A stretch of 64,000 nucleotides of DNA from Saccharopolyspora gregorii (GTDB lineage Bacteria; Actinomycetota; Actinomycetes; Mycobacteriales; Pseudonocardiaceae). Numbering within the stretch: the first letter of the stretch is position 1; every line of letters starts with the position of its first letter. The notes under the pieces were generated by a model, which saw only the letters and a list, made by a program, of their open reading frames with translations, was not told where the DNA came from and did not search any database. A program made the translations under genes and the position numbers. Positions 1-64,000 of this stretch are shown here, one piece after another. Where the stretch lies: contig NZ_CP059556.1 in NCBI RefSeq assembly GCF_024734405.1, positions 4,092,001 through 4,156,000 of the forward strand, written 5' to 3'.

Positions 1-1044
1 CAGCGGCGGCACCGCCCAGTCGACGGCGTACTGGGTGATCAGCTGGTCGACCTCGGTGGCGGAGAGCATCTCCTTGAGCCCGCCGCCGGCCCCGAGGATG
101 AGGATGATCGCGCCGACCGGCCCGAGCCCCTTGGCCGCCATCTTCTGCAGCTTCGCCAGCCCGAACCCGGATCGCACGCCGAGCGCGAAGAACGCGAACA
201 CGACGGCGACGAGCAGCGACAGCACCGGGGTGTCGCAGGCTTCGAACACGACGTGCGCCCAGCCGTCCGGCGCGGCCACGGCCGTGCCGAGGGTGCCGAT
301 GAGCATCAGCCCAGCAGGCAGCAGCACGGTGATCAGCGCGAGCACCAGCGACACCGGCCGGCGGAGCTCGTCCTCGGCGGGCCCGGGATCGGGCACCGGG
401 GACTTGTCCAGGTCCGGCGCGGGCCCGAACCAGCGGGACAGCAGCGGGGTGAGCACCGGCCCGCACAGCACCATCACCGGGATCGCGATGAGCAGCCCGT
501 AGAAGATGGTGAGCCCGGTGTTCGCGTCGTAGGCGGCGACCGCCAGCGTCGGCGCCGGGTGCGGGGGCAGCAGCCCGTGCGAGACGTAGAGCCCGGCGGC
601 CATCGGCAGGCCCACGAACAGCAGGTGCGAGCCGGTGCGCTTGGCGACGGCGTACACCAGCGGCACCAGCATCACGAAGCTGACGTCGAACAGGTGCGGC
701 ATGCCGATGAGCAGCGCCGCGGTGGCGATGGCGGCGGGAATCCACTTGACGGGCCGGGCGCCGATGAACGCGGTGGCGATGCGGTCGGCGCCGCCGGAGC
801 CGAGCAGGATGCCGCCGAGGATGGTGCCGAGGCCGATGACGGGCCCGGTGTCGCTGAGCGCGTCGCCGAAGCCGGTCTGGAAGTGCTCGGCGGTCTCACC
901 GGGTGCGATCCCGTTCGCGAAGCCGAGGCCGAGCGCGGCGATCATCAGCGCGAGGAACGGGTGCAGCTTCATCTTGGTGATGAGCAGGATCAGCACCACG
1001 ATCGCGCCCGCCGCGAGCAGCAGCGGGGTCAGTTCGGTGCTCAT
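1..1044 (-). CDS. GntP-family gluconate/acid-sugar:H+ symporter (C-terminus cut by window edge)
   Basis: The reverse strand reads from ATG at 1044 off the left edge as about 348 residues of a hydrophobic polytopic protein. Visible features are an N-terminal helix rich in V, L and I, the segment ITKMKLHPFLALM, the Gly-rich stretch GLGTILGGILLGSGGADRI and a later GAGGGLKEML loop. These are typical of GntP permeases, which import gluconate and related aldonates with protons. Its start overlaps the stop of the upstream DRL gene (ATGA, 1041-1044), so the two are translationally coupled. Next to an acid-sugar kinase and decarboxylase, the substrate is more likely a four-carbon acid sugar than gluconate; that is inference. 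GntP proteins are usually about 450 residues, so roughly 100 are missing here. Confidence 0.9.
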   Translation of the reverse strand, partial: MSTELTPLLLAAGAIVVLILLITKMKLHPFLALMIAALGLGFANGIAPGETAEHFQTGFGDALSDTGPVIGLGTILGGILLGSGGADRIATAFIGARPVKWIPAAIATAALLIGMPHLFDVSFVMLVPLVYAVAKRTGSHLLFVGLPMAAGLYVSHGLLPPHPAPTLAVAAYDANTGLTIFYGLLIAIPVMVLCGPVLTPLLSRWFGPAPDLDKSPVPDPGPAEDELRRPVSLVLALITVLLPAGLMLIGTLGTAVAAPDGWAHVVFEACDTPVLSLLVAVVFAFFALGVRSGFGLAKLQKMAAKGLGPVGAIILILGAGGGLKEMLSATEVDQLITQYAVDWAVPPL

Positions 1045-2417
1045 CTGGTCTCCTCGCCCTGCTGCCAGGCCTCGACGAGGGCGGGGTCCGGGTTCGCCAG
1101 GTCGGACAGGGCGATCAGCTCGCCCGCGGCGACGTCGCGGCGCAGCGTCGCATGCGCGGCGAGGTACAGCGGCGCGACGTCGGCGGGGGCCTCGTCGCCG
1201 CGCAGCAGCACGGCCTGCACGCCGGTGACGTCGTGGTGGTGCCCGCCCATGTCGAGGACGGTGCCCGCGGCGAGGTCCTGCTTCGCGCGCCCGGCGAGCA
1301 CGGCGTGCCTGCGGGGTTCGCGGGTGAGCGCGTCGCGACCGCGGGCGACGAGGTCGAGCAGCGTCGCCGGGGTTTCCACGCCCATCAGGTGGAAGGGCAG
1401 GTAGAGGACGGCGTAGCGGCCGTCGCGGCTGACGACGTGGCCCTTCTCGGCGAGGATCCGCCAGGTCTCGGCGTCGTTGGTGCGCAGCACGACGAACTCG
1501 CCGCCGGCGAAGGAGGCTTCCCCGGGCAGCCGCAGCGCGCTGAACACGTCCACGGCGCCGGGTTCGCGCAGCACCCCGCCGTCCTCGCGCAGCGCGTAGA
1601 CGTCGGCGAGTTCGGCGATCCGCGCGACCGGGTAGTGCAGCCGTTCCACGTCGGGCCGGAAGCCGGTGCCGTTGGCGACGACCGCCATCTCGCAGTAGTC
1701 GGCGGTGGCGCCGGTGGGCAGCGCGGCGACGGCCTCGGCGCGGGCGGCGAGGGTGGCGCGCACGTCGTCGCCGAGGGTGAGCAGCTCGCCGAGCTCGGGC
1801 GCGTCGACGGTGCGGTCGAGCTGGGTGACGGTCCCGCGTTCGGGGTCGTGGACGAGGTCGTACTCGGTGGACTTGCCGATGGCGACGACGTCCATGCCGA
1901 GCAGCCGCGCCCGGTCCAGCAGCTTGAGCAGGTTGCCGGGCTGGTCGCCCTCGGCGGGCAGGTAGGCGACGTCGTTGGCCGCGGCGATCCGGGCCAGGTG
2001 CAGCCCGGCGACGGAGTCGACCTCCTTGCTGACCATGGCGACGTGCCTGCCGAGTTCGAGCGCGGTGCGCGCCATCGCGTAGCCGTGGGCGGGGCTGCCG
2101 GTGGCTTCGACGAGCACGTCCCAGGCGCCCGCGCCGATGAGTTCGTGGTCGGCGACGAGCGCGATGTTCCCGTCCGCGGTGGCGGCGGCGGTCTCCGCGG
2201 CGTCGGCGCAGGTGCGCAGGCGCGCTTCGGGATACCCGAGTTCGAGGCACAGCGCGCGCAGCCTGGGGACGTCGACGTCGCAGAGCACGGCGGGTTCGAG
2301 CGCGGGGATCAGCCTGGTCTGCGCCAGCAGGGTGCGGGCGAAGCCGCCCGCCGCGCCGGAAAGCGCGTACCCGACGGGCCGTTCGCCGGTGCCCGGTGGG
2401 CGTGGCTGCTCGTTCAT
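1041..2417 (-). CDS. DXR-like (DRL) NAD(P)-dependent oxidoreductase with C-terminal SAF-like domain
   Basis: 458 residues. The N-terminus is a Rossmann-type fold (YALSGAAGGFARTLL near residues 17-31), the middle carries MVSKEVDS, LPAEGDQPG and ADYCEMAVVANGTG, and the end is an SAF-like domain (AKQDLAAGTVLDMGG and ATLRRDVAAGELI). The arrangement resembles the family called homoserine-dehydrogenase-like/SAF. Its characterised member, Brucella DRL, performs the DXR reductoisomerase reaction. Here the context is acid-sugar catabolism: it shares a divergent promoter with a DUF1537 kinase and is coupled to a GntP permease. I infer that it oxidises, or oxidises and rearranges, an imported tetronate-like acid to the 3-oxo acid that the kinase then phosphorylates. 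The ATG at 2417 has an AGGAGA-type ribosome site just upstream. Confidence 0.8.
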   Translation of the reverse strand: MNEQPRPPGTGERPVGYALSGAAGGFARTLLAQTRLIPALEPAVLCDVDVPRLRALCLELGYPEARLRTCADAAETAAATADGNIALVADHELIGAGAWDVLVEATGSPAHGYAMARTALELGRHVAMVSKEVDSVAGLHLARIAAANDVAYLPAEGDQPGNLLKLLDRARLLGMDVVAIGKSTEYDLVHDPERGTVTQLDRTVDAPELGELLTLGDDVRATLAARAEAVAALPTGATADYCEMAVVANGTGFRPDVERLHYPVARIAELADVYALREDGGVLREPGAVDVFSALRLPGEASFAGGEFVVLRTNDAETWRILAEKGHVVSRDGRYAVLYLPFHLMGVETPATLLDLVARGRDALTREPRRHAVLAGRAKQDLAAGTVLDMGGHHHDVTGVQAVLLRGDEAPADVAPLYLAAHATLRRDVAAGELIALSDLANPDPALVEAWQQGEETR

Positions 2418-2494
2418 GGGTCTCCTCGTTGAGTCCTCGCGCCGCGATAGCTCGGGGAGCCGCGCGTCGCGACGGCCGATCGGGTGGAACCGGG

Positions 2495-2562
2495 ATCACA
2501 CTGGTTCACAGAAGATATTCACTGATTCACACCAGAGTCAAGCGTGCTAACATATTTTCACG
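2495..2562. promoter_or_regulatory. Divergent promoter with repeated TTCACA-like half-sites
   Basis: The 246 bp between the DRL gene and the kinase are AT-richer than their surroundings. On the minus strand TTGACT (2541-2536) and TATCTT (2517-2512), 18 bp apart, form a good promoter for the DRL-gntP operon. On the plus strand TTCACA (2526-2531) and TAACAT (2548-2553), 16 bp apart, can serve the kinase. Half-sites TTCACA (2505-2510), TTCACT (2518-2523), TTCACA (2526-2531) and TTCACG (2557-2562) repeat through the overlap, so one regulator probably controls both directions. No regulator gene for it is in view. Confidence 0.55.
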
Positions 2563-2663
2563 GCCACGGTGCGGTTCGCCCACGACTCCCGATCCGGGCG
2601 ATCCCCCGGCCGTCCTCAGACCCCGTCCGCGCGCGCCGTGGACCCGCCCGCCAGGGAGGACGC

Positions 2664-3920
2664 ATGCCGCTGCTCGGCGCGATCGCCGACGACTTCACCG
2701 GGGCGACCGACCTCGCGACGATGCTCGTCTCCCGCGGCTTCCGCACCGCCGTGGTGATCGGCACCGCGGCGCCTGCCGAACCGCTCGACGAACTGGACGC
2801 GGTGGTGGTGGCGCTGAAGTCCCGCACCGCGCCGGTCGAGGAGGCCGTGCGGGACTCGCTCGCCGCGGTGCGCTCGCTGCGCGCCGCCGGCTGCGAGCGG
2901 ATCTACCTCAAGTACTGCTCCACGTTCGATTCCACGCCCGAGGGCAACATCGGGCCGGTGGTGGACGCGGTGCTCGACGAGCTCGACGTGCCGGGAGCGG
3001 TGGTGGTGCCGTCGTTCCCCGCGACCGGCCGCACCGTGCACCGCGGGCACCTGTTCGTCGGCGACCAGCCGCTGGCGGAGAGCCCGATGCGCGACCACCC
3101 GCTGACCCCGATGCGGGACTCGAACCTGCTGCGGCTGCTGGCCCCGCAGACCCGCCGGCCGGTGCGGCTGGTCGGGCACGACGTGGTGCGCGCCGGGGCC
3201 GAGTCGGTGCGCGCGAGCCTGGCCGAGCACGGCGACGCGCTGGTGGTGGTCGATGCCGCCGCGGACGAGGACCTCGCGGTGATCGCGGCGGCCACCGCGG
3301 ACGCGCCGGTGCTCACCGGTGGCGCGGGGCTCGCGCTCGGCCTCACCGGTCCGCACCCGGGACGGGCCCGCGCGGGATCGGCCGGCGCCGGCCCGGCGGT
3401 GGTGCTGGCGGGCAGCGCATCGGCCGCGACCCGCTCGCAGGTGACGCACGCGAAAACCCTGCTGCCGCACCGGAAGCTGGACCTCGCCGCGCTGCGCGCG
3501 GACTTCGACGGTGCCGTTGCCGAGCTCGTCGAGTTCGTCCGCGCGCGCTGGGCGGCGGACCCGGCGCTGCCGCCGCTGCTCTACGCGGTCGGCGTCGGCG
3601 ACGAGGTCGAACCGGCGCGGGACGACGACGCCGAGCCCGCCGGGGCGCTGCTGGAGCGGGCGTTGGCGCGCTGCGCCGCCGACCTGGTCGCGCACGGCGC
3701 GCGGCGGCTGCTCGTCGCGGGCGGCGAGACCTCCGGCGCGGTGGTCCTCGCGCTCGGCGCCACCACCCTGCACGTCGGCGCGCAGATCGCGCCCGGCGTG
3801 CCCTGGTGCCGCACTGAGTCCGATGTGGACGGAGAGTCCAGGCCGGTGGACGTGGCGCTGAAATCGGGGAACTTCGGAGGGGTCGACATCTTCACCACCG
3901 CATGGGACGTGCTGTCATGA
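2664..3920 (+). CDS. otnK: Four-carbon acid sugar kinase, DUF1537 family (3-oxo-tetronate 4-kinase type)
   Basis: 418 residues, the usual family length. The N-terminal domain carries GAIADDFTGATDLATML (residues 5-21) and the C-terminal nucleotide-binding domain carries VLAGSASAATRSQV and VAGGETSGAVV. DUF1537 enzymes phosphorylate 3-oxo-tetronates and related acid sugars. I chose ATG 2664 because AGGGAGGA lies just before it; longer in-frame starts lack a site and run into the promoter. The stop overlaps the ATG of the decarboxylase gene (ATGA, 3917-3920). Kinase plus class II aldolase homologue is the OtnK-OtnC pair, which ends in dihydroxyacetone phosphate. The exact substrate (threonate, erythronate or another acid) cannot be read from sequence. 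Confidence 0.88.
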   Translation: MPLLGAIADDFTGATDLATMLVSRGFRTAVVIGTAAPAEPLDELDAVVVALKSRTAPVEEAVRDSLAAVRSLRAAGCERIYLKYCSTFDSTPEGNIGPVVDAVLDELDVPGAVVVPSFPATGRTVHRGHLFVGDQPLAESPMRDHPLTPMRDSNLLRLLAPQTRRPVRLVGHDVVRAGAESVRASLAEHGDALVVVDAAADEDLAVIAAATADAPVLTGGAGLALGLTGPHPGRARAGSAGAGPAVVLAGSASAATRSQVTHAKTLLPHRKLDLAALRADFDGAVAELVEFVRARWAADPALPPLLYAVGVGDEVEPARDDDAEPAGALLERALARCAADLVAHGARRLLVAGGETSGAVVLALGATTLHVGAQIAPGVPWCRTESDVDGESRPVDVALKSGNFGGVDIFTTAWDVLS

Positions 3921-4555
3921 GCGACGCCCGAGCAGAACTGGCCGCCGCGGGCGCGAAGCTCGCCGCGCTCGGCCTGAGCCCCGGCTCCTCCGGCAACCTC
4001 AGCGTCCGCGAGGGCGACCGGATGCTGATCACGCCGACGGGCGCGGACCTCGGCGACCTCGACCCGGCGGCGCTCGCCGAGCTGTCCCTCGACGGCGAGC
4101 ACCTCGGCGGGCCGCGGCCGTCGAAGGAGTTCCCGCTGCACGGCGCCTTCTACCGCCGCGACCCGGCCACCACCGCGGTGGTGCACTTGCACTCCCGGCA
4201 CGCTTCCGCGGTGTCCTGCCTGCAGCCGTGGTCCGAGCGCAGCGCGATCCCGCCGCTAACCCCGTACTTCGTGATGCGCGTCGGCCAGGCCCCGCTCGTC
4301 CCGTACGCCGCACCGGGCGATCCGGCGCAGGCCGGTGCGCTCGCGGCGCTGGACTTCGAGTTCCGCGCCGCGCTGCTGCAGAACCACGGCCCGATCACCG
4401 CGGGCACCTCGCTGGCGGCGGCGGTGGACGCGGCGGTGGAGATCGAGGAGGTCGCAGCCCTGCTGCTCGGCCTCGGCCAGCACCGCCCGCGCCTGCTCGA
4501 ACCCGCCGAGATCCACGAGCTCACCGCGAAGTACGGCACTCCGTGGGATGCCTGA
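3917..4555 (+). CDS. otnC: Class II aldolase/adducin-family 3-oxo-tetronate 4-phosphate decarboxylase
   Basis: 212 residues, full length for the family. Landmarks are SSGNLSVR (about residues 24-31), the phosphate-binding and catalytic region TPTGADLGDL, a zinc-binding HLHSRHAS and a later LLQNHGPITAG. The upstream kinase product, a 3-oxo-tetronate 4-phosphate, would be decarboxylated to dihydroxyacetone phosphate. The ATG overlaps the kinase stop, so the two are translationally coupled. Class II aldolases with the same fold also act on fuculose or ribulose phosphates; the partnership with a DUF1537 kinase is the reason for this call. Confidence 0.85.
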   Translation: MSDARAELAAAGAKLAALGLSPGSSGNLSVREGDRMLITPTGADLGDLDPAALAELSLDGEHLGGPRPSKEFPLHGAFYRRDPATTAVVHLHSRHASAVSCLQPWSERSAIPPLTPYFVMRVGQAPLVPYAAPGDPAQAGALAALDFEFRAALLQNHGPITAGTSLAAAVDAAVEIEEVAALLLGLGQHRPRLLEPAEIHELTAKYGTPWDA

Positions 4556-4825
4556 GCGAGCACGCAACGGCCCCGCGCGATCACGCATCGGAGTCGGCCC
4601 GGTGTGCCCGGAACGCCCCGGACCGGATCGCGAAGAGGATCACCGGAGCGAAACCCGGCACGTGGTACTCTTCCGCGCAAGTCGGTCGCACACCGTCGAA
4701 AACGGGTGTGCGGACCCCTGGACCCCGCCGGACGCACTCGCGGCGGACCGGAACGCGGGCGAACCGGATCGGACCGGTCGGCCACGACGGAGCGTGACGG
4801 TCGGCGGTCCCGCCGTGGAGGTGCG
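4556..4825. other. Intergenic region with 8-bp inverted repeat
   Basis: No convincing gene. A perfect inverted repeat, CGCACACC (4687-4694) and GGTGTGCG (4705-4712) with a 10-base loop, lies about 115 bp before the start of the broken XRE gene. It could be an operator or a short mRNA hairpin. GGAGGTGCG stands directly before the ATG at 4826. Confidence 0.4.
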
Positions 4826-5283
4826 ATGAACCCGGAACCCGGCTCGGCGGAGCAGCCGCCGCGGACGCTCGCCGACAAGCTGGTGTACCTGATCGACGTG
4901 TACGCCCAGCAGAACGCCGCCCCGGGCAGCAGGCGCAGTGGCCGACCTTCGAACGCCTCGCCGCGGAGATCAGCGCCGGCACCGGGAAATCCATCTCGCA
5001 CGGCTACCTGCACCAGCTCTGCCGCGGCCAGCGGGACAACCCGACCCTGCACCACCTCCAGGCGCTCGCCGAGTTCTTCCGGGTGCCCGTCGCCTTCTTC
5101 ACCGACAACGAGGCGACCCGGGAGATCGTGGCGCAGTACGAACTGGTCCTGGCCATGCGCAACAGCCGCATCCGGGAGATCTGCACCTACGCGCCGCTGC
5201 TCGACTGGGAAGGGCTGGACGCGGTCACCGCGCTGGTGAAGGATCTGGCGGGCGGGGTGAAGCGGCCGGAGGCCGAGAGCTGA
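4826..5283 (+). pseudogene. XRE-family helix-turn-helix regulator, interrupted by a -1 frameshift
   Basis: The ATG at 4826 (ribosome site GGAGGTG) opens a frame giving TLADKLVYLIDVYAQQNAA and then nonsense. From 4921 another frame continues without a break: PGQQAQWPTFERLAAEI, then the HTH segment SISHGYLHQLCRGQRDNP, then ALAEFFRVPVAFF and a C-terminal helix region ending at 5283. Adding one C to the CCCC run at 4920-4923 restores a single protein of about 153 residues. That is the size of the actinobacterial XRE regulators that carry such an LADKL N-terminus. The homopolymer position allows either a sequencing error or a true inactivating mutation. The intact C-terminal reading frame suggests the change is recent or artefactual. 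Confidence 0.7.
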
Positions 5284-5295
5284 TCGCTCCGGCGA

Positions 5296-6105
5296 TCAGC
5301 CGGCGGCGGCGATGAACCGCGCCATCCGCTCGCGCACCCCGTCGTCGGATCCCAGCCACACCGCGACCGAATCGGCCCCGGCCGCGGCGTAGGCGTGCAC
5401 GTCGGCCACGACGGCCGCCAGCTCCGCGCCACCGCCGAGCCACGACGTCCGCACCGAGACCCGGACCGGCCGCACCGCGTTCGCCCGCAACCGATCGACA
5501 CGCGCGGCGAACGTGGCGGGTTCCGGAGCGATGGGCTGCCACCCGTCGCCCGAGCGGGCCGCGCGGCGCAGCGCCCGCTCCCCCGAACCACCCACCACGA
5601 TCGGCACCGGGGTGCCGGGCTTCGGTTCGAAGACCCCGGTGTCGTAGTGGAAGTGGGTGCCGTGGAACGGGCCGGAACCGCCGAGCAGGTGCCGGATCAG
5701 GTCGATGGCCTCGTCGGCGCGCGCCCCGCGGTCGGCGAAGCCGGCCCCCACCGCGGCGAATTCCGCCCGGTCCCAGCCGATGCCGACGCCGAGGGTGAAG
5801 CGGCCGCCGGAGATCCGCTCCAGCGTGGCCGCCTGCTTGGCGACGACGAACGGGCTGCGCATCGGCAGCACCAGCACCGAGGTGCCCAGCCGGATCGTCC
5901 GGGTGCGCACCGCGATGGCGGCCAGGGCGACCAGCGGATCGTAGATCCCGCCGTAGCTGCCGGGTGCGTAGCGCGACGGCGGCAGCAGGTGGTCCGGCAA
6001 CCACACCGCCCCGTATCCGAGCCGCTCAGCCGCCACCGCGAGATCGCCCAGCTCCGTGAACGGCAGCTCCGGCGATTCCGCGGGCAGCACCAGTTGCAGG
6101 TCCAC
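5296..6105 (-). CDS. LLM-class (bacterial luciferase-like) F420-dependent oxidoreductase
   Basis: 269 residues, TIM-barrel luciferase-like family. Landmarks are AAERLGYGAVWLPDHLL, RLGTSVLVLPMRSP, ERISGGRFTLGVGIGWDRAEF and PIVVGGSGERALRRAAR. The group uses coenzyme F420 or FMN and works in the cytoplasm on diverse substrates. A GTG start with GGAGGAGGTG before it was chosen. It is the last gene of the minus-strand run that begins with the EEVS-like cyclase, 53 bp after the MFS exporter. It may therefore reduce or oxidise an intermediate of that pathway, but it could also be an independent gene. Confidence 0.85.
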   Translation of the reverse strand: MDLQLVLPAESPELPFTELGDLAVAAERLGYGAVWLPDHLLPPSRYAPGSYGGIYDPLVALAAIAVRTRTIRLGTSVLVLPMRSPFVVAKQAATLERISGGRFTLGVGIGWDRAEFAAVGAGFADRGARADEAIDLIRHLLGGSGPFHGTHFHYDTGVFEPKPGTPVPIVVGGSGERALRRAARSGDGWQPIAPEPATFAARVDRLRANAVRPVRVSVRTSWLGGGAELAAVVADVHAYAAAGADSVAVWLGSDDGVRERMARFIAAAG

Positions 6106-6158
6106 CCGTCACCTCCTCCGCTCGGGTGCGGCCGGGGTCCGCCGACCCCGGCCGCCGG

Positions 6159-7352
6159 TCACACCGCTGATTCCACCGCGACCCGGTCACCGCCGCTCGA
6201 CCGGTTCCGCCACCAGTGCGAGGCGACGGCCAGCAGCAGCGCGAGCCCGCACACCGCGGCGGAGGTCAGCGGCACCGCCCCGGTCCCCCAGCCGAGGTCG
6301 AGCACCTGCCCGCCGAGCCAGGCGCCGAACCCGTTGCCCAGGTTGAACGCGGACACGTTCACCGACAACGCGAGGGTCGGCGCGGCGATCGCGATGCGCT
6401 GGATGTGCGCCTGCAGGCTCGGGATGATGGAGAAGCCCGAAGCACCGAACAGGAACAGCGCCGCCACCGCCAGCGCCGGGACCGGACCGCAGAGCCAGAA
6501 CACCAGGCACACCGCGGTGAGCACGGCCAGCACGGCGAGCACCGCCCGGCCCACGTCCCCGTCGGCGAGCTTGCCACCGGCGAAGTTCCCGACCACCGAG
6601 CCGACGCCGAACACCACCAGCAGCACCGAGATCGACGCGGGCGCGAACCCGCTGACCTCCTGCAAGATCGGCACCAGGTAGGTGGAAGTGGTGAACACCG
6701 CGCCCTGGGCGAGCACCGTGACCACCACCGCCACCGCCAGCACCGGACTGCGCAGTGCCGCGACCTCCTGGCGCAGCCGTTCGCGCCCGGTGGCCGCCCG
6801 CTGCTGCGCGGGCGGCCGCATGAACAGCGCGATCAGCACGATGGTCAGCCCCGCCACCAGCGCGATGGCGACGAAGGTGAACCGCCAGCCGAACCGCTGC
6901 CCGACGAACGTGCCCAGCGGGGAGCCGAGCGCGTTCGCCAGGTTGAACCCGAGCGCGATCTTCGCCATCGCCGAACCCTGCTTGTCCGGCGCGGAGATCG
7001 CGGCGGCCAGCGAGAACGCGACCGCCACGAAGGTTCCGTGGCTCATCGCGGTGAACACCCGCGCCGCCATCAGCACGCCGTAGTCCGGCGCCACCACCGC
7101 GGCGGCGTTGCCCGCGGTGAACACGGCCATCAGCACGAGCACCAGCGCCTTGCGCGGCACCTTCGTGGTCAGCAGCGTGACCGCGGGCCCGATCACCGTC
7201 ACGCCGAGGGCGTATCCGGTGACCAGCAGACCCGCCGAGGGCACGCTGACCGCCAGGTCCGCCGCCACGTTCGGCAGCAGTCCGGAGATCGCGACTTCGG
7301 CGGTGCCGACGCAGAACACGCCGAGCATGAGTGCGAACACGGGAATGGGCAT
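6159..7352 (-). CDS. MFS transporter, DHA1-type exporter
   Basis: 397 residues with twelve expected membrane helices. The N-terminus VFCVGTAEVAISGLLPNVAADL, shown here split by its first and last helical residues, and the motif FAGGKLADGDVG are typical of the DHA1 sugar-efflux/chloramphenicol-resistance branch. This branch exports small molecules with proton antiport. It lies 30 bp after the alpha/beta hydrolase gene at the distal end of the cyclitol operon. Export of, or self-resistance to, the product is the natural reading. The substrate itself is not evident. Confidence 0.85.
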   Translation of the reverse strand: MPIPVFALMLGVFCVGTAEVAISGLLPNVAADLAVSVPSAGLLVTGYALGVTVIGPAVTLLTTKVPRKALVLVLMAVFTAGNAAAVVAPDYGVLMAARVFTAMSHGTFVAVAFSLAAAISAPDKQGSAMAKIALGFNLANALGSPLGTFVGQRFGWRFTFVAIALVAGLTIVLIALFMRPPAQQRAATGRERLRQEVAALRSPVLAVAVVVTVLAQGAVFTTSTYLVPILQEVSGFAPASISVLLVVFGVGSVVGNFAGGKLADGDVGRAVLAVLAVLTAVCLVFWLCGPVPALAVAALFLFGASGFSIIPSLQAHIQRIAIAAPTLALSVNVSAFNLGNGFGAWLGGQVLDLGWGTGAVPLTSAAVCGLALLLAVASHWWRNRSSGGDRVAVESAV

Positions 7353-7382
7353 GGGCGAACCTCGCGGAGCGGTGGTCGTCGG

Positions 7383-8168
7383 TCAGTTCTCGGGGTGCAG
7401 GAATCCGCGGACCAGGTCCACCAGCTCGTCCGGCCGTTCCATGACGACCAGGTGCCCGCTGTCGATCTCGGCGTAGGTGCTGCCCTCGATGGACTCGTGC
7501 AGTTCCCGGGAGTGCCCGACGGGCACCAGCTGGTCGTGGGTGCAGCCGACGACCAGCGTGGGCGCCTGGATCTTCGGGGTGAGGTCGCTGATGTCGATGC
7601 CGAGCCCCAGGTCGATCTGCCGGTTGGTGCCGTCCGAGCACTTGGTGCCCGCCACGAACTCGGCCAGCGCCTCCACGCCCATCCGGCTGACGAAGCCGGG
7701 GGTGAACAGCAGCAGCGTGATCAGTCGCGCGTAGGAGGACTCGTCGAGGTCAGCGAGGTCGCGCCACAGCTTGAAGGTGAGCTGGTGGCGCGGATCGGTC
7801 GAGTCCTGCCAGCCGGCGATGAGCACCAGCCGGTGCACCAGTTCGGGGTGCTTGGCGGCCACCCCGGCCGCGACGACGGCGCCGAGCGAGAACCCGCCGA
7901 GGTCCACCGGCTCGCCACCGTTGTCCCGGATGACGGCGGCGACCTGCTCGATCAGCGCGTCGAGGGTGATCGCACCACCGTCGTCCTCGGTGCCACCGCT
8001 GCCCGCGTAGTCCGGGGTGATCACGGTGTGCCGGTCGGTGAACCGGTCCACCAGGTGGCCGAAGTTGGCGACCGAATCGGCTCCGGTCCCGTGCACCAGG
8101 ACGAGTCCTGGCCCCGCGCCGTGCGTCGTGTAGTGCACCACCGCGCCGGGGATCGAAACTGTGCTCAC
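7383..8168 (-). CDS. Alpha/beta hydrolase
   Basis: 261 residues. Landmarks are the oxyanion region LVLVHGTGADS, the nucleophile elbow GGFSLGA (Ser), a distal acid near GCTHDQLVP and the catalytic His in DSGHLVVMERPDE. This completes a Ser-Asp-His triad. I use GTG 8168, with AAAGGAGAA upstream although the spacing is long. Further upstream the frame runs into the neighbouring dehydrogenase. In the cyclitol operon it could remove or transfer an acyl group, opposite to the membrane acyltransferase, but its substrate is unknown. Confidence 0.85.
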   Translation of the reverse strand: MSTVSIPGAVVHYTTHGAGPGLVLVHGTGADSVANFGHLVDRFTDRHTVITPDYAGSGGTEDDGGAITLDALIEQVAAVIRDNGGEPVDLGGFSLGAVVAAGVAAKHPELVHRLVLIAGWQDSTDPRHQLTFKLWRDLADLDESSYARLITLLLFTPGFVSRMGVEALAEFVAGTKCSDGTNRQIDLGLGIDISDLTPKIQAPTLVVGCTHDQLVPVGHSRELHESIEGSTYAEIDSGHLVVMERPDELVDLVRGFLHPEN

Positions 8169-8203
8169 GATGAGTTCACTTCTCCTTTCTCGTCCGGTCA
8201 CCG

Positions 8204-9277
8204 TCAGGACATCCGAATCAGGATCTTCGGACGTCGGCGACCGCTGCTGGCAAGCCGTTGGAAGGCGGCACCGACTTCCGAACGGGAGAAAGCGGAATCT
8301 ACCAAGGGATCCAGCCGGACCAGACCGCTTTCCACGAACGTGATCAACTCTTCCCAGCACCCGATCCCGGAGAGGACCGCGTGCATCGTGACGTTCTTGA
8401 TCACCAGGTCGGCGACCGGGAATCCGTCCACCGAATGGTGCGGAGTGCCCAGCTGCGCCATTCGGGCACCCGGTGCGCACAGCACGGGCGCGGACCTGGC
8501 CGCGGCCACCGAACCCGATGCCTCGATGACGGCCGAGTAGCGGTCCGCTTCGGCGTTCTCCGGAACCGAGACCGGGAAGCCGAGTTCCGCGGCGAGCTCC
8601 CGCGGCTCCGGTTGCGGGTCGAACACATCGACCCGCGCGCCCAGCGCACGGCACAACTGGGCCGCTACGACACCGAGCGTGCCCGCGCCCAGCACCGCCA
8701 CCCGGTCCGCACCGGTCACCGCCAGCCGCCGCACCGCGTGCAGCGCGGCCGAGGCGGGTTCCAGCAGCGCGGCGACGTCGTCGCCGAGCGAGTCCGGGAT
8801 CCGGACCAGGGTGTCCGCCGGGGCTTCGAGGTAGTCGGCAGCGGCGCCCTGCGCCTGGCCGAGCACGCCGATCTCGCTGCGGCCCGGGCAGTACCTGAGG
8901 TCGCCGCGTCCGCAAGCGGGGCAGTTCCCGCAAGGGCGGAAATTGTGCCCGGAAACGCGCTGCCCGACATCGAACCCGACGACCCCGGAACCGGTTTCGA
9001 CGATCCGCCCGCACCACTCGTGGCCGAACACGAACGGGAACGACTTCAACCCGTCGTGCAGGTAATTGCTCGATCCGTCGTAGAAACCCAGATCCGTGCC
9101 GCACAGGCCGATCCGGCTGATCCGGATCAGGCAGTTCCCGCTGCTCGGCGGGGCCACCGGAATTCGCCGCTCCCGCACCACTCCGGGAGCTTCCAGCACC
9201 AGTGCGGACATCGCGGACGACTCGCGCTCGGGCGATTCGGGCGAAACCCGGCCTGTCATGTCGGTGGAACGGGACAT
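8204..9277 (-). CDS. Zinc-binding medium-chain dehydrogenase (sorbitol/cyclitol dehydrogenase-like)
   Basis: 357 residues. The catalytic zinc site is GLCGTD plus FGHEW, the structural zinc cysteines are in PCGNCPACGRGDLRYC, and the Rossmann motif is VAVLGAGTLGVVAAQ. It should oxidise a secondary alcohol or reduce a ketone with NAD(P). ATG 9277 is preceded by GTGAGGTG, seven bases after the acyltransferase stop. It is the second MDR enzyme of the operon. A dehydrogenase acting on a ring hydroxyl of a C7-cyclitol fits the context. The specific position oxidised cannot be predicted. Confidence 0.87.
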   Translation of the reverse strand: MSRSTDMTGRVSPESPERESSAMSALVLEAPGVVRERRIPVAPPSSGNCLIRISRIGLCGTDLGFYDGSSNYLHDGLKSFPFVFGHEWCGRIVETGSGVVGFDVGQRVSGHNFRPCGNCPACGRGDLRYCPGRSEIGVLGQAQGAAADYLEAPADTLVRIPDSLGDDVAALLEPASAALHAVRRLAVTGADRVAVLGAGTLGVVAAQLCRALGARVDVFDPQPEPRELAAELGFPVSVPENAEADRYSAVIEASGSVAAARSAPVLCAPGARMAQLGTPHHSVDGFPVADLVIKNVTMHAVLSGIGCWEELITFVESGLVRLDPLVDSAFSRSEVGAAFQRLASSGRRRPKILIRMS

Positions 9278-9284
9278 GCGCACC

Positions 9285-10460
9285 TCACTTCGCGGGAACG
9301 GGTTCGGCGGGGACGGACTCCACAGGTGCCGCGGGCGGGCGGCGGCGGCCGAAGCGCCGCATGATCGGCCGTTCGACGGCGGTGTACAGCAGCCACGCGC
9401 CCAGCACCGAGACGACCAGCTCGGCGAGCACCACACCGCTCGCGGCCCAGAAGCCGAAGTAGGCGTCCGGCCCCAGCAGCTCCCGGGTACCGCTCAGCAC
9501 CAGCGCGTGCACCATGTAGAACGCGAACGAGATCTCCCCCAGCCACACCGGGAACCGCCCCCGCAGCGGCGAACGGCCGCCGCGGACGTCGGCGCACGCG
9601 GCCGCCGGGATCAGCAGCGCCAGCGGGATGATCGTGACCGCGTTCAGGTGGAACACCCACGGCACGAAGGACGCCAGCACGTACCCGCCGGCGGTGAGCA
9701 GCGCCGCGGTACCGAACCCGAGCCCGATCCAGCGCCCGCTCAGCACGATCCTGGCCAGCACGATCCCCAGCGCGAAGTCCAGCGCGCGCACCGGCGGCAG
9801 GAAGTACACCAGCCAGAACTGCCACACCGAGCCCGGCGAGTTCGCCTCCGGGAGCCCCGGTTCGGTGGGCACCAGGAACTGCGCCACGAACGCCACCGCG
9901 AACACCGCCGCGATCAGCCCGATCGCGGTCGCCCACAGCCGAGCCGCGGGAATCCGCTTGATCAGCGGGAACAGCACCGGGAACGCCAGGTAGAACAGCA
10001 GCTCGCAGCCCAGCGACCAGCTCGGCACGTTCACGCTGAGGAACGTGTCGTAGTCCGGCACCCACGGGTGCAGCAGGAACAGGTTGGCGAACACCGTCCC
10101 GGCAGCCGCGGTGCCGCCGCTGAACAGCACCAGCGCCAGCGCCCAGGTCACCAGGTGGTTCGGGAACACCTTCACCAACCTGCGTCGCCAGAAGTCCAGC
10201 ACGTCCCCCACGGAGTCGCTCGACCAGGTGAGCACGAATCCGCTGAGGATGAAGAAGAACGCGACGCCGATGCGGCCCGCGTCGGCGGCGACGGTGCTGA
10301 ACGCGCTCGCCTGCGCCGGGTCGCCGAAGAACGTCCACGGCGGCGTCGTGCAGGAAGCGTGGAACAAGAACACGAGCAGCGCGGAGATGAACCGCATGCT
10401 CGTCAAGGACGGCAACCGCGAGGTGCGGTCCCGCTCGGTGATCCCCCAGGTCTGCGTCAT
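9285..10460 (-). CDS. Acyltransferase 3 family membrane protein
   Basis: 391 residues, strongly hydrophobic with about ten membrane helices. Landmarks near the N-terminus are LTSMRFISALLVFLFHAS (the family His) and GVAFFFILSGFVLTW. The later FAFYMVHALVL is also typical. These integral membrane enzymes acylate hydroxyls of sugars and small molecules. The start overlaps the HAD phosphatase stop by four bases (10457-10460). In this operon it is the candidate for attaching an acyl group to the cyclitol product, giving an ester that the nearby hydrolase could cut. Confidence 0.9.
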   Translation of the reverse strand: MTQTWGITERDRTSRLPSLTSMRFISALLVFLFHASCTTPPWTFFGDPAQASAFSTVAADAGRIGVAFFFILSGFVLTWSSDSVGDVLDFWRRRLVKVFPNHLVTWALALVLFSGGTAAAGTVFANLFLLHPWVPDYDTFLSVNVPSWSLGCELLFYLAFPVLFPLIKRIPAARLWATAIGLIAAVFAVAFVAQFLVPTEPGLPEANSPGSVWQFWLVYFLPPVRALDFALGIVLARIVLSGRWIGLGFGTAALLTAGGYVLASFVPWVFHLNAVTIIPLALLIPAAACADVRGGRSPLRGRFPVWLGEISFAFYMVHALVLSGTRELLGPDAYFGFWAASGVVLAELVVSVLGAWLLYTAVERPIMRRFGRRRPPAAPVESVPAEPVPAK

Positions 10461-11131
10461 GGTCGTGCGGTCCTCATTTCTTCGAGTCGGACCCGCAGGC
10501 GTTCGCCGTCGCTGGAGGCGGTGACCGCGTCGAGGTCGGCGACCCGGGGCAGGTCTGCGGCGACCCGCCCGCCGTGGGCGCCGACGACGACCGCCCGCGC
10601 CCCGCTGGCCAGTGCCGAGAGCAGGCCTGCCTCGGCGTCCTCGAACACGATCGCCGCTTCCGGTGGCACCCCCAGGTGCCGGGCGGCGAGCGAATACCCC
10701 TCCGGATCCGGTTTTCCTTGTCGGACGTCTTCGGCGCTGACGACCACGTCGGGCAGCCGCAGCCCGGCCGCCGCCATGCGCCGCCGCGCCAGTTCGCGGC
10801 CTGCGGAGGTGACCACGGCCCAGCGGCTCGCGGGCAGGCTCGCCAGCAGCTCGGCGGCTCCGGGGATCTGCACGATCCCGTCGACGTCGGCCACTTCCTC
10901 CGCGACGAGCCGGGCGGTCTCCGCGGCCACGTCACCGCCGGCGGGCAGGTGCCGCGCCACGGTCTCCCCGGTCCTCCTGCCGTGCGCGTCGGCGAGGATC
11001 TCGGCGCCGTCGAGCCCGTGGCGGCGGGCGAAGCGGTGCCAGGTCCGTTCGACGACGGTGGTCGAGTCGACCAGCGTGCCGTCCATGTCGAACAGCAGCG
11101 CCTCGGCGGTGAGCAGCACTTCTTCGGTCAT
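10457..11131 (-). CDS. HAD-family sugar phosphatase
   Basis: 224 residues, subfamily I HAD hydrolase. Motif I is LLFDMDGTLVDS (residues 13-24), motif II is VVTSAGRELA, the motif III Lys is in RQGKPDPEGY, and motif IV is VFEDAEAGLLSA. It resembles glycerol-3-phosphate and sugar phosphatases and is cytoplasmic. It is coupled on both sides by ATGA overlaps. With a ROK kinase in the same operon, it probably removes a phosphate put on, or carried by, a cyclitol intermediate. Confidence 0.88.
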   Translation of the reverse strand: MTEEVLLTAEALLFDMDGTLVDSTTVVERTWHRFARRHGLDGAEILADAHGRRTGETVARHLPAGGDVAAETARLVAEEVADVDGIVQIPGAAELLASLPASRWAVVTSAGRELARRRMAAAGLRLPDVVVSAEDVRQGKPDPEGYSLAARHLGVPPEAAIVFEDAEAGLLSALASGARAVVVGAHGGRVAADLPRVADLDAVTASSDGERLRVRLEEMRTARP

Positions 11132-11904
11132 GGCCGGGCCTCGCTCGGTCGTCGGGTCAGGGTGTCGGCGTGTCCGCGCAGCCGCGCCAGGTCGACGCGC
11201 AGCCGTTCCCGGTCGCCGTCGCGGTGGTCGTTCTCCAGCACCAGTGCGCGCACGTGCCCGCCGCGCGCGCGGACCGCGGCGAGGGCGGACTCGGTGTCGC
11301 CGCCGTCCTTGACGTGGATCTGGTCGGCGAACCGGTCGCCGAGCGCCGCGACCAGCGCCGCGACGTCCACGCCCGCCTGGTGCGGGTTGGCCGTGTCGAG
11401 CAGCAGCCGGAAGGATTCCGCGCCGACCTGGTCGAGCAGCCGCTCGGCCGCGGGAACGTCGAGGACGTTCTCGTTGGCCAGCAGCAGGCCGCGGGCGGCG
11501 GCTTCGGCGCTCGCCCAGCGCAGCACCTCGGCGGTCGCCGACAACGATGCGGGGCCGGTGATCGCGCTGCGCCGGAAGCTCGGCACGAACACCAACGGTG
11601 CCTCCAGTTCCCGCGCCGCGTCCAAGGCGCGGGTCACGGTGCGGCGCACCACCGCGGGGTCGGCGGAGGTGAGCCCGATGTCGTTCATCAGGTTCACCGC
11701 TACCCCGAGCACGCGGACTCCGGTGGCGGCCGAGGTCTCCCGGATCCGCCGGATGCGCCCCGGTTCGTCGAGCGGTGCGCCGCGTCCCGGACCGCCGAGG
11801 TCGAGCTGCACCCCGTCCGCGCCGAGCTCCGCGGCGAGGGTGAGCACGTCCGCGCCGTCGGCGTCGACGCGCCAGCCGGTGAGCCCGATCAGCGGCCGGT
11901 TCAC
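11128..11904 (-). CDS. Sugar phosphate isomerase/epimerase (xylose isomerase-like TIM barrel)
   Basis: 258 residues, one AP-endonuclease-2/xylose isomerase-like barrel. Likely metal ligands lie in LANENVLD (Glu), LLLDTANPHQAG (Asp, His), QIHVKDGG (His, Asp) and a late Glu in LVLENDH. Such enzymes isomerise or epimerise sugars and polyols through an enediolate. The GTG start overlaps the SDR stop (GTGA, 11901-11904). Known C7-cyclitol pathways epimerise at C2 with a vicinal-oxygen-chelate protein. None is visible here, so this barrel is a candidate substitute; that is inference. Confidence 0.83.
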   Translation of the reverse strand: MNRPLIGLTGWRVDADGADVLTLAAELGADGVQLDLGGPGRGAPLDEPGRIRRIRETSAATGVRVLGVAVNLMNDIGLTSADPAVVRRTVTRALDAARELEAPLVFVPSFRRSAITGPASLSATAEVLRWASAEAAARGLLLANENVLDVPAAERLLDQVGAESFRLLLDTANPHQAGVDVAALVAALGDRFADQIHVKDGGDTESALAAVRARGGHVRALVLENDHRDGDRERLRVDLARLRGHADTLTRRPSEARP

Positions 11905-12650
11905 GAACCCAGCCCGCGGCTCTGCGACTCCGGCGGCTGCTCGCGCACCGAACGCCAGCCGCCGTCGGCGTCGACGACCAGGCTGTCGCCGTGGTGCTCG
12001 CCGCCGCGGGTGCGCAGCAGCTCGGTGGCGACCGCGCCGAACCCGGCCGGGCGCATGTAGTCGCTGTAGTCGAAGTCCTCCGGCCGCCGGCGGCGGATGC
12101 CCGGGGTGTCGACCATGCCGGCGGGCAGCACCTGCACGATCCGCAGCCGCGCGGCGTCCTCCTCCTGGGCCAGCGAGTGGAGCAGGCCGGTGCCCGCCGC
12201 CTTGGTCGCGGCGTAACCGGACCGGCCGGGTCCCGCGTTGTAGACCACTTCGGAGGAGACCCCGAGCAGCAACCCGGGGCCTGCCTCCCGCAGTGCGGGC
12301 AGCGTGGCCGCCAGCGTCAGCCACAGGCCGTGCAGGTTCACGTCCACCTGGCGGCGCCACTCCTGCTCGGTGACGTCGCGGAACAGCGCCCGCTTCGTCC
12401 CGTAGTGCACCGCGGAGAAGCACACCGCGTGCAGCGGGCCCGCGCCTGCGACCTCGGCGAGGGCCTGCCGGGCCTGGTCGGGTTCGGTGAAGTCCAGCCG
12501 CGCCCAGCCCAGCGCGGCGTCATCGGGTTCGCTGCGGCTCGCGACGACGACGTCGGCGCCCGCTTTCGCCCAGGCGTCGGCGATGCCGCGGCCGATGCCC
12601 GTGGAACCGCCGACCACGAGCGCGCGGACCGGTCCGGAAACGTCTGCCAT
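11901..12650 (-). CDS. Short-chain dehydrogenase/reductase
   Basis: 249 residues, classical SDR. The cofactor loop is VVGGSTGIGRGIADA (residues 12-26), the helix-4 Asn is in DVNLHGLW, and the catalytic SSEVVYNAGPGRSGYAATK gives Ser, Tyr and Lys. It is cytoplasmic and NAD(P)-dependent. ATG 12650 overlaps the preceding stop by one base (TGATG). The order dehydrogenase-SDR-isomerase suggests serial oxidation state changes on one ring substrate. Confidence 0.9.
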   Translation of the reverse strand: MADVSGPVRALVVGGSTGIGRGIADAWAKAGADVVVASRSEPDDAALGWARLDFTEPDQARQALAEVAGAGPLHAVCFSAVHYGTKRALFRDVTEQEWRRQVDVNLHGLWLTLAATLPALREAGPGLLLGVSSEVVYNAGPGRSGYAATKAAGTGLLHSLAQEEDAARLRIVQVLPAGMVDTPGIRRRRPEDFDYSDYMRPAGFGAVATELLRTRGGEHHGDSLVVDADGGWRSVREQPPESQSRGLGS

Positions 12651-13768
12651 CAGTTCTCCTCGTGGTGTCGGGGTTGCGGAGCGGAGATCCGCACGGCGAG
12701 CTTCACCAGCCGGCGGCCGTCGATGTCGCGACCGCGGCCGGTCGCGAGCTCGCGCATGATCCGGGCGGCTCCGTCGAGGTCGGTGCCGTGCGTGACCAGG
12801 TCGCGGTAGCGCTCCGGGGCGCGCACCAGCTCGTCGGCGGCGATCCGCAAGTGGTCGTTGCCGACCCCGCGGTGCCCGAACAGGTGCACGCGGTCGCCGG
12901 TGGTGGTGCTGAGCGCGGCGTGCTCGGGCGGGTCCGGTGTGCCCGCTCGGTTGGCGGCGCGGAGCGCGACGAGGTCGGCACCGGGCAGCATCGGCGTGCC
13001 CGCCGCCGGGGGCAGGCCGCCCACCAGGTCCACCGCGAGCTCGTGGCCCGCTGCCGCCGCGATCGCCGCCTCCAGGCAGCCGACGGTCGCGTCCCGCGGG
13101 GTGGCGATGAGCGCGGCGACGGGCCCCGGCGTCGTTTCCGCCGTCAGGTCGGCACCGGGTTCCAGCACCGCGTGCACCGGCTCCGGCGGCAGATCGTCGG
13201 CGGTGCGCCGCACCAGGACGATCCGCTCGGCCTCGGTCAGCCATCGACGCGCGGCGCGCACCGCGAGCCTGCCGACCGTCCCGGCGCCGAAGACGACGAG
13301 GGTGCGCGGGCGGAACCGGCGCAGCGCCGAGAGCGCGTAGCGCACCACCGCGAGCGGTTCCAGCAGCGCCGCCAGGTCGGGCTCCGGCACCGAGGTCAGC
13401 GGCAGCACCAGGCCCGCGTCGACGGCCGAGGCCGGTATCCAGGTCCGCTCCTGCAGCAGTCCGCCCACGTTGTGTCCCAGCAGGAACGCGGGGTCGGTGG
13501 GGTGCGTCGGGTTCACCACGACCTTCGTGCCTGCGCCGAGCTCCGGTGCGACGCCGGGCCCGGCCGCCACCACGGTCGCGATGCCTTCGTGGCCGATCAC
13601 CTCGGCCGGGTCGTCCCGCATGCCGCGCAGCATCTGGACGTCGGTGCCGCACAGGCCTGCCACTTCGGGGCCCAGCAGCAGTTCTCCCGGTCCGGGCGGC
13701 CGGGTCGGCCGGTGCCGGACCGCGATGCCGGTGCCGTCGCGCACCACGGCTCGGTGCGTCCGGGTCAT
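12650..13768 (-). CDS. Alcohol dehydrogenase-like MDR protein (catalytic zinc site only)
   Basis: 372 residues. GLCGTDVQML and VIGHEGIATVV form a catalytic zinc site, and VVFGAGTVGRLAVRAA is the Rossmann motif. The four-cysteine structural zinc lobe seen in the other dehydrogenase of this operon is absent; that position reads NPTHPTDPAFLLGHN. The protein is therefore a divergent MDR, related to threonine/glucose dehydrogenase-like enzymes. The start overlaps the kinase stop by four bases (ATGA). It likely interconverts a keto and hydroxy group of a cyclitol. The regiochemistry is unknown. Confidence 0.83.
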   Translation of the reverse strand: MTRTHRAVVRDGTGIAVRHRPTRPPGPGELLLGPEVAGLCGTDVQMLRGMRDDPAEVIGHEGIATVVAAGPGVAPELGAGTKVVVNPTHPTDPAFLLGHNVGGLLQERTWIPASAVDAGLVLPLTSVPEPDLAALLEPLAVVRYALSALRRFRPRTLVVFGAGTVGRLAVRAARRWLTEAERIVLVRRTADDLPPEPVHAVLEPGADLTAETTPGPVAALIATPRDATVGCLEAAIAAAAGHELAVDLVGGLPPAAGTPMLPGADLVALRAANRAGTPDPPEHAALSTTTGDRVHLFGHRGVGNDHLRIAADELVRAPERYRDLVTHGTDLDGAARIMRELATGRGRDIDGRRLVKLAVRISAPQPRHHEEN

Positions 13769-14778
13769 CTGCCCTCCCGCGCCGCGAGTCCCGCTCCGAC
13801 GAGCCCGCCGGAGGTGCTCGCGTCGTCGACGACGAGCCGCCGCGCCGCCCAGCCGGGGACGCGATCGCCGGTCAGGTAGGTGCCGGCGCGTTCCAGGTGC
13901 GCCAGCACCGCGCCGCGGTAGTGCTCGCCCAGCCCGGTGACGACGCCTCCGGTCAGCACCAGGTGGTCCAGCTCCGGGTCCAGGCACACGGCGGTGCGCA
14001 GCAGGTCGGCGACCGGTGCCGTGACAGCGGCCAGCAGCGCGGTGGCGAGCCGGTCGCCGTGGTCCAGCGCGGCGCGGAACGCATCCTCGAACGCGGTGCC
14101 GTCCTCGGCGCGCCCCAGCGCCGAGTTCCGCCATCCGGCGGGATCGCGGCGCCGGACCTCCTCCGCGACCCGGCGGATTCCGGGCCCGGAGGCGAACGCC
14201 GAGAGGTGGTCGTCGACCCCGCAGTCGCAGGGCAGGTGCAGCGGCTCGCCGCGCCACGACGCGGCGATCGGCAGGTGCCCGATCTCGCCCTGCAGACCGC
14301 ACTCGTCGACCGGGATCTCGCCGCGGCGGCGGTCCACGGTGCGGCAGGCGATGCCGGTGCTGATCGTCGCGAGCAGCACCTTGCGGTCGTCCGCGTACCT
14401 GGGCCCGGTGATGGCGTGCAGCAGTGCGGCGGTGACGTCGTTGACGACGTGCCAGCGCACGTCCGGGCGCGCGGACCGCAGGGCGCCCAGCAGGTCGAAC
14501 GGCTCCGCGCAGGAACCCCACAGCGGCGCCGAGGCGTGCACGGTGCCGGTCCGGTGGTCCAGCGCGGCGCCGAAGGAGATCCCGGCGACGCGGCCTGCCG
14601 GCACCGCGGCGCACAGGTCCCGCACGAGTTCGGCCCGCAGCTGCGCGACGTCGGCGCCGGGACGCCTGCTGATGCTGGGCGAGGTGGTCTCGGTGATCTC
14701 GGCCAGCCCGTGCTCCGGCGTCCAGTCGGCGGCCCGCAGCCGGGTGCCGCCGACGTCGATCACGGTGATCGGGTTCAT
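13765..14778 (-). CDS. ROK-family kinase
   Basis: 337 residues. The ATP-binding motif is TVIDVGGTRLRAA, the ROK signature is LQGEIGHLPI, and a zinc-type CDCG follows. The usual CxCGxxxC motif reads CDCGVDDH here, so the third Cys is replaced, possibly by His. ROK proteins are sugar kinases or repressors. There is no N-terminal HTH, so this is a kinase. A glucokinase-like ROK enzyme (ValC) phosphorylates C7-cyclitols in validamycin biosynthesis, and the same role is attractive here. The gene follows the EEVS-like cyclase with an ATGA overlap (14775-14778). Confidence 0.86.
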   Translation of the reverse strand: MNPITVIDVGGTRLRAADWTPEHGLAEITETTSPSISRRPGADVAQLRAELVRDLCAAVPAGRVAGISFGAALDHRTGTVHASAPLWGSCAEPFDLLGALRSARPDVRWHVVNDVTAALLHAITGPRYADDRKVLLATISTGIACRTVDRRRGEIPVDECGLQGEIGHLPIAASWRGEPLHLPCDCGVDDHLSAFASGPGIRRVAEEVRRRDPAGWRNSALGRAEDGTAFEDAFRAALDHGDRLATALLAAVTAPVADLLRTAVCLDPELDHLVLTGGVVTGLGEHYRGAVLAHLERAGTYLTGDRVPGWAARRLVVDDASTSGGLVGAGLAAREGR

Positions 14779-15968
14779 CGCGCCGCACGCACCAGAACGG
14801 TGTCCGATCCGGCCCGCTCCCGCACGAACCGGAGCGCTTCGCCGAGCTCCTCGCGGGTGATGTCGTGCACGAAGGTCGCGGAACCGATGCCGTCGGTCAG
14901 CGGAATCCGCTGCTCGCCGTCCCGGTGCTTCACCGCGTCGCGCAGCGCTTCGACGAGCAGGTCGGTGGTGAACACCGGGTCGGTCACCGGCAGGCCGGCG
15001 GCCCGCAGCAGCCCGATCGCCCGGTCGGCGTCCGCGGTGCCGAGCATCCCCCTGTTGTGCGCGAGCGCCACGCACACCGCCATGTCCACCGCGACGGCTT
15101 CGCCGTGCAGCAGCGGCGGGTCGGCCCGCAGTTCCAGCGAGGGGCTGAAGGTGTGGCCGTAGTCGACCGAGCGCTCCAGCACCTCTTCCCACAGGTTCGG
15201 TTCCAGCTCGTCGAGCATGCCGCCGATCGCCCGCGACATGATCTCCACCGCGGGGCCGCCCGGCTCGCCGTCGGCGAACGCGGCCGCGTCCAGGTCGTGC
15301 ACGGCGAGTTCCAGCAGGTCGAACAGCGCCGCGTCCTTGATCAGCGCCATCTTCACGATCTCGGCGAGCCCGTTGGCGATGTGCCGTTTCGGCACCGTGC
15401 GCAGGAATTCCGGGTCGATCAGCGCCACTTCGGGCGCGTAGTAGCTGCCGAGCCGGTTCTTGTGCGTGCCGTGGTTGATGCCGGTCTTGACGCCGATCCC
15501 GGCGTCGACCTGGCCGATGAGCGTGGTGGGCACGCGGACGTAGGGGACGCCGCGCCGGTACAGCCCGGCGGCCATGCCCGCGACGTCGAGGACGGCGCCG
15601 CCACCGACCGCGACGACCTTCTCCGAGCGCCGCAGGATCCCCATCCCGGTCATCGCCTCGGTGATGGCGACGACTTCGTCGAGGTTCTTGGACTGCTCGC
15701 CGCCGGGAACGACGTGCCACTTCACGTCGATCGACCACGCCTCGAAGTAGGCGCGGAGCCGGTCGCCGTGGAGGACGTCGACGGAGTCGTCGACGATCAG
15801 CAGGCAGCGCGGCGACCTGCCGGGCGCGGTTCCGCACGCGTCGGCGAGCGCCGAGTTCGACGGCGACAGCAGCCCGGTGAGCACGCGGACGTCGTAGCCG
15901 ACCGGTTGCCGGGCGCGGACCCGCCAGTCGGTGCCGATCTTCGCGGTGCCTCCGGAGTTCGCGGACAT
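14775..15968 (-). CDS. 2-epi-5-epi-valiolone synthase-like sugar phosphate cyclase
   Basis: 397 residues, dehydroquinate synthase superfamily. Landmarks are GGGAVLDVAGMAAGLYRRG, VRVPTTLIGQVDAGIGVKTG, HKNRLGSYYAPE, NGLAEIVKMALIKD and SVDYGHTFSPSLE followed by HGEAVAVDMA. GHTFSP in place of the GHTFGHA of dehydroquinate synthases, together with the HKNRLG segment, matches the EEVS group (ValA, AcbC, CetA, SalQ). EEVS cyclises sedoheptulose 7-phosphate to 2-epi-5-epi-valiolone. ATG 15968 has GGGAGGA eight bases upstream, better than the GTG just before it. It is the first gene of a coupled operon with no shikimate genes, which argues against a role in aromatic synthesis. EVS or another branch of the superfamily is the main alternative. 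Confidence 0.87.
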   Translation of the reverse strand: MSANSGGTAKIGTDWRVRARQPVGYDVRVLTGLLSPSNSALADACGTAPGRSPRCLLIVDDSVDVLHGDRLRAYFEAWSIDVKWHVVPGGEQSKNLDEVVAITEAMTGMGILRRSEKVVAVGGGAVLDVAGMAAGLYRRGVPYVRVPTTLIGQVDAGIGVKTGINHGTHKNRLGSYYAPEVALIDPEFLRTVPKRHIANGLAEIVKMALIKDAALFDLLELAVHDLDAAAFADGEPGGPAVEIMSRAIGGMLDELEPNLWEEVLERSVDYGHTFSPSLELRADPPLLHGEAVAVDMAVCVALAHNRGMLGTADADRAIGLLRAAGLPVTDPVFTTDLLVEALRDAVKHRDGEQRIPLTDGIGSATFVHDITREELGEALRFVRERAGSDTVLVRAAR

Positions 15969-16290
15969 CACAGAGTCCTCCCAGTGGTGGTTCCGCCGCC
16001 CGGACGCGCGGTCCGGGCGCGCGGAGATGCGCTCCCGAATTCGTAGATGGGTGGATCCGGGCGGGGTCGCGCCCTCGCCGGATCAGGTCGGCTGCGCTGC
16101 CGACGATCAGTTCGGTCGACCGAACTCCCCAGTTGCGCGAGCGGAGCTGATACCCCAGATCATCCATATCCGCTTACGTCGCGCAGCCTAATGCTAATCA
16201 CAGCGGATGAGCGCCGTCAACTGAAATGGATGACAACGGGAGGTGACTTGTTCTCCCTGGTCCAGGGGCGGACCGGCCACGGGACGCCGC
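15969..16290. promoter_or_regulatory. Promoter region of the cyclitol operon with 18-bp perfect palindrome
   Basis: AGTTCGGTCGACCGAACT at 16109-16126 is a perfect 18-bp palindrome, about 140 bp before the EEVS start. It is probably the operator of the operon. The stretch 16140-16230 is AT-richer than the rest and should contain the minus-strand promoter, but I cannot assign -35 and -10 boxes with confidence. The membrane-protein gene ends at 16291 on the same strand, and no strong terminator is seen between. No regulator gene adjoins. Confidence 0.6.
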
Positions 16291-17436
16291 TCAGCGGCCC
16301 GCGGGCTGCGAACGCTCCGCGCGGCGGAAGTCGAGCGCCGGCCCCGCCCCGTACTCCTCGGCGACCACCAGCAGGAAGCGGATCTCCGACTCCAGATCAG
16401 CCCCTCCCGGCAGCGGCACCGCACTCCCGGCCGCCACCGCGCCCCGTGCCCGGACGTCCTCCGCCGCCCGCAGCCAGCAGGCCAGCACCGCCGCCGCCAC
16501 CCGGTCCGGCGGCACCCCTGCCGACACCACGTGCGCGCGCGCCCGCTCGACCAGTTCGGCCGAGCAGTGCCCGCTCAACAGCAGCACCGCGTCCCGGATC
16601 TCGATCACGAGCCGGTAGCACGCCAGCTCCACGGCGGCACGCGACCGGAACACCTCGCGCCCCGCGGCGGCGAGCGGGACGCGCCGGACCTCCGGCACCC
16701 CGGCGGTGATCTCCGCCCACAACGGCAGCAGGCGCCGCAGAACCCGGCGCTTGGCCGAGGTCCCGCGCACCTCGGCCCACAGCGGGGCGGACACGCCCAC
16801 CGCGAAGCACCCGGCCTGCACCCCGCTGACGAGCGGCGCGACCGACAACGGCGACGATTCCCCCGTCCAGGCCGCGAACGCCGCCAGCGGGCAGAGCACG
16901 AGAACCGACAGGCAGAACCCGGCCCCGTACGCGAGCAGACCGAACCGCGCCCCGCCCGGCCCCCCGCGCACGCCCGCCCGCACGCACAACCCGCACGCCA
17001 CCGCGTGCGCGACCACGTGCAGCAGCAGAAAACCCGACCAGTAGCTGTCCAGCACCGCGACCGGCACCGGCGGACCCGCGAAACCGACCGCGGACAGATC
17101 GGAGCGGACCAGCAGCGAGACCACCACGGCCCCACCGGCCCACAGCAGCGGCGTCCGGGCGCCGCGCACCCGCAGGAAAGCCGAGAAACCGTGGAGCACC
17201 AGGCAGGAACTCGTCACCGCGATCGAATTGCGCAGCACGTGCACCGCCTGCGGGCTCAACGCGGATTCGCGCAACCACGTGCAGGAAGCGTCGGTGTGCA
17301 GCGTCATCGTCGTCGCGAGCCCGGCGCCGATGAGCCAGAACGCCCGGGTCCGGCGCTGCCGCAACGCCTGCGGTGCGCGGAGCAGGACCGCGAGCCAGAG
17401 CGCCCCGATGCCGGCGAACTCCACCACCGAGCTCAC
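16291..17436 (-). CDS. MAB_1171c-like integral membrane protein
   Basis: 381 residues. The N-terminal half has about seven hydrophobic helices (VVEFAGIGALWLAVLL at the start, FLLLHVVAHAVACGLCV in the middle). The C-terminal half is a soluble helical domain with RAAVELACYRLVIEIRDAVLLL, here quoted only to show its Arg-rich, Leu-rich helix. Proteins of this layout are annotated as MAB_1171c-like putative transporters of unknown role, usually beside an ImmA/IrrE metalloprotein. GTG 17436 overlaps the stop of that partner (GTGA, 17433-17436). No substrate or enzymatic motif is visible. Confidence 0.75.
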   Translation of the reverse strand: MSSVVEFAGIGALWLAVLLRAPQALRQRRTRAFWLIGAGLATTMTLHTDASCTWLRESALSPQAVHVLRNSIAVTSSCLVLHGFSAFLRVRGARTPLLWAGGAVVVSLLVRSDLSAVGFAGPPVPVAVLDSYWSGFLLLHVVAHAVACGLCVRAGVRGGPGGARFGLLAYGAGFCLSVLVLCPLAAFAAWTGESSPLSVAPLVSGVQAGCFAVGVSAPLWAEVRGTSAKRRVLRRLLPLWAEITAGVPEVRRVPLAAAGREVFRSRAAVELACYRLVIEIRDAVLLLSGHCSAELVERARAHVVSAGVPPDRVAAAVLACWLRAAEDVRARGAVAAGSAVPLPGGADLESEIRFLLVVAEEYGAGPALDFRRAERSQPAGR

Positions 17437-17963
17437 CGCGGCGGCGGCCACGGGGCCACCGCGAACCCGAGCGCCTCCTCGATCCCGCCCACCCGCACCG
17501 GAGTCGGCAGGATGCGGCTGCCCAGCAGGACCGCGATGTCCTCGGCCTCCCGCTCGGCCGCGGCACCGTGCCCGCCGTGCGAGCGGGCCAGCAACCGGGA
17601 CACCGTTCCCGGGTCGAGATCCGGGACCATCCGCCGGAATTGCGCCGCGCGCCGCTCCGAGTGATCGGCGGGTTCCGCTCCACCGTGCGCGAGGATGTGG
17701 CCGATCTCGTGCAGAATGATGTGCTTTCGGTGCAGTTCGCTGGTACGCGGTTCGACGAAAACGTAGTCGGTGTCCGCGGCTTCCACCCAGAGCCCGTGCG
17801 GACGGGCGGAATTCGCCGCCCCCGGAAAGGGGAGCACGCGCAGCGGACGTTTCCGGCGCGCGGAGATGCACTCGATCAACTCATCCATCGAACAGGCGGC
17901 AGGCAGCGCCAATTCCTTGACCAGCCTGCGAAAACGCGCGCGCGAACGCCACCCCTCCAGCAC
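17433..17963 (-). CDS. ImmA/IrrE-type metallopeptidase-like protein
   Basis: 176 residues. A short N-terminal helical region (FRRLVKELALP) precedes the zinc-peptidase motif HKHIILHEIGHIL, i.e. HEXXH with catalytic Glu. A further acidic region (AEREAEDIAVLLG) can supply the third ligand. Members cleave or bind repressors, or act as toxin-antitoxin-like partners of XRE regulators. I chose GTG 17963 (GGGAGGG eight bases before). A longer GTG start at 18020 exists, but it lies upstream of the predicted transcription start. Translationally coupled to the membrane protein, it probably works with it at the membrane. Confidence 0.8.
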   Translation of the reverse strand: MLEGWRSRARFRRLVKELALPAACSMDELIECISARRKRPLRVLPFPGAANSARPHGLWVEAADTDYVFVEPRTSELHRKHIILHEIGHILAHGGAEPADHSERRAAQFRRMVPDLDPGTVSRLLARSHGGHGAAAEREAEDIAVLLGSRILPTPVRVGGIEEALGFAVAPWPPPR

Positions 17964-18006
17964 CGGAAGCCCTCCCCGGTCACATGTCCACCCCAGTACG
18001 CTGAGC

Positions 18007-18036
18007 ACTCTGTCCGACACTTTCCGCAGCAGTCAA
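18007..18036 (-). promoter_or_regulatory. Candidate promoter for the ImmA-membrane protein pair
   Basis: TTGACT (18036-18031) and CAGAGT (18012-18007) are separated by 18 bp, placing the transcription start near 18000. This supports the GTG at 17963 rather than 18020 as start of the metalloprotein. The -10 is a weak match. Confidence 0.4.
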
Positions 18037-18176
18037 TGCATCCTGCGTCACAGCGCACGAAAATCGCACCCCCTTAACAGGAGGTTCACTTTCTCGCGAA
18101 CGATTTCCAGATAGTGGGCGAAATGGCGTGCACCGCGCGGAAATGGAGCAGGCGGTAGCACCTCCCGGTGGAACGC

Positions 18177-18213
18177 GCGTCGAGGCCCCCGGCGGCACCG
18201 GGGGCCTCGACGC
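18177..18213 (-). terminator. Strong hairpin terminator after the GH92 gene
   Basis: A perfect 16-bp stem, 18177-18192 paired with 18198-18213, and a CGGCA loop follow the GH92 stop (18230) on the minus strand. There is no clear T-run, as is common in actinomycetes. Confidence 0.8.
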
Positions 18214-18229
18214 GATCAGGACGAGCGGA

Positions 18230-20542
18230 TCAGCCGAACGACGGCGGCGCGTCCTCGGGCGCGCTGCCCCACCCGGTGTTCGGCTCGGTGCCCAGGGCGT
18301 AGTCGAGCGTGCCGCCCTCGGCGACGAACCGCTCGGACAGCCACGGCTTCCCGGTCCGCTCCCCGTTCACCGACAGGTCCTGCACGTACTTCGCCTCCTG
18401 CGAAGCGTCGGGGGCGTTGACGGTGATGGTGGTGCCGTTGCCCCGGTCGATGCTGATCGACGGGAACAGCGGGCTGGCCAGCACCAGGTCCGCGCGGCCC
18501 GGCGCCTCCGGGTACATGCCCAGCGCCGCCCACACCGACCAGGACGACATCTGGCCGAGGTCGTCGTTGCCGACGAGGCCGTCCGGTTCGGCGCTGAACA
18601 GCTCGGTCAGCGAGCGGCGCACCACGTCCTGCGTCTTGTGCGGCTGCCCGGCGTAGGCGTAGGCCCACGGGGTGTTCGCCGACGGTTCGTTGCCGAGGTA
18701 GGCGTGCGGTTCGTCCGGTCCGGCGTTGAGCTCGGCGAAGAACTCGTCGAGCCGCGCCCCCGCCTGCTCGTTCCCGCCCATCCGGTCGAACAGCCCCTGG
18801 TGGTCGAACGGCACCATCCAGGCGTACTGGGCGGCGTTGCCCTCCACGTAGCCGTCCTGCTGGGCGAGGTCGAACTCCGGCCAGGAGCCGTCGGCCTTGC
18901 GCGGCTGGATCCAGCCGCTGTCCGGGTTGACCAGGTTCTGCCAGTTCCGCGCGCGCTGCTGGAACTCGTCGCGCGCGCCGGTGTCGCCGATCCGGTCGGC
19001 GAACTGGGAGATGGCGAAGTCGGAGCCGGTGTACTCCAGCGTCGTCGACACCGAGCCCCACGATTCCTCGTCCTCGGCGGGGATGTAGCCGAGCTCGCCG
19101 TACTGCTCGTGCACCGGCCGCTCGTCCTCGTTGGTCGCCCCGGCGCGCATCCGCTCCAGCGCCCGGCCGGTGTCGAAGTCGGTGGCGCCGAACGCGTGCG
19201 CGCTGGAGATCATGATCGGCAGCGGGTCGCCGGTCATCACGCCGGTGCCGCCGTTGGCGACGGTCCAGCGGTCGAAGTAGCCGCCCTGCGCGGACTGGTT
19301 CACCGCGGACTGCGCGATGTCCGAGGCGATGTCGGGCGCGATCAGCGCGACCAGCTGGGTCTGCGAGCGGTACACGTCCCAGCCGGAGTAGTTGGCGTAC
19401 TGGGCGTGGCCCGGCTCGGCCCGGTGCACCTCGCCGTCGAAGCCGGTGTAGTTCCCGTCGACGTCGCTGAACACGTTGGGGTGCAGCAACGAGTGGTAGA
19501 GCCCGGTGTAGAGCCGCCGCCGGTCCTGGTCGCTGCCGCCGCCGACGTCGATCCGCCCGAGCAGCTCGTTCCACGCCGCGCGGGTGCCGTCGCGGACCTG
19601 GTCGAAGCCCCGGTCGCCGAGTTCCTCGGCGGCGTTGGCCTTCGCGCCGTCCAGGCTGACGAACGACAGCCCGACGCGGGCGGTCACGGTGCGCTCGGCG
19701 CCCGGGTCGAAGGAGACGAAGGCCTGCGCGCCGTCGTCCTGCGCCTGCTGCTCGTTCGCGGCGCCGGTGCCCGAACCGGAGATCTCCTTCGCCGAGGTGT
19801 CGACCCGGCCGTCGCGCACGACGCCGCTGCTGGTGAAGTCGTGGTCGAACTCGGCGTGGAAGTAGACGCGGTACTCGTTGGAGCCGCCGCAGAATCCGCC
19901 GCCGTCGCTGTAGCCGCTGATGGTGTTGCCGTCGATGGTCAGCGAGCCCTCGGCGTCGTTGAACGCCTTCGCCGCGTCGATCGACAGCGAGGCAGTCTCG
20001 CCCTCGGGGTAGGTGAACCGCGCGACGCCGGCCCGCTGGGTCGCGGTCAGCTCGGTGCGCAGCCCGTTGTCGAAGGTGACGTCGTAGGCGCCGGGCGAGG
20101 CCGATTCGTTCTCGTGCGAGAACGGGTGGTCCTGCGCCGGGGCGTCGCCGAGCGTCGGCAGGAACGGGATGTTGCCGAAGTCCCCGCACCCGGCGCCGGA
20201 GATGTGGGTGAGGCTGAACCCGCGGATCCGGTCGTCCTCGTACTGGTAGCCGCCGTGCTGGTACTCGGCGGTGTCCGGGCTCCACTGCATCATCCCGAAC
20301 GGCGCGACCGCACCGGGGAAGGTGTTGCCCGCTCCCCCGCCGTGCCCGAAGTCGGGACCACCGGGCTTGGTGCCGGTGAACGGGTTGACGTACTGCGCCG
20401 GGTCTTCGACGCCCGGCGCGGCCGGGGCGGCGACGGCCGGTACCGCGGAGCCCGGCAGGGCCAGTGCGGTGACCAGCCCGACGGCGCCGGCCAGCAGCGA
20501 TCGGCTCCGGCCGGACGTGCGTCTGCGCCTGGAGGTGCGCAT
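18230..20542 (-). CDS. Secreted glycoside hydrolase family 92 alpha-mannosidase
   Basis: 770 residues. An Arg-rich signal peptide (SLLAGAVGLVTALALPGSA, cleavage near AVAAPAAPG) precedes the GH92 domains. Family landmarks are NPFTGTKPGGPDFGHGG, AVAPFGMMQWSPD, YSGWDVYRSQTQL and GLVGNDDLGQMSSWSVWAALG. GH92 enzymes are calcium-dependent exo-alpha-mannosidases, often alpha-1,2-specific, acting on external mannans or glycans. ATG 20542 is preceded by GGAGAGGAG; longer in-frame starts lack a site and would precede the signal peptide. It stands alone, with a terminator behind and a LacI-type palindrome upstream, so induction by a sugar is likely. Confidence 0.9.
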   Translation of the reverse strand: MRTSRRRRTSGRSRSLLAGAVGLVTALALPGSAVPAVAAPAAPGVEDPAQYVNPFTGTKPGGPDFGHGGGAGNTFPGAVAPFGMMQWSPDTAEYQHGGYQYEDDRIRGFSLTHISGAGCGDFGNIPFLPTLGDAPAQDHPFSHENESASPGAYDVTFDNGLRTELTATQRAGVARFTYPEGETASLSIDAAKAFNDAEGSLTIDGNTISGYSDGGGFCGGSNEYRVYFHAEFDHDFTSSGVVRDGRVDTSAKEISGSGTGAANEQQAQDDGAQAFVSFDPGAERTVTARVGLSFVSLDGAKANAAEELGDRGFDQVRDGTRAAWNELLGRIDVGGGSDQDRRRLYTGLYHSLLHPNVFSDVDGNYTGFDGEVHRAEPGHAQYANYSGWDVYRSQTQLVALIAPDIASDIAQSAVNQSAQGGYFDRWTVANGGTGVMTGDPLPIMISSAHAFGATDFDTGRALERMRAGATNEDERPVHEQYGELGYIPAEDEESWGSVSTTLEYTGSDFAISQFADRIGDTGARDEFQQRARNWQNLVNPDSGWIQPRKADGSWPEFDLAQQDGYVEGNAAQYAWMVPFDHQGLFDRMGGNEQAGARLDEFFAELNAGPDEPHAYLGNEPSANTPWAYAYAGQPHKTQDVVRRSLTELFSAEPDGLVGNDDLGQMSSWSVWAALGMYPEAPGRADLVLASPLFPSISIDRGNGTTITVNAPDASQEAKYVQDLSVNGERTGKPWLSERFVAEGGTLDYALGTEPNTGWGSAPEDAPPSFG

Positions 20543-21054
20543 CGTGCTCCTCTCCTCGGAGGTGGTGGTGCGGCGTGGTTCGGAAACGAGCGGGAACGTC
20601 CGGCACCCAATGTGGACGGGGGATGCGGAAGGGGGACGCGGAATCGGAATTCCGCGCGGGAAGAAGGAGTTCCACGGACTTCTTCCGGCGCGCGAGCGGG
20701 AAATCGCGGACCGCATTCCGGCCACGGATTCCCGATGGTCATCGAGGCGGGTTCGGCGGCGAGTGCGGCGGCAGGCGACCCGGCCGCGACGGCGACCCGG
20801 CCACCGGGAACGCCATGCGGAATCCGCGTCGGAGACGGGAAGAACGGCCCGGATCGCGCACAGATCCCCCATGACAACGTTGTCCATCGCGGTGAGATCA
20901 ACCGTACAGACCGGACTCGGCGGCGGCAATCATCCGCGTCCCGCGCGCCGCCCGGAGCAGCGGATTCCGGACGCGTTTCCATCCGTTCAGGGCAATGCGG
21001 GCGACCGCGCTCCCGTTTTTCCCAGAATGGAAGGGGATTTCCCGGGAATGGCGG
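20543..21054. promoter_or_regulatory. GH92 upstream region with LacI-type operator
   Basis: A gene-free 512 bp stretch. GACAACGTTGTC at 20873-20884 is a 12-bp perfect palindrome with the central CG typical of LacI-family operators. It sits about 330 bp ahead of GH92 on the minus strand. I see no other convincing signal, and no LacI gene in the window. Confidence 0.5.
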
Positions 21055-21624
21055 TCAGCCGGGGAGGAGCTCGGCGACGAGCCGCTTGCCCAGTTCGATC
21101 GGTTCGGTGCCGCGGCTGAACTTGGAGCCTGCGACCGCGCCGTCGTAGATCAGCCGGATCCGCTCGGCGGTCGCCTCGGGATCGGCGGCCCCGGACCGCC
21201 CGGCGAGGTCCACGAGCAGCTCGTGCAGCCAGGCGCGGTGCCGGTCGATGGCGGCGCGCGCCGGGTGCTGCGGATCGGGGAACTCGGTGGCGGCGTTGAG
21301 GTAGAGGCAACCGCGGAAGCGGCGGTCCAGCGCGGCGCCGTGCGCGAGGTCGAACAGCGCCAGGACCTTCTCGCGCGGCGAGTCCAGTTCGGCGGCGGCC
21401 TTCTCCCACTTGCCCCGGTCGGCCTCGTCCTGGTCGTCGAGGTAGGCGGCGATGAGGCCGTCCTTGGAGCCGTAGGCGTGGTAGAGGCTGGCGCGCGCGA
21501 CCCCGGCTTCGGCGAGCACCCGGTCGATGCCGACCGCGCGGATGCCCTCCCGCACGAACAGGGTTCCGGCCGCGTCCAGGAGTCGCTGGGCGGGAGCGGC
21601 TGCGCCGGATCGCGTGGTGGCCAT
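21055..21624 (-). CDS. TetR-family transcriptional regulator
   Basis: 189 residues. The N-terminal HTH domain reads AQRLLDAAGTLFVREG, VDRVLAEAGV-like IDRVLAEAGVARASLYHAYGSKDGL and the C-terminal part is a helical ligand domain resembling AcrR/YcdC-type regulators. I chose ATG 21624 because AGG lies at proper distance; a GTG six bases upstream is possible. It diverges from the leader peptide and the DUF4242-ABC operon and has an operator-like palindrome in the shared region (21644-21663). It probably represses itself and perhaps that operon. Confidence 0.88.
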   Translation of the reverse strand: MATTRSGAAAPAQRLLDAAGTLFVREGIRAVGIDRVLAEAGVARASLYHAYGSKDGLIAAYLDDQDEADRGKWEKAAAELDSPREKVLALFDLAHGAALDRRFRGCLYLNAATEFPDPQHPARAAIDRHRAWLHELLVDLAGRSGAADPEATAERIRLIYDGAVAGSKFSRGTEPIELGKRLVAELLPG

Positions 21625-21643
21625 GGACACAGCCTAACATCGA

Positions 21644-21663
21644 TGGACAGAACGATCGGTCTA
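21644..21663. promoter_or_regulatory. TetR operator candidate
   Basis: TGGACAGAACGATCGGTCTA is an imperfect palindrome (7 of 10 positions paired) 20 bp upstream of the tetR start, between it and the divergent leader peptide. Its position suits autoregulation. Confidence 0.5.
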
Positions 21664-21676
21664 GCCCTAGGGTGGC

Positions 21677-21760
21677 ATGCCAGGTTCGGAGCTCGTGCGG
21701 CGGTTGCAGGTGGACCTGCTCCGCGTCACCAGCGCGATCTGTCCCGCTCCCCTGGCCTGA
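21677..21760 (+). CDS. Sulfur-type regulatory leader peptide (27 aa)
   Basis: An ATG at 21677 opens a 27-codon frame that ends at TGA 21758-21760. It contains VRRLQVDLLRVTSAIC close to its end. This matches the actinobacterial leader peptides of pattern RR-x-x-VDL-x-RV-x-SA-x-C that precede cysteine, methionine and sulfonate genes. Ribosome progress at the near-terminal Cys codon is thought to sense cysteine supply. A 9-bp hairpin (21781-21805) follows before the DUF4242 gene. The operon behind it is therefore probably controlled by sulfur status. Confidence 0.75.
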   Translation: MPGSELVRRLQVDLLRVTSAICPAPLA

Positions 21761-21780
21761 ACCCCCTCTCGCGACATCGC

Positions 21781-21805
21781 GCGGACGACCTGAGCCGTCG
21801 TCCGC
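21781..21805 (+). promoter_or_regulatory. Hairpin between leader peptide and DUF4242 gene
   Basis: GCGGACGAC (21781-21789) pairs perfectly with GTCGTCCGC (21797-21805), with a 7-base loop. It lies between the leader stop and the ribosome site of the first structural gene, the right place for an attenuator. No T-run follows. Confidence 0.45.
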
Positions 21806-21841
21806 CGCCGCGCATCCCCCTGCCCGCACGGAGGCCCCGCC

Positions 21842-22375
21842 ATGTCCTTGTTCCTGTACGAGATCGTGCCCGCCGACGACGCCCGCCAGCGGACCGAGCA
21901 GCTGCTCGCCGCCTTCGACACCGCCGCGCGCGAAGCGGGTGCCGAACTGATCGAATCGCAGGTCACCGGCGCGCGGGACCGGGTGTTCGCCGTGGTGGAG
22001 GCCGCGGACGACGCCGACCTCGCCACCCTGCGCGGCGAGCGGCTGCCCGAGGTCGCCGAGCTCGCCGGCCCGCACCTGGTCCGCCTGGTCGGCGCCGACC
22101 TCGCCGAGGTCAAGGCCGCCCGCCCCGAAGCCGGCTACCTCGTCGAGTGGGACTTCCCCGCCGACCTGGACATGGACACCTACCTGGCGAACAAGAAGGC
22201 CAAGGCGCCCAAGTACGCCGAGGTGCCCGAGGTGACGTTCCTGCGCACCTACGTGCGCGAGGACATGGCCAAGTGCCTGTGCCTCTACGACGCACCCGAC
22301 GAGGGCGTGGTGCGCAAGGCGCGCGACGCCGTGAGCACGCCCGTCGACCGGTTGCACACCTTGGACCGGGGCTGA
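21842..22375 (+). CDS. DUF4242 domain protein
   Basis: 177 residues. The second half (YLVEWDFPADLDMDTYL to STPVDRLHTL) is a DUF4242 ferredoxin-like domain. The first half (MSLFLYEIVPADD onward) looks like a divergent second copy. DUF4242 proteins are small, some bind nickel, and none has a settled enzymatic role. The gene starts at ATG 21842 behind GGAGG and leads an operon with an acyl-CoA dehydrogenase-like flavoprotein and an ABC importer. The leader peptide upstream points to sulfur metabolism; beyond that the function is unknown. Confidence 0.8.
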   Translation: MSLFLYEIVPADDARQRTEQLLAAFDTAAREAGAELIESQVTGARDRVFAVVEAADDADLATLRGERLPEVAELAGPHLVRLVGADLAEVKAARPEAGYLVEWDFPADLDMDTYLANKKAKAPKYAEVPEVTFLRTYVREDMAKCLCLYDAPDEGVVRKARDAVSTPVDRLHTLDRG

Positions 22376-22376
22376 C

Positions 22377-23444
22377 ATGACGGCCGCGCACACCGACCGG
22401 ACCGGCGCGCCCGCGGACCACCCGGGCCGCGCCGAGATCGCCGAGCACTTCGCCGACCGCGCGGCGGCGCTCGACCGCGGCGACGCCGACGTGCGGCCCG
22501 GCCTGCGGTTCCTCGGGGAACGCGGGCTGCTGGAGCTCGGCGCGCCGGGCTGCGGCGGCGACCTCGCCACGATGCTGCTGCTCGTCGAGGACGTCGCGGC
22601 CGGCTGCCTGTCCTCGGCGTTCTCGCTGTGGGCGCAGCGGATGGTCGTCGAGTACGTGGCCCGCGGCCCCGCCGACGCGGCAGCGGCGCGGGAACTGGAC
22701 GGGCTGCGCACCGGCTCGCGGATCGGCGTCACCGCGATGGCGCCCGCCATGAAGCACGTCGCCGGGATCGAACCGGTGCCGGTGCTGGCCGAGCGGACCG
22801 GCACCGGGGTGCGGTTGACCGGGCCGATCCGCTGGGCGTCGAACCTGTTCGACGACGCGCTGGTGGTGGTCCCCGCCCGGTTCGCCGACGGCGGCGGGCT
22901 GATCGCGGTGCTGCGCGTCGGCGACCCCGGGGTGACCGTCCACTCGGCACCCGAGCTGCTGGCGCTCGGTGCGACCGGCTCCTCGTCGGTGGCGCTGACC
23001 GAAGTGGACGTGCCGGCGGCGGACGTGCTCAGCACGGACCTGACCGGTTTCGTGCGCGCGGTCCGGCCGACCTTCCTGCTGGTGCAGAGCGCGTTCTGCG
23101 CCGGGCTCGCGGGCGCGTCCCGGCGGCAGGCGGCGACCGCGCTGGACGGGCTGAACGCCGAGTTCCGCCCGGACTTCGGCGAGCTCGCCGCCGCGCACGA
23201 CTCGGTGCGGTCCCGGCTGTTCGAGTTCGCCCGCGTCCCGCAGCGGCCCGCGGACCTGCTGCGGCTGCGGCTGGACGCGGCGCGCACGGCCGGTGCGGCG
23301 AGCAGGCTGGAAGCGGCGGTGACCGGTGGCCGCGGCTACGCCGCCACCAGCCCGACGAGCCGCAGGCTGCGCGAGGCCGCCTTCCTCCCGATCCAGGCCC
23401 CGACGGAAGGACAACTGCGGTGGGAACTGTCACGGTCCGCCTGA
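22377..23444 (+). CDS. Acyl-CoA dehydrogenase-family flavoprotein
   Basis: 355 residues. Landmarks are RFLGERGLLELGAPG, VAAGCLSSAFSLWAQRM, GPIRWASNLFDDALVV and TGSSSVALTEVDVPA. The protein has the ACAD fold but is shorter than beta-oxidation enzymes and has no obvious catalytic Glu segment. It is nearer the branch that includes flavin-dependent monooxygenases acting on sulfur compounds (SfnB/DszC-like). It starts one base after the DUF4242 stop. With the leader peptide and a sulfonate-type importer, oxidative release of sulfur from an organosulfur compound is a reasonable inference. Confidence 0.75.
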   Translation: MTAAHTDRTGAPADHPGRAEIAEHFADRAAALDRGDADVRPGLRFLGERGLLELGAPGCGGDLATMLLLVEDVAAGCLSSAFSLWAQRMVVEYVARGPADAAAARELDGLRTGSRIGVTAMAPAMKHVAGIEPVPVLAERTGTGVRLTGPIRWASNLFDDALVVVPARFADGGGLIAVLRVGDPGVTVHSAPELLALGATGSSSVALTEVDVPAADVLSTDLTGFVRAVRPTFLLVQSAFCAGLAGASRRQAATALDGLNAEFRPDFGELAAAHDSVRSRLFEFARVPQRPADLLRLRLDAARTAGAASRLEAAVTGGRGYAATSPTSRRLREAAFLPIQAPTEGQLRWELSRSA

Positions 23445-24151
23445 GCGGCGCGGAGAAGTCGTACCCGCCGCACCACCGCAAGGTCCTCGACGGACTGGAC
23501 CTGGTGGTGCGGGACGGGGAGTTCGTGGTGCTGCTGGGCCCCAGCGGCTGCGGCAAGTCCACGCTGCTGCGGATCCTCGCCGGGCTCGAAACCCTCGACG
23601 GCGGCGCACTGGAGTGGGCCGGTGGCGCGCGGCCGCCGATCGGCGCCGTGTTCCAGCAGCCGCACCTGATGCCGTGGCTGACCGTGCGGGACAACGTGCT
23701 GCTCGGCGGCCGCTACCGGGCCAACCGGGCGCGGTTCTCGCCGGACTGGGCGGCGGGACTGGTCGAGCGGCTGGGGCTCGCCGAGCTCGCCGGCACCTAC
23801 CCGGACCGGCTCTCCGGCGGGCAGGCGCAGCGGGTCGCGGTCGCGCGGGCGGCGGCGATCGGCCCGGCGCTGCTGCTGCTCGACGAACCGTTCAGCGCGC
23901 TGGACCCGGCGGCGCGCGCCGACCTGCAGCGGTGGGTGCGGGCGAGCACCGACGACCTCGGGCTCACCTCGGTGCTGGTCACCCACGACGTGGACGAGGC
24001 GTTGCTGGTCGCCGACCGGATCGCGATGCTCGACGGTTCCGGTGCGGTGGCGCGGGAATGGCCGAACTCCCCCGGCACCGCGGACGGCCCGCTGCGGGCG
24101 GAACTGCTCGCGCACTACCCGGCGAGCCCCGTCGCGGCCGGAGCGACCTGA
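23420..24151 (+). CDS. ABC transporter ATPase (nitrate/sulfonate/taurine type)
   Basis: 243 residues. Walker A is LGPSGCGKST, the Q-loop is VFQQPHLMPW, the signature is LSGGQAQR, Walker B is LLLLDEPF and the switch His is in VTHDVDEA. The GTG start at 23420 lies inside the end of the acyl-CoA dehydrogenase gene (25-bp overlap). It powers the permease encoded two genes downstream. Sequence type is SsuB/TauB-like. Confidence 0.9.
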   Translation: MGTVTVRLSGAEKSYPPHHRKVLDGLDLVVRDGEFVVLLGPSGCGKSTLLRILAGLETLDGGALEWAGGARPPIGAVFQQPHLMPWLTVRDNVLLGGRYRANRARFSPDWAAGLVERLGLAELAGTYPDRLSGGQAQRVAVARAAAIGPALLLLDEPFSALDPAARADLQRWVRASTDDLGLTSVLVTHDVDEALLVADRIAMLDGSGAVAREWPNSPGTADGPLRAELLAHYPASPVAAGAT

Positions 24152-25326
24152 TGGGCTCGCTGTGGTCGCGCCGGTCGCTGCTGCTGGGCGCCGGAGCGCT
24201 GGGCGCAGCCGGGGGCATCGGGGCCGCCACCGACCTCGGGCTCAACGCGGCGCGGCACCGCGACGTCTCCTCCACCGCGCTGCGCATCGGCTACCTGCCG
24301 ATCACCGACGCGGCACCGCTGCTGCTCGCGCACGGCAGCGGCCTGCTCGACGAGCACGGCACCGGCGCGGCACGGCCGGTGAAGTTCCGCAGCTGGGCGT
24401 CGCTGGCCGAAGCGTTCCTCACCCGGCAGGTCGACGTGGTGCACCTGCTGATGCCGTTCGCGGTGCAGCTGCGCTACGCGATGGGCGCGGACTGCCGGGT
24501 GCTGGCCTGGAACCACACGAACGGCTCGGCGCTCACCGTGCGCCGCGACGTCGAGCGCGTCGAGCAGCTCGCCGGGCACAAGGTCGCCATCCCGTTCTGG
24601 TGGTCCATCCACAACATCGTGCTGCAGCGGATGCTGCGCGCCGCCGGGCTCACCCCGGTGGTGCGGCAGCGGCCCTCCGCCGCGGACGGCACGGTGGAGC
24701 TGGTGGTGATGAGCCCCTCCGACATGGTCCCCGCGCTGGACGGCGGCTCCGTCGGCGGCTACATCGTGGCCGACCCGTTCAACGCGATCGCCGAGATCAA
24801 GGGCGTGGGGCGCATCCTGCGGTTCGTCGGCGACGTGTGGCGCGACCACGCCTGCTGCGTGGTGCTCGCGCACCAGGACCTGCTGGACACCGCACCGGGC
24901 CGGGTGCAGGGGCTGGTGGACGCGCTGGCGATCACCCAGCTCGGCCTCGCCCACGACCGGGCGGGCGGCGCGCGGGCGCTCACCGGCGGGAACTACCTGC
25001 CGCAGCCGCTGAAGGCGGTGTCGAAGGCGTTGCAGTATCCGGCGGCCCCCTACCCGCACGCCCTGCACCACCCGGAGTGGTCCGGGCAGCGCATCGGCTT
25101 CCAGCCGTTCCCGTTCCCCGGGTTCACCGCGGAACTCGTCGAATCGATGCGCACCACGGTCGTCGACGGCGACACCCGGTTCCTCGACGGCCTCCGCACC
25201 GACGAGGTGCACGGACAGCTCGTCGACGACCGGTTCGTGCGCGGCAGCCTGCGCCGCCTCGGCGGACCGGCCGCGTTCGGCCTGCCCGGCTCCCTGACCC
25301 GCAGCGAAGAGGTGAACCCCGCATGA
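24151..25326 (+). CDS. ABC substrate-binding protein with Tat-type signal
   Basis: 391 residues. The N-terminus has a twin-arginine signal (SRRSLLLGAGALGAAGG) and no lipobox Cys. The mature part is NMT1/SsuA-like: LRIGYLPITDAAPLLLAHG, FLTRQVDVVHLLMPFA and VAIPFWWSIHNIVLQ. It would be exported folded and bind an organic anion, a sulfonate-like compound by analogy. ATG 24151 overlaps the ATPase stop by one base, and its stop overlaps the permease ATG (25323-25326). Confidence 0.88.
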   Translation: MGSLWSRRSLLLGAGALGAAGGIGAATDLGLNAARHRDVSSTALRIGYLPITDAAPLLLAHGSGLLDEHGTGAARPVKFRSWASLAEAFLTRQVDVVHLLMPFAVQLRYAMGADCRVLAWNHTNGSALTVRRDVERVEQLAGHKVAIPFWWSIHNIVLQRMLRAAGLTPVVRQRPSAADGTVELVVMSPSDMVPALDGGSVGGYIVADPFNAIAEIKGVGRILRFVGDVWRDHACCVVLAHQDLLDTAPGRVQGLVDALAITQLGLAHDRAGGARALTGGNYLPQPLKAVSKALQYPAAPYPHALHHPEWSGQRIGFQPFPFPGFTAELVESMRTTVVDGDTRFLDGLRTDEVHGQLVDDRFVRGSLRRLGGPAAFGLPGSLTRSEEVNPA

Positions 25327-26123
25327 CCACGCTCTCCCCGCGCGGCGCCGAGGACACGAGCCCCGCCCGGACCGACCGGCCGGGCCTCGCGCACCGGGCC
25401 GGGCCGCCGCTGGTGGCGGTGCTGGTGGCCGTCGCGGTGTGGTGGCTGGTGACCGACGTGCTCACCGGCGACCGGCTGCTCACGGCGTTCGCCCCGCAGC
25501 ACGCGGTTGCCGCGATCGGCGACCTGCTGGCCAGGGGCGTGCTGCTGCCGGACGTGGCGGCCAGCCTGTGGCGGCTGCTGCTGGGCATGCTCATCGCCGC
25601 GGTCGTCGGCGTCCCGGTCGGGCTGCTGGTCGGGTCGCTGGACGTGGTGGAGCGGGCGACGCGGCCGGTGTTCCAGTTCCTGCGGATGATCTCGCCGCTG
25701 TCCTGGGCGCCGATCGCGGTGGCCGTGTTCGGCATCGGGCACCGGCCGGTGACGTTCCTGGTGGCGGCCGCGGCGGTGTGGCCGATCGTGCTCAACACCG
25801 CCGCCGGGGTGCACGCCGTCTCACCCGGTCACGTCCGGGTGGCGCGGTCGCTCGGCGCGACCCGGTTCGAAGTGCTCACCAGCGTGGTGCTGCCGACCGC
25901 CCGCACCCACGTGCTGACCGGGTTGCGGCTGGCGCTCGGCATCGCGTGGGTGGTGCTGGTGCCCGCGGAGATGCTCGGCGTGGATTCCGGACTGGGGTAC
26001 CAGATCCTCAACTCCCGCGACCAGCTCGCCTACGACCAGGTGATGGCGGTGATCCTGGTGATCGGCGTCCTCGGCTACCTCCTCGACGCCCTCGCCCGCA
26101 CGCTGCTGCGCCCGCGGCGGTGA
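25323..26123 (+). CDS. ABC permease (SsuC/TauC type)
   Basis: 266 residues with about six membrane helices (LVAVLVAVAVWWLV near the N-terminus). The ATPase-contact loop GVHAVSPGHVRVARSLGA is the EAA-type motif of binding-protein-dependent permeases. It is the last gene of the operon beginning with the leader peptide. It should form the membrane channel with the preceding ATPase and binding protein. Confidence 0.9.
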   Translation: MTTLSPRGAEDTSPARTDRPGLAHRAGPPLVAVLVAVAVWWLVTDVLTGDRLLTAFAPQHAVAAIGDLLARGVLLPDVAASLWRLLLGMLIAAVVGVPVGLLVGSLDVVERATRPVFQFLRMISPLSWAPIAVAVFGIGHRPVTFLVAAAAVWPIVLNTAAGVHAVSPGHVRVARSLGATRFEVLTSVVLPTARTHVLTGLRLALGIAWVVLVPAEMLGVDSGLGYQILNSRDQLAYDQVMAVILVIGVLGYLLDALARTLLRPRR

Positions 26124-26177
26124 GCGCGGACCCGCCGCGCGCGTGATCACCGCCGCGCCCCGTGGGACGATCTCGGC

Positions 26178-27734
26178 GTGGTGAACGTCGCGCGTCCCGC
26201 TTCGTCGTGGCTGGTTCCCGCCTTGGTCGTGCTGCTGGCCGCCGGGGCGGGTTTCGGGCTCGCCGGGGTCGATTCCGGTGTGGTGCGCACGAGCACCGTC
26301 GTCGACGGCGTGCCGGTCGACCTGGTGCGCCCCGCCGCGTCGGCCGGGTCCGCTCCGGGAGTAGTGGTGGCGCACGGGCACGCCGCGAGCCGCCGCCTGA
26401 TGGCCGACTGGGGGACGACGCTGGCGCGGTCCGGGTTCGCCGTCGCGCTGCCGGACTTCGCCGGGCACGGGGCCAATCCGGCGCCGCTGCCCGACGGGCC
26501 GGAGCGGGAGGTGCGGCTGGCGGCGGACCTCGATGCGGCCGTCGGGCTGCTGCGGCGGACGCCCGGAGTCGATCCGGAGCGGATCGGGCTGGTCGGCCAT
26601 TCCATGGGGGCCGGTGCGGTGCACCGGTACGCGGCGGAGCATCCCGCGATCGCCGCGACGGTGGCCGTGTCGCTGCCCGGCTCCGATATCCCACCGGACC
26701 CGGCGCTGCCCGCGGACCTGCTGCTGCTCACCGGGCAGTTCGAGTTCCCGGTGTTCCACCGCGCGGCCGAGCAGGCCCTGCGCGCCGGGCGCCCCGACGC
26801 GGTGTGGGGCGCGCCCGCCGATCCGGCGCGGGAGAACGCCCGGCGGGGCGGCACCGTCGCGGGCGCCGAGCACCTCTCGATCCTCTTCGCGCCGCGGGCC
26901 CACGCGGCGGCGGCGCGCTGGCTGCAGGACTCGCTGCAGGTGTCCGCGCCGGTGCGGGTCGCGGCGGGCGAGCGGTTGTGGCCCGCGGTCCTGCTGTGGG
27001 CCGCGTTCGCGGTCGGTTTCCTCCCCTTCGCGCGCCGGCTGTTCGGCTCGGCGAGCCCGGAACCGGAACCGGGGTCGGGGTTGGCGCCGTCGGTGCCCGC
27101 GGTCGCCGCCGCGGTCGCGGCCGGGCTCGGGCTCGCCGCGGCGGGCTCGGTGCTGGCGCCGGGCGGCTGGTCCCCGCTGGCGGTGGGCGGGGAGATCGGG
27201 TTGTTCCTCCTCCTGTTCGGGCTCGGGAGCTGCGCGGTGCTGGGCCGAGGCGCCCGCAGCGCGCACGACGTCCGAGATGCCCGAGGTGTCCGATGTGGAC
27301 GGTCCGGTTCGGCCTGGCGGCCGGCGGCGGTCATCTGCTGCGCGCTGCTCGCCGTGGCCGCGCCCATCGGGATCGCGCTGGCCGAGCCGGTGCCGCACGG
27401 TGCTCGCTGGTGGTGGACCCCGCTGGTCGTCGTCGCCTGCGGAATCGCCTGCGCCGCAGCGGAGTTCGCGGCCAGCGGACGGACCGGCCCGCGGCAGGAC
27501 GCGGTGCGGGCGGCGGTGCTGGTCGCCGCGCTGCTCGGCGTCGGGGTGTGCGCGGTCGCGGGAGTGCTGCCGAGCTTCGTGCTGCTGATCGCGCCGCTGC
27601 TGGGGGCGCTGCTGCTCTGGCACCTCGCGTGGGCGGCGGTGCTCGCCCGGACCGGTGCCGCGTGGTGGCTGCCCGCCGTCGTCGGCGGCGTGCTGCTCGG
27701 CTGGCCGCTGGCCGCCGTCAGCCCGCTCGGCTGA
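26178..27734 (+). CDS. Membrane-anchored alpha/beta hydrolase
   Basis: 518 residues. An N-terminal helix (WLVPALVVLLAAGAGFGLA) precedes an alpha/beta hydrolase domain of about 220 residues with VVAHGHAAS, the nucleophile elbow LVGHSMGAGAV and a late His in GAEHLSILF. About seven further membrane helices follow (from LWPAVLLWAAFAVGFLP to the end). The active site should face one membrane side, with the polytopic part acting as anchor or channel. I recognise no characterised homologue with this layout. A dienelactone-hydrolase-like fold is likely, with unknown substrate. A GTG start is used. Confidence 0.75.
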   Translation: MVNVARPASSWLVPALVVLLAAGAGFGLAGVDSGVVRTSTVVDGVPVDLVRPAASAGSAPGVVVAHGHAASRRLMADWGTTLARSGFAVALPDFAGHGANPAPLPDGPEREVRLAADLDAAVGLLRRTPGVDPERIGLVGHSMGAGAVHRYAAEHPAIAATVAVSLPGSDIPPDPALPADLLLLTGQFEFPVFHRAAEQALRAGRPDAVWGAPADPARENARRGGTVAGAEHLSILFAPRAHAAAARWLQDSLQVSAPVRVAAGERLWPAVLLWAAFAVGFLPFARRLFGSASPEPEPGSGLAPSVPAVAAAVAAGLGLAAAGSVLAPGGWSPLAVGGEIGLFLLLFGLGSCAVLGRGARSAHDVRDARGVRCGRSGSAWRPAAVICCALLAVAAPIGIALAEPVPHGARWWWTPLVVVACGIACAAAEFAASGRTGPRQDAVRAAVLVAALLGVGVCAVAGVLPSFVLLIAPLLGALLLWHLAWAAVLARTGAAWWLPAVVGGVLLGWPLAAVSPLG

Positions 27735-27748
27735 GCACCGGACGCGGC

Positions 27749-28411
27749 TCAGCGCCGCAGCGCCGCGCGGGAGAGCCGGTTGCCGACGAACTGGGCCGCC
27801 TGCACCAGCACGATGATGATCAGCACTGCGATGGCGGTGATCGTCCAGTCGAAGCGCTGGTACCCGTAGGTGATCGCGAAGTCGCCGAGCCCGCCACCGC
27901 CGACCGCCCCGGCCACCGCCGTCATGTCCACGACCGCGACGAACACGAAGGTGTAGCCGAGGATCAGCGGCGCCAGCGCCTCCGGCACCAGCAGCGTGCC
28001 GATGATCCGCAGCGGACTCGCCCCCATCGCCCGCGCCGCCTCGATCACGCCGGGGTCGATGCCGACGAGGTTCTGCTCCACGATGCGGGAGATCCCGAAC
28101 GTCGCGGCCACGACCAGCGCGAACGTCGCCGCCGGGGTGCCGAGCGTGGTGCCGACGACGGCCAGCGTCACGGGACCGATCGCGGTGATGAAGATGATGA
28201 ACGGGATCGGCCGGATGATGTTCACCAGCAGGTTCAGCGCGGTGAACACCGCGCGGTTCGCGAGCAGGCCGCCTGCCCTGGTGGTGTGCAGCAGGATTCC
28301 CAGCACCAGCCCGAGGAATCCGCCGACGAGCATCGTCACCAGCACCATCCCGATGGTCTGGGCGACGGCGCTCAGCAGCACCGGGCCGATGGTCTCCCAG
28401 TCGATGTTCAC
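27749..28411 (-). CDS. metI: Methionine ABC transporter permease
   Basis: 220 residues, five membrane helices. Landmarks are LVNIIRPIPFIIFITAI, the coupling motif GVIEAARAMGASPLRII and GAVGGGGLGDFAI, all typical of MetI. The GTG start overlaps the metN stop (28408-28411). It forms the channel of the D/L-methionine importer MetNIQ. The gene order metQ-metN-metI on the minus strand is coupled throughout. Confidence 0.93.
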   Translation of the reverse strand: MNIDWETIGPVLLSAVAQTIGMVLVTMLVGGFLGLVLGILLHTTRAGGLLANRAVFTALNLLVNIIRPIPFIIFITAIGPVTLAVVGTTLGTPAATFALVVAATFGISRIVEQNLVGIDPGVIEAARAMGASPLRIIGTLLVPEALAPLILGYTFVFVAVVDMTAVAGAVGGGGLGDFAITYGYQRFDWTITAIAVLIIIVLVQAAQFVGNRLSRAALRR

Positions 28412-29433
28412 GCCGCGAGCTCCCCCACGTCGGTGACCGCGCGCAGGGCGGCGATCAGCGCGTCCACGTCCTCGTCCGCGCCGGCGAGCTCCAAGGTGAG
28501 CCTGCCGAACGCGTCGCCGCCGAGTTCCTCGACGCCGCCGTGCACGACCTCGAACCGCACCCGGTGCTCGGCGAGGGCCGCCGAGAGCACCGCGCCGACC
28601 CGCTGCTCGCCGCCGATCCGGGCGGTGACCAGCCGACCGGGGTTCCTGGCCCGCAGCCGCGCCAGCTCGGCGTCGCTGGGCCGATCGGGCAGGACGGTGC
28701 GCACGAACCGCCGCGTGGTCTCCGCCGCCGGGTTCGCGAACACGTCCGCCACCCGGCCCTGCTCGACGAGCCTGCCCGCGTCGAGCACCGCGACCCGGTC
28801 GGCGATCCGCCGCATCACGTCCATCTCGTGGGTGATCACCACGATCGTGATGCCCAGCTCGGCGTTGATCCGCCCGAGCAGGTCCAGTACTTCCCCGGTG
28901 GTCTCCGGGTCGAGCGCGCTGGTCGCCTCGTCGGCGAGCAGGATCTCCGGGTTCGTCGCCAGGGCGCGGGCGATCCCGATGCGCTGCTGCTGGCCCCCGG
29001 ACAGCTGGTCCGGGTAGTGCCAGGCCTTGTCCAGCAGGCCGACGAACCGCAGCAGCTCCGCGACCCGCTCCTCGCGCCGGGCCGAATCCCAGCCCGCGAC
29101 CTTCAACGGGTAGGCCACGTTGCCGAACGCGGTCCGCGAACGCAGCAGGTTGAACTGCTGGAAGACCATGCCGATGCCGCGCCGGACCTGCCGCAGCCGC
29201 CGTTCGGGAAGGCCGGTGATGTCGGTGCCGCCGACCAGCACGGTCCCCGAGTCGGCCCGCTCCAGCGCGTTGATCAGCCGCACCAGCGTGCTCTTGCCCG
29301 CGCCCGAGTGCCCGATCACCGCGAACACCTCCCCGGGTTCGACGGACAGGTCGATGCCCTCCAGCGCGGTGACCGCCCGGGAGCCCGAGCCGAACGTCTT
29401 GCCGACGCCGCGGAACTCGATGAGCGGGTTCAC
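28408..29433 (-). CDS. metN: Methionine ABC transporter ATPase with NIL domain
   Basis: 341 residues. Walker A is IGHSGAGKST, the Q-loop is VFQQFNLL, the signature is LSGGQQQR, Walker B is ILLADEAT and the switch is ITHEMDV. The C-terminal about 75 residues form the NIL domain, which binds methionine and inhibits the transporter when the cell is replete. GTG 29433 overlaps the metQ stop. Confidence 0.94.
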   Translation of the reverse strand: MNPLIEFRGVGKTFGSGSRAVTALEGIDLSVEPGEVFAVIGHSGAGKSTLVRLINALERADSGTVLVGGTDITGLPERRLRQVRRGIGMVFQQFNLLRSRTAFGNVAYPLKVAGWDSARREERVAELLRFVGLLDKAWHYPDQLSGGQQQRIGIARALATNPEILLADEATSALDPETTGEVLDLLGRINAELGITIVVITHEMDVMRRIADRVAVLDAGRLVEQGRVADVFANPAAETTRRFVRTVLPDRPSDAELARLRARNPGRLVTARIGGEQRVGAVLSAALAEHRVRFEVVHGGVEELGGDAFGRLTLELAGADEDVDALIAALRAVTDVGELAA

Positions 29434-30374
29434 CGGCCACCCGCCGCGCGCACCTCGTCGGTCAGCTCCGCCAGGATCGACCGCAGCTCCGCCGGGGAGC
29501 GCCGCACCGGCACCGCGGTGCCGCGGGAATCCGCGGCCACCTGGCCGGCGACCCGTTCGTCCCGGTATAGCTCCACGAGCTTCGCGTACGTCGGGTCGTC
29601 GGCGTCCTCGGCGCGGGTGACGAACACGTTGGTGTAAGGCTGCGCGGCGGGCCCGGCCGGGTCGTCGCCGAACAGCGCGCGGGACGGGTCGAGGTCCGCG
29701 TCCAGGGCGTAGTTGTTGTTCACGACCGCCGCATCGGCCGACGGCAACGAGGCCACCGTCTGCGCCGTGTCCACCGGCAGCACGCGCACCTTCGATGCGG
29801 CCGCGTCGATCTCGGCGACGGTCGACAGCGGGTTTCCCCCGCCCCGCAACGAGATCAGCCCGGCCCGCTGGAGCACCAGCAGCGCCCGCGCCTGGTTCGT
29901 CGCGTCGTTCGGGATGGTGACGGTGCCGCCGGCCGGGATGCCGGCGAGGTCGGCGTGCCGCCGGGAGTACAGGCTCAGCGGGACGACGGAGGTGGAGCCG
30001 ATCGGGGTGAGGGTGTCGCCCGTCGCCGCGTTGTGATCGGCGAGGAACAGCAGGTGCTGGAACAGGTTCACGTCGATCTGGCCCTGCGCGAGCGCCGGGT
30101 TCGCCTGGTTGTAGTCGCTGAAGGCGACGGTGCGCAGGTCGATCCCGTGCTCGGCGGCGAGCTGCCGGAACGTCGTCCAGTACTCCTTGCTCGCGTCCGT
30201 GGCCCCGATGCGCACCGTGATCCGGCCGTCCGCCCCGTCGGATCCCGCCGTGCCGAACGCGGCGAACACCGCACCGGCGATCAGCACCACGACGAGTGCG
30301 AGGCCCGCCACCAGCAACCCCCGGCGACTCCGCCGCGGCTTCTCCGGCAGTTCGTCTGCGGCTCTTGCGGACAT
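29430..30374 (-). CDS. metQ: MetQ-type methionine-binding protein with membrane anchor instead of lipobox
   Basis: 314 residues. The mature domain has ITVRIGATDASKEYW, VAFSDYNQANPALAQGQIDVN and LFQHLLFLADHN, typical of NlpA/MetQ. The N-terminus (RRSRRGLLVAGLALVVVLIAG) is a membrane helix without the Cys that MetQ lipoproteins use, so the protein should be tethered by an uncleaved helix. ATG 30374 has GGGAGG upstream. It captures methionine for MetNI. The divergent neighbour is a second sulfur-type ABC importer. Confidence 0.88.
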   Translation of the reverse strand: MSARAADELPEKPRRSRRGLLVAGLALVVVLIAGAVFAAFGTAGSDGADGRITVRIGATDASKEYWTTFRQLAAEHGIDLRTVAFSDYNQANPALAQGQIDVNLFQHLLFLADHNAATGDTLTPIGSTSVVPLSLYSRRHADLAGIPAGGTVTIPNDATNQARALLVLQRAGLISLRGGGNPLSTVAEIDAAASKVRVLPVDTAQTVASLPSADAAVVNNNYALDADLDPSRALFGDDPAGPAAQPYTNVFVTRAEDADDPTYAKLVELYRDERVAGQVAADSRGTAVPVRRSPAELRSILAELTDEVRAAGGR

Positions 30375-30683
30375 GGTGGACCTCCCAGTGGGCGTGCGCG
30401 GGCCTCCCGCGGCGAGATGCCGCAACGATGCACCGGAGCCCCGCCTCCGCGGAAACCGTGCCGAGATCTGGAATCACAGGCCGCCCCCTTGCCCGGGCGG
30501 CCGCAGGTGTGCTGGGCGCCGTCCGCGGCGCCGGGCCGCCGGGTGCGCGCAGGTGATCTGCGCGGACCGATCGCGCGCCCCCGCCCTCCGGCGATCACCA
30601 CCGGCCTGACGATCCACTGTGGACGTTTCGGATCGACCTGGTCCGTCCCGGGATTCGGAACGCGTTGCCCGACCCGAGGAGCA
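30375..30683. promoter_or_regulatory. Divergent intergenic region between metQ and the taurine-type operon
   Basis: About 309 bp that must hold both promoters. I looked for a SAM riboswitch on the metQ side and did not find the conserved core. On the plus strand a short frame (30619-30708) ending in Cys codons begins here and is listed separately. The region around 30480-30545 is rich in GC inverted repeats, possibly attenuators. Confidence 0.4.
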
Positions 30684-30708
30684 GTGCCTACGTTGCACGC
30701 CGTGCTGA
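30619..30708 (+). CDS. Possible Cys-ending upstream ORF (29 aa)
   Basis: GTG 30619 opens a 29-codon frame ending CLRCTPC just before TGA 30706-30708. Three Cys codons fall in the last seven, and the stop overlaps the N-terminal codons of the permease gene (GTG 30684, or an alternative GTG 30702 that overlaps the stop as GTGCTGA). A GACGAT a few bases before the GTG could be the -10 of a leaderless transcript. Cys-rich leaderless ORFs are known attenuators of sulfur genes in mycobacteria. No classic ribosome site is present, so this may be chance. Confidence 0.35.
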   Translation: MDVSDRPGPSRDSERVARPEEQCLRCTPC

Positions 30709-31565
30709 AGCAGGATGGAAGACCACGGGACACCTCCGGACCGGCCGGGGCCGGCGCCGCGAACCGGGCGCTGAGCGCGGTGCGCCCGTTGAGCGGCCCG
30801 CTGCTGGGGCTCGGCGCCGTCGTGGTGCTGGTGCTGGTGTGGCAGCTCGTCGCCGCGCTGCGGATCTGGCCCGAGCAGATCGTGCCCGCGCCCGCCCAGG
30901 TGTGGGCGCAGCTGCTGTCCACCAGCGACGCCGGCAACGGCCAGTCCGGTTACGCCGGCTACACGCTGCTGGAACGCCTCGCGGTGAGCCTGCGCAGGCT
31001 GGCCTACGGAGTCGGGTACGGCGTCCTGATCGGACTCGCCCTCGGCCTGGTGATGGGTCTGGTCCGGCCGGTGCGGGTGATGCTGGAGCCGCTGGTCACC
31101 TTCATCCGCGCGCTGCCGCCGCTGGCCTACCTGAGCCTGCTGGTCATCTGGTTCGGCATCGACGAGGAACCCAAGGTGTACCTGCTGATGGTGGCCTCGT
31201 TCCCGCCCGTGGCCGTGGCGACCGCCGCCGCGGTCACCGGGGTCGGCAAGCAGTACGTGGAGGCCGCCGAAGCGCTCGGCGCGAACCGGGCGCAGGTGAT
31301 CGCCTCGGTGATCCTGCCCGCGTCGGTGCCCGAGATCCTCACCGGCGTCCGGCTGGCCGTCGGCATCGCCTACGGGTCGGTGGTGGCCGCGGAGACCGTG
31401 AACGGCGCCGACGGGCTCGGCGGCATGGTGCTCAACGCCCAGCGCTACAACCAGACCGCCGTGGTGATCCTCGGCCTGTTCGTCATCGGCATCACCGGCC
31501 TCGTCATCGACCTGCTGATCGTCGCGGTCCGCCAGTCGCTGTCCCCGTGGCGCAGCCGCGTCTGA
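30684..31565 (+). CDS. ABC permease, taurine/sulfonate type
   Basis: 293 residues with six membrane helices. Landmarks are VVLVLVWQLVAALRIWPEQIVPAP split over the first helix, FIRALPPLAYLSLLVIWFG and the coupling loop YVEAAEALGANRAQVI. GTG 30684 is preceded by GAGGA, though very close. GTG 30702 is an alternative if translation is coupled to the upstream Cys ORF. It is the first structural gene of a three-gene importer (permease, binding protein, ATPase). Confidence 0.9.
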   Translation: MPTLHAVLKQDGRPRDTSGPAGAGAANRALSAVRPLSGPLLGLGAVVVLVLVWQLVAALRIWPEQIVPAPAQVWAQLLSTSDAGNGQSGYAGYTLLERLAVSLRRLAYGVGYGVLIGLALGLVMGLVRPVRVMLEPLVTFIRALPPLAYLSLLVIWFGIDEEPKVYLLMVASFPPVAVATAAAVTGVGKQYVEAAEALGANRAQVIASVILPASVPEILTGVRLAVGIAYGSVVAAETVNGADGLGGMVLNAQRYNQTAVVILGLFVIGITGLVIDLLIVAVRQSLSPWRSRV

Positions 31566-31588
31566 CCACCCCCGTGAGAGGAGAACCC

Positions 31589-32623
31589 GTGCACCGGTTC
31601 AGCAGGCGCGCCGCGCTCGGCCTGTTCGGCGCCGCCGCGGCCGTCCCCGCGCTCAGCGCGTGCGGCGTCGGCGGCGAGTCCGAGGAGGAGAAGGCCCGCA
31701 AGGTCCGCATCGCCTACCAGAACTTCGCCGACAGCACCCTGCTCGTCAAGGAGCAGCGCACCCTGGAGCAGCGGTTCCCGGAACACGAGTTCCAGTGGAC
31801 CGCGTTCGACTCCGGCGCGAGCATCAACACCGCGTTCCTCAGCGGGGCGCTGGACATCGCCGTCATCGGCAGCAGTCCCGCCGCGCAGGCGCTCAGCCCG
31901 CCGCTGGCCGTGCCGTACCAGGTGATCCAGCTGCTCAACGTGATCGGCAGCAGCGAGGCGCTGGTGGTGCGCGGCGACCGCGGCATCCGCGCGATCCCGG
32001 ACCTGACCGGGCGCAAGGTCGCCGCTCCGTTCAGCTCCACCGCGCACTACAGCCTGCTCGCCGCGCTGCGGCAGCACGGCGTCGACCCGGGCGGGGTCGA
32101 CATCGTCGACCTGGAACCGCAGAACATCCAGGCGGCGTGGGAGCGGGGCGACCTCGACGGCGCCTACCTGTGGACGCCGACGCTCACCGCGTTGCGGCGC
32201 AACGGCACGGTGCTGGTGGACAGCGCGCAGCTCGCCGCGGCGGGCGAGCCCACGCTCACCTTCGCCGTCGCCGCACGGGAATTCCTCGACCGCAGCCCCG
32301 ACGTCGCCCAGGGCTGGCTGGACGCCACCGACGCGGCGATCCGGCAGATCCGCACCGATCCCAGGCCGGTCGCCGAGGCGGTGAGCAGGCAGCTCGGCAG
32401 CAGCGTGGACGACGCGCTGGGCCAGCTGCGGCAGAACATCTACCTCGACCTGGAACAACAGCGCGGCCCCGAGTACTTCGGCAGCCCGCAGGCGCCCGGC
32501 GAGCTCGCCGCGCGGCTGCGCGCCAACGCCGGATTCCTGCTGGCGCAGCAGAAGATCGACGCCCTGCCCGACCTCGCGACCTTCCAGCGAGCCCTGCGCA
32601 TCCCGGAGCCCGCTCATGCCTGA
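31589..32623 (+). CDS. Taurine/sulfonate-type substrate-binding lipoprotein
   Basis: 344 residues. The signal has RRAALGLFGAAAAVPALSAC: a twin Arg and a lipobox LSAC with the lipidated Cys. The mature TauA-like domain has VRIAYQNFADSTLLVKE, GALDIAVIGSSPAAQAL and VAAPFSSTAHYSLLAAL. It should bind taurine or a related alkanesulfonate outside the membrane. The GTG start follows GAGAGGAGAA. The gene ends inside the ATPase start. Confidence 0.9.
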   Translation: MHRFSRRAALGLFGAAAAVPALSACGVGGESEEEKARKVRIAYQNFADSTLLVKEQRTLEQRFPEHEFQWTAFDSGASINTAFLSGALDIAVIGSSPAAQALSPPLAVPYQVIQLLNVIGSSEALVVRGDRGIRAIPDLTGRKVAAPFSSTAHYSLLAALRQHGVDPGGVDIVDLEPQNIQAAWERGDLDGAYLWTPTLTALRRNGTVLVDSAQLAAAGEPTLTFAVAAREFLDRSPDVAQGWLDATDAAIRQIRTDPRPVAEAVSRQLGSSVDDALGQLRQNIYLDLEQQRGPEYFGSPQAPGELAARLRANAGFLLAQQKIDALPDLATFQRALRIPEPAHA

Positions 32624-33395
32624 TGAACCCCTCGTCGAGATCACCGGAGCCACCCGCTCCTACGGGCGCGGCGCGAACGCCGTCACCGCGCTCGGGCCGC
32701 TGGACCTGCGCGTCGAACGCGGCGAGTTCGTGGTGATCGTGGGCCCGTCCGGGTCCGGCAAGAGCACGCTGCTGCGGCTGGTCGCCGGTTTCGAACGGCC
32801 CAGCACCGGCACCGTCGCCCTCGACGGGCGCGCCCCGGTGCCCGGCCGCGACGTGGGCGTGGTGTTCCAGCAACCCCGGTTGTTCCCGTGGCACTCGGTC
32901 GCGGGGAACCTGGACGCGGCGCTGCGCTGGGCGGGGGTGCCGCGCGGGCAGCGGGCGCAGCGGCGCGCGGAGCTGTTGGAACGCGTGGGGCTCGCCGAGA
33001 TCGGCGGGCGGCGCGTCTGGGAGATCTCCGGCGGCCAGCAGCAGCGGGTCGCCATCGCCCGCGCCCTCGCCGGGCGGCCGGGCCTGCTGCTGCTCGACGA
33101 ACCGTTCGCGGCGCTCGACGCGCTCACCCGGGAACGCCTGCAGGAGGACCTGCGCTCGCTGACCGACGACGCCGAGCAGGGCGCCGTGTTCGTGACGCAC
33201 AGCGTCGACGAAGCGGTCTTCCTCGCCAGCAGGGTGATCGTACTGAGCAACCGGCCGGGCCGGGTCGAGCTGGACCTGCCGGTTCCGCTGCCGCGCAGCG
33301 GGATTCCCGCCGACGAGCTGCGCGCCTCGGCCGAGTTCGCCCGGCTGCGCGGCGAGGTCTCCACCGCCGTCCGCGCCGCGCTCCAGCCCGCCTGA
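32616..33395 (+). CDS. Taurine/sulfonate-type ABC ATPase
   Basis: 259 residues. Walker A is VGPSGSGKST, the Q-loop is VFQQPRLFPW, the signature is ISGGQQQR, Walker B is LLLLDEPF and the switch His is in VTHSVDEA. It is SsuB/TauB-like. ATG 32616 overlaps the binding-protein stop by eight bases. It completes the importer. A bidirectional terminator follows. Confidence 0.92.
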   Translation: MPDEPLVEITGATRSYGRGANAVTALGPLDLRVERGEFVVIVGPSGSGKSTLLRLVAGFERPSTGTVALDGRAPVPGRDVGVVFQQPRLFPWHSVAGNLDAALRWAGVPRGQRAQRRAELLERVGLAEIGGRRVWEISGGQQQRVAIARALAGRPGLLLLDEPFAALDALTRERLQEDLRSLTDDAEQGAVFVTHSVDEAVFLASRVIVLSNRPGRVELDLPVPLPRSGIPADELRASAEFARLRGEVSTAVRAALQPA

Positions 33396-33414
33396 GCCGC
33401 GACCTGCCGCAGCG

Positions 33415-33453
33415 GAACGGCCCGACCGGACGCGGTGGTCGATCGGGCCGTTC
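33415..33453. terminator. Bidirectional hairpin terminator
   Basis: GAACGGCCCGA (33415-33425) pairs perfectly with TCGGGCCGTTC (33443-33453). It lies between the convergent ABC operon and the glutamate dehydrogenase gene and can stop both. Confidence 0.75.
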
Positions 33454-33486
33454 AGCTCGCTGGTCCGCTACGCCGGCGGGTGCGGA

Positions 33487-35204
<1,718 letters not shown>

Positions 35205-35212
35205 TCACAGTG

Positions 35213-35247
35213 GAACGGGTCCGCCGGACGTCCCGGCGGACCCGTTC
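35213..35247 (-). terminator. Hairpin terminator after the symporter gene
   Basis: A perfect 15-bp stem (35213-35227 with 35233-35247) and loop ACGTC lie 13 bp beyond the symporter stop on the minus strand. Confidence 0.8.
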
Positions 35248-35260
35248 GCGGGCCGGTCGT

Positions 35261-36682
35261 TCAGCCGATCGGAGCCGGTTCCGGTGGCGCCGGGCAGCGG
35301 CGGCGCACCGCGGCGGCCGCCCCCAGCACGAGCAGGTTCACCGCGAGGCCGGTGAGCCCCGAGTTCACGCCGAACGGGTTCACCTGCAGCACCGCGGACA
35401 CCAGCACCACGCACTCCCCCGCGACGAGACCCGCCAGCACCGCCGAGGACCGCACCGGCACCGGTTCCCGCAGCGCCAGCAGGTTCGCGGGCGCCAGCTG
35501 GATCATGCCGCTGTAGGTGAGCAGGTACAGGTTCGCCATCAGGTCCGGGCGGCCCAACGTCAACGCCAGCACCAGCACCGAGACCACGGCCGCGGTGATC
35601 CGGCTCGCCCGCAGCCGCGCGCCCTCCGCCATGCCGGACGGCACCAGGTTGCTCGACACCAGCGTCGCCACGCAGATCAGCCCGCCCGCCGCGGGCACCA
35701 TCGCGCAGGCCGCGCCGCCGATGAGCACTACCGCCAGCAGCGGGGCCGGCAACGTGCGCTGCGCCAGCTCCAGCAGCGCCGCGTTCTCCGCGCCGGCCGG
35801 GGTGGTCGCGTCGGCGACCGCGTAGAAGCCGACCAGCACCGGGATCGCCACCGCCACCGTGTACAGCGGCAGGAACACGTGGTTCGACGCCACCGCCTTC
35901 GACGAGCGCCCCGACAGCACCGCGGGCCAGCTCGACGGCAGCGTCATCGCCCCGAAACCGGCCGCGCTGACCAGGATGCTCGACACGTACCAGGCGGTGC
36001 CGTAGGAACCCGCGGGCTGGATCGTCAGCAGTTCCCGCGCGCCCCGGAACACGGCGGTGAACAGCCCGCCCTCCGGCTGCCGCGCCAGCAGCACGCCGCC
36101 GGCGATCACCAGCAGCGCCACCACCATCAGCACGTCCTTCAGGTACGAGGTCGCCGCCACCCCGTGCAACCCGGACCACAGCACGAACAGCAGCACCAGC
36201 AGCATCGCCACCACGACGCTCGCCGTGCCGGTCCGCTCGTCACCGGTCATGAACGACACGATCGTGCCCAGCCCCACCAGCTGCACCTGGATGACCGGCA
36301 TGAAGAACACGATCGCCAGCACCGCCGTCAGCCCGCCCAGCACGGGGCTGCGGAACCGGTGGCGCAGGTAGTCCGAGTTCGTCCGGTACCCGTGGCGCTT
36401 GCCCAGCCGCCACACCAGCGGCGCCACCAGGAACATCCCGACGTAGCCGAGCACCAGGTACGAGGGCATGTACATCGCGGCCACGCCACCGCCGAGCACC
36501 AGCCCGGAGATGCCGAGGAACGTGAAGGTCGTGAAGATCTCCCCGGCCTGCAGGAAGAACGTGGCCACCGCGCCGAAGCGGCGGCCCCCGACGGTCCAGG
36601 CGGCCAGGTCGAAGCCGCCGCCGCGCCTGCCGAGCAGGCCGACGACGGCGATCAGCACCAGGCCGAGCAGCGCGGTCGCCAT
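35261..36682 (-). CDS. Sodium:solute symporter (SSS family)
   Basis: 473 residues, about thirteen membrane helices. Landmarks are WTVGGRRFGAVATFFLQAGE at the start, GLHGVAATSYLKDVLMV and SSWPAVLSGRSSKAV. SSS proteins import monocarboxylates, urea, proline or sugars with sodium. ATG 36682 overlaps the stop of a DUF3311 protein, the usual small partner of monocarboxylate-type SSS carriers. The 2-hydroxyacid dehydrogenase upstream suggests a hydroxy- or keto-acid substrate. That is inference. Confidence 0.88.
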   Translation of the reverse strand: MATALLGLVLIAVVGLLGRRGGGFDLAAWTVGGRRFGAVATFFLQAGEIFTTFTFLGISGLVLGGGVAAMYMPSYLVLGYVGMFLVAPLVWRLGKRHGYRTNSDYLRHRFRSPVLGGLTAVLAIVFFMPVIQVQLVGLGTIVSFMTGDERTGTASVVVAMLLVLLFVLWSGLHGVAATSYLKDVLMVVALLVIAGGVLLARQPEGGLFTAVFRGARELLTIQPAGSYGTAWYVSSILVSAAGFGAMTLPSSWPAVLSGRSSKAVASNHVFLPLYTVAVAIPVLVGFYAVADATTPAGAENAALLELAQRTLPAPLLAVVLIGGAACAMVPAAGGLICVATLVSSNLVPSGMAEGARLRASRITAAVVSVLVLALTLGRPDLMANLYLLTYSGMIQLAPANLLALREPVPVRSSAVLAGLVAGECVVLVSAVLQVNPFGVNSGLTGLAVNLLVLGAAAAVRRRCPAPPEPAPIG

Positions 36683-36993
36683 CACGGGGCGCCCACCTCC
36701 CCGGTGCTCTCCGCGACCGGGCCCACCGGGTCGTCGCCGGAGATCAGCCCGGCCCGCTCCTCGCGCCGCAGCACCCACGCCAGCAGCAGGCTGGTCAGCA
36801 CGCACCAGCCGCACACCCACACCACCACCGACGGCAGCCCGAACCAGGGCGCCGGGGTGTTGACGAAGGGGAAGAAGGGGGTGCCCAGCAGCGCGATCAC
36901 CGGTAGCACCAGCACCGCGTGGAAGGGCCGCAGCGCTCCCCGCGCGCCGCGTGGACCGGGCCTCGGCGGCCCGCTCCGCTCTCGTCCGCTCAT
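36682..36993 (-). CDS. DUF3311 small membrane protein
   Basis: 103 residues, two membrane helices (FHAVLVLPVIALLGTPFF and VVVWVCGWCVLTSLLLAWV). DUF3311 proteins sit immediately before SSS symporter genes, as here (TGATG overlap), and are thought to assist the carrier. ATG 36993 has AGGAGG upstream. Confidence 0.82.
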   Translation of the reverse strand: MSGRERSGPPRPGPRGARGALRPFHAVLVLPVIALLGTPFFPFVNTPAPWFGLPSVVVWVCGWCVLTSLLLAWVLRREERAGLISGDDPVGPVAESTGEVGAP

Positions 36994-37123
36994 GTCAGCC
37001 TCCTGCGCAGGTGGCCGTCTCCGCCCGCGGTCGTCGCGGGTCGAGCAGCGCACCGTGCGCCGGACACGCTAACCGCCCGCCGCCCGCAGCGGTGCGGGTG
37101 AGCGCGGGGTCACCCGGGGCGGG

Positions 37124-38083
37124 TCAGCTCGGCGGCACCGGGGTGACCAGGGTGCCCTCGGCCAGGAAGCGCTCCAGGTTGCGGAAGGTCAGCTCTCCCA
37201 TCGCCTCGCGGGTTTCGCGCGTGGCGCTGGCGATGTGCGGCAGCAGCACCACGTCGTCCCGGTCCAGCAGCGCGGCGGGCACGTTCGGCTCGTCGGCGAA
37301 CACGTCCAGCGCGGCGCCCGCGAGCCTGCCCTCGACCAGCGCCGAGACCAGCGCGGGTTCGTCCACGACGCTGCCGCGGGCGATGTTCACCAGGTAGCCG
37401 CGCGGTCCGAGCTCGGTCAGCACCTCCGCCGAGACCAGGCCGCTGGTCCCCGCTCCCCCGGCGGTCGCGATCACCAGCACGTCCACCCCGGCGGCCAGCT
37501 CCCGCGCCGACCCGGCGTACCGGTAGCCGACGCCGTCGACGGGACGCCGCGAGTGGTAGGAGATCTCGGCGCCGAACCCCTCCAGCCGCCGCGCGATGGC
37601 GCGGCCGATGCGGCCGAGCCCGAGGACGCCGACGCGCTTGCCGCTGACCTTGGTGCGCAACCCGAAACCGCCGGGCACCCATTCGCCGCGCCGCACGTAG
37701 CGGTCGGCGGCGGACAGCCCGCGCAGCACGTCGATCAGCCCGCCCACCGCGAGGTCCGCGACGCAGTCGGTGAGCACGTCGGGGGTGTTGCTGACGTCGA
37801 TGCCGCGGGCCCGGGCGCGGGCCACGTCGGTCCGCTCGTAGCCGACTCCGAAGTGGACGATCGCGCCGAGCTTCGGCAGCGCGTCCATCAGCTCGTCGCT
37901 CACCCCGTAGCGCGCGCTGGTCACCGCGGCGACCACGTCCGCGCCGCGCTCGGCCAGGCAGGCGGCGGGATCGGGCTGCTCGTGCAGCCGCAGCACGTCG
38001 TAGCGCGCGGCCATCTCCTGCTCCAGCGACGGCAGCAGCTCGCAGACCTGGAGGACGGTGCCGGACGGGGCGGACTGGGGCAT
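37124..38083 (-). CDS. D-isomer-specific 2-hydroxyacid dehydrogenase
   Basis: 319 residues. The substrate domain precedes the NAD domain with VGVLGLGRIGRAIARRL. Catalytic Arg lies in IARGSVVDEP, Glu in FADEPNVP and His in LLPHIASAT. It reduces 2-keto acids such as glyoxylate or hydroxypyruvate, or oxidises the hydroxy acids. GGAGGAA precedes ATG 38083. It lies 130 bp before the DUF3311-symporter pair on the same strand and may use the imported compound. Confidence 0.9.
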   Translation of the reverse strand: MPQSAPSGTVLQVCELLPSLEQEMAARYDVLRLHEQPDPAACLAERGADVVAAVTSARYGVSDELMDALPKLGAIVHFGVGYERTDVARARARGIDVSNTPDVLTDCVADLAVGGLIDVLRGLSAADRYVRRGEWVPGGFGLRTKVSGKRVGVLGLGRIGRAIARRLEGFGAEISYHSRRPVDGVGYRYAGSARELAAGVDVLVIATAGGAGTSGLVSAEVLTELGPRGYLVNIARGSVVDEPALVSALVEGRLAGAALDVFADEPNVPAALLDRDDVVLLPHIASATRETREAMGELTFRNLERFLAEGTLVTPVPPS

Positions 38084-38460
38084 GCGGGGGTTCCTCCTGC
38101 GGCGGGGTGGGGGCTGTTCGCAGCCTAGGCCTGCACCGATGCCGCTTCCAACACCGAGCCGGCATCCGCCGACGCCTTTCCCGACTCGGCCGCGGCGCAC
38201 CGGCGCACGGCCGTCCGGTGCGGTGCCGGTCGCGCTCGCTGCGCGGCGGAAGCGCCCGCGGCGGTGCGCCGGGCCGGGCGCGAGACGCGCGGCCACCACC
38301 CGCTCACCGCCTGACAGCACCCGGTTCGGGAGAACCTGGTCGTGTGGATCTTCCGCGTGCGCGGTGGCACGAGCGGGTGAACCGATCTTCGCGGGCGTCA
38401 GAGCAGGCCGCTCCCGGCCGACGTAGGGGGTGATCGTCCCCCACCTCGCAGGAGGTCCGC
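38084..38460. other. Divergent promoter region
   Basis: About 377 bp between the hydroxyacid dehydrogenase and the monooxygenase. A short inverted repeat GGGGG (38426-38430) and CCCCC (38438-38442) stands just before the ribosome site of the monooxygenase. Otherwise I see nothing distinct. Confidence 0.35.
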
Positions 38461-39708
38461 GTGCACACCGATCCGCTTCGCACGTGCCGGCACCAGGTCC
38501 GCGCCCACCACCGGGAGACCCCCGTCGCGATCATCGGCGCCGGGCCCGGTGGGCTCGCCGTCGCGGCCGAGCTGGCCCGCCGCGGCATCGCGGCCACCGT
38601 GTTCGAGCGCGGCCCGCAGGTCGGGTCGAGCTGGCGCCACCACTACGACCACCTGCGGCTGCACACCGCGCGCTCGCTGTCCCGGCTGCCGGGGATGCGC
38701 ATCCCGCGCCGCTTCGGGCGGTGGGTCGCCCGGGCGGACCTGGTGCGCTACCTGGAGGACTACGCCCAGCGGCACGAGCTGGACGTCCGGCCGAACACCA
38801 CCGTGGAGCGGGTGTGGCCCGCGGAGCGGATCGGCGGGGAGCGCTGCTGGCGGCTGCGGGCCGGTGGCGAGACCACGACGGCGCGGGCGGTGGTCATCGC
38901 GACCGGGCTCGCCCACACCCCGCACATCCCGGACTGGCCGGGGCTGGACGGGTTCTCCGGGCTGCTGCTGCACTCCGCGCGCTACCGGAACCCGGACCGG
39001 CACCTCGGGCGCGACGTCCTCGTCGTCGGCGGTGGCAACAGCGGCGCCGAGATCGCGACGGCCCTCGCCCAGCACGGCGCCACCCGGGTCTGGTGGTCGG
39101 TGCGCACCCCACCGACCATCGTGCCCGCCGCGGCGGACCGGTGGCAGCGGCTGGGGGTGCTGCTCGCGAAGGCGCCGACCTCCGCCGCCGACCTGCTGAC
39201 CCGGACGTTCACCCGAGCTCAGCTCCCGGACCTGCGCGGGCACGGGCTGCCGCGCCCGCAGGAAGGGCTCTACGCGCGGATCCGGCGGGACGGGAGCAGC
39301 CCGGTGCACGACCGCGGCATCGTCGAAGCCGTCCGGAAGGGACGCGTGCAGCCGGTCCCGGCGGTGGCGAGCGTGGACCGCAGCCAGGTGGTGCTCGCCG
39401 ACGGCAGCCGCATCCGGCCGGACCACGTCATCGCCGCCACCGGCTACCGGACCGGGCTGGCCCGGTTGGTGGGGCCGGACGTGCTGGCGACGCCGCAGGA
39501 CCTGCCCGTGGCGCCGGAACTCACCGAAGCACCGGACCTGCACTTCCTCGGCTTCACCAACCACCCGGCGGGGCACCTGCACCGGATCGCCACCGAAGCG
39601 CGCGCCACCGCCAAGCTCATCGCCCGGCGGCAGCGCCAGGCCGGTGCCCGCACCTCCGGCGAACCGGAATGCGACTGCGCGCAACGGGTTTCCGACCTGG
39701 CCGGGTGA
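38461..39708 (+). CDS. FMO/YUCCA-like flavin monooxygenase
   Basis: 415 residues. The FAD motif is VAIIGAGPGGLAVAAEL, followed by GSSWRHHYDHLRLHT, and the NADP motif is VLVVGGGNSGAEIA. The terminal segment is HVIAATGYRTGL. The group includes class B flavin monooxygenases that oxidise nitrogen, sulfur or ketones. A GTG start follows AGGAGG. The gene is monocistronic and its substrate unknown. Confidence 0.85.
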   Translation: MHTDPLRTCRHQVRAHHRETPVAIIGAGPGGLAVAAELARRGIAATVFERGPQVGSSWRHHYDHLRLHTARSLSRLPGMRIPRRFGRWVARADLVRYLEDYAQRHELDVRPNTTVERVWPAERIGGERCWRLRAGGETTTARAVVIATGLAHTPHIPDWPGLDGFSGLLLHSARYRNPDRHLGRDVLVVGGGNSGAEIATALAQHGATRVWWSVRTPPTIVPAAADRWQRLGVLLAKAPTSAADLLTRTFTRAQLPDLRGHGLPRPQEGLYARIRRDGSSPVHDRGIVEAVRKGRVQPVPAVASVDRSQVVLADGSRIRPDHVIAATGYRTGLARLVGPDVLATPQDLPVAPELTEAPDLHFLGFTNHPAGHLHRIATEARATAKLIARRQRQAGARTSGEPECDCAQRVSDLAG

Positions 39709-39865
39709 GCATGCAGCTCCGCCACCGCCCGCGCCGCGTCCGAGTGCCTGCCAGCAGCGCCGCACCGGACGGTTCGGCGGCCTGCCACCCGCCAGCCCAA
39801 CAGGGGCGCCGCCACCCGAACGCTGCGCAGCACGAGTCGCTACCCGTCCCGCCGAGCAGAACGAG

Positions 39866-40948
39866 TCAGAACACCACCACCGAACGGAGAACCTCTCCGT
39901 CGTGCATCTTGGTGAAGGCGGACTCGACCTGGTCCAACGAGATCTCCTCGGTCACGAACTTCTCCAACGGCAACCTGCCCTGCAAATACATCTCCACCAG
40001 CATGGGGAAATCCCGGCTCGGCAAGCAATCCCCGTACCAGGACGACTTCAACGCACCACCCCGCCCGAACACCTCCAGCAACGGCAACTCCAGCTTCATC
40101 TCCGGAGTCGGCACCCCCACCAGCACCACCGTCCCGGCCAGATCCCGCGCGTAGAACGCCTGCTCATACGTCGCGGGCACCCCCACCGCGTCGATCACCA
40201 GATCCGCCCCGAACCCATCGGTGAGCTCCCGCACCGCCGCCACCGTGTCCACCTCGGCCGCGTTCACCGTGTGCGTGGCACCGAACTCCTCCGCCCACGC
40301 CAACTTCGCCGGATCCTTGTCCACCGCGATGATCCGCCGCGCACCCGCGAAACTCGCCCCCGCGATCGCACCATCACCCACACCGCCGCAGCCGATCACC
40401 GCGACCGAATCACCCGGACCCGCACCACCGGTGTTCACCGCCGCACCGATCCCCGCCATCACACCGCACCCCAGCAACCCCGCCACCGCAGGCCGCGCCG
40501 CCGGATCCACCTTCGTGCACTGACCCGCATGCACCAACGTCTTCTCCGCGAACGCACCGATCCCCAACGCCGGCGACAACGCAGTCCCATCCAGCAACGT
40601 CATCGGCTGCGCCGCGTTGTGCGTGTCGAAGCAGTACTGCGGACGACCCCGCCTACACGCCCGACACACCCCGCACACCGCACGCCAGTTCAACACCACG
40701 AAATCACCGGGTTCGAGATCCACCACCCCGGCCCCCACCGACTCCACCACACCGGCCGCCTCGTGCCCCAGCAAGAACGGGAACTCGTCATTGATCCCGC
40801 CCTCCCGATAATGCAGATCCGTGTGGCACACCCCGCACGCCTGCACCCGCACCACCGCCTCACCCGGACCGGGATCGGGAACGATGATGGTGGTGACCTC
40901 GACCGGCTTGCCCTTGCCGGTCGCCACTACGCCGCGCACTTCGGTCAT
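39866..40948 (-). CDS. mscR: S-(hydroxymethyl)mycothiol dehydrogenase (formaldehyde detoxification)
   Basis: 360 residues, class III-type zinc alcohol dehydrogenase. Catalytic zinc is bound by [10 protein letters not shown] and LGHEAAG, structural zinc by [15 protein letters not shown], and the NAD motif is [14 protein letters not shown]. It oxidises the adduct of mycothiol and formaldehyde and is typical of actinobacteria. It lies 47 bp after soxG in the glyA-soxBDAG operon, which fits: sarcosine and dimethylglycine demethylation release formaldehyde when folate is short. Codon third positions are unusually G-rich compared with its neighbours. Confidence 0.92.
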
Positions 40949-40995
40949 CCAGAGCTCCAGTTCAGACGTGGGGAAAATCCTGCAGGATTCGGTCG

Positions 40996-41583
40996 TCACC
41001 AGCCGTATTCGCCGGCGGCGTCGATGAGCCAGTCCGCGACGTACCGCGCGAACGACGAACGCACGATCAGCCAGTAGGTGGGCAGCGCCGCGTCCCGGCA
41101 CACCAGCACGACGGCCGCGCGCGCCAGCAGCGTCTGCGCGCACCGGCCGGTCGCGAAGCCGCGCGGATGCAGGTCCAGCGCGCAGCCCATGTTCAGCAGG
41201 TCCCGGGCGTGCGGCCCGGAGACCTCCAGGATGGTGCGGTGCGCGGACACGTCCACCACCGCGCCGTGATCGCCGTCGAGCGCGGTGGTCAACGTGTCCG
41301 AAATGGACTCCGCGGCGCCTTCCGGTCCGATCAGCAGCCATTCGTCCGGGCCGAGGCCGAGGACCAGCGCTCCTTCGGCGTGCACCACCTCGCCGGGCTG
41401 GTTCGGCAGCATCGCGTGGATCGCGGTGCCGATCCGCTCCGCGCCGGACCCCTTCGGGTCCACCCGCAGCGTGATCTGCGCCTTGAACGGCACCTCGGTG
41501 ATGTGCACGGCGTCCGGCCCGGACCGCGCGGCGAGCGCCTCCGCCCGGGTCGCCAACGGGGACTCTCCGTAGGGCTCAGCCAT
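40996..41583 (-). CDS. soxG: Sarcosine oxidase gamma subunit
   Basis: 195 residues, SoxG family ([44 protein letters not shown]). The small subunit of heterotetrameric sarcosine oxidase stabilises the complex. The ATG overlaps the soxA end by eight bases. Confidence 0.92.
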
Positions 41584-44413
41584 CGCGGCGCGCTCCTTCC
41601 TTGTCGTAGAAGACGGGTTCGGTGACCGTGAGCGGGACCAGCCGGCCGTCGAGCGGGCTGTAGACGGTGTCGCCGATGCGGTCCCGCCCGCCCTTCACCA
41701 GCGCCAGGCTGAACCCGCCGCCGAGCACCGCGCTGCGGTAGCTGGAGGTGACGTGGCCCAGCATCGGCACCGGTGGCGCGGGCAGCACCTCGCTCGCCAC
41801 CAGCTGCGACCCTTCCGGCAGCACCAGGGATTCGTCCTGCGGTCGCAGGCCGACGAGGTGCTTGCGGTCCGGCCGGGCGTTGTCGGCGCGGGCGAAGGAG
41901 CGCATGCCGAGGAAGTCGTCCTTCTTCTTCGACACCGCCCAGCTCATGCCGAGGTCGTGCGGGGTGACGGTGCCGTCGGTGTCCTGCCCGACGATCGGGA
42001 AGCCCTTCTCGGCGCGCAGCACGTGCATCGTCTCGGTGCCGTACGGGGTGATGTCGAAGGGGCGTCCGGCTTCGTGCAGTGCCTCCCACACTTCCCGGCC
42101 GTACCACCAGGGCACGTTGATCTCGAAGGCCAGCTCGCCGGAGAAGCTGATCCGGCACACCCGCGCCCGCCTGCCCGCGACGACGCCGTCCTGCCAGGAC
42201 ATGAACGGGAACGCGTCGTTGTCCAGCTCCAGCCCGGTGGCCACCCGGGCGAGGACTTCGCGGGACTTCGGCCCGGCGAGCGCGATGGTGGCCCACTGCT
42301 CGGTGACCGAGGTCAGGTGCACCCGCAGCTGCGGCCACTCGGTCTGCAGCCACTCCTCCAGCCAGTCCAGCACGCCCGCCGCACCACCGGAGGTGGTGGA
42401 GATCAGGTAGCGGTGCTCGCCGGTGCGCATCACGGTGCCGTCGTCGAAGACCATGCCGTCCGCGGTGCACATCAGCCCGTACCGGATGCGGCCGACCTTG
42501 AGCGTGCTCATCTTGTTGGTGTAGACGAGGTCGAGGAACGCGGCGGCGTCCGGCCCCTGCACGTCGATCTTGCCGAGGGTGGACACGTCCTGCATGCCGA
42601 CCCCGGAGCGCACCGCCGCGCACTCGCGCAGCACCGCGGTCTCCATGTCCTCCCCGGGCCGCGGGTAGTACCAGGGCCGCTTCCACTGCCCCACGTTCTC
42701 GAACGGCGCCCCGCGCTGCACGTGCCAGTCGTGCATCGCGGTGACCCGCACCGGGTCGTAGAGGTCGCCGCGGTCGCGCCCGGCGAGGGCGGCGAACGCG
42801 ACCGGCGTGTACGGCGCGCGGAACGTGGTGGTGCGGGACGGTTCCCGCCCGAGCAGCTGCGCGATGATGCCGGAGGTGAGGGTGCCGGAGGTCTTGCCCT
42901 GGTCGTGCGCGGTGCCGATGGTGGTGTAGCGCTTGACGTGCTCCACCGAGTCGAGCCCGGCGCCGACGGCCTTGCGGATGTCGGCGACGGTGGCGTCCCG
43001 CGCGAGGTCGACGAACTGGTTGGCGCCTTCGGAGTCGGCGGGGCTGGGCAGCAGCCAGGTGGTGCGCCCGGCCAGCACCGGCGGGTTCTTCGCCGCGGGC
43101 AGTTCGGGCGCGGTGGCGTCGAATCCGGCGGCCCGCGCGGCGGATTCGCCCGCTTCGGCGCCGGTCCGCAGGCAGTCGCCGGTGCCGAACACGCCGGCGC
43201 AGGCACCGGCCGACCGCACGGAGCGCAGGTCCTCCTCGGGCACGTACCCGCCGATCCGCTCCGAGTACCGCACCCCGCCGCGGCCTTGGGCGTGCAGGTG
43301 CACCGCCGGGTTCCAGCCGCCGGAGACCAGGAGCAGGTCGCAGCGCACGACTTGGCGGACGGTCACCGGCTGGTGCTCGTCGGAGCGCAGCCCGGCGAGG
43401 TGCGCGCTGACGACCCGGTCGACGCCGGAGGTGCCGACGACGGCGGCGTCCGGGCGGATCGTGATGCCGCGCTCCACGCACAGCGAGGCCCAGTAGGTGG
43501 GCACCACGTCGCGCACGTCGACGATGGCGGCGATCTCCACCCCGGCGTCGTGCAGGTCGATCGCGGCCGCGTAGGCGCTGTCGTTGGTGGTGAACACGAC
43601 GGCCCGCGTGCCGGGCAGCACGCCGTAGCGGTGCAGGTAGCTGCGGGCGGACGCGGCGAGCATGGTGCCGGGCCGGTCGTTGCCGGTGAACACCACGGGC
43701 CGTTCGTGCGCCCCGGTGGCCAGCACGGTCTCGCGGGCCCGGATGCGCCAGATGCGCTGGCGGCTGGGCGCGTCGTCGCCGCGGTGCTGCACGGCCACGA
43801 AGTAGCCGTCCTCGTAGTGCCCGAAGACGGTGGTGCGCGGGAGGGTGCGCACCTCCGGCAGGGATTCGAGTTCGGCGACGGCGCGGCGCACCCAGTCGGT
43901 GCCGGGCTTGCGGTCGAGCTCTTCGCCGCTGCCGAGTAGGGTGCCGCCGAACTCGGTGTCGGCGTCGGCGACGATCACCCGCGCCCCGCTGCGGGCCGCG
44001 GTCAGCGCGGCGGCCAGCCCGGCCGGTCCGGCGCCGACGACGAGCACGTCGCAGTGCGCGTGCATGGCGTCGTAGCGGGCCGGGTCGGGTTCGTCCGACA
44101 GCCGCCCCTGCCCGGGGATCGAGGTCGCTTCCAGGCCGTCGACGAGTTCGACGGTGGTGGCGGTCAGCATCGGTTCCGGGAACGGCTTCTCGATCTGCAC
44201 CAGGGCGTTCGGGTCTTCCGGCCCGGCGGCCATGATGCCGCGGGGGCGCCCGTACTTGATGCTGGTGGAGATCTGGTGCACGCCGTTGGCCAGCAGCGCG
44301 GAGGCGAGGGTGTCGCCTTCGCGGCCTTCGTAGTCCTGGCCGTCGAAGCGGAACCGGACGGGCCGGCGGCGGTCGATGCGTCCCCCGTCGGCGGTCCTGA
44401 ACTCGTTGCTCAC
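41576..44413 (-). CDS. soxA: Sarcosine oxidase alpha subunit
   Basis: 945 residues. The N-terminal ferredoxin-like part has RRRPVRFRFDGQDYEG, an NAD-binding domain follows with LVVGAGPAGLAAALTAA, and the C-terminal half is a GcvT-like folate domain (from about residue 600). The folate domain converts the methylene unit to 5,10-methylene-THF. GTG 44413 overlaps the soxD stop (44410-44413). With SoxB, SoxD and SoxG it oxidises sarcosine to glycine. Confidence 0.95.
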   Translation of the reverse strand: MSNEFRTADGGRIDRRRPVRFRFDGQDYEGREGDTLASALLANGVHQISTSIKYGRPRGIMAAGPEDPNALVQIEKPFPEPMLTATTVELVDGLEATSIPGQGRLSDEPDPARYDAMHAHCDVLVVGAGPAGLAAALTAARSGARVIVADADTEFGGTLLGSGEELDRKPGTDWVRRAVAELESLPEVRTLPRTTVFGHYEDGYFVAVQHRGDDAPSRQRIWRIRARETVLATGAHERPVVFTGNDRPGTMLAASARSYLHRYGVLPGTRAVVFTTNDSAYAAAIDLHDAGVEIAAIVDVRDVVPTYWASLCVERGITIRPDAAVVGTSGVDRVVSAHLAGLRSDEHQPVTVRQVVRCDLLLVSGGWNPAVHLHAQGRGGVRYSERIGGYVPEEDLRSVRSAGACAGVFGTGDCLRTGAEAGESAARAAGFDATAPELPAAKNPPVLAGRTTWLLPSPADSEGANQFVDLARDATVADIRKAVGAGLDSVEHVKRYTTIGTAHDQGKTSGTLTSGIIAQLLGREPSRTTTFRAPYTPVAFAALAGRDRGDLYDPVRVTAMHDWHVQRGAPFENVGQWKRPWYYPRPGEDMETAVLRECAAVRSGVGMQDVSTLGKIDVQGPDAAAFLDLVYTNKMSTLKVGRIRYGLMCTADGMVFDDGTVMRTGEHRYLISTTSGGAAGVLDWLEEWLQTEWPQLRVHLTSVTEQWATIALAGPKSREVLARVATGLELDNDAFPFMSWQDGVVAGRRARVCRISFSGELAFEINVPWWYGREVWEALHEAGRPFDITPYGTETMHVLRAEKGFPIVGQDTDGTVTPHDLGMSWAVSKKKDDFLGMRSFARADNARPDRKHLVGLRPQDESLVLPEGSQLVASEVLPAPPVPMLGHVTSSYRSAVLGGGFSLALVKGGRDRIGDTVYSPLDGRLVPLTVTEPVFYDKEGARRDG

Positions 44414-44679
44414 CTGGTCACCGTCCTCGTCGCGCCGTCGGGGTGGATCTCGTTGGTGGTGGTGTCGCGCTGCACGGTGAACCAGCGCCGGCAACCGGCG
44501 TGGTGCGACCAGCGCTCGGTGAACACGCCCTTCGGATTGGCGCGGTAGAACAGGAATCGCGCCCAGTCCTCATCGGACACCGACTGCGGGTCGTCCGGAT
44601 AGCGGACGTCGGCTTGGCCGCCGTAGTGGAATTCGGTCTCGTTCCGCGGCCCGCACCACGGGCAGGGGATCAGCAGCAT
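44410..44679 (-). CDS. soxD: Sarcosine oxidase delta subunit
   Basis: 89 residues. Zinc ligands are the CPWCG pair near the N-terminus and the HHAGC region (His, Cys), typical of SoxD. GTG/ATG choice: ATG 44679 with GGAG upstream. It is the smallest subunit and needed for assembly. Confidence 0.93.
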   Translation of the reverse strand: MLLIPCPWCGPRNETEFHYGGQADVRYPDDPQSVSDEDWARFLFYRANPKGVFTERWSHHAGCRRWFTVQRDTTTNEIHPDGATRTVTR

Positions 44680-44692
44680 GTGCGGACTCCGT

Positions 44693-45925
44693 TCAGTGCG
44701 CGACGCCCGCGGCGCCGTGCTCGTCGACGAGGGCTCCGGTGGTGAACCGCTCCAGCCCGAAGGGCGCGTTGAGCGGGTGCGGTTCGTCGTGGGCGATGGT
44801 GTGCGCGTAGCACCAGCCGACACCGGGCGTGGCCTTGAACCCGCCGGTGCCCCAGCCGCAGTTGACGTACAGGCCGTCGAACGGGGTGCGCCCCATGATC
44901 GCGGAGGCGTCGGGGGTGACGTCCACGATCCCGGCCCAGGTGCGCAGCACGTGCGCCCGCGCGAAGATCGGGAACAGTTCGACGGCCGCGGTGAGTTCGC
45001 GTTCGATGGTGTGGAACGCACCGCGCTGCCCGTAGGAGTTGTACGCGTCGATGCCGGCGCCGAGGACCAGTTCTCCCTTGTGCGCCTGGCTGACGTAGAC
45101 GTGCACCGCGTTCGACATGACCACCGTGGGGTGCACGGGTTCGAGCAGTTCGGACACGAGCGCCTGCAGCGGGTGGCTCTGGATCGGCAGCCGCAGCCCG
45201 ATGGTGTCGGCGAGCACCGAGGTGCTGCCCGCGGCGGCCAGCGCGACCTTGCCCGCTCGGATGTTCCCGCGGGTGGTCTCGACCCCGACGACCCGATCGC
45301 CGACGGTCTCGAATCCGGTGACCTGGCAGTTCTGCACCAGGTCCACGCCCATCCGGTCCAGCGCGCGGGCGAAGCCCCAGGCGACGTGGTCGTGCTTGGC
45401 GATGCCCGCGCGCGGCTGCCAGGTGCCGCCGTGCACCGGGTAGCGGAGGTCCTCGGAGGTGTTCAGGATCGGGCAGATCTCCTTGACCTGCGCGGGATCC
45501 AGCCATTCGGCGTCGACGCCGTTGAGCTTGTTCGCCTCGACGCGGCGGACGCTGTCGCGGACCTCCTGCAGCGAGTGCGCCAGGTTCAGCACGCCGCGCT
45601 GGGAGAACAGCAGCGGGTAGTCCAGCGCTTCTTCGAGCCCTTCCCACAGCTTCAGCGCGTGCTCGTAGAGCCCGGCGCTCTCGTCCCACAGGTAGTTGGA
45701 GCGGATGATCGTGGTGTTGCGGGCCATGTTCCCGCCCGCGAGCCAGCCGCTCTCCAACACCGCGACGTTGGTGATGCCGTGGTTGACGGCGAGGTAGTAG
45801 GCGGTGGCGAGCCCGTGCCCGCCGCCCCCGACGATCACCACGTCGTAGGAGCGCCTCGGGTCCGGGGAGCTCCAGAGCCGATCCGGGTGCTCGGGCAGGT
45901 CTGCACCGGGTGTGCGCGGCGACAT
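44693..45925 (-). CDS. soxB: Sarcosine oxidase beta subunit
   Basis: 410 residues. The FAD motif is [18 protein letters not shown], later [18 protein letters not shown], and the C-terminal segment is [16 protein letters not shown]. This is the catalytic flavin subunit (FAD and covalent FMN) that oxidises sarcosine and reduces oxygen. Its ATG overlaps the glyA stop by one base, linking glycine formation and use in one operon. Confidence 0.94.
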
Positions 45926-47217
45926 CAGAGCCCTCCGTTCAGGTTCGGGTACAGCGGGAACTTGCGGGTGAGCGCCTCGACGCGGTCGCGCAGGGCTTCG
46001 GTGTCGGTGGTGGGTTGGAGTGCTGTGGCGATGATGTCGGCGACTTCGGTGAATTCGGTGGTGGTGAAGCCGCGGGTGGCCAGGGCGGGGGTGCCGATGC
46101 GCAGGCCGCTGGTGGTCATGGGGGGTCGGGGGTCGTTCGGGACGGCGTTGCGGTTGACGGTGATGCCGATGGTGTGGAGGCGGTCTTCGGCCTGCTTGCC
46201 GTCGAGTTCGGAGTGGCGCAGGTCGACCAGCACGAGGTGGACGTCGGTGCCGCCGGAGACCAGCGACACCCCCGCGGCGCGGGCGTCGTCTTGCAGGAGG
46301 CGCTCGGCGATGATGCGGGCGCCGTCGAGGGTGCGCTGCTGGCGGTCGGCGAACTCCGGGGTGGCGGCGAGTTTGAACAGCACGGCCTTGCCCGCGATGA
46401 CGTGTTCCAGCGGGCCGCCCTGCTGGCCGGGGAAGACCGCGGAGTTGAACTTCCTCGCGAACTCCTCACTGGCCGAGAGGATCACCCCGCCCCGGGGCCC
46501 GCCGAGGGTCTTGTGGGTGGTCGTGGTGACCACATCGGCATAGGGCAGCGGGCTCGGGTGCAACCCGGCGGCGACCAGACCCGCGAAGTGGGCCATGTCG
46601 ACCATCAGATAGGCACCGACCTCGTCGGCGATCTCCCGGAACCGCGCGAAGTCCAACTGCCGCGGATACGCCGACCAGCCCGCCACGATCAGCTTCGGCC
46701 GGTTCTCCCGAGCCAGGCGGGCCACCTCGTCCATGTCGACCCGGTGATCGTCCTCGCGCACGTGGTACGGGACGACGGTGTAGAGCTTGCCGGAGAAGTT
46801 GATGCGCATCCCGTGCGTCAAATGCCCGCCGTGGGCCAGGTCCAAGCCCATGATCGTGTCACCCGGCGACAACAACGCGTGCATCGCCGCGGCGTTGGCC
46901 TGCGCCCCCGAATGCGGCTGCACGTTCGCGAACGACGCCCCGAACAACGCCTTCACCCGATCGATCGCCAACTGCTCGACCACGTCCACGTGCTCACAAC
47001 CACCGTAATACCGGCGGCCCGGGTACCCCTCGGCGTACTTGTTCGTCAACACCGAACCCTGCGCCTGCAACACCGCCTGCGGCGCGAAGTTCTCCGACGC
47101 GATCATCTCCAACGTGTTCTGCTGACGACCCAGCTCCGCCCCCACAGCAGCGGCCACCTCCGGATCCACCACCGCAAGCCGGTCGTTGAACGCAGCTGCA
47201 CTTCCGGACGAGTTCAT
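45925..47217 (-). CDS. glyA: Serine hydroxymethyltransferase
   Basis: 430 residues. Landmarks are [33 protein letters not shown] and the PLP-lysine motif [14 protein letters not shown]. It joins glycine (from sarcosine) with 5,10-methylene-THF to give serine for SdaA. ATG 47217 is preceded by GAAGGAG. It is the first gene of the operon and probably a pathway-specific copy besides a housekeeping one. Third codon positions change from mainly G in the N-terminal half to mainly C in the C-terminal half, an odd intragenic shift. Confidence 0.94.
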
Positions 47218-47299
47218 GGGACTCCTTCGACACCGGGAATCTGCACGGGAGCACTGGGGAGACGGCGGGTGAACGACCGGCCGGACGACTACCATCCAA

Positions 47300-47322
47300 C
47301 TGAAATATCAGAAGGCTTCTGA
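47300..47322. promoter_or_regulatory. GntR-type operator plus overlapping palindrome at glyA
   Basis: TGAAATATCA (47301-47310) is a one-mismatch version of TGATATATCA. It merges with TCAGAAG-G-CTTCTGA, a perfect 7+1+7 palindrome. Two binding events, or one bigger one, may occur at this spot. Confidence 0.55.
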
Positions 47323-47521
47323 GCGTAAGCAGCGGAATTCTCCGGGTCAAGGGCCCGAAGTCACCGATGCGCGCGCCGCCGCACTCCGCCGCCGCCACCA
47401 CGGCACGACGCGCCCGGGCGGCGGCGCGCCGGGCCGTTCAGCCGTCCGCGTGCACCGCGGAGAAGAGGGCCGAATCGGCCCTTGACCGCTGCTCCCACCA
47501 GTGCTTACTCTGCCGTTCACT

Positions 47522-47531
47522 TGATATATCA
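47522..47531. promoter_or_regulatory. GntR-type operator TGATATATCA upstream of dmgO
   Basis: A perfect 10-bp palindrome in otherwise GC-rich DNA, 242 bp before the dmgO start. Confidence 0.65.
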
Positions 47532-47764
47532 GTCTTGTGCGCAGCTGTTCGGTCGGTCCGGGAACACCTCCGGAATCCGGCGTTCGGCTCGGTCAGGTCA
47601 CCGCAGGCGGCGGCCCGTTCCGACACGTCCCCCGTGCTCCGCGGAAGTCCGCATCGGACGACCACCGAACCCCACCACTCCCCCTTCTCCAGCCCGAGCT
47701 CCTGCCCCGTGGCACCAGTCCGCACCTGCCGTCCTCGCAGCGGTCGCCGCAGGCCGCCCGTTAG

Positions 47765-50239
<2,475 letters not shown>

Positions 50240-50340
50240 TCCCGGACCTCTCGCGAGGTGAGCGGCCCGCGCGACCGAGCGGATGGGCTGCCGGGCCGTT
50301 CACCTGGAACGGGTTTCCCGCACTACGACGAAGGATGCTG

Positions 50341-50961
50341 ATGCGCACGGGTTCGATCGACACCTTCCTGCAGGGCCTCGCCTCCCGCGATCCCGCACCC
50401 GGCGGCGGCGCCACCGCCGCGCTGCACGCCGCGCAGGGCGCCGCACTGGTCGCCATGGTGGCGCGGTTCAGCGACGGTGCGAAGTACGCCGAGCACGCGG
50501 CGGAGATCGGCGCGGTGCTGGCGGAGGCAGACGAGCTGCGCGGGCTGGCGCTGGACCTGGTGGAGCGGGACGCCACCGCGTTCGGCGCGGTCGGCACCGC
50601 CTACGGCCTGCCGAAGGACACCGCGGAGGCGAAGGCCGCCCGGTCCCGGGCGATCGCGGCGGCGCTGGCCGAGGCGAGCCGGGTGCCCGTCCAGGTCATC
50701 GCGCTCGCAGGCCGGGTCGTGCGGCTGGCCGAGCGGCTGCGGCCCGTCGGCAACCGCAACGTGATCACCGACATCGCGGCGGCCGCGGACGCGGCGCGCG
50801 CGGCGGCCTCCACTTCGCGGGTGAACGCGGAGGTGAACCTGCCCGGCGTCGCCGACCCTGCGACGCGGGACGCGCTCACGGCGGCGATCGCCGAGGCCGC
50901 CGACGTCCTCCACCGAGCCGAAGAGACCACCACCGCGGTACGGGAGCAGATCCAGCGATGA
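50341..50961 (+). CDS. fchA: Methenyl-THF cyclohydrolase, FTCD cyclodeaminase family
   Basis: 206 residues, a stand-alone cyclodeaminase/cyclohydrolase (FchA-like). Landmarks are RDPAPGGGATAALHAAQGAALV near the N-terminus (partly quoted), VERDATAFGAV and VNAEVNLPGV. FchA of acetogens and methylotrophs hydrolyses 5,10-methenyl-THF to 10-formyl-THF. ATG 50341 is preceded by AAGGA. It is coupled to folD (ATGA, 50958-50961). The neighbouring FolD lacks the cyclohydrolase Lys, so FchA probably supplies that step. Confidence 0.85.
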   Translation: MRTGSIDTFLQGLASRDPAPGGGATAALHAAQGAALVAMVARFSDGAKYAEHAAEIGAVLAEADELRGLALDLVERDATAFGAVGTAYGLPKDTAEAKAARSRAIAAALAEASRVPVQVIALAGRVVRLAERLRPVGNRNVITDIAAAADAARAAASTSRVNAEVNLPGVADPATRDALTAAIAEAADVLHRAEETTTAVREQIQR

Positions 50962-52001
50962 CCACTTCACCCGCAGTGCCCGACACCGATCCGCCGACGG
51001 CCGACGTGCGCGAAGCCGCCGCGTCCGAAACCCCTGGGCCCGCAAAGCCCGCGCCCGCAACCCCTCGGGCCGAAACCGCCCTGTCCGAAACCGCTGTGCC
51101 CGCAACCGATCCGACCGGGACCGTCGCGCCCGCCACCGCGACCCCACCGGTGGAGACCGCGGTCCTGGACGGCACCGGCCCGGCCCGCGCCATCCGGGCC
51201 GAGGTCGCCGCCGCCGCGGCCGAGCTCGCCGCCGCGGGCGTGCCCGCCCGGCTGGCCGTCGTGGTGGCCACCGACGACGAGTCGAGCGCCTGGTACGTGC
51301 GCTCGATCGCGAAGGCGGCCGCGAAGTCCGGGGTGGAGTGCGAGGTCGTGGACCTCGGCGCCGACGCCTCCGCGGAGCGCATCCGCGAGGAGCTCGCGGC
51401 GCTGAGCGGCGAACCGGAGGTGCACGGCATCATCCTGCAGACCCCGCTGCCGCCGGGCGCCGACTTCGAGGAACTGGCCTCCTCGATCGCACCGGACAAG
51501 GACGTGGACGGGGCGAACCCGCTGTCGGCGGGCTGGCTCGCCGCCGGACTGCCCGCGTTCCCGCCCGCGACGGCCGCCGCGGTGCTCGCGGTGCTGGACC
51601 ACCACGGCGTGCCGCTCGCGGGCCGCGACTGCGCGGTGGTGGGCCGCTCCACCGTGGTGGGCAAACCGGTGGCGCAGCTGCTGCTGGGGCGGGACGCGAC
51701 GGTGACGATCTGCCACCGCCACACCGCGGACCTGGCCGCGCGCACCCGGACGGCGGACGTGCTGGTGGTGGCGGTCGGTCGGCCGGGTCTGATCGCGGAG
51801 CAGCACGTGCACCGGGGTTCGGTCGTGGTGGACGTGGGCACCAATCCGACGCCGGACGGCGGGTTGGTCGGCGATGTCGACCCGGCGGTGGCCGGCCGGG
51901 TCGCGGCGTTGACGCCGGTGCCGGGCGGGGTGGGGCCGGTGACGACGGCGCTGCTGCTGCGGCACACCGTGCGAGCCGCGCTCGCGGAGGCCGGCGGTTA
52001 G
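50958..52001 (+). CDS. folD: FolD-type methylene-THF dehydrogenase with lost cyclohydrolase Lys and long N-terminal tail
   Basis: 347 residues, about 60 more than usual. Residues 1-66 are Pro/Ala/Thr-rich and disordered-looking. The enzyme core follows, with YVRSIAK (residues 113-119), GIILQTPLPPG, PDKDVDG and VVGRSTVVGKPVAQL. The YxxxK of FolD reads Tyr113-V-R-S-Ile117, so the catalytic Lys (Lys54 in E. coli) is Ile. Gln161 and Asp184 are kept. The dehydrogenase part should work, but not the cyclohydrolase. The ATG is coupled to fchA, supporting the long form. Confidence 0.85.
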   Translation: MTTSPAVPDTDPPTADVREAAASETPGPAKPAPATPRAETALSETAVPATDPTGTVAPATATPPVETAVLDGTGPARAIRAEVAAAAAELAAAGVPARLAVVVATDDESSAWYVRSIAKAAAKSGVECEVVDLGADASAERIREELAALSGEPEVHGIILQTPLPPGADFEELASSIAPDKDVDGANPLSAGWLAAGLPAFPPATAAAVLAVLDHHGVPLAGRDCAVVGRSTVVGKPVAQLLLGRDATVTICHRHTADLAARTRTADVLVVAVGRPGLIAEQHVHRGSVVVDVGTNPTPDGGLVGDVDPAVAGRVAALTPVPGGVGPVTTALLLRHTVRAALAEAGG

Positions 52002-52064
52002 GCAGCGGTCGGCGGCGCGGTCCGCACCGCGCCGCTCCGGGAAACCTCCAGGTGGGGAGCGCAC

Positions 52065-53438
52065 ATGACCCTCTCAGTGTTCGACCTGTTCAAGGTGGGC
52101 ATCGGGCCGTCGAGTTCGCACACGGTCGGCCCGATGCTGGCCGCGTTCCGGTTCGTGGCGCGGCTGCGCGAGTCCGGGGTGCTGCCCCGGGTGGCGGCGG
52201 TGCGCTGCGAGCTGTTCGGTTCGCTGGGCGCGACGGGCCACGGCCACGGCAGCGTCCCGGCGGTGGTGCTGGGTCTGCTCGGCGAGCAGCCGCACCTGGT
52301 GGACCCGGTGCGCACCGAACCGGACGTGCGGGCGGTGCGCGAGGAGGGCCGGATCAGCCTCGGCGGCGAGCGCAAGATCGCGTTCTCGGTGGAGCGGGAC
52401 GTGGTGCTGCACCGGCGGAAGCGGCTGGAGTTCCACACCAACGGGATGCGCTTCGACGCGTTCGACGAGCAGGGGGAACCGCTGCTGCGCCGCGAGTTCT
52501 TCTCGGTCGGCGGCGGTTTCGTGCTGGACGAGGACGAGGCGGGCCGGCCGGTGCTGGTGGCGGGCGGCCCGGAGGTGCCCTTCCCGTTCCGCACCGGCGC
52601 GGAACTGCTGGCGCGGGCTCGGGAGTCCGGTTCGCGGATCAGCGACGTGATGCTGGCGAACGAGCTGTCCTGGCGGCCCGAGCAGGAGACCCGGGACGGC
52701 CTGCTGCACATCTGGTCGGTGATGCGCGAGTGCGTGGACAACGGCGCGCGCACCGGTGGTGTGCTGCCGGGCGGCCTGCGGGTGCGGCGCCGGGCCAAGG
52801 AGCTGCGGGAGCGGCTGGAGTCCGGGGTCGACGAGAGCGACGCGCTGCACGCGATGGAGTGGGTGACGCTCTACGCGCTGGCGGTGAACGAGGAGAACGC
52901 GGCGGGCGGCCGGGTCGTGACGGCGCCGACGAACGGCGCGGCCGGGATCGTGCCCGCGGTGCTGCACTACGCGCACCGGTTCCTGGCCGGGTTCGACGAG
53001 GACGCGGTGGTGCGGTTCCTGCTGACGGCGGGCGCGATCGGCGTGCTGTTCAAGGAGAACGCGTCGATCTCGGGCGCCGAGGTGGGCTGCCAGGGCGAGG
53101 TCGGGTCGGCGTGCTCGATGGCGGCGGCCGGTCTCGCGGAAGTGCTGGGCGGCACCCCGGAGCAGGTGGAGAACGCCGCCGAGATCGGCATCGAGCACAA
53201 CCTGGGCCTCACCTGCGATCCGGTGGGCGGCCTGGTGCAGATCCCGTGCATCGAGCGGAACGCGGTGGCCGCGATCAAGGCGATCACCGCCGCCCGGATG
53301 GCGCTGCGCGGCGACGGCGAGCACCACGTCTCCCTGGACAAGGCGATCAAGACGATGCGCGAGACCGGGGCGGACATGAAGGACAAGTACAAGGAGACCG
53401 CCCGCGGCGGCCTCGCCCTCAACGTCGTCGAGTGCTGA
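52065..53438 (+). CDS. sdaA: L-serine ammonia-lyase
   Basis: 457 residues, fused alpha/beta bacterial form. Landmarks are [13 protein letters not shown] at the start and the iron-sulfur cysteines in [15 protein letters not shown] and [14 protein letters not shown]. It deaminates serine to pyruvate with an oxygen-sensitive 4Fe-4S cluster. It ends the betaine route at central metabolism. ATG 52065 has GTGGGGAGC before it. Confidence 0.94.
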
Positions 53439-53481
53439 CGACCCCGACAGCGACCAGAGCCGTGCGAGCACAGGAGGAACG

Positions 53482-54330
53482 ATGACCAGGAAGTTCACCC
53501 TGACGTTGAGCTGCCCCAACCGCAGCGGCATCGTCCACGCGGTCAGCAGCTACCTGGTGGGCCAGGGCTGCGACATCGCCGAGCACCGCCAGTTCGACGA
53601 CGGCGTGAAGGGCCGGTTGTTCCTGCGCACCCAGGTGACCGCGGACCGCGAGGTGGACCTGGAGGTGGTGTCGCGGAGCTTCGAACCGGTGGCCGCGGAC
53701 TTCGAGATGGACTTCTCGTTCGACCCGGACCGCGACGCCCGGGTGCTGGTGATGGTGTCGAAGCTGGGCCACTGCCTGAACGATCTGATCTTCCGCTGGC
53801 GCTCGGGCGGGTTGAGCGCGGACATCGTGGCCGTGGTGTCGAACCACGAGACGTTGCGGCCGATGGCGGAGTCGGCGGGCCTGCCGTTCGTCCACGTGCC
53901 GGTGACGCCGGAGACGAAGGCCGCGGCGGAAGCCCGGCTGCTGGAACTGGTGGACGAGTACGACGTGGAACTGGTGGTGCTGGCCCGCTACATGCAGGTG
54001 CTCTCGGACGAGGCGTGCAAGGCGCTGGAGGGCCGGGCGATCAACATTCACCACTCGTTCCTGCCGGGCTTCAAGGGCGCGAAGCCGTACCACCAGGCGT
54101 ATTCGCGCGGGGTGAAGCTGGTGGGCGCGACGGCGCACTACGTGACGCCGGACCTGGACGAGGGCCCGATCATCGAGCAGGAGGTGATCCGGATCGATCA
54201 CACGCACGACCCGGTGGCGCTGCAGGCGGTGGGCCGGGACGCGGAGGCGCTGGCGCTGTCCCGGGCGGTGCGCTGGCACTGCGAGCGGCGGGTGCTGCCG
54301 AACGGGCACAGCACCGTGGTGTTCCGGTGA
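53482..54330 (+). CDS. purU: Formyltetrahydrofolate deformylase
   Basis: 282 residues. An N-terminal ACT domain (TLSCPNRSGIVHAVSSYL) precedes the formyltransferase-like domain with INIHHSFLPGFKGAKPY (Asn, His) and ATAHYVTPDLDEGPII (Asp). It hydrolyses 10-formyl-THF to formate and THF, recycling folate loaded by dimethylglycine and sarcosine. AGGAGGAACG precedes ATG 53482. It is the last gene of the dmgO operon. Confidence 0.94.
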   Translation: MTRKFTLTLSCPNRSGIVHAVSSYLVGQGCDIAEHRQFDDGVKGRLFLRTQVTADREVDLEVVSRSFEPVAADFEMDFSFDPDRDARVLVMVSKLGHCLNDLIFRWRSGGLSADIVAVVSNHETLRPMAESAGLPFVHVPVTPETKAAAEARLLELVDEYDVELVVLARYMQVLSDEACKALEGRAINIHHSFLPGFKGAKPYHQAYSRGVKLVGATAHYVTPDLDEGPIIEQEVIRIDHTHDPVALQAVGRDAEALALSRAVRWHCERRVLPNGHSTVVFR

Positions 54331-54349
54331 TCGGTTCCGGCCGCGGCTC

Positions 54350-54395
54350 TTGACATCGCGGCCGCGACGCGCTGCCATCTGTAGCGCAATGCGCA
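54350..54395 (+). promoter_or_regulatory. Promoter of the Rieske oxygenase gene with TGCGCATTGC element
   Basis: TTGACA (54350-54355) and a weak CATCTG (54376-54381) are followed at once by GCGCAATGCGCA (54384-54395), an 11-bp palindrome GCGCA-A-TGCGC. Its reverse complement contains TGCGCATTGC, also found at the ferredoxin promoter at the same distance from the -35. Confidence 0.5.
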
Positions 54396-54557
54396 CCCCG
54401 TTGCCGTTCGTGCAACGACTCGACTTCCACTCAGCAGCCACCGCGCGGATCCGCCGCGCGGTGCGTTCCCGACGTTCCGCGGGCGGCCCCTGCGCCCGCC
54501 GGTTCCGATGCCGTACCGAGTTGTGTCCCCTTCCCCTCTGCCGCGAGGAGCATTGCC

Positions 54558-55703
54558 ATGACCACCGGTGAGCTGTCCACTCCCGACACCGGCGAAGCGC
54601 TGCCCGAGAGCCTGCGCGAGACGCTGGCCGGCTACTACTACACGGACCCGTCGATCTTCCGGACCGAGCAGGAGGCGATCTTCGAAGCGGGGTGGTTCTG
54701 CGCGGTGCTGAGCGCGGACCTGGCCCGCCCCGGGCAGTACGAGACGGTGCAGATCGGCCGGGAGAGCGTCGTCGTGACCCGCGGCCGGGACGGCGCGATC
54801 AAGGCCTACCTGAACGTGTGCCGGCACCGCGGGGCCCGGCTGTGCACGGAGGAGAAGGGCGAGGTGCGGCGCTCCTTCCAGTGCCCGTACCACGCGTGGA
54901 CGTACGGCCTGGACGGCAAGCTGGTGGCCGCGCCGAACCTGAACGCGATGCAGGACATCGACCGCGTCGAGTACGGCCTGCACACCGTGCACGTGCGGGA
55001 GTGGCTGGGGTACGCGTGGCTGTGCCTGGCCGAGGACCCGCCGTCGTTCGAGGAGACGGTGATCGGGGACGTGACGAACCGCCTGGGATCGCCGGAGGCG
55101 ATCGTCGGCTACCAGGTGGCGGACCTGAAGCTGGGCAGGCGCATCGAGTACGACGTCCAGGCGAACTGGAAGCAGATCGTCGAGAACTTCATGGAGTGCT
55201 ACCACTGCGCGACGATCCACCCGGAGCTCACCGAGGTGCTGCCGGAGTTCGCCGACGGCCTCGCCGCGCAGTACTTCGTGGGCCACGGCGCCGAGTTCGG
55301 CGAGGAGGTGCAGGGCTTCACGGTGGACGGTTCGGCGGGCCTGGAGCGGATTCCGGGCGTGCAGGAGGACCAGGACCGCCGCTACTACGCGATCACGGTG
55401 CGCCCGCAGGTGTTCATCAACCTGGTGCCCGACCACGTGGTGTTCCACCGGATGTTCCCGCTGTCGGCGGAGCGCACCATCGTGCGCTGCGACTGGCTGT
55501 ACCTGCCGGAGGTGGTGGAGTCGGGGGCGGACCTCGATCGGTCGGTGGAGCTGTTCCACCGGGTGAACCAGCAGGACTTCGACGCGTGCGAGCGCTGCCA
55601 GCTGGCGATGGACTCGCGGTCGTACCGCCAGGGCGGGGTGCTGGTGCCGAGCGAGCACCACATCGGCGAGTTCCACGACTGGGTGCGCGAGCGGGTCGGC
55701 TGA
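54558..55703 (+). CDS. gbcA: Rieske non-heme iron oxygenase alpha subunit (glycine betaine demethylase type)
   Basis: 381 residues. The Rieske cluster is CRHRGARLC and CPYHAW (CxH...CxxH). The mononuclear iron site is NFMECYHCATIHPE. It resembles GbcA/stachydrine-demethylase-type oxygenases, which remove a methyl group from a quaternary amine as formaldehyde. In this regulon glycine betaine to dimethylglycine is the logical reaction. It has its own promoter, 227 bp after purU, and a terminator behind. Confidence 0.88.
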   Translation: MTTGELSTPDTGEALPESLRETLAGYYYTDPSIFRTEQEAIFEAGWFCAVLSADLARPGQYETVQIGRESVVVTRGRDGAIKAYLNVCRHRGARLCTEEKGEVRRSFQCPYHAWTYGLDGKLVAAPNLNAMQDIDRVEYGLHTVHVREWLGYAWLCLAEDPPSFEETVIGDVTNRLGSPEAIVGYQVADLKLGRRIEYDVQANWKQIVENFMECYHCATIHPELTEVLPEFADGLAAQYFVGHGAEFGEEVQGFTVDGSAGLERIPGVQEDQDRRYYAITVRPQVFINLVPDHVVFHRMFPLSAERTIVRCDWLYLPEVVESGADLDRSVELFHRVNQQDFDACERCQLAMDSRSYRQGGVLVPSEHHIGEFHDWVRERVG

Positions 55704-55716
55704 GCGCCGTTCTCCC

Positions 55717-55747
55717 GGCCCCGCGCGGCTTCCCGCCGCGCGGGGCC
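55717..55747 (+). terminator. Hairpin terminator after gbcA
   Basis: A perfect 13-bp stem (55717-55729 with 55735-55747) and a TTCCC loop lie 14 bp after the stop. Confidence 0.8.
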
Positions 55748-55968
55748 CTCGTGCTGCCCCGGCCCGGGAACGGTCCCGCCCGAGCCGCGGCCGCTTGATT
55801 ATCCGGGCGCGGCAACGGTTTCCGCCGGTGCGGACGCGTACTGCGCCGGGTGCGGCTGCGGGCGGAACGGGAGCCCGCGGCGCGAAGCCGGACAGGACGC
55901 ACCAGGGCCGCGCGGACGACGCGACCCCGAAACGGCGCAGCGCAGGGCCGGGCGGCGCAACGCGGGAA

Positions 55969-56058
55969 CCGGGCGGCACTGGACCGGACAGCGCCGGGCC
56001 AGGCAGCACGGGACCGGGCAACGCCGCGCCGGGCAGCGCAGCACCGGTCAGCGCGGAT
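55969..56058. repeat. 15-bp tandem repeat (about six units)
   Basis: Units starting at 55969, 55984, 55999, 56014, 56029 and 56044 share a CCGGGCAGCGCCGGA-like consensus with exact 15-bp spacing. They end just before the transporter stop (56062, minus strand). The stretch 55748-55968 holds nothing recognisable. Confidence 0.7.
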
Positions 56059-56061
56059 CGC

Positions 56062-57495
56062 CTACTGCCGCGGGCTCTCCAGCGGCACGCCGTCGGCGGA
56101 CAGCGGCGGCGGCGGGAGCTCGGAGCTGGAGGTCAGCGGTGCCGCCCCGTCCAGCGGCCGACCGGCCTGCTCGCTGAGGAACCGCGTGCTGACGACGCCG
56201 ACGATCCCGGCCCCGACCAGGAAGTAGCCCGGCCAGTCGAGGTTCCCGGTCGCGGTGGCCAGCGCTTCGATGATCGTCGGCGCGGTGCCGGCGAACAACG
56301 ACACGGCGAGGTTGAACAGCACCGCCAGGCTGCTGTACCGGATCATGGTGGGGAACAGCGCGGGCAGCGTGGACGGCGAGACCGCCGCGAAGCACACCAG
56401 CGCCAGGCCGATGATGAGCAGCCCGGCGACCTGCCCCACCAGCCCTCCGCGCAGCAGCCAGACCGCGGGCAGCCCCAGCAGGACCAGCCCGACGCTCCCG
56501 GTCATCAGCACGGGTTTCCGCCCGACGCGATCGCTGAGCCGCCCCACCGAGACGATCACGCACAGCATCAGCACCATGACGACGACCTGGAGCGCGGTGG
56601 CGACCTCGGGGCTGGTGCCGCCGAGCCCGTAGCGCGGCAGCGTGCCGGTGAGGTAGGTCGGGACGTAGTTCGTCAGCACGTAGTTCGTGACGTTCCAGGC
56701 CACCACGATGCCGACGGCGACGAGCGCGGCCGCCCGGTACCGGGTCACCACGATCTGCAGCGCGCGCCGGGAGGACATCGTGGCCAGCGCGGGTGAGCGT
56801 TCCATGAGCTGCCGGAACGCCGGGGTGTCCTCCAGCCGCAGCCGCAGGTAGATACCGGTGATGCCCAGCGGCAGCGCGAGCATGAACGGCACCCGCCAGC
56901 CCCAGGAGAGCAGGTCCTGCTCGGGCAGCACGGCGATCACCGTCCAGCACACCCCGGCGCCGAGCGTGTAGCCGGTGAGGGTGCCGAACTCCAGCCAGCT
57001 GCCGAAGAAGCCGCGCCTGCGGTCCGGCGAGTACTCGGCGATGAGGGTGAGCGCGCCGGTGTACTCGCCACCGGCGGAGAAGCCCTGCAGCATCCGCACG
57101 AACAGCACCAGCAGCGGCGCGGCGACGCCGATCGCCCCGTAGCTCGGGATCAGCCCGAGCAGCACGGTGGACACGGCCATGAGCACGACGGTGGCGGAGA
57201 GGACCTTGGTGCGCCCGATCTTGTCGCCGAGCCTGCCGAACACGAATCCGCCGAGCGGGCGCATCAGGAACGCGGCCGCGAACGCGCCGAGGGTGTAGGC
57301 GGTGGCCCACTGGCCGCCATCCGGGAAGAACACCCGGCCGAGCACGACGGCCGCGAGGTAGGAGTAGATCCCGAAGTCGTACCACTCCGCGACGTTGCCG
57401 ATCGCCGCCGCGGCGACGGCGCGCCGGACGGTGCGCTCCTCCTCCACGACCGGCCGGCGGAAGGCCCGCCTGGGCCGCTTCGAGCGGTCGATCAT
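56062..57495 (-). CDS. MHS-family MFS transporter (betaine/proline type)
   Basis: 477 residues, metabolite:H+ symporter family like ProP and ShiA. Landmarks are GNVAEWYDFGIYSYLA, GGFVFGRLGDKIGRTK and LQGFSAGGEYTGAL, the MHS signature. The GntR-type site in its promoter (57567) and the surrounding genes suggest uptake of glycine betaine, dimethylglycine or sarcosine. Which one is not determined. Confidence 0.88.
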   Translation of the reverse strand: MIDRSKRPRRAFRRPVVEEERTVRRAVAAAAIGNVAEWYDFGIYSYLAAVVLGRVFFPDGGQWATAYTLGAFAAAFLMRPLGGFVFGRLGDKIGRTKVLSATVVLMAVSTVLLGLIPSYGAIGVAAPLLVLFVRMLQGFSAGGEYTGALTLIAEYSPDRRRGFFGSWLEFGTLTGYTLGAGVCWTVIAVLPEQDLLSWGWRVPFMLALPLGITGIYLRLRLEDTPAFRQLMERSPALATMSSRRALQIVVTRYRAAALVAVGIVVAWNVTNYVLTNYVPTYLTGTLPRYGLGGTSPEVATALQVVVMVLMLCVIVSVGRLSDRVGRKPVLMTGSVGLVLLGLPAVWLLRGGLVGQVAGLLIIGLALVCFAAVSPSTLPALFPTMIRYSSLAVLFNLAVSLFAGTAPTIIEALATATGNLDWPGYFLVGAGIVGVVSTRFLSEQAGRPLDGAAPLTSSSELPPPPLSADGVPLESPRQ

Positions 57496-57566
57496 GAGGT
57501 CTCCCCCGATGCGCGCTGCCGCGCCGTTCCCGGCCGCCCCGTCCCCTTCGACGCCAGGTCCGTGGT

Positions 57567-57576
57567 TGATATATCT
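57567..57576. promoter_or_regulatory. GntR-type operator upstream of the transporter
   Basis: TGATATATCT, one mismatch from TGATATATCA, lies 72 bp before the transporter start on the minus strand and 330 bp before the ferredoxin gene. Confidence 0.6.
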
Positions 57577-57827
57577 GTTGCACGATAAGTGGTGGTCAGG
57601 ACCGGGTCAACACGCCGTTCCGGTGCCCTCGCGGCCCCCTGGAGCCCGCCGAGGAACCCCTCGCGGGCACCGGCCGGCGGGCGCTCTCCGGCGACGGTGC
57701 GTCGCGAACTTCCCACGGCAACAAGGGTTTTCGCTACCGGCGGGTTTCCGCGCGTTACACCCGCGGCAACTCTCAGGCCTCCGTGGGCGCCGATTCGCCC
57801 GCTCGGCGGGGACGGCGAATTTCATCG

Positions 57828-57872
57828 TTGACGACCAAGGTGACGAGCCTCATTCTATCGGTTGCGCATTGC
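57828..57872 (+). promoter_or_regulatory. Promoter of the ferredoxin operon with TGCGCATTGC element
   Basis: TTGACG (57828-57833) and CATTCT (57851-57856), 17 bp apart, precede TGCGCATTGC (57863-57872). The arrangement matches the gbcA promoter (29-30 bases from -35 to the element). Confidence 0.5.
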
Positions 57873-57907
57873 AGTACGGGTTCCGCCATCTGCAACAGGA
57901 GGCCAGA

Positions 57908-58252
57908 ATGATTCCAGTGGGCGCGCTGTCCGACATCCCTCCCGGCGAGTCGGCCCGGGTGCAGGGCGAGGTGGCGATCGCTGTGTTCAACGTGGACGGC
58001 GAGCTGTTCGCCATCGACGACACCTGCACGCACCAGGACGCTTCGCTCTCCGACGGTTGGCTCGAAGGCTGCGCGGTCGAATGTCCGCTGCACGCGGCCT
58101 GCTTCGACCTGCGCACCGGCCGCCCCAGCGGCCCACCCGCCAAGAAACCCGTGCGCACCCACCGGGTCACCGTCGACGACGGGATCGTCTACGTGCTCGA
58201 GAGCAGCGACGTCGACGCCGTCGCCGGTGCGGTCGTGGAAGAGGTGAGTTGA
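57908..58252 (+). CDS. Rieske-type [2Fe-2S] ferredoxin
   Basis: 114 residues. Cluster ligands are CTH in DDTCTHQDAS and CPLH in CAVECPLHAA. It is a single soluble Rieske domain without a membrane helix. It should carry electrons from the reductase, next gene, to the oxygenase GbcA. ATG 57908 follows AGGAGG. This three-part chain differs from the GbcAB pair of Pseudomonas, where a single reductase feeds the oxygenase. Confidence 0.9.
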   Translation: MIPVGALSDIPPGESARVQGEVAIAVFNVDGELFAIDDTCTHQDASLSDGWLEGCAVECPLHAACFDLRTGRPSGPPAKKPVRTHRVTVDDGIVYVLESSDVDAVAGAVVEEVS

Positions 58253-59416
58253 TTGCGCGAGATCACCGTCGTCGGAGCCTCGCTCGCCGGTCTCACCGCG
58301 GTCCGCGCGCTGCGCGAGCACGGCTTCGACGGGCGCATCGTCGTCGTCGGCGACGAGGAGCACGCCCCGTACGACCGGCCCCCGCTGTCCAAGGAGTTCC
58401 TCGCGGGCACCGCCTCCGAGGACGACATCGCCCTGACCGAACCGGACGACTCCGCGCTGGAAGTGGACTGGCGGCTGGGCCGCGCGGCCACCGGCCTCGA
58501 CCTCCGGGACCGGGCCGTGCTGCTGGCGGACGGCGAGCGGATCACCTCCGACGCCGTCGTGCTCGCCACCGGTGCCCGCGCCCGCGCGCTACCAGGACAG
58601 GTGCCGGAGGGCGTCCGGACGTTGCGCACCCTCGACGACGCCCGCGCGCTGCGGGAGGAACTCGTGCCGGGAGCACGCCTGGTCGTCATCGGCGCCGGCT
58701 TCATCGGCGCCGAGATCGCCTCCACCGCGGTCGGGCTCGGCGTCGAAGTGGACGTCGTCGAGGCCGCCGCCGTCCCGCTGCAGCGGGCGCTCGGCCCCGA
58801 GATGGGCGAGGTGTGCGGCCGGATGCACGCCCGCAACGGGGTGCGGATCCACGTCGGCACCGGCGTCGCCGAGCTGGTCGGCGAGCCCCGGGTGACCGCC
58901 GTCCGGCTCGCCGACGGCCGCGAACTGCCCGCCGACGTGGTCGTGGTCGGCATCGGGGCGCAGCCGAACGTGGAATGGCTGGAAGAGTCCGGGATCCCGC
59001 TGCGGGACGGCGTGCGCACCGACGCGGCGGGGCGGACCGAGGTGCCGGAGGTGGTGGCGGTCGGCGACTGCGCCAACGCCCACCGGGACTACACCGCGGA
59101 ACCGCTGCGGCTGGAGCACTGGACGAACGCCGCGCAGCACCCGGCCGCCGCGGCCGCCGCGCTGCTCGGCGCCGAGCACTCCGCCCCGGCGCACCACGCC
59201 GTCCCCTACTTCTGGTCCGACCAGTACGGCAGCAAGATCCAGTTCGCCGGGCACCGCACCCCCGGCTGCACCGTCCGGATCGAGGAGGGCGACGTGAACT
59301 CCGGCGAGTTCCTGGCGCTGTACCTGGATTCCGCGGACGAACCGGTCGGGGTGCTCTCGGTAGACCGGGCCAAGTCGTTCGGGCGCTGGCGGCGGCGGCT
59401 CGCCGCCAGGTTGTGA
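58253..59416 (+). CDS. NAD(P)H:ferredoxin reductase (FAD)
   Basis: 387 residues, oxygenase-coupled reductase family. FAD binding is VVGASLAGLTAVRAL and the NAD motif VVIGAGFIGAEIASTAV. Later AVGDCANA is the FAD-contact segment. It starts with TTG at 58253, directly after the ferredoxin stop, and would reduce the ferredoxin. A Rieske ferredoxin and this reductase are the usual pair of three-component dioxygenases. Confidence 0.9.
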   Translation: MREITVVGASLAGLTAVRALREHGFDGRIVVVGDEEHAPYDRPPLSKEFLAGTASEDDIALTEPDDSALEVDWRLGRAATGLDLRDRAVLLADGERITSDAVVLATGARARALPGQVPEGVRTLRTLDDARALREELVPGARLVVIGAGFIGAEIASTAVGLGVEVDVVEAAAVPLQRALGPEMGEVCGRMHARNGVRIHVGTGVAELVGEPRVTAVRLADGRELPADVVVVGIGAQPNVEWLEESGIPLRDGVRTDAAGRTEVPEVVAVGDCANAHRDYTAEPLRLEHWTNAAQHPAAAAAALLGAEHSAPAHHAVPYFWSDQYGSKIQFAGHRTPGCTVRIEEGDVNSGEFLALYLDSADEPVGVLSVDRAKSFGRWRRRLAARL

Positions 59417-59458
59417 ACGCGCACCGGGTCCGGCCGCGGCCGTGACCACGTCCCGGAG

Positions 59459-59485
59459 GGAGCGAGGTGCCCCGCTCCTCGCTCC
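59459..59485. terminator. Hairpin between convergent reductase and GntR genes
   Basis: GGAGCGAGG (59459-59467) pairs perfectly with CCTCGCTCC (59477-59485), loop of nine bases. It can serve both directions. Confidence 0.6.
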
Positions 59486-59494
59486 GCCCGGCGA

Positions 59495-60157
59495 TCACAC
59501 CACCGCGCGGATGGCCTCCTCGAAACCGAGCACGTGGTCGCAGGCCAGCTGCTCGGCCTCGTCGGCGGACCGCGCGCCGATCGCGCGCAGCAGCCCGGAG
59601 TGCTCGCCGACGTGGCTGTCGAAGTGCGACATGCGTTCCAGGAACAGGCAGAAGATGCGAGTGGCGAGGTTGTCGTAGCGCACCAGGGTGTCCTCCAGGT
59701 GCGGGTTCCCGGCGGCGCGGTAGATCGCGCGGTGGACGTGCAGGTCCCAGCGCATCAGCTCGTCCCTGGTCAGCGAGCGCACGTCGACCTCGTCGAGCTC
59801 GTCGGCCATCTCGACCAGCTCGGCCAGCACGGCGGCGCTCGCGGATTCGGCGGCGCGGCGGGCCGCCAGCGGTTCCAGCTGCACCCGAAGCTCGGAGATG
59901 TAGGCGAGGTCGGTGATGTCCACCGCGGTCGCGAAGGTCCCCCGGCGCGGGTAGGACACCACGAGCCGGTCGATCTCCAGCCGCTTCAGCGCTTCGCGGA
60001 CCGGCGTCCGGCCGACGTCGAGCGATTTCGCCAGCGCCACGTCGTCGATCGCGGTCATCGGCGGGATGTCGAGCATGATGAGCCGGTCGCTGATCTCCGC
60101 GTACGCCTTGTCGGCCAACGACGCGTAGACGGGTTCATCGGTGGTCGTCGGGTTCAT
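59495..60157 (-). CDS. GntR-family regulator with FCD domain
   Basis: 220 residues. The winged helix has YASLADKAYAEISDRLI and VGRTPVREALKRLEIDRLV. The FCD ligand domain carries the metal-type residues in WDLHVHRAIYRAAGN and EHSGLLRAI. ATG 60157 with GGTGGAG before it is chosen; a GTG at 60196 is less likely. The TGATATATCA-like site upstream (60208) and the same motif at the glyA, dmgO and transporter promoters suggest that it is the local repressor of the betaine regulon. The ligand may be an intermediate of the pathway. Confidence 0.85.
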   Translation of the reverse strand: MNPTTTDEPVYASLADKAYAEISDRLIMLDIPPMTAIDDVALAKSLDVGRTPVREALKRLEIDRLVVSYPRRGTFATAVDITDLAYISELRVQLEPLAARRAAESASAAVLAELVEMADELDEVDVRSLTRDELMRWDLHVHRAIYRAAGNPHLEDTLVRYDNLATRIFCLFLERMSHFDSHVGEHSGLLRAIGARSADEAEQLACDHVLGFEEAIRAVV

Positions 60158-60207
60158 CGCGGCCTCGGCTCCACCGAGGGGCGGTCGATTCCGCACATCT
60201 TGAGCCT

Positions 60208-60217
60208 TGACATATCA
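60208..60217. promoter_or_regulatory. GntR autoregulatory operator
   Basis: TGACATATCA, one mismatch from TGATATATCA, 50 bp upstream of the gntR start, followed by a further partial TATCTGT repeat. Confidence 0.6.
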
Positions 60218-60286
60218 GCACTGTATCTGTTGGAGGTCTGTGCACGAACAGAACCCGGGCCGGTTTCCGCTCGGTGGAACGCGCGC

Positions 60287-60313
60287 GGCCGCGCCACCGT
60301 TCGTGGCGCGGCC
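60287..60313 (-). terminator. Hairpin terminator after the small Cys protein
   Basis: A perfect 11-bp stem (60287-60297 with 60303-60313) and a CGTTC loop follow the stop of the 60-residue gene on the minus strand. Confidence 0.7.
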
Positions 60314-60335
60314 GGGGTGTTCCGGGGCTCCGGGT

Positions 60336-60518
60336 TCAGCGCTTCTTGCCGCTGCGCTTGGCGGCCACGCAGTCCGGGCAGGTCGGCATGCCGCTGAGCA
60401 TGGTCTCGGCGTAGGTCTTGTCCAGGAACGCCTTGCCGCACAGCGAGGTGGCCAAGCTGTCCCAGGGCGAGACCTTCCCGCAATGCCGGATGCCGTCGTG
60501 CACGATGTCGGTTGCCAT
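60336..60518 (-). CDS. Small Cys-containing protein (putative zinc-binding)
   Basis: 60 residues. Four Cys (HCGK, LCGK and CPDC near the C-terminus) and a basic tail KRSGKKR suggest a mini zinc finger. Similar H/C-G...C-G-K...CPDC proteins are common and unstudied in actinomycetes. ATG 60518 has GGAGGCAAG upstream, and a terminator follows, so it is a real gene. Function unknown. Confidence 0.65.
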   Translation of the reverse strand: MATDIVHDGIRHCGKVSPWDSLATSLCGKAFLDKTYAETMLSGMPTCPDCVAAKRSGKKR

Positions 60519-60805
60519 GAGCCTTGCCTCCAGCTCTAGTGCCCTCTTCCGAATGAACAACTCCCCGATCGGACGTCCACTCCAGCACGTTCGGTAACCA
60601 GAAGGCAGCTCATTCCGCCGCTCAACGCCGTGCGGTCACCCCATTGCGGCCAGCGGTAGATCAAGATTCGGCCGAAGTGATGACTTCGTGCATTGTTCAA
60701 CCTCTCCCTGCTGGGCCGATCGGGTGTGATCATCAGGGCGCTGGTCCGACGGGGCGGCGACCGGCGCGGACGGCGGAACCACCTGCGCCGGTCGCCGGAT
60801 CCGGT

Positions 60806-61495
60806 TCACAGCGCGGCGAGCACCTGCTCGGCCATCGGGCCGCTCGACGCCGGGTTCTGACCGGTGAACAGGTTCCCGTCCCGCACGGTGAACGGCTGGT
60901 AGGCGGGCCCGCTCTCGTGCACCGCGCCCCGCTCCCGCAACCGGCTCGCCAGCAGCCACGGCGCGCCGTCCGCGGTGCCGAACAGCCGCTCCTCCTCATC
61001 GGTGAACGCGGCCATCCGCCGCCGCGCGAACCGCCAACCCCCCGCCTCGTCCACGGCGCTGAGCAGCGCGGCCGGGCCGTGGCAGACCGCGGCGATGGCG
61101 ACGCCGGCGCGGTCCGCCGCCACGAGCAGCCGGCCGAGGTCGGGGTCCTCGTGCAGGTCGACCACGGGCCCGTGCCCGCCGGGCAGCACGATCGCCGCGT
61201 AGTCGTCGAGCACCACCTCCGCCAGCGGCAGCAGCGGACCGAACTCGTCCAGCGCCGTCGCCGCGTGCGCCACGTGGCGGGCGCAGTCCGGCCCGGCGAT
61301 CTCCGGGTCGGCGCTGTGCCGGTCCAGCGGCTGCCGCACCCCGCCCGGCGAGGCGAAGTCCACCGCGAACCCGGCGGCGGCGAACACCGCGTGCGGCGCG
61401 GCGACCTCCTCCGCCCAGTAGCCCGTCGGGTAGGCCGATCCGTCGGTGCGGACCCAGGTGTCGGCGGCGGACATGACGATCAGGACCTTGCGCAT
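60806..61495 (-). CDS. DJ-1/PfpI-family type 1 glutamine amidotransferase-like protein
   Basis: 229 residues, HchA-like. The nucleophilic Cys is in AVCHGPAALL, with an upstream acidic residue in GYWAEEVAAPH. The family includes glyoxalase III and deglycase-type stress enzymes and some chaperones. ATG 61495. It diverges from an XRE regulator that may control it. Confidence 0.88.
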   Translation of the reverse strand: MRKVLIVMSAADTWVRTDGSAYPTGYWAEEVAAPHAVFAAAGFAVDFASPGGVRQPLDRHSADPEIAGPDCARHVAHAATALDEFGPLLPLAEVVLDDYAAIVLPGGHGPVVDLHEDPDLGRLLVAADRAGVAIAAVCHGPAALLSAVDEAGGWRFARRRMAAFTDEEERLFGTADGAPWLLASRLRERGAVHESGPAYQPFTVRDGNLFTGQNPASSGPMAEQVLAAL

Positions 61496-61675
61496 CGGGC
61501 GCCTCTCTCTTTCGACGGCGGGGGTTCCTCCCCGGTTCGGCCACCAGCCTGGTCGCCGGGGCGCGCCGGAACCGGCGCATCGCGCGCCCTGCCGGTGCGC
61601 GGACCCGCGAACCTGGGACTCGGCGGTCCACCCGCACGCCCCCGCGGGCGCCCGGACGGCGGGACAATCGCGGGC

Positions 61676-62527
61676 ATGGCCCAGCACAACCGCGAACTCG
61701 CCGACTTCCTGCGCCGCGCCCGCGGGCTCGGTGATCCGGCCCGCGCCGGACTGCCCGCCGACGGGCGGGTGCGGCGCGTCCCCGGGCTGCGGCGCGAAGA
61801 GGTCGCGCTGCTCGCCGGGGTGTCCACCGACTACTACGCGCGGCTCGAACAGGGACGGCGGATCGTTCCCTCGCCCGCCGTGGTCGCGGCGATCGGCCGG
61901 GCGCTGGACCTGGACGCCGCGGGCCGCGCGCACCTGGCGACCCTCGTCGGCCGGACCGCGAGCCCGCGCCGCAGGCCGAACTCGGTGCAGCGGCTCCGGC
62001 CCGGCGTCCACCAGCTGCTCGACTCGCTGGACGGCGAACCGGCGCTGGTGCTCGGCAGGCGCACCGACGTGCTCGCGAGCAACCGGATGGCGCGGGCGCT
62101 GTTCACCGACTTCGAGCGGATGCCCGCGGCCCGGCGCAACTACGCGCGCTGGATGTTCCTCGACGACGGCACCCGGGAGCTGTTCGCGGACTGGGAGGTG
62201 CACGCGCGGACGACCGTGGAGAGCCTCCGCCTCGACGTCGGCGCGGACCCCGAGGACCGGGCGGCGGTGGCGCTGGTCGCGGAACTGCGCGCGGGCAGCC
62301 GGGAGTTCGGCCGGTGGTGGGACGAGCACCGGGTGCACCAGCGCACCCACGGGTCGAAGCGGTTGCGGCACCCGGTGGTCGGCGAGCTCACCGTCGAGTA
62401 CGAGACCTTCGCGCTGCCCGGCGACCCGGACACCACGCTGTTCGTCTACACCGCCGAACCCGGCTCGTCCTCCCGGGAGGCGCTGGGCCTGCTCGCCAGC
62501 TGGGGCGTGCCCGCCCGGCCGCGCTGA
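61676..62527 (+). CDS. XRE-family regulator with MmyB-like ligand domain
   Basis: 283 residues. The N-terminal HTH reads LRREEVALLAGVSTDYYARLEQGR, here cut to its core LAGVSTDYYARLEQG. The C-terminal MLTR-like domain has LVLGRRTDVLASNRMARALF and WDEHRVHQRTHGSKRLRHP, shown in part. Members regulate neighbouring oxidoreductases in actinomycetes. It is divergent from the DJ-1 gene (180 bp between). Confidence 0.9.
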   Translation: MAQHNRELADFLRRARGLGDPARAGLPADGRVRRVPGLRREEVALLAGVSTDYYARLEQGRRIVPSPAVVAAIGRALDLDAAGRAHLATLVGRTASPRRRPNSVQRLRPGVHQLLDSLDGEPALVLGRRTDVLASNRMARALFTDFERMPAARRNYARWMFLDDGTRELFADWEVHARTTVESLRLDVGADPEDRAAVALVAELRAGSREFGRWWDEHRVHQRTHGSKRLRHPVVGELTVEYETFALPGDPDTTLFVYTAEPGSSSREALGLLASWGVPARPR

Positions 62528-62681
62528 CCGGCGAGGATTTTCCCCTCGGGAAGGGGAATTCCGGCCCCGCCCGGCGGGGCGAATCCGGCATCATCCCTAC
62601 CGTGGGAGCCGGTGGCGCCGCGGCGCCGCCGGTCGAGTGCGCGACACCGCGCGCACCCCCCTCAGCTCTTGGAGTCGCCCC

Positions 62682-63839
62682 GTGCGCGTGCTGTTCTGCG
62701 CCGTCCCCGCCTACGGCCACCTCCTGCCGCTCGCCGCGCTGATCGAGGCCGCGCTCGCCGACGGGCACCAGGCGGCGGTGCTCACCAGCGGCGACATGCG
62801 GCCCGCGGTCGAGGACGAACTGGCGGCCGGGGTGCGGCTGCTCGCCGCCGGTCCGACGGCGATCGAGTTCACCGCCGAAGCCGCGCGCCGCACCGGGACC
62901 GACGTGATGCGCCCGGCGCCGGAGGTCGTCGGGGAGGTCTTCGGCGCCTGCCGCTTGGAGCTCGGCGGTGCCGAGTCCGTCGAGCGCGCGCGGGACTGGG
63001 CACCGGACCTGGTGATCGCCGAGTACTACGACACCACCGGCCCGCTCGTCGCAGCCGCGCTCGGAATCCCTTGGCACCAGGCGGGAATCGGCCCGGCGGT
63101 CCCGCCGGAGCTCGCCGAGCTGATCGGGACTTCGGCGGCCCGGTACCACCGCGAGGCCGGGATCGTCCCCGAACCGCCCACCACCTACCTGGACCCGTGG
63201 CCGGAGGAGTTGCAGGAGCCGGGCTGGTCCAGCCCGGTGCCGCCGCTGCCGGTGCGCGGCCGGGCGCACCGCCGCCCCGAGGGCCGGGAGGCGCCGCAAC
63301 GCGGGTTCGCGACCGCGGACCGGCTGACCGCGCTGGTCACGCTGGGCACCGTCTTCTCCGACCCGCAGGTGCTGGACGAGTTCGTCGCGGCCGTGTCGAG
63401 CAGGCCGCTGAACCTGCGGGTCACGCTGGGCATGGCCCACGGCGCGGGGCCGAACGCGGCGCGCGCCGACGAGGTGCGCGACTCCGGCGCCGAGATCCAC
63501 TACGTGCCGTTCGCACCGCTGGACGACCTGCTCGACGGGGCGGGCCTGGTGGTGGGCGCCGGTGGTTCCGGCACCGTGCTCGGCGCGCTGAGCCGCGGGA
63601 TTCCGCTGGTGCTGTGCCCGCAGGGCGCGGACCAGCCGACCAACGCAGCGCGCGCGGCGGCCGCCGGGGTCGCGGTCGTCGTCGACTCCCCCGCCGGGAT
63701 CGCCGCGGCGATCGAGCGGGTGCTGTCCGATCCGTCGTACGCGGCGCGGGCCGCGGCCGTCGCGGCGGAGCTCAGCACCCGTCCCGCGCCCGCGGACGTG
63801 CTGCGCGCCCTCACCGGCTCCCCCGAACCCGTGGCCTGA
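62682..63839 (+). CDS. Family 1 (MGT-type) glycosyltransferase
   Basis: 385 residues, GT-B fold. The N-terminus is VLFCAVPAYGHLLPLAAL. The donor-site region reads VVGAGGSGTVLGALSRGIPLV, where the usual HHGGAGT is changed to GAGGSGT. The later PQGADQPTNAARAA completes it. Such enzymes glycosylate macrolides and other natural products, or detoxify them. GTG 62682 is preceded by GGAG. No further biosynthetic genes are visible to the right edge. Confidence 0.85.
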   Translation: MRVLFCAVPAYGHLLPLAALIEAALADGHQAAVLTSGDMRPAVEDELAAGVRLLAAGPTAIEFTAEAARRTGTDVMRPAPEVVGEVFGACRLELGGAESVERARDWAPDLVIAEYYDTTGPLVAAALGIPWHQAGIGPAVPPELAELIGTSAARYHREAGIVPEPPTTYLDPWPEELQEPGWSSPVPPLPVRGRAHRRPEGREAPQRGFATADRLTALVTLGTVFSDPQVLDEFVAAVSSRPLNLRVTLGMAHGAGPNAARADEVRDSGAEIHYVPFAPLDDLLDGAGLVVGAGGSGTVLGALSRGIPLVLCPQGADQPTNAARAAAAGVAVVVDSPAGIAAAIERVLSDPSYAARAAAVAAELSTRPAPADVLRALTGSPEPVA

Positions 63840-64000
63840 CCGCCCGGACGAACGGCCGTACCGGGCTCGGCCAAGCGGAAGTCCTGGCCGCGCCCGGCTC
63901 GTCGCCGGAGCTCGAACCACCGTCGCCGACCACGCGGCCCCCTCGCTCCCCCGTCCGGTGGGGACGGCGCGGACCACCGCATTCCGCCCGAACTCGGTGC
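63840..64000. other. Right-edge intergenic sequence
   Basis: A weak GC hairpin (GCCCGG ... CCGGGC) lies just after the glycosyltransferase stop and may terminate it. Nothing else can be supported. Confidence 0.3.

Follow-up and report, generated by a model that had tools for sequence, protein, structure and literature searches.

Eleven genes lie on the minus strand between positions 5296 and 15968 of the window, the 64,000-nucleotide stretch analysed here from the genome of the soil bacterium Saccharopolyspora gregorii, running from an EEVS-type cyclase to an LLM oxidoreductase (Table 1). Their order and spacing are those given in an initial annotation of this DNA, and the Pfam families agree with it (the ROK kinase, for example, being PF00480). 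Five four-base overlaps (EEVS/ROK, ROK/MDR1, SDR/XI, XI/HAD and HAD/AT3), a one-base overlap (MDR1/SDR) and gaps of 35, 30 and 53 bases were all recovered as that annotation had counted them. Its 7-base gap between AT3 and MDR2 holds provided that the ATG at 9277 is the start of MDR2; a codon-based gene caller places this start at 9211, for a gap of 73. The longer form of MDR2 found in the corresponding locus of Saccharopolyspora sp. HNM0986 (L033), with a gap of 8 to AT3, favours the 7-base reading. The caller recovered all eleven genes, with starts for MFS and ABH 12 and 27 bases further in than tabulated; its training set was drawn from homologues of the very genes in question, which makes it not fully independent.

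Table 1. Genes and other features of the operon and its upstream region (L127, acarbose-type cluster)
Feature	Coordinates	Strand	Basis
EEVS	14775..15968	-	ValA 4p53 best PDB match; tree; Zn ligands
ROK kinase	13765..14778	-	PF00480; 58% to AcbM position of L127
MDR1, AcbL type, 372 aa	12650..13768	-	PF08240; 61% to AcbL position of L127
SDR, AcbN type, 249 aa	11901..12650	-	PF00106; 66% to AcbN position of L127
XI, AcbO-type 2-epimerase, 258 aa	11128..11904	-	PF01261, xylose-isomerase-like TIM barrel
HAD phosphatase, beta-phosphoglucomutase-like, 224 aa	10457..11131	-	PF00702/PF13419
AT3, membrane O-acyltransferase, 391 aa	9285..10460	-	PF01757, 5e-27
MDR2, zinc alcohol/polyol dehydrogenase with structural zinc site	8204..9277	-	PF08240/PF00107
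ABH, alpha/beta-hydrolase, 261 aa	7383..8168	-	PF00561; esterase-like
MFS transporter, 397 aa	6159..7352	-	PF07690; exporter-type by family
LLM oxidoreductase, predicted F420-dependent, 269 aa	5296..6105	-	PF00296
DUF6545 membrane protein	16291..17451	-	PF20182; upstream of EEVS, likewise in L033 (52%)
Small protein	17433..17786	-	weak M78/IrrE similarity below cut-off; likewise upstream in L033 (58%)
Sigma-70-like promoter match	16191..16220	-	upstream of EEVS; consensus match only

In L033 all eleven genes stand in the same order, with protein identities of 61-81%. Ratios of dN/dS fall between 0.23 and 0.45 across all eleven (Nei-Gojobori), which indicates purifying selection, and residues characteristic of each family are conserved in XI and in the eight proteins examined alongside it, a check that covered every protein but MFS and LLM. 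Together, these observations argue that the operon is not a chance arrangement.

Two upstream minus-strand genes had been absent from the initial annotation. The DUF6545 gene is probably part of the locus, and the small protein beyond it is possibly regulatory. A promoter scan returned one promoter-like site where 0.3 were expected, and a terminator scan returned fewer terminators than in shuffled sequences. On the left flank (1-4555) lie a GntP permease, a DUF1537-type kinase and a class II aldolase, and their resemblance to sugar-acid catabolism raises the idea that the operon is itself catabolic or a part of sugar-acid metabolism. We consider this highly improbable, since the flanking genes occupy both strands, unlike the operon, and since the operon is headed by a cyclase committed to biosynthesis and encodes an MFS protein of efflux type. 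The L033 sequence stops shortly beyond this end of the operon.

The acarbose-type cassette

The cyclase had been proposed to be a 2-epi-5-epi-valiolone synthase, and homology bears this out. Among PDB entries it scores 377 bits against ValA (4p53), 243 against DDGS and 158 against the best DHQS, and a tree built by a quick method splits EEVS from DHQS at 99 SH-aLRT, DDGS forming a very long branch within the EEVS side such that the tree leaves these two unseparated. The sequence carries the motif GHTFSP, without the second His of the AroB motif GHTFGH; on this motif and the tree, the reading as a dehydroquinate synthase was rejected, the grouping that the initial annotation had named as fatal to its claim. 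The genome has a second DHQ_synthase gene, which is AroB-like. The zinc ligands E203, H272 and H288, along with D269, P276 and L255, occur in 94 of 94 alignment rows; H348 occurs in 64, the other 30 (L082-L111) having R. The EEVS/DDGS sites among these were located through ValA numbering. Identity is 52% to the EEVS of the validamycin-like locus L063 versus 47-48% to acb-type EEVS, suggesting that the cyclase of this cassette has its own history.

The ring-modifying enzymes had been listed by family. The families were right, and the set proves to be a defined one: four of them, together with EEVS, make up the early cassette of acarbose, AcbC-M-L-N-O, so that orthologues of all five enzymes are present in one operon. 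Identities to acbC, acbM, acbL, acbN and acbO of L127, a cluster assigned as acarbose-type by gene families and order relative to the published operon rather than by name, are 48, 58, 61, 66 and 50%. (The first L127 gene encodes 533 aa and is truncated at the boundary of that stretch. Pfam gives nothing for it at 1e-5, and it would be called glycosyltransferase-like solely by its resemblance to other loci.) Published enzyme functions for the acb orthologues, in the portions of that literature drawn on here, predict a path from sedoheptulose 7-phosphate to valienol 7-phosphate, and the predicted intermediate is thereby specific. The ROK kinase is 30-37% identical to the ROK proteins of five other EEVS clusters compared. 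MDR1, predicted by orthology to be the 5-epi-valiolone-7-phosphate dehydratase that gives valienone 7-phosphate, keeps C40, H60, E61 and E137 wherever aligned; it has only two cysteines, so the structural-zinc lobe is absent. The SDR, a predicted valienone-7-phosphate reductase on the same grounds, has S132, Y146 and K150 in 27 of 27 rows.

An unnamed isomerase in the initial annotation can now be refined to the AcbO 2-epimerase type, being 50-53% identical to the AcbO positions of L127 and a second cluster, L130. The presence of an XI homologue at both positions disposes of a reading in which AcbO would be VOC-type and XI a non-homologous replacement for it. The candidate metal ligands E145, D170, H197 and E224 occur in all 38 rows, and a structural model (pLDDT 95.3) has as its best fold match the L-xylulose-5-phosphate 3-epimerase UlaE (TM 0.84), placing the fold as UlaE/DTE-like. 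XI is thus predicted to be a TIM barrel of the ketose-3-epimerase kind that depends on metal, and its active site is plausible for an epimerase. No solved structure matched an AcbO-type epimerase at E 0.001 in a sequence search of solved structures, and a structural model is now at hand for these enzymes. Across 97 EEVS loci, XI occurs in 39, VOC in 27 and both in 7, so mutual exclusion is not strict; three further loci have a ribulose-phosphate-3-epimerase-like gene in place of either, and 35 match none of the three probes.

The five-gene cassette is also found in Streptomyces, Actinopolyspora, Actinokineospora, Agrobacterium, Phyllobacterium and Salinicola. Within the 39 XI loci, five of which were fetched because they hold XI, ROK and MDR1 are always present (39/39), accompanied by SDR in 31, MFS in 23 and HAD in 22. 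AT3 (at least 5), MDR2 (at least 4), LLM (at least 6) and ABH (at least 2) are absent from most, these counts being lower bounds because the ABH of the Actinopolyspora-type cluster L162 lies past the 10-kb flank. A search for shared gene order, suggested by the initial annotation, found all eleven genes in L033 and a core that is a shared sub-cluster, a weaker claim than the one first written.

Tailoring genes and a proposed pathway

The HAD protein is predicted to remove the 7-phosphate and keeps D15, D17, K140 and D165 in 27 of 27 rows. It was rejected as an AcbJ orthologue, as the AcbJ position belongs to another HAD family (PF08282) and L127 and L130 hold no HAD match. AT3 is one of three PF01757 proteins over the cut-off in the genome. 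No solved relative was found at E 0.1, so its mechanism stays at the family level. The substrates of AT3 proteins are broad. The nearest PDB entries to MDR2 are threonine and other alcohol or polyol dehydrogenases. In L070, AT3 and MDR2 are fused, with 40 and 53% identity to the window pair; this fusion and the similar Actinopolyspora-type cluster support a working module. ABH keeps the triad Ser94-Asp212-His239 in 3 of 3 rows and matches the carboxylesterase 8qzu (6e-62). When 397 genomes of the order were searched with ABH, eight matches including this genome came up, five by the EEVS core and three not. The MFS protein is nearest to drug-efflux NCBIfam models, all below cut-off, and is 67% identical to the MFS of an Agrobacterium vitis plasmid cluster (L113). 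LLM scores 225 bits against TIGR03619 (cut-off 167).

A small C7 carbasugar ester that contains no nitrogen is, in our view, the fairly likely product of the operon, formed by the following route. EEVS would yield 2-epi-5-epi-valiolone by cyclising sedoheptulose 7-phosphate, the ROK kinase would add the 7-phosphate, and XI would epimerise C2 beside the C1 ketone, possibly via a metal-bound enediolate. MDR1 would then eliminate water to give valienone 7-phosphate, which the SDR would reduce to valienol 7-phosphate, a compound with a published m/z of 255.03 [M-H]-; these five steps are proposed from orthology to assayed enzymes. Here the route would depart from that of acarbose, with no 1-phosphorylation, nucleotide activation or amino-sugar coupling. 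Instead, HAD may take off the 7-phosphate, AT3 may acylate a ring or C7 hydroxyl, MDR2 may re-oxidise one alcohol group, giving a ketone or an aldehyde, and MFS may export the product. ABH might trim or transfer the acyl group (as a maturation step or for self-protection) and the F420-type LLM enzyme might adjust the oxidation state of the ring. The enediolate is inferred, as are the steps after valienol 7-phosphate, the sequence in which they occur and the acyl group itself. From gene content, the product is probably an acylated valienol-type carbasugar. The closer kinship of EEVS to that of L063, a HAD that is no AcbJ orthologue, the broad substrates of AT3 proteins and the scarcity of AT3, MDR2, LLM and ABH in other cassette loci weigh against it.

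Minimal clusters with no match to AT3, ABH or PF00144 also exist (L113, L036, L039 and L050-L052), and that of the A. vitis plasmid consists of EEVS-ROK-MDR-SDR-XI-MFS. Such clusters would suit export of a free valienol- or streptol-like carbasugar. AT3 and ABH would on this view give self-resistance by transient acyl protection, since one enzyme of the operon could put on the group that the other takes off. Among bioactive C7 cyclitols is free (+)-streptol, from a plant symbiont with a plasmid-encoded EEVS, according to the part of the study drawn on (PMC8599487). We nevertheless judge this unlikely, as AT3 is the most conserved operon gene relative to L033 (81% over 367 residues), two AT3 genes are retained in L162, and candidate acyl genes of other kinds occur in other Streptomyces cassette loci, all of which suggests that the acyl group matters. 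One of these loci, L044, lacks AT3 and has a PF00144 protein with a 2-oxoacid dehydrogenase E1-alpha/E1-beta/E2 set, a candidate acyl supply.

Valienol phosphate could also be fed to an unlinked second half to yield an acarviosin- or validoxylamine-type pseudo-oligosaccharide, as the cassette does in acarbose-type clusters, and in L145 it lies near an NTP-transferase homologue. A HAD and a transporter are encoded in the operon itself, a nucleotidyltransferase is not; the glycosyltransferase of the validamycin-like L071 has no match in the window's own genome (a search without positive control), and its NTP transferase has one 32% partial match there. This makes an unlinked second half distinctly improbable, and the carbasugar ester is retained.

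What had been a vague EEVS operon thus becomes a stepwise, testable pathway with five enzymes that have assayed orthologues and one named intermediate; to our knowledge, the branch after valienol 7-phosphate is new. Valienol-type compounds mimic glucose, which makes acylated members candidate glycosidase inhibitors or allelochemicals. The acarbose front end is indicated to be a portable cassette that also occurs in plant-associated bacteria such as A. vitis. More tentatively, and with the balance somewhat against it, AcbC-M-L-N-O may be a free-standing mobile valienol module across Actinomycetota and Pseudomonadota, with acarbose as one user, and may serve here for undescribed acylated, nitrogen-free carbasugars in which AT3-MDR2 ties the acylation of a ring to its oxidation.

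Comparison with known systems

As had been claimed, none of the eleven genes is assigned by Pfam to an aminotransferase, nucleotidyltransferase, glycosyltransferase, PKS or NRPS, and there is thus no sign of the C7N aminocyclitol hallmark, an aminotransferase or a pseudoglycosyltransferase with a nucleotidyltransferase. Nor was an identical cluster tied to a known product, the other finding named as damaging to that annotation, encountered among the loci compared here. COTC, the rancinamycins and the gabosines are nitrogen-free C7 cyclohexenoids, some with acyl esters; their likeness to the predicted product is a lead only, and a literature search for rancinamycin, COTC and gabosine clusters found none among the papers listed.

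The loci read as validamycin-like, L063 and L071, have a ROK just 30-31% identical to that of the window and a VOC protein, with no XI. The validamycin/pyralomicin-type valienol sub-cluster has been described as iPRESTO motif 940, which, in the part of that study used here, shares with the window EEVS and a ROK kinase leading to a valienol moiety (PMC9946207).

Acarbose is a diabetes drug with a sugar-mimic half and an amino-sugar half. The acbC-O-N-L-M segment of Actinoplanes shares its five orthologues (48-66%, versus L127) and the same predicted chemistry to valienol 7-phosphate. The pfkB kinase, amylomaltase, nucleotidyltransferase, glycosyltransferase and dTDP-sugar genes of the acarbose cluster are all missing from the window operon, which has a beta-PGM-like HAD in contrast to the Cof-type AcbJ and adds the acyltransferase, zinc dehydrogenase, hydrolase, MFS and LLM genes.

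L142, which we take to be Streptomyces lincolnensis, has the order LLM-PF00144-HAD-XI-SDR-MDR1-ROK-EEVS-BBE. Its 20 kb hold no match to AT3, MDR2 or ABH, and, unlike the window operon, it encodes a berberine-bridge-type oxidase as well as a PF00144 protein. Its HAD and AcbL-like genes lie three apart, as do SLCG_5038 (HAD) and SLCG_5041 (AcbL/SalM-like) of a predicted S. lincolnensis C7-cyclitol cluster that has been linked to the carbasugars of that species; a related cluster is therefore already discussed in print, in the portion of the paper considered (PMC10717218).

The Actinopolyspora-type clusters L162, L038 and L054, of which we know of no study, differ in an extra AT3, an extra MFS, an extra MDR protein and no LLM match; L162, for instance, comprises the five-gene cassette with HAD, MDR2, two AT3, ABH and two MFS genes. 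What they have in common with the window is the cassette itself together with HAD, MDR2, AT3, ABH and MFS.

Gene content and conservation of the operon

The host genome is a single contig of 6.34 Mb. The initial annotation had described eleven minus-strand genes as one compact operon. They run in the order EEVS (cyclase), ROK (kinase), MDR1, SDR and XI (AcbL-, AcbN- and AcbO-type), HAD (phosphatase), AT3 (membrane acyltransferase), MDR2 (zinc dehydrogenase), ABH (alpha/beta-hydrolase), MFS (exporter) and LLM (oxidoreductase). Pfam searches and a check of the junctions bore out the genes, their families and their spacing, including the 7-base gap between AT3 and MDR2, since an MDR2 start at 9277 is supported by comparison with Saccharopolyspora sp. 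HNM0986 (L033). A codon-based gene caller, whose training set consisted of homologues of the same genes, also recovered all 11. L033 carries the full set in identical order at 61-81% identity, with dN/dS values of 0.23-0.45 across the 11 genes, and the operon is more than a chance arrangement. Upstream of EEVS, a DUF6545 gene (52%) and a gene for a small M78/IrrE-like protein (58%, under the Pfam cut-off) keep their positions in L033, so the locus may comprise 13 genes.

The flanking genes include an XRE-type regulator convergent with the operon. In L033 the homologue of this regulator reads as a single frame of 161 aa; in the window the N-terminal and C-terminal portions are split between different frames. 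The genes at the start of the window look like a sugar-acid catabolic set and are probably unrelated to the operon.

Features of the window
Feature	Position	Strand
GntP permease, DRL-type oxidoreductase, DUF1537-type kinase, class II aldolase	1-4555	
XRE-type regulator	4826-5283	+
Eleven-gene operon	5296-15968	-
Glycoside hydrolase family 92 protein	18230-20542	-

An acarbose-type front end

Operon genes 2-5 are assigned by sequence to the acbM, acbL, acbN and acbO types. A parallel comes from two loci of the Actinoplanes genus group, L127 and L130, in which the order is glycosyltransferase-like, Cof-type HAD (PF08282), amylomaltase (GH77), PfkB kinase, ROK, MDR, SDR, XI and EEVS; in L127, the one of the pair to which Pfam was applied, a sugar dehydratase, an NTP transferase and an alpha-amylase gene adjoin. 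This order corresponds to the end of the acarbose operon as set out in one published account, acbVUSRPIJQKMLNOC (PMC7682106), with acbB/A/E/D-like genes alongside, and gene content and order classify both loci as acb-type. The window proteins are 47-48% (EEVS), 57-58% (ROK), 60-61% (MDR1), 66% (SDR) and 50-53% (XI) identical to theirs; ROKs from five other EEVS clusters are 30-37% identical to the window ROK. In published outlines of the pathway, AcbC performs cyclisation, AcbM 7-phosphorylation and AcbO 2-epimerisation (PMC9200736), AcbL dehydration to valienone 7-phosphate and AcbN its reduction to valienol 7-phosphate (PMC7081202). The predicted steps up to valienol 7-phosphate are well supported by homology.

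The cyclase finds its best PDB match in ValA, a solved EEVS, at 377 bits, against 243 for DDGS and at most 158 for DHQS. In a 75-row tree, built by a quick method and with long branches flagged, it belongs to a 30-row branch (100 SH-aLRT) that shares its side of the tree with ValA and the acb-type EEVS; DHQS and the AroB-like protein of the same genome are set apart. Because DDGS is placed among the EEVS, on the second-longest branch, it is the scores and residues, and not the tree, that distinguish the window protein from DDGS. The zinc ligands and the GHTFSP motif are conserved. Elsewhere among the cyclases, 30 of 94 EEVS rows (L082-L111) have Arg in place of the histidine of ValA's KHRDG and possibly differ in specificity; the L082 cluster includes cupin, glycosyltransferase and HAD domains.

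Residues E145, D170, H197 and E224 of XI are invariant in all 38 alignment rows. Its AlphaFold2 model (pLDDT 95.3, 23 alignment rows) has the L-xylulose-5-phosphate 3-epimerase UlaE as top Foldseek match (TM 0.84), followed by D-tagatose 3-epimerases and the isomerase Art22; a sequence search gave no solved-structure relative at E 0.001. In this fold, ketose 3-epimerases use a metal and two glutamates to epimerise the carbon adjacent to a keto group. This is the same kind of reaction as that of AcbO, and by analogy XI may share the mechanism.

Distribution of the cassette

The comparison covered 97 EEVS loci (80 kept from one contig scan, 3 plasmid records and 14 genome stretches). XI is present in 39, five of which (L142-L146) were chosen for containing it. 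At E 1e-15, mostly with 10-kb flanks and near-duplicates included, these 39 contain ROK and MDR1 throughout (39 each), SDR in 31, MFS in 23, HAD in 22, LLM in 6, AT3 in 5, MDR2 in 4 and ABH in 2. All eight loci that lack SDR come from Streptomyces, and in them ROK and MDR1 fall into a single family of fusion proteins; the fusion was confirmed on L044. Hosts include Agrobacterium vitis (on a plasmid too), Phyllobacterium, Salinicola, Pantoea and Prodigiosinella. Of 392 Streptomyces-group genomes, 7 carry the XI gene, the chosen centre being among these 7. In Actinoplanes utahensis (L068), a divergent ROK-MDR1-SDR-XI-HAD block lies beside a ValA-branch EEVS, an arrangement suggesting that the cassette has been exchanged between EEVS types. 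One Streptomyces-group genome (G416, L145) has two AcbO-type copies, one near an NTP-transferase homologue and several more genes, possibly a pseudo-oligosaccharide cluster. Three further EEVS clusters (L114, L128, L129) contain a ribulose-phosphate-3-epimerase-like gene and a DegT-type aminotransferase; XI and VOC probes found no match in them.

Within the host's family, 69 of 297 sampled genomes have an EEVS-like match at 1e-50, and only eight, the window's included, reach at least 66% identity. Among those eight, the complete 11-gene order was observed in the window's genome and in that of L033 (G046, EEVS match at 165,809). In G295 (L148) the cassette is accompanied by MFS, with AT3, MDR2 and ABH not found within 20 kb; G176 (L162) has an Actinopolyspora-type cluster, and G235 and G271 correspond by contig position to L039 and L036. 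For the other two, G097 and G150, the sequence covered spans about 4 kb, and ABH is located there from its coordinates.

The proposed acyl branch and known products

Across the order, 397 genomes yielded 8 with ABH, and in five of these it lies beside the EEVS core (in G097 and G150 by coordinates only); around ABH in the other three, no further operon gene was found in 20 kb. AT3 and MDR2, adjacent in the window, form a single 747-aa protein in a Propionibacteriales MAG (L070; 40% identity over the AT3 part, 53% over the MDR2 part). L162 combines the five cassette genes with HAD, MDR2, two AT3, ABH (53%) and two MFS; its cluster type is that of L038 and L054 from Actinopolyspora. AT3 is unlikely to be background in the operon, because only three AT3-family members exceed the cut-off in the genome. 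L044, a Streptomyces cassette locus without AT3, encodes a PF00144 protein together with the E1-alpha, E1-beta and E2 components of a 2-oxoacid dehydrogenase, which could be a source of branched acyl-CoA. We infer the acylation, the acyl position and the final product.

The original reading, a probable acylated C7-cyclitol pathway, is largely right and can be sharpened to an acarbose-type front end joined to an acyl, oxidation and export branch. Among the matches listed, in a search lying mostly outside the subscription literature, none connected a product with this gene order. In L142, which we take to be the Streptomyces lincolnensis locus, the HAD and MDR1 homologues lie three genes apart. 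This matches the spacing implied by the numbers of the HAD gene SLCG_5038 and the AcbL/SalM-like gene SLCG_5041 in the predicted C7-cyclitol cluster of S. lincolnensis, a cluster that one paper (PMC10717218) connects with carbasugars obtained from the species.
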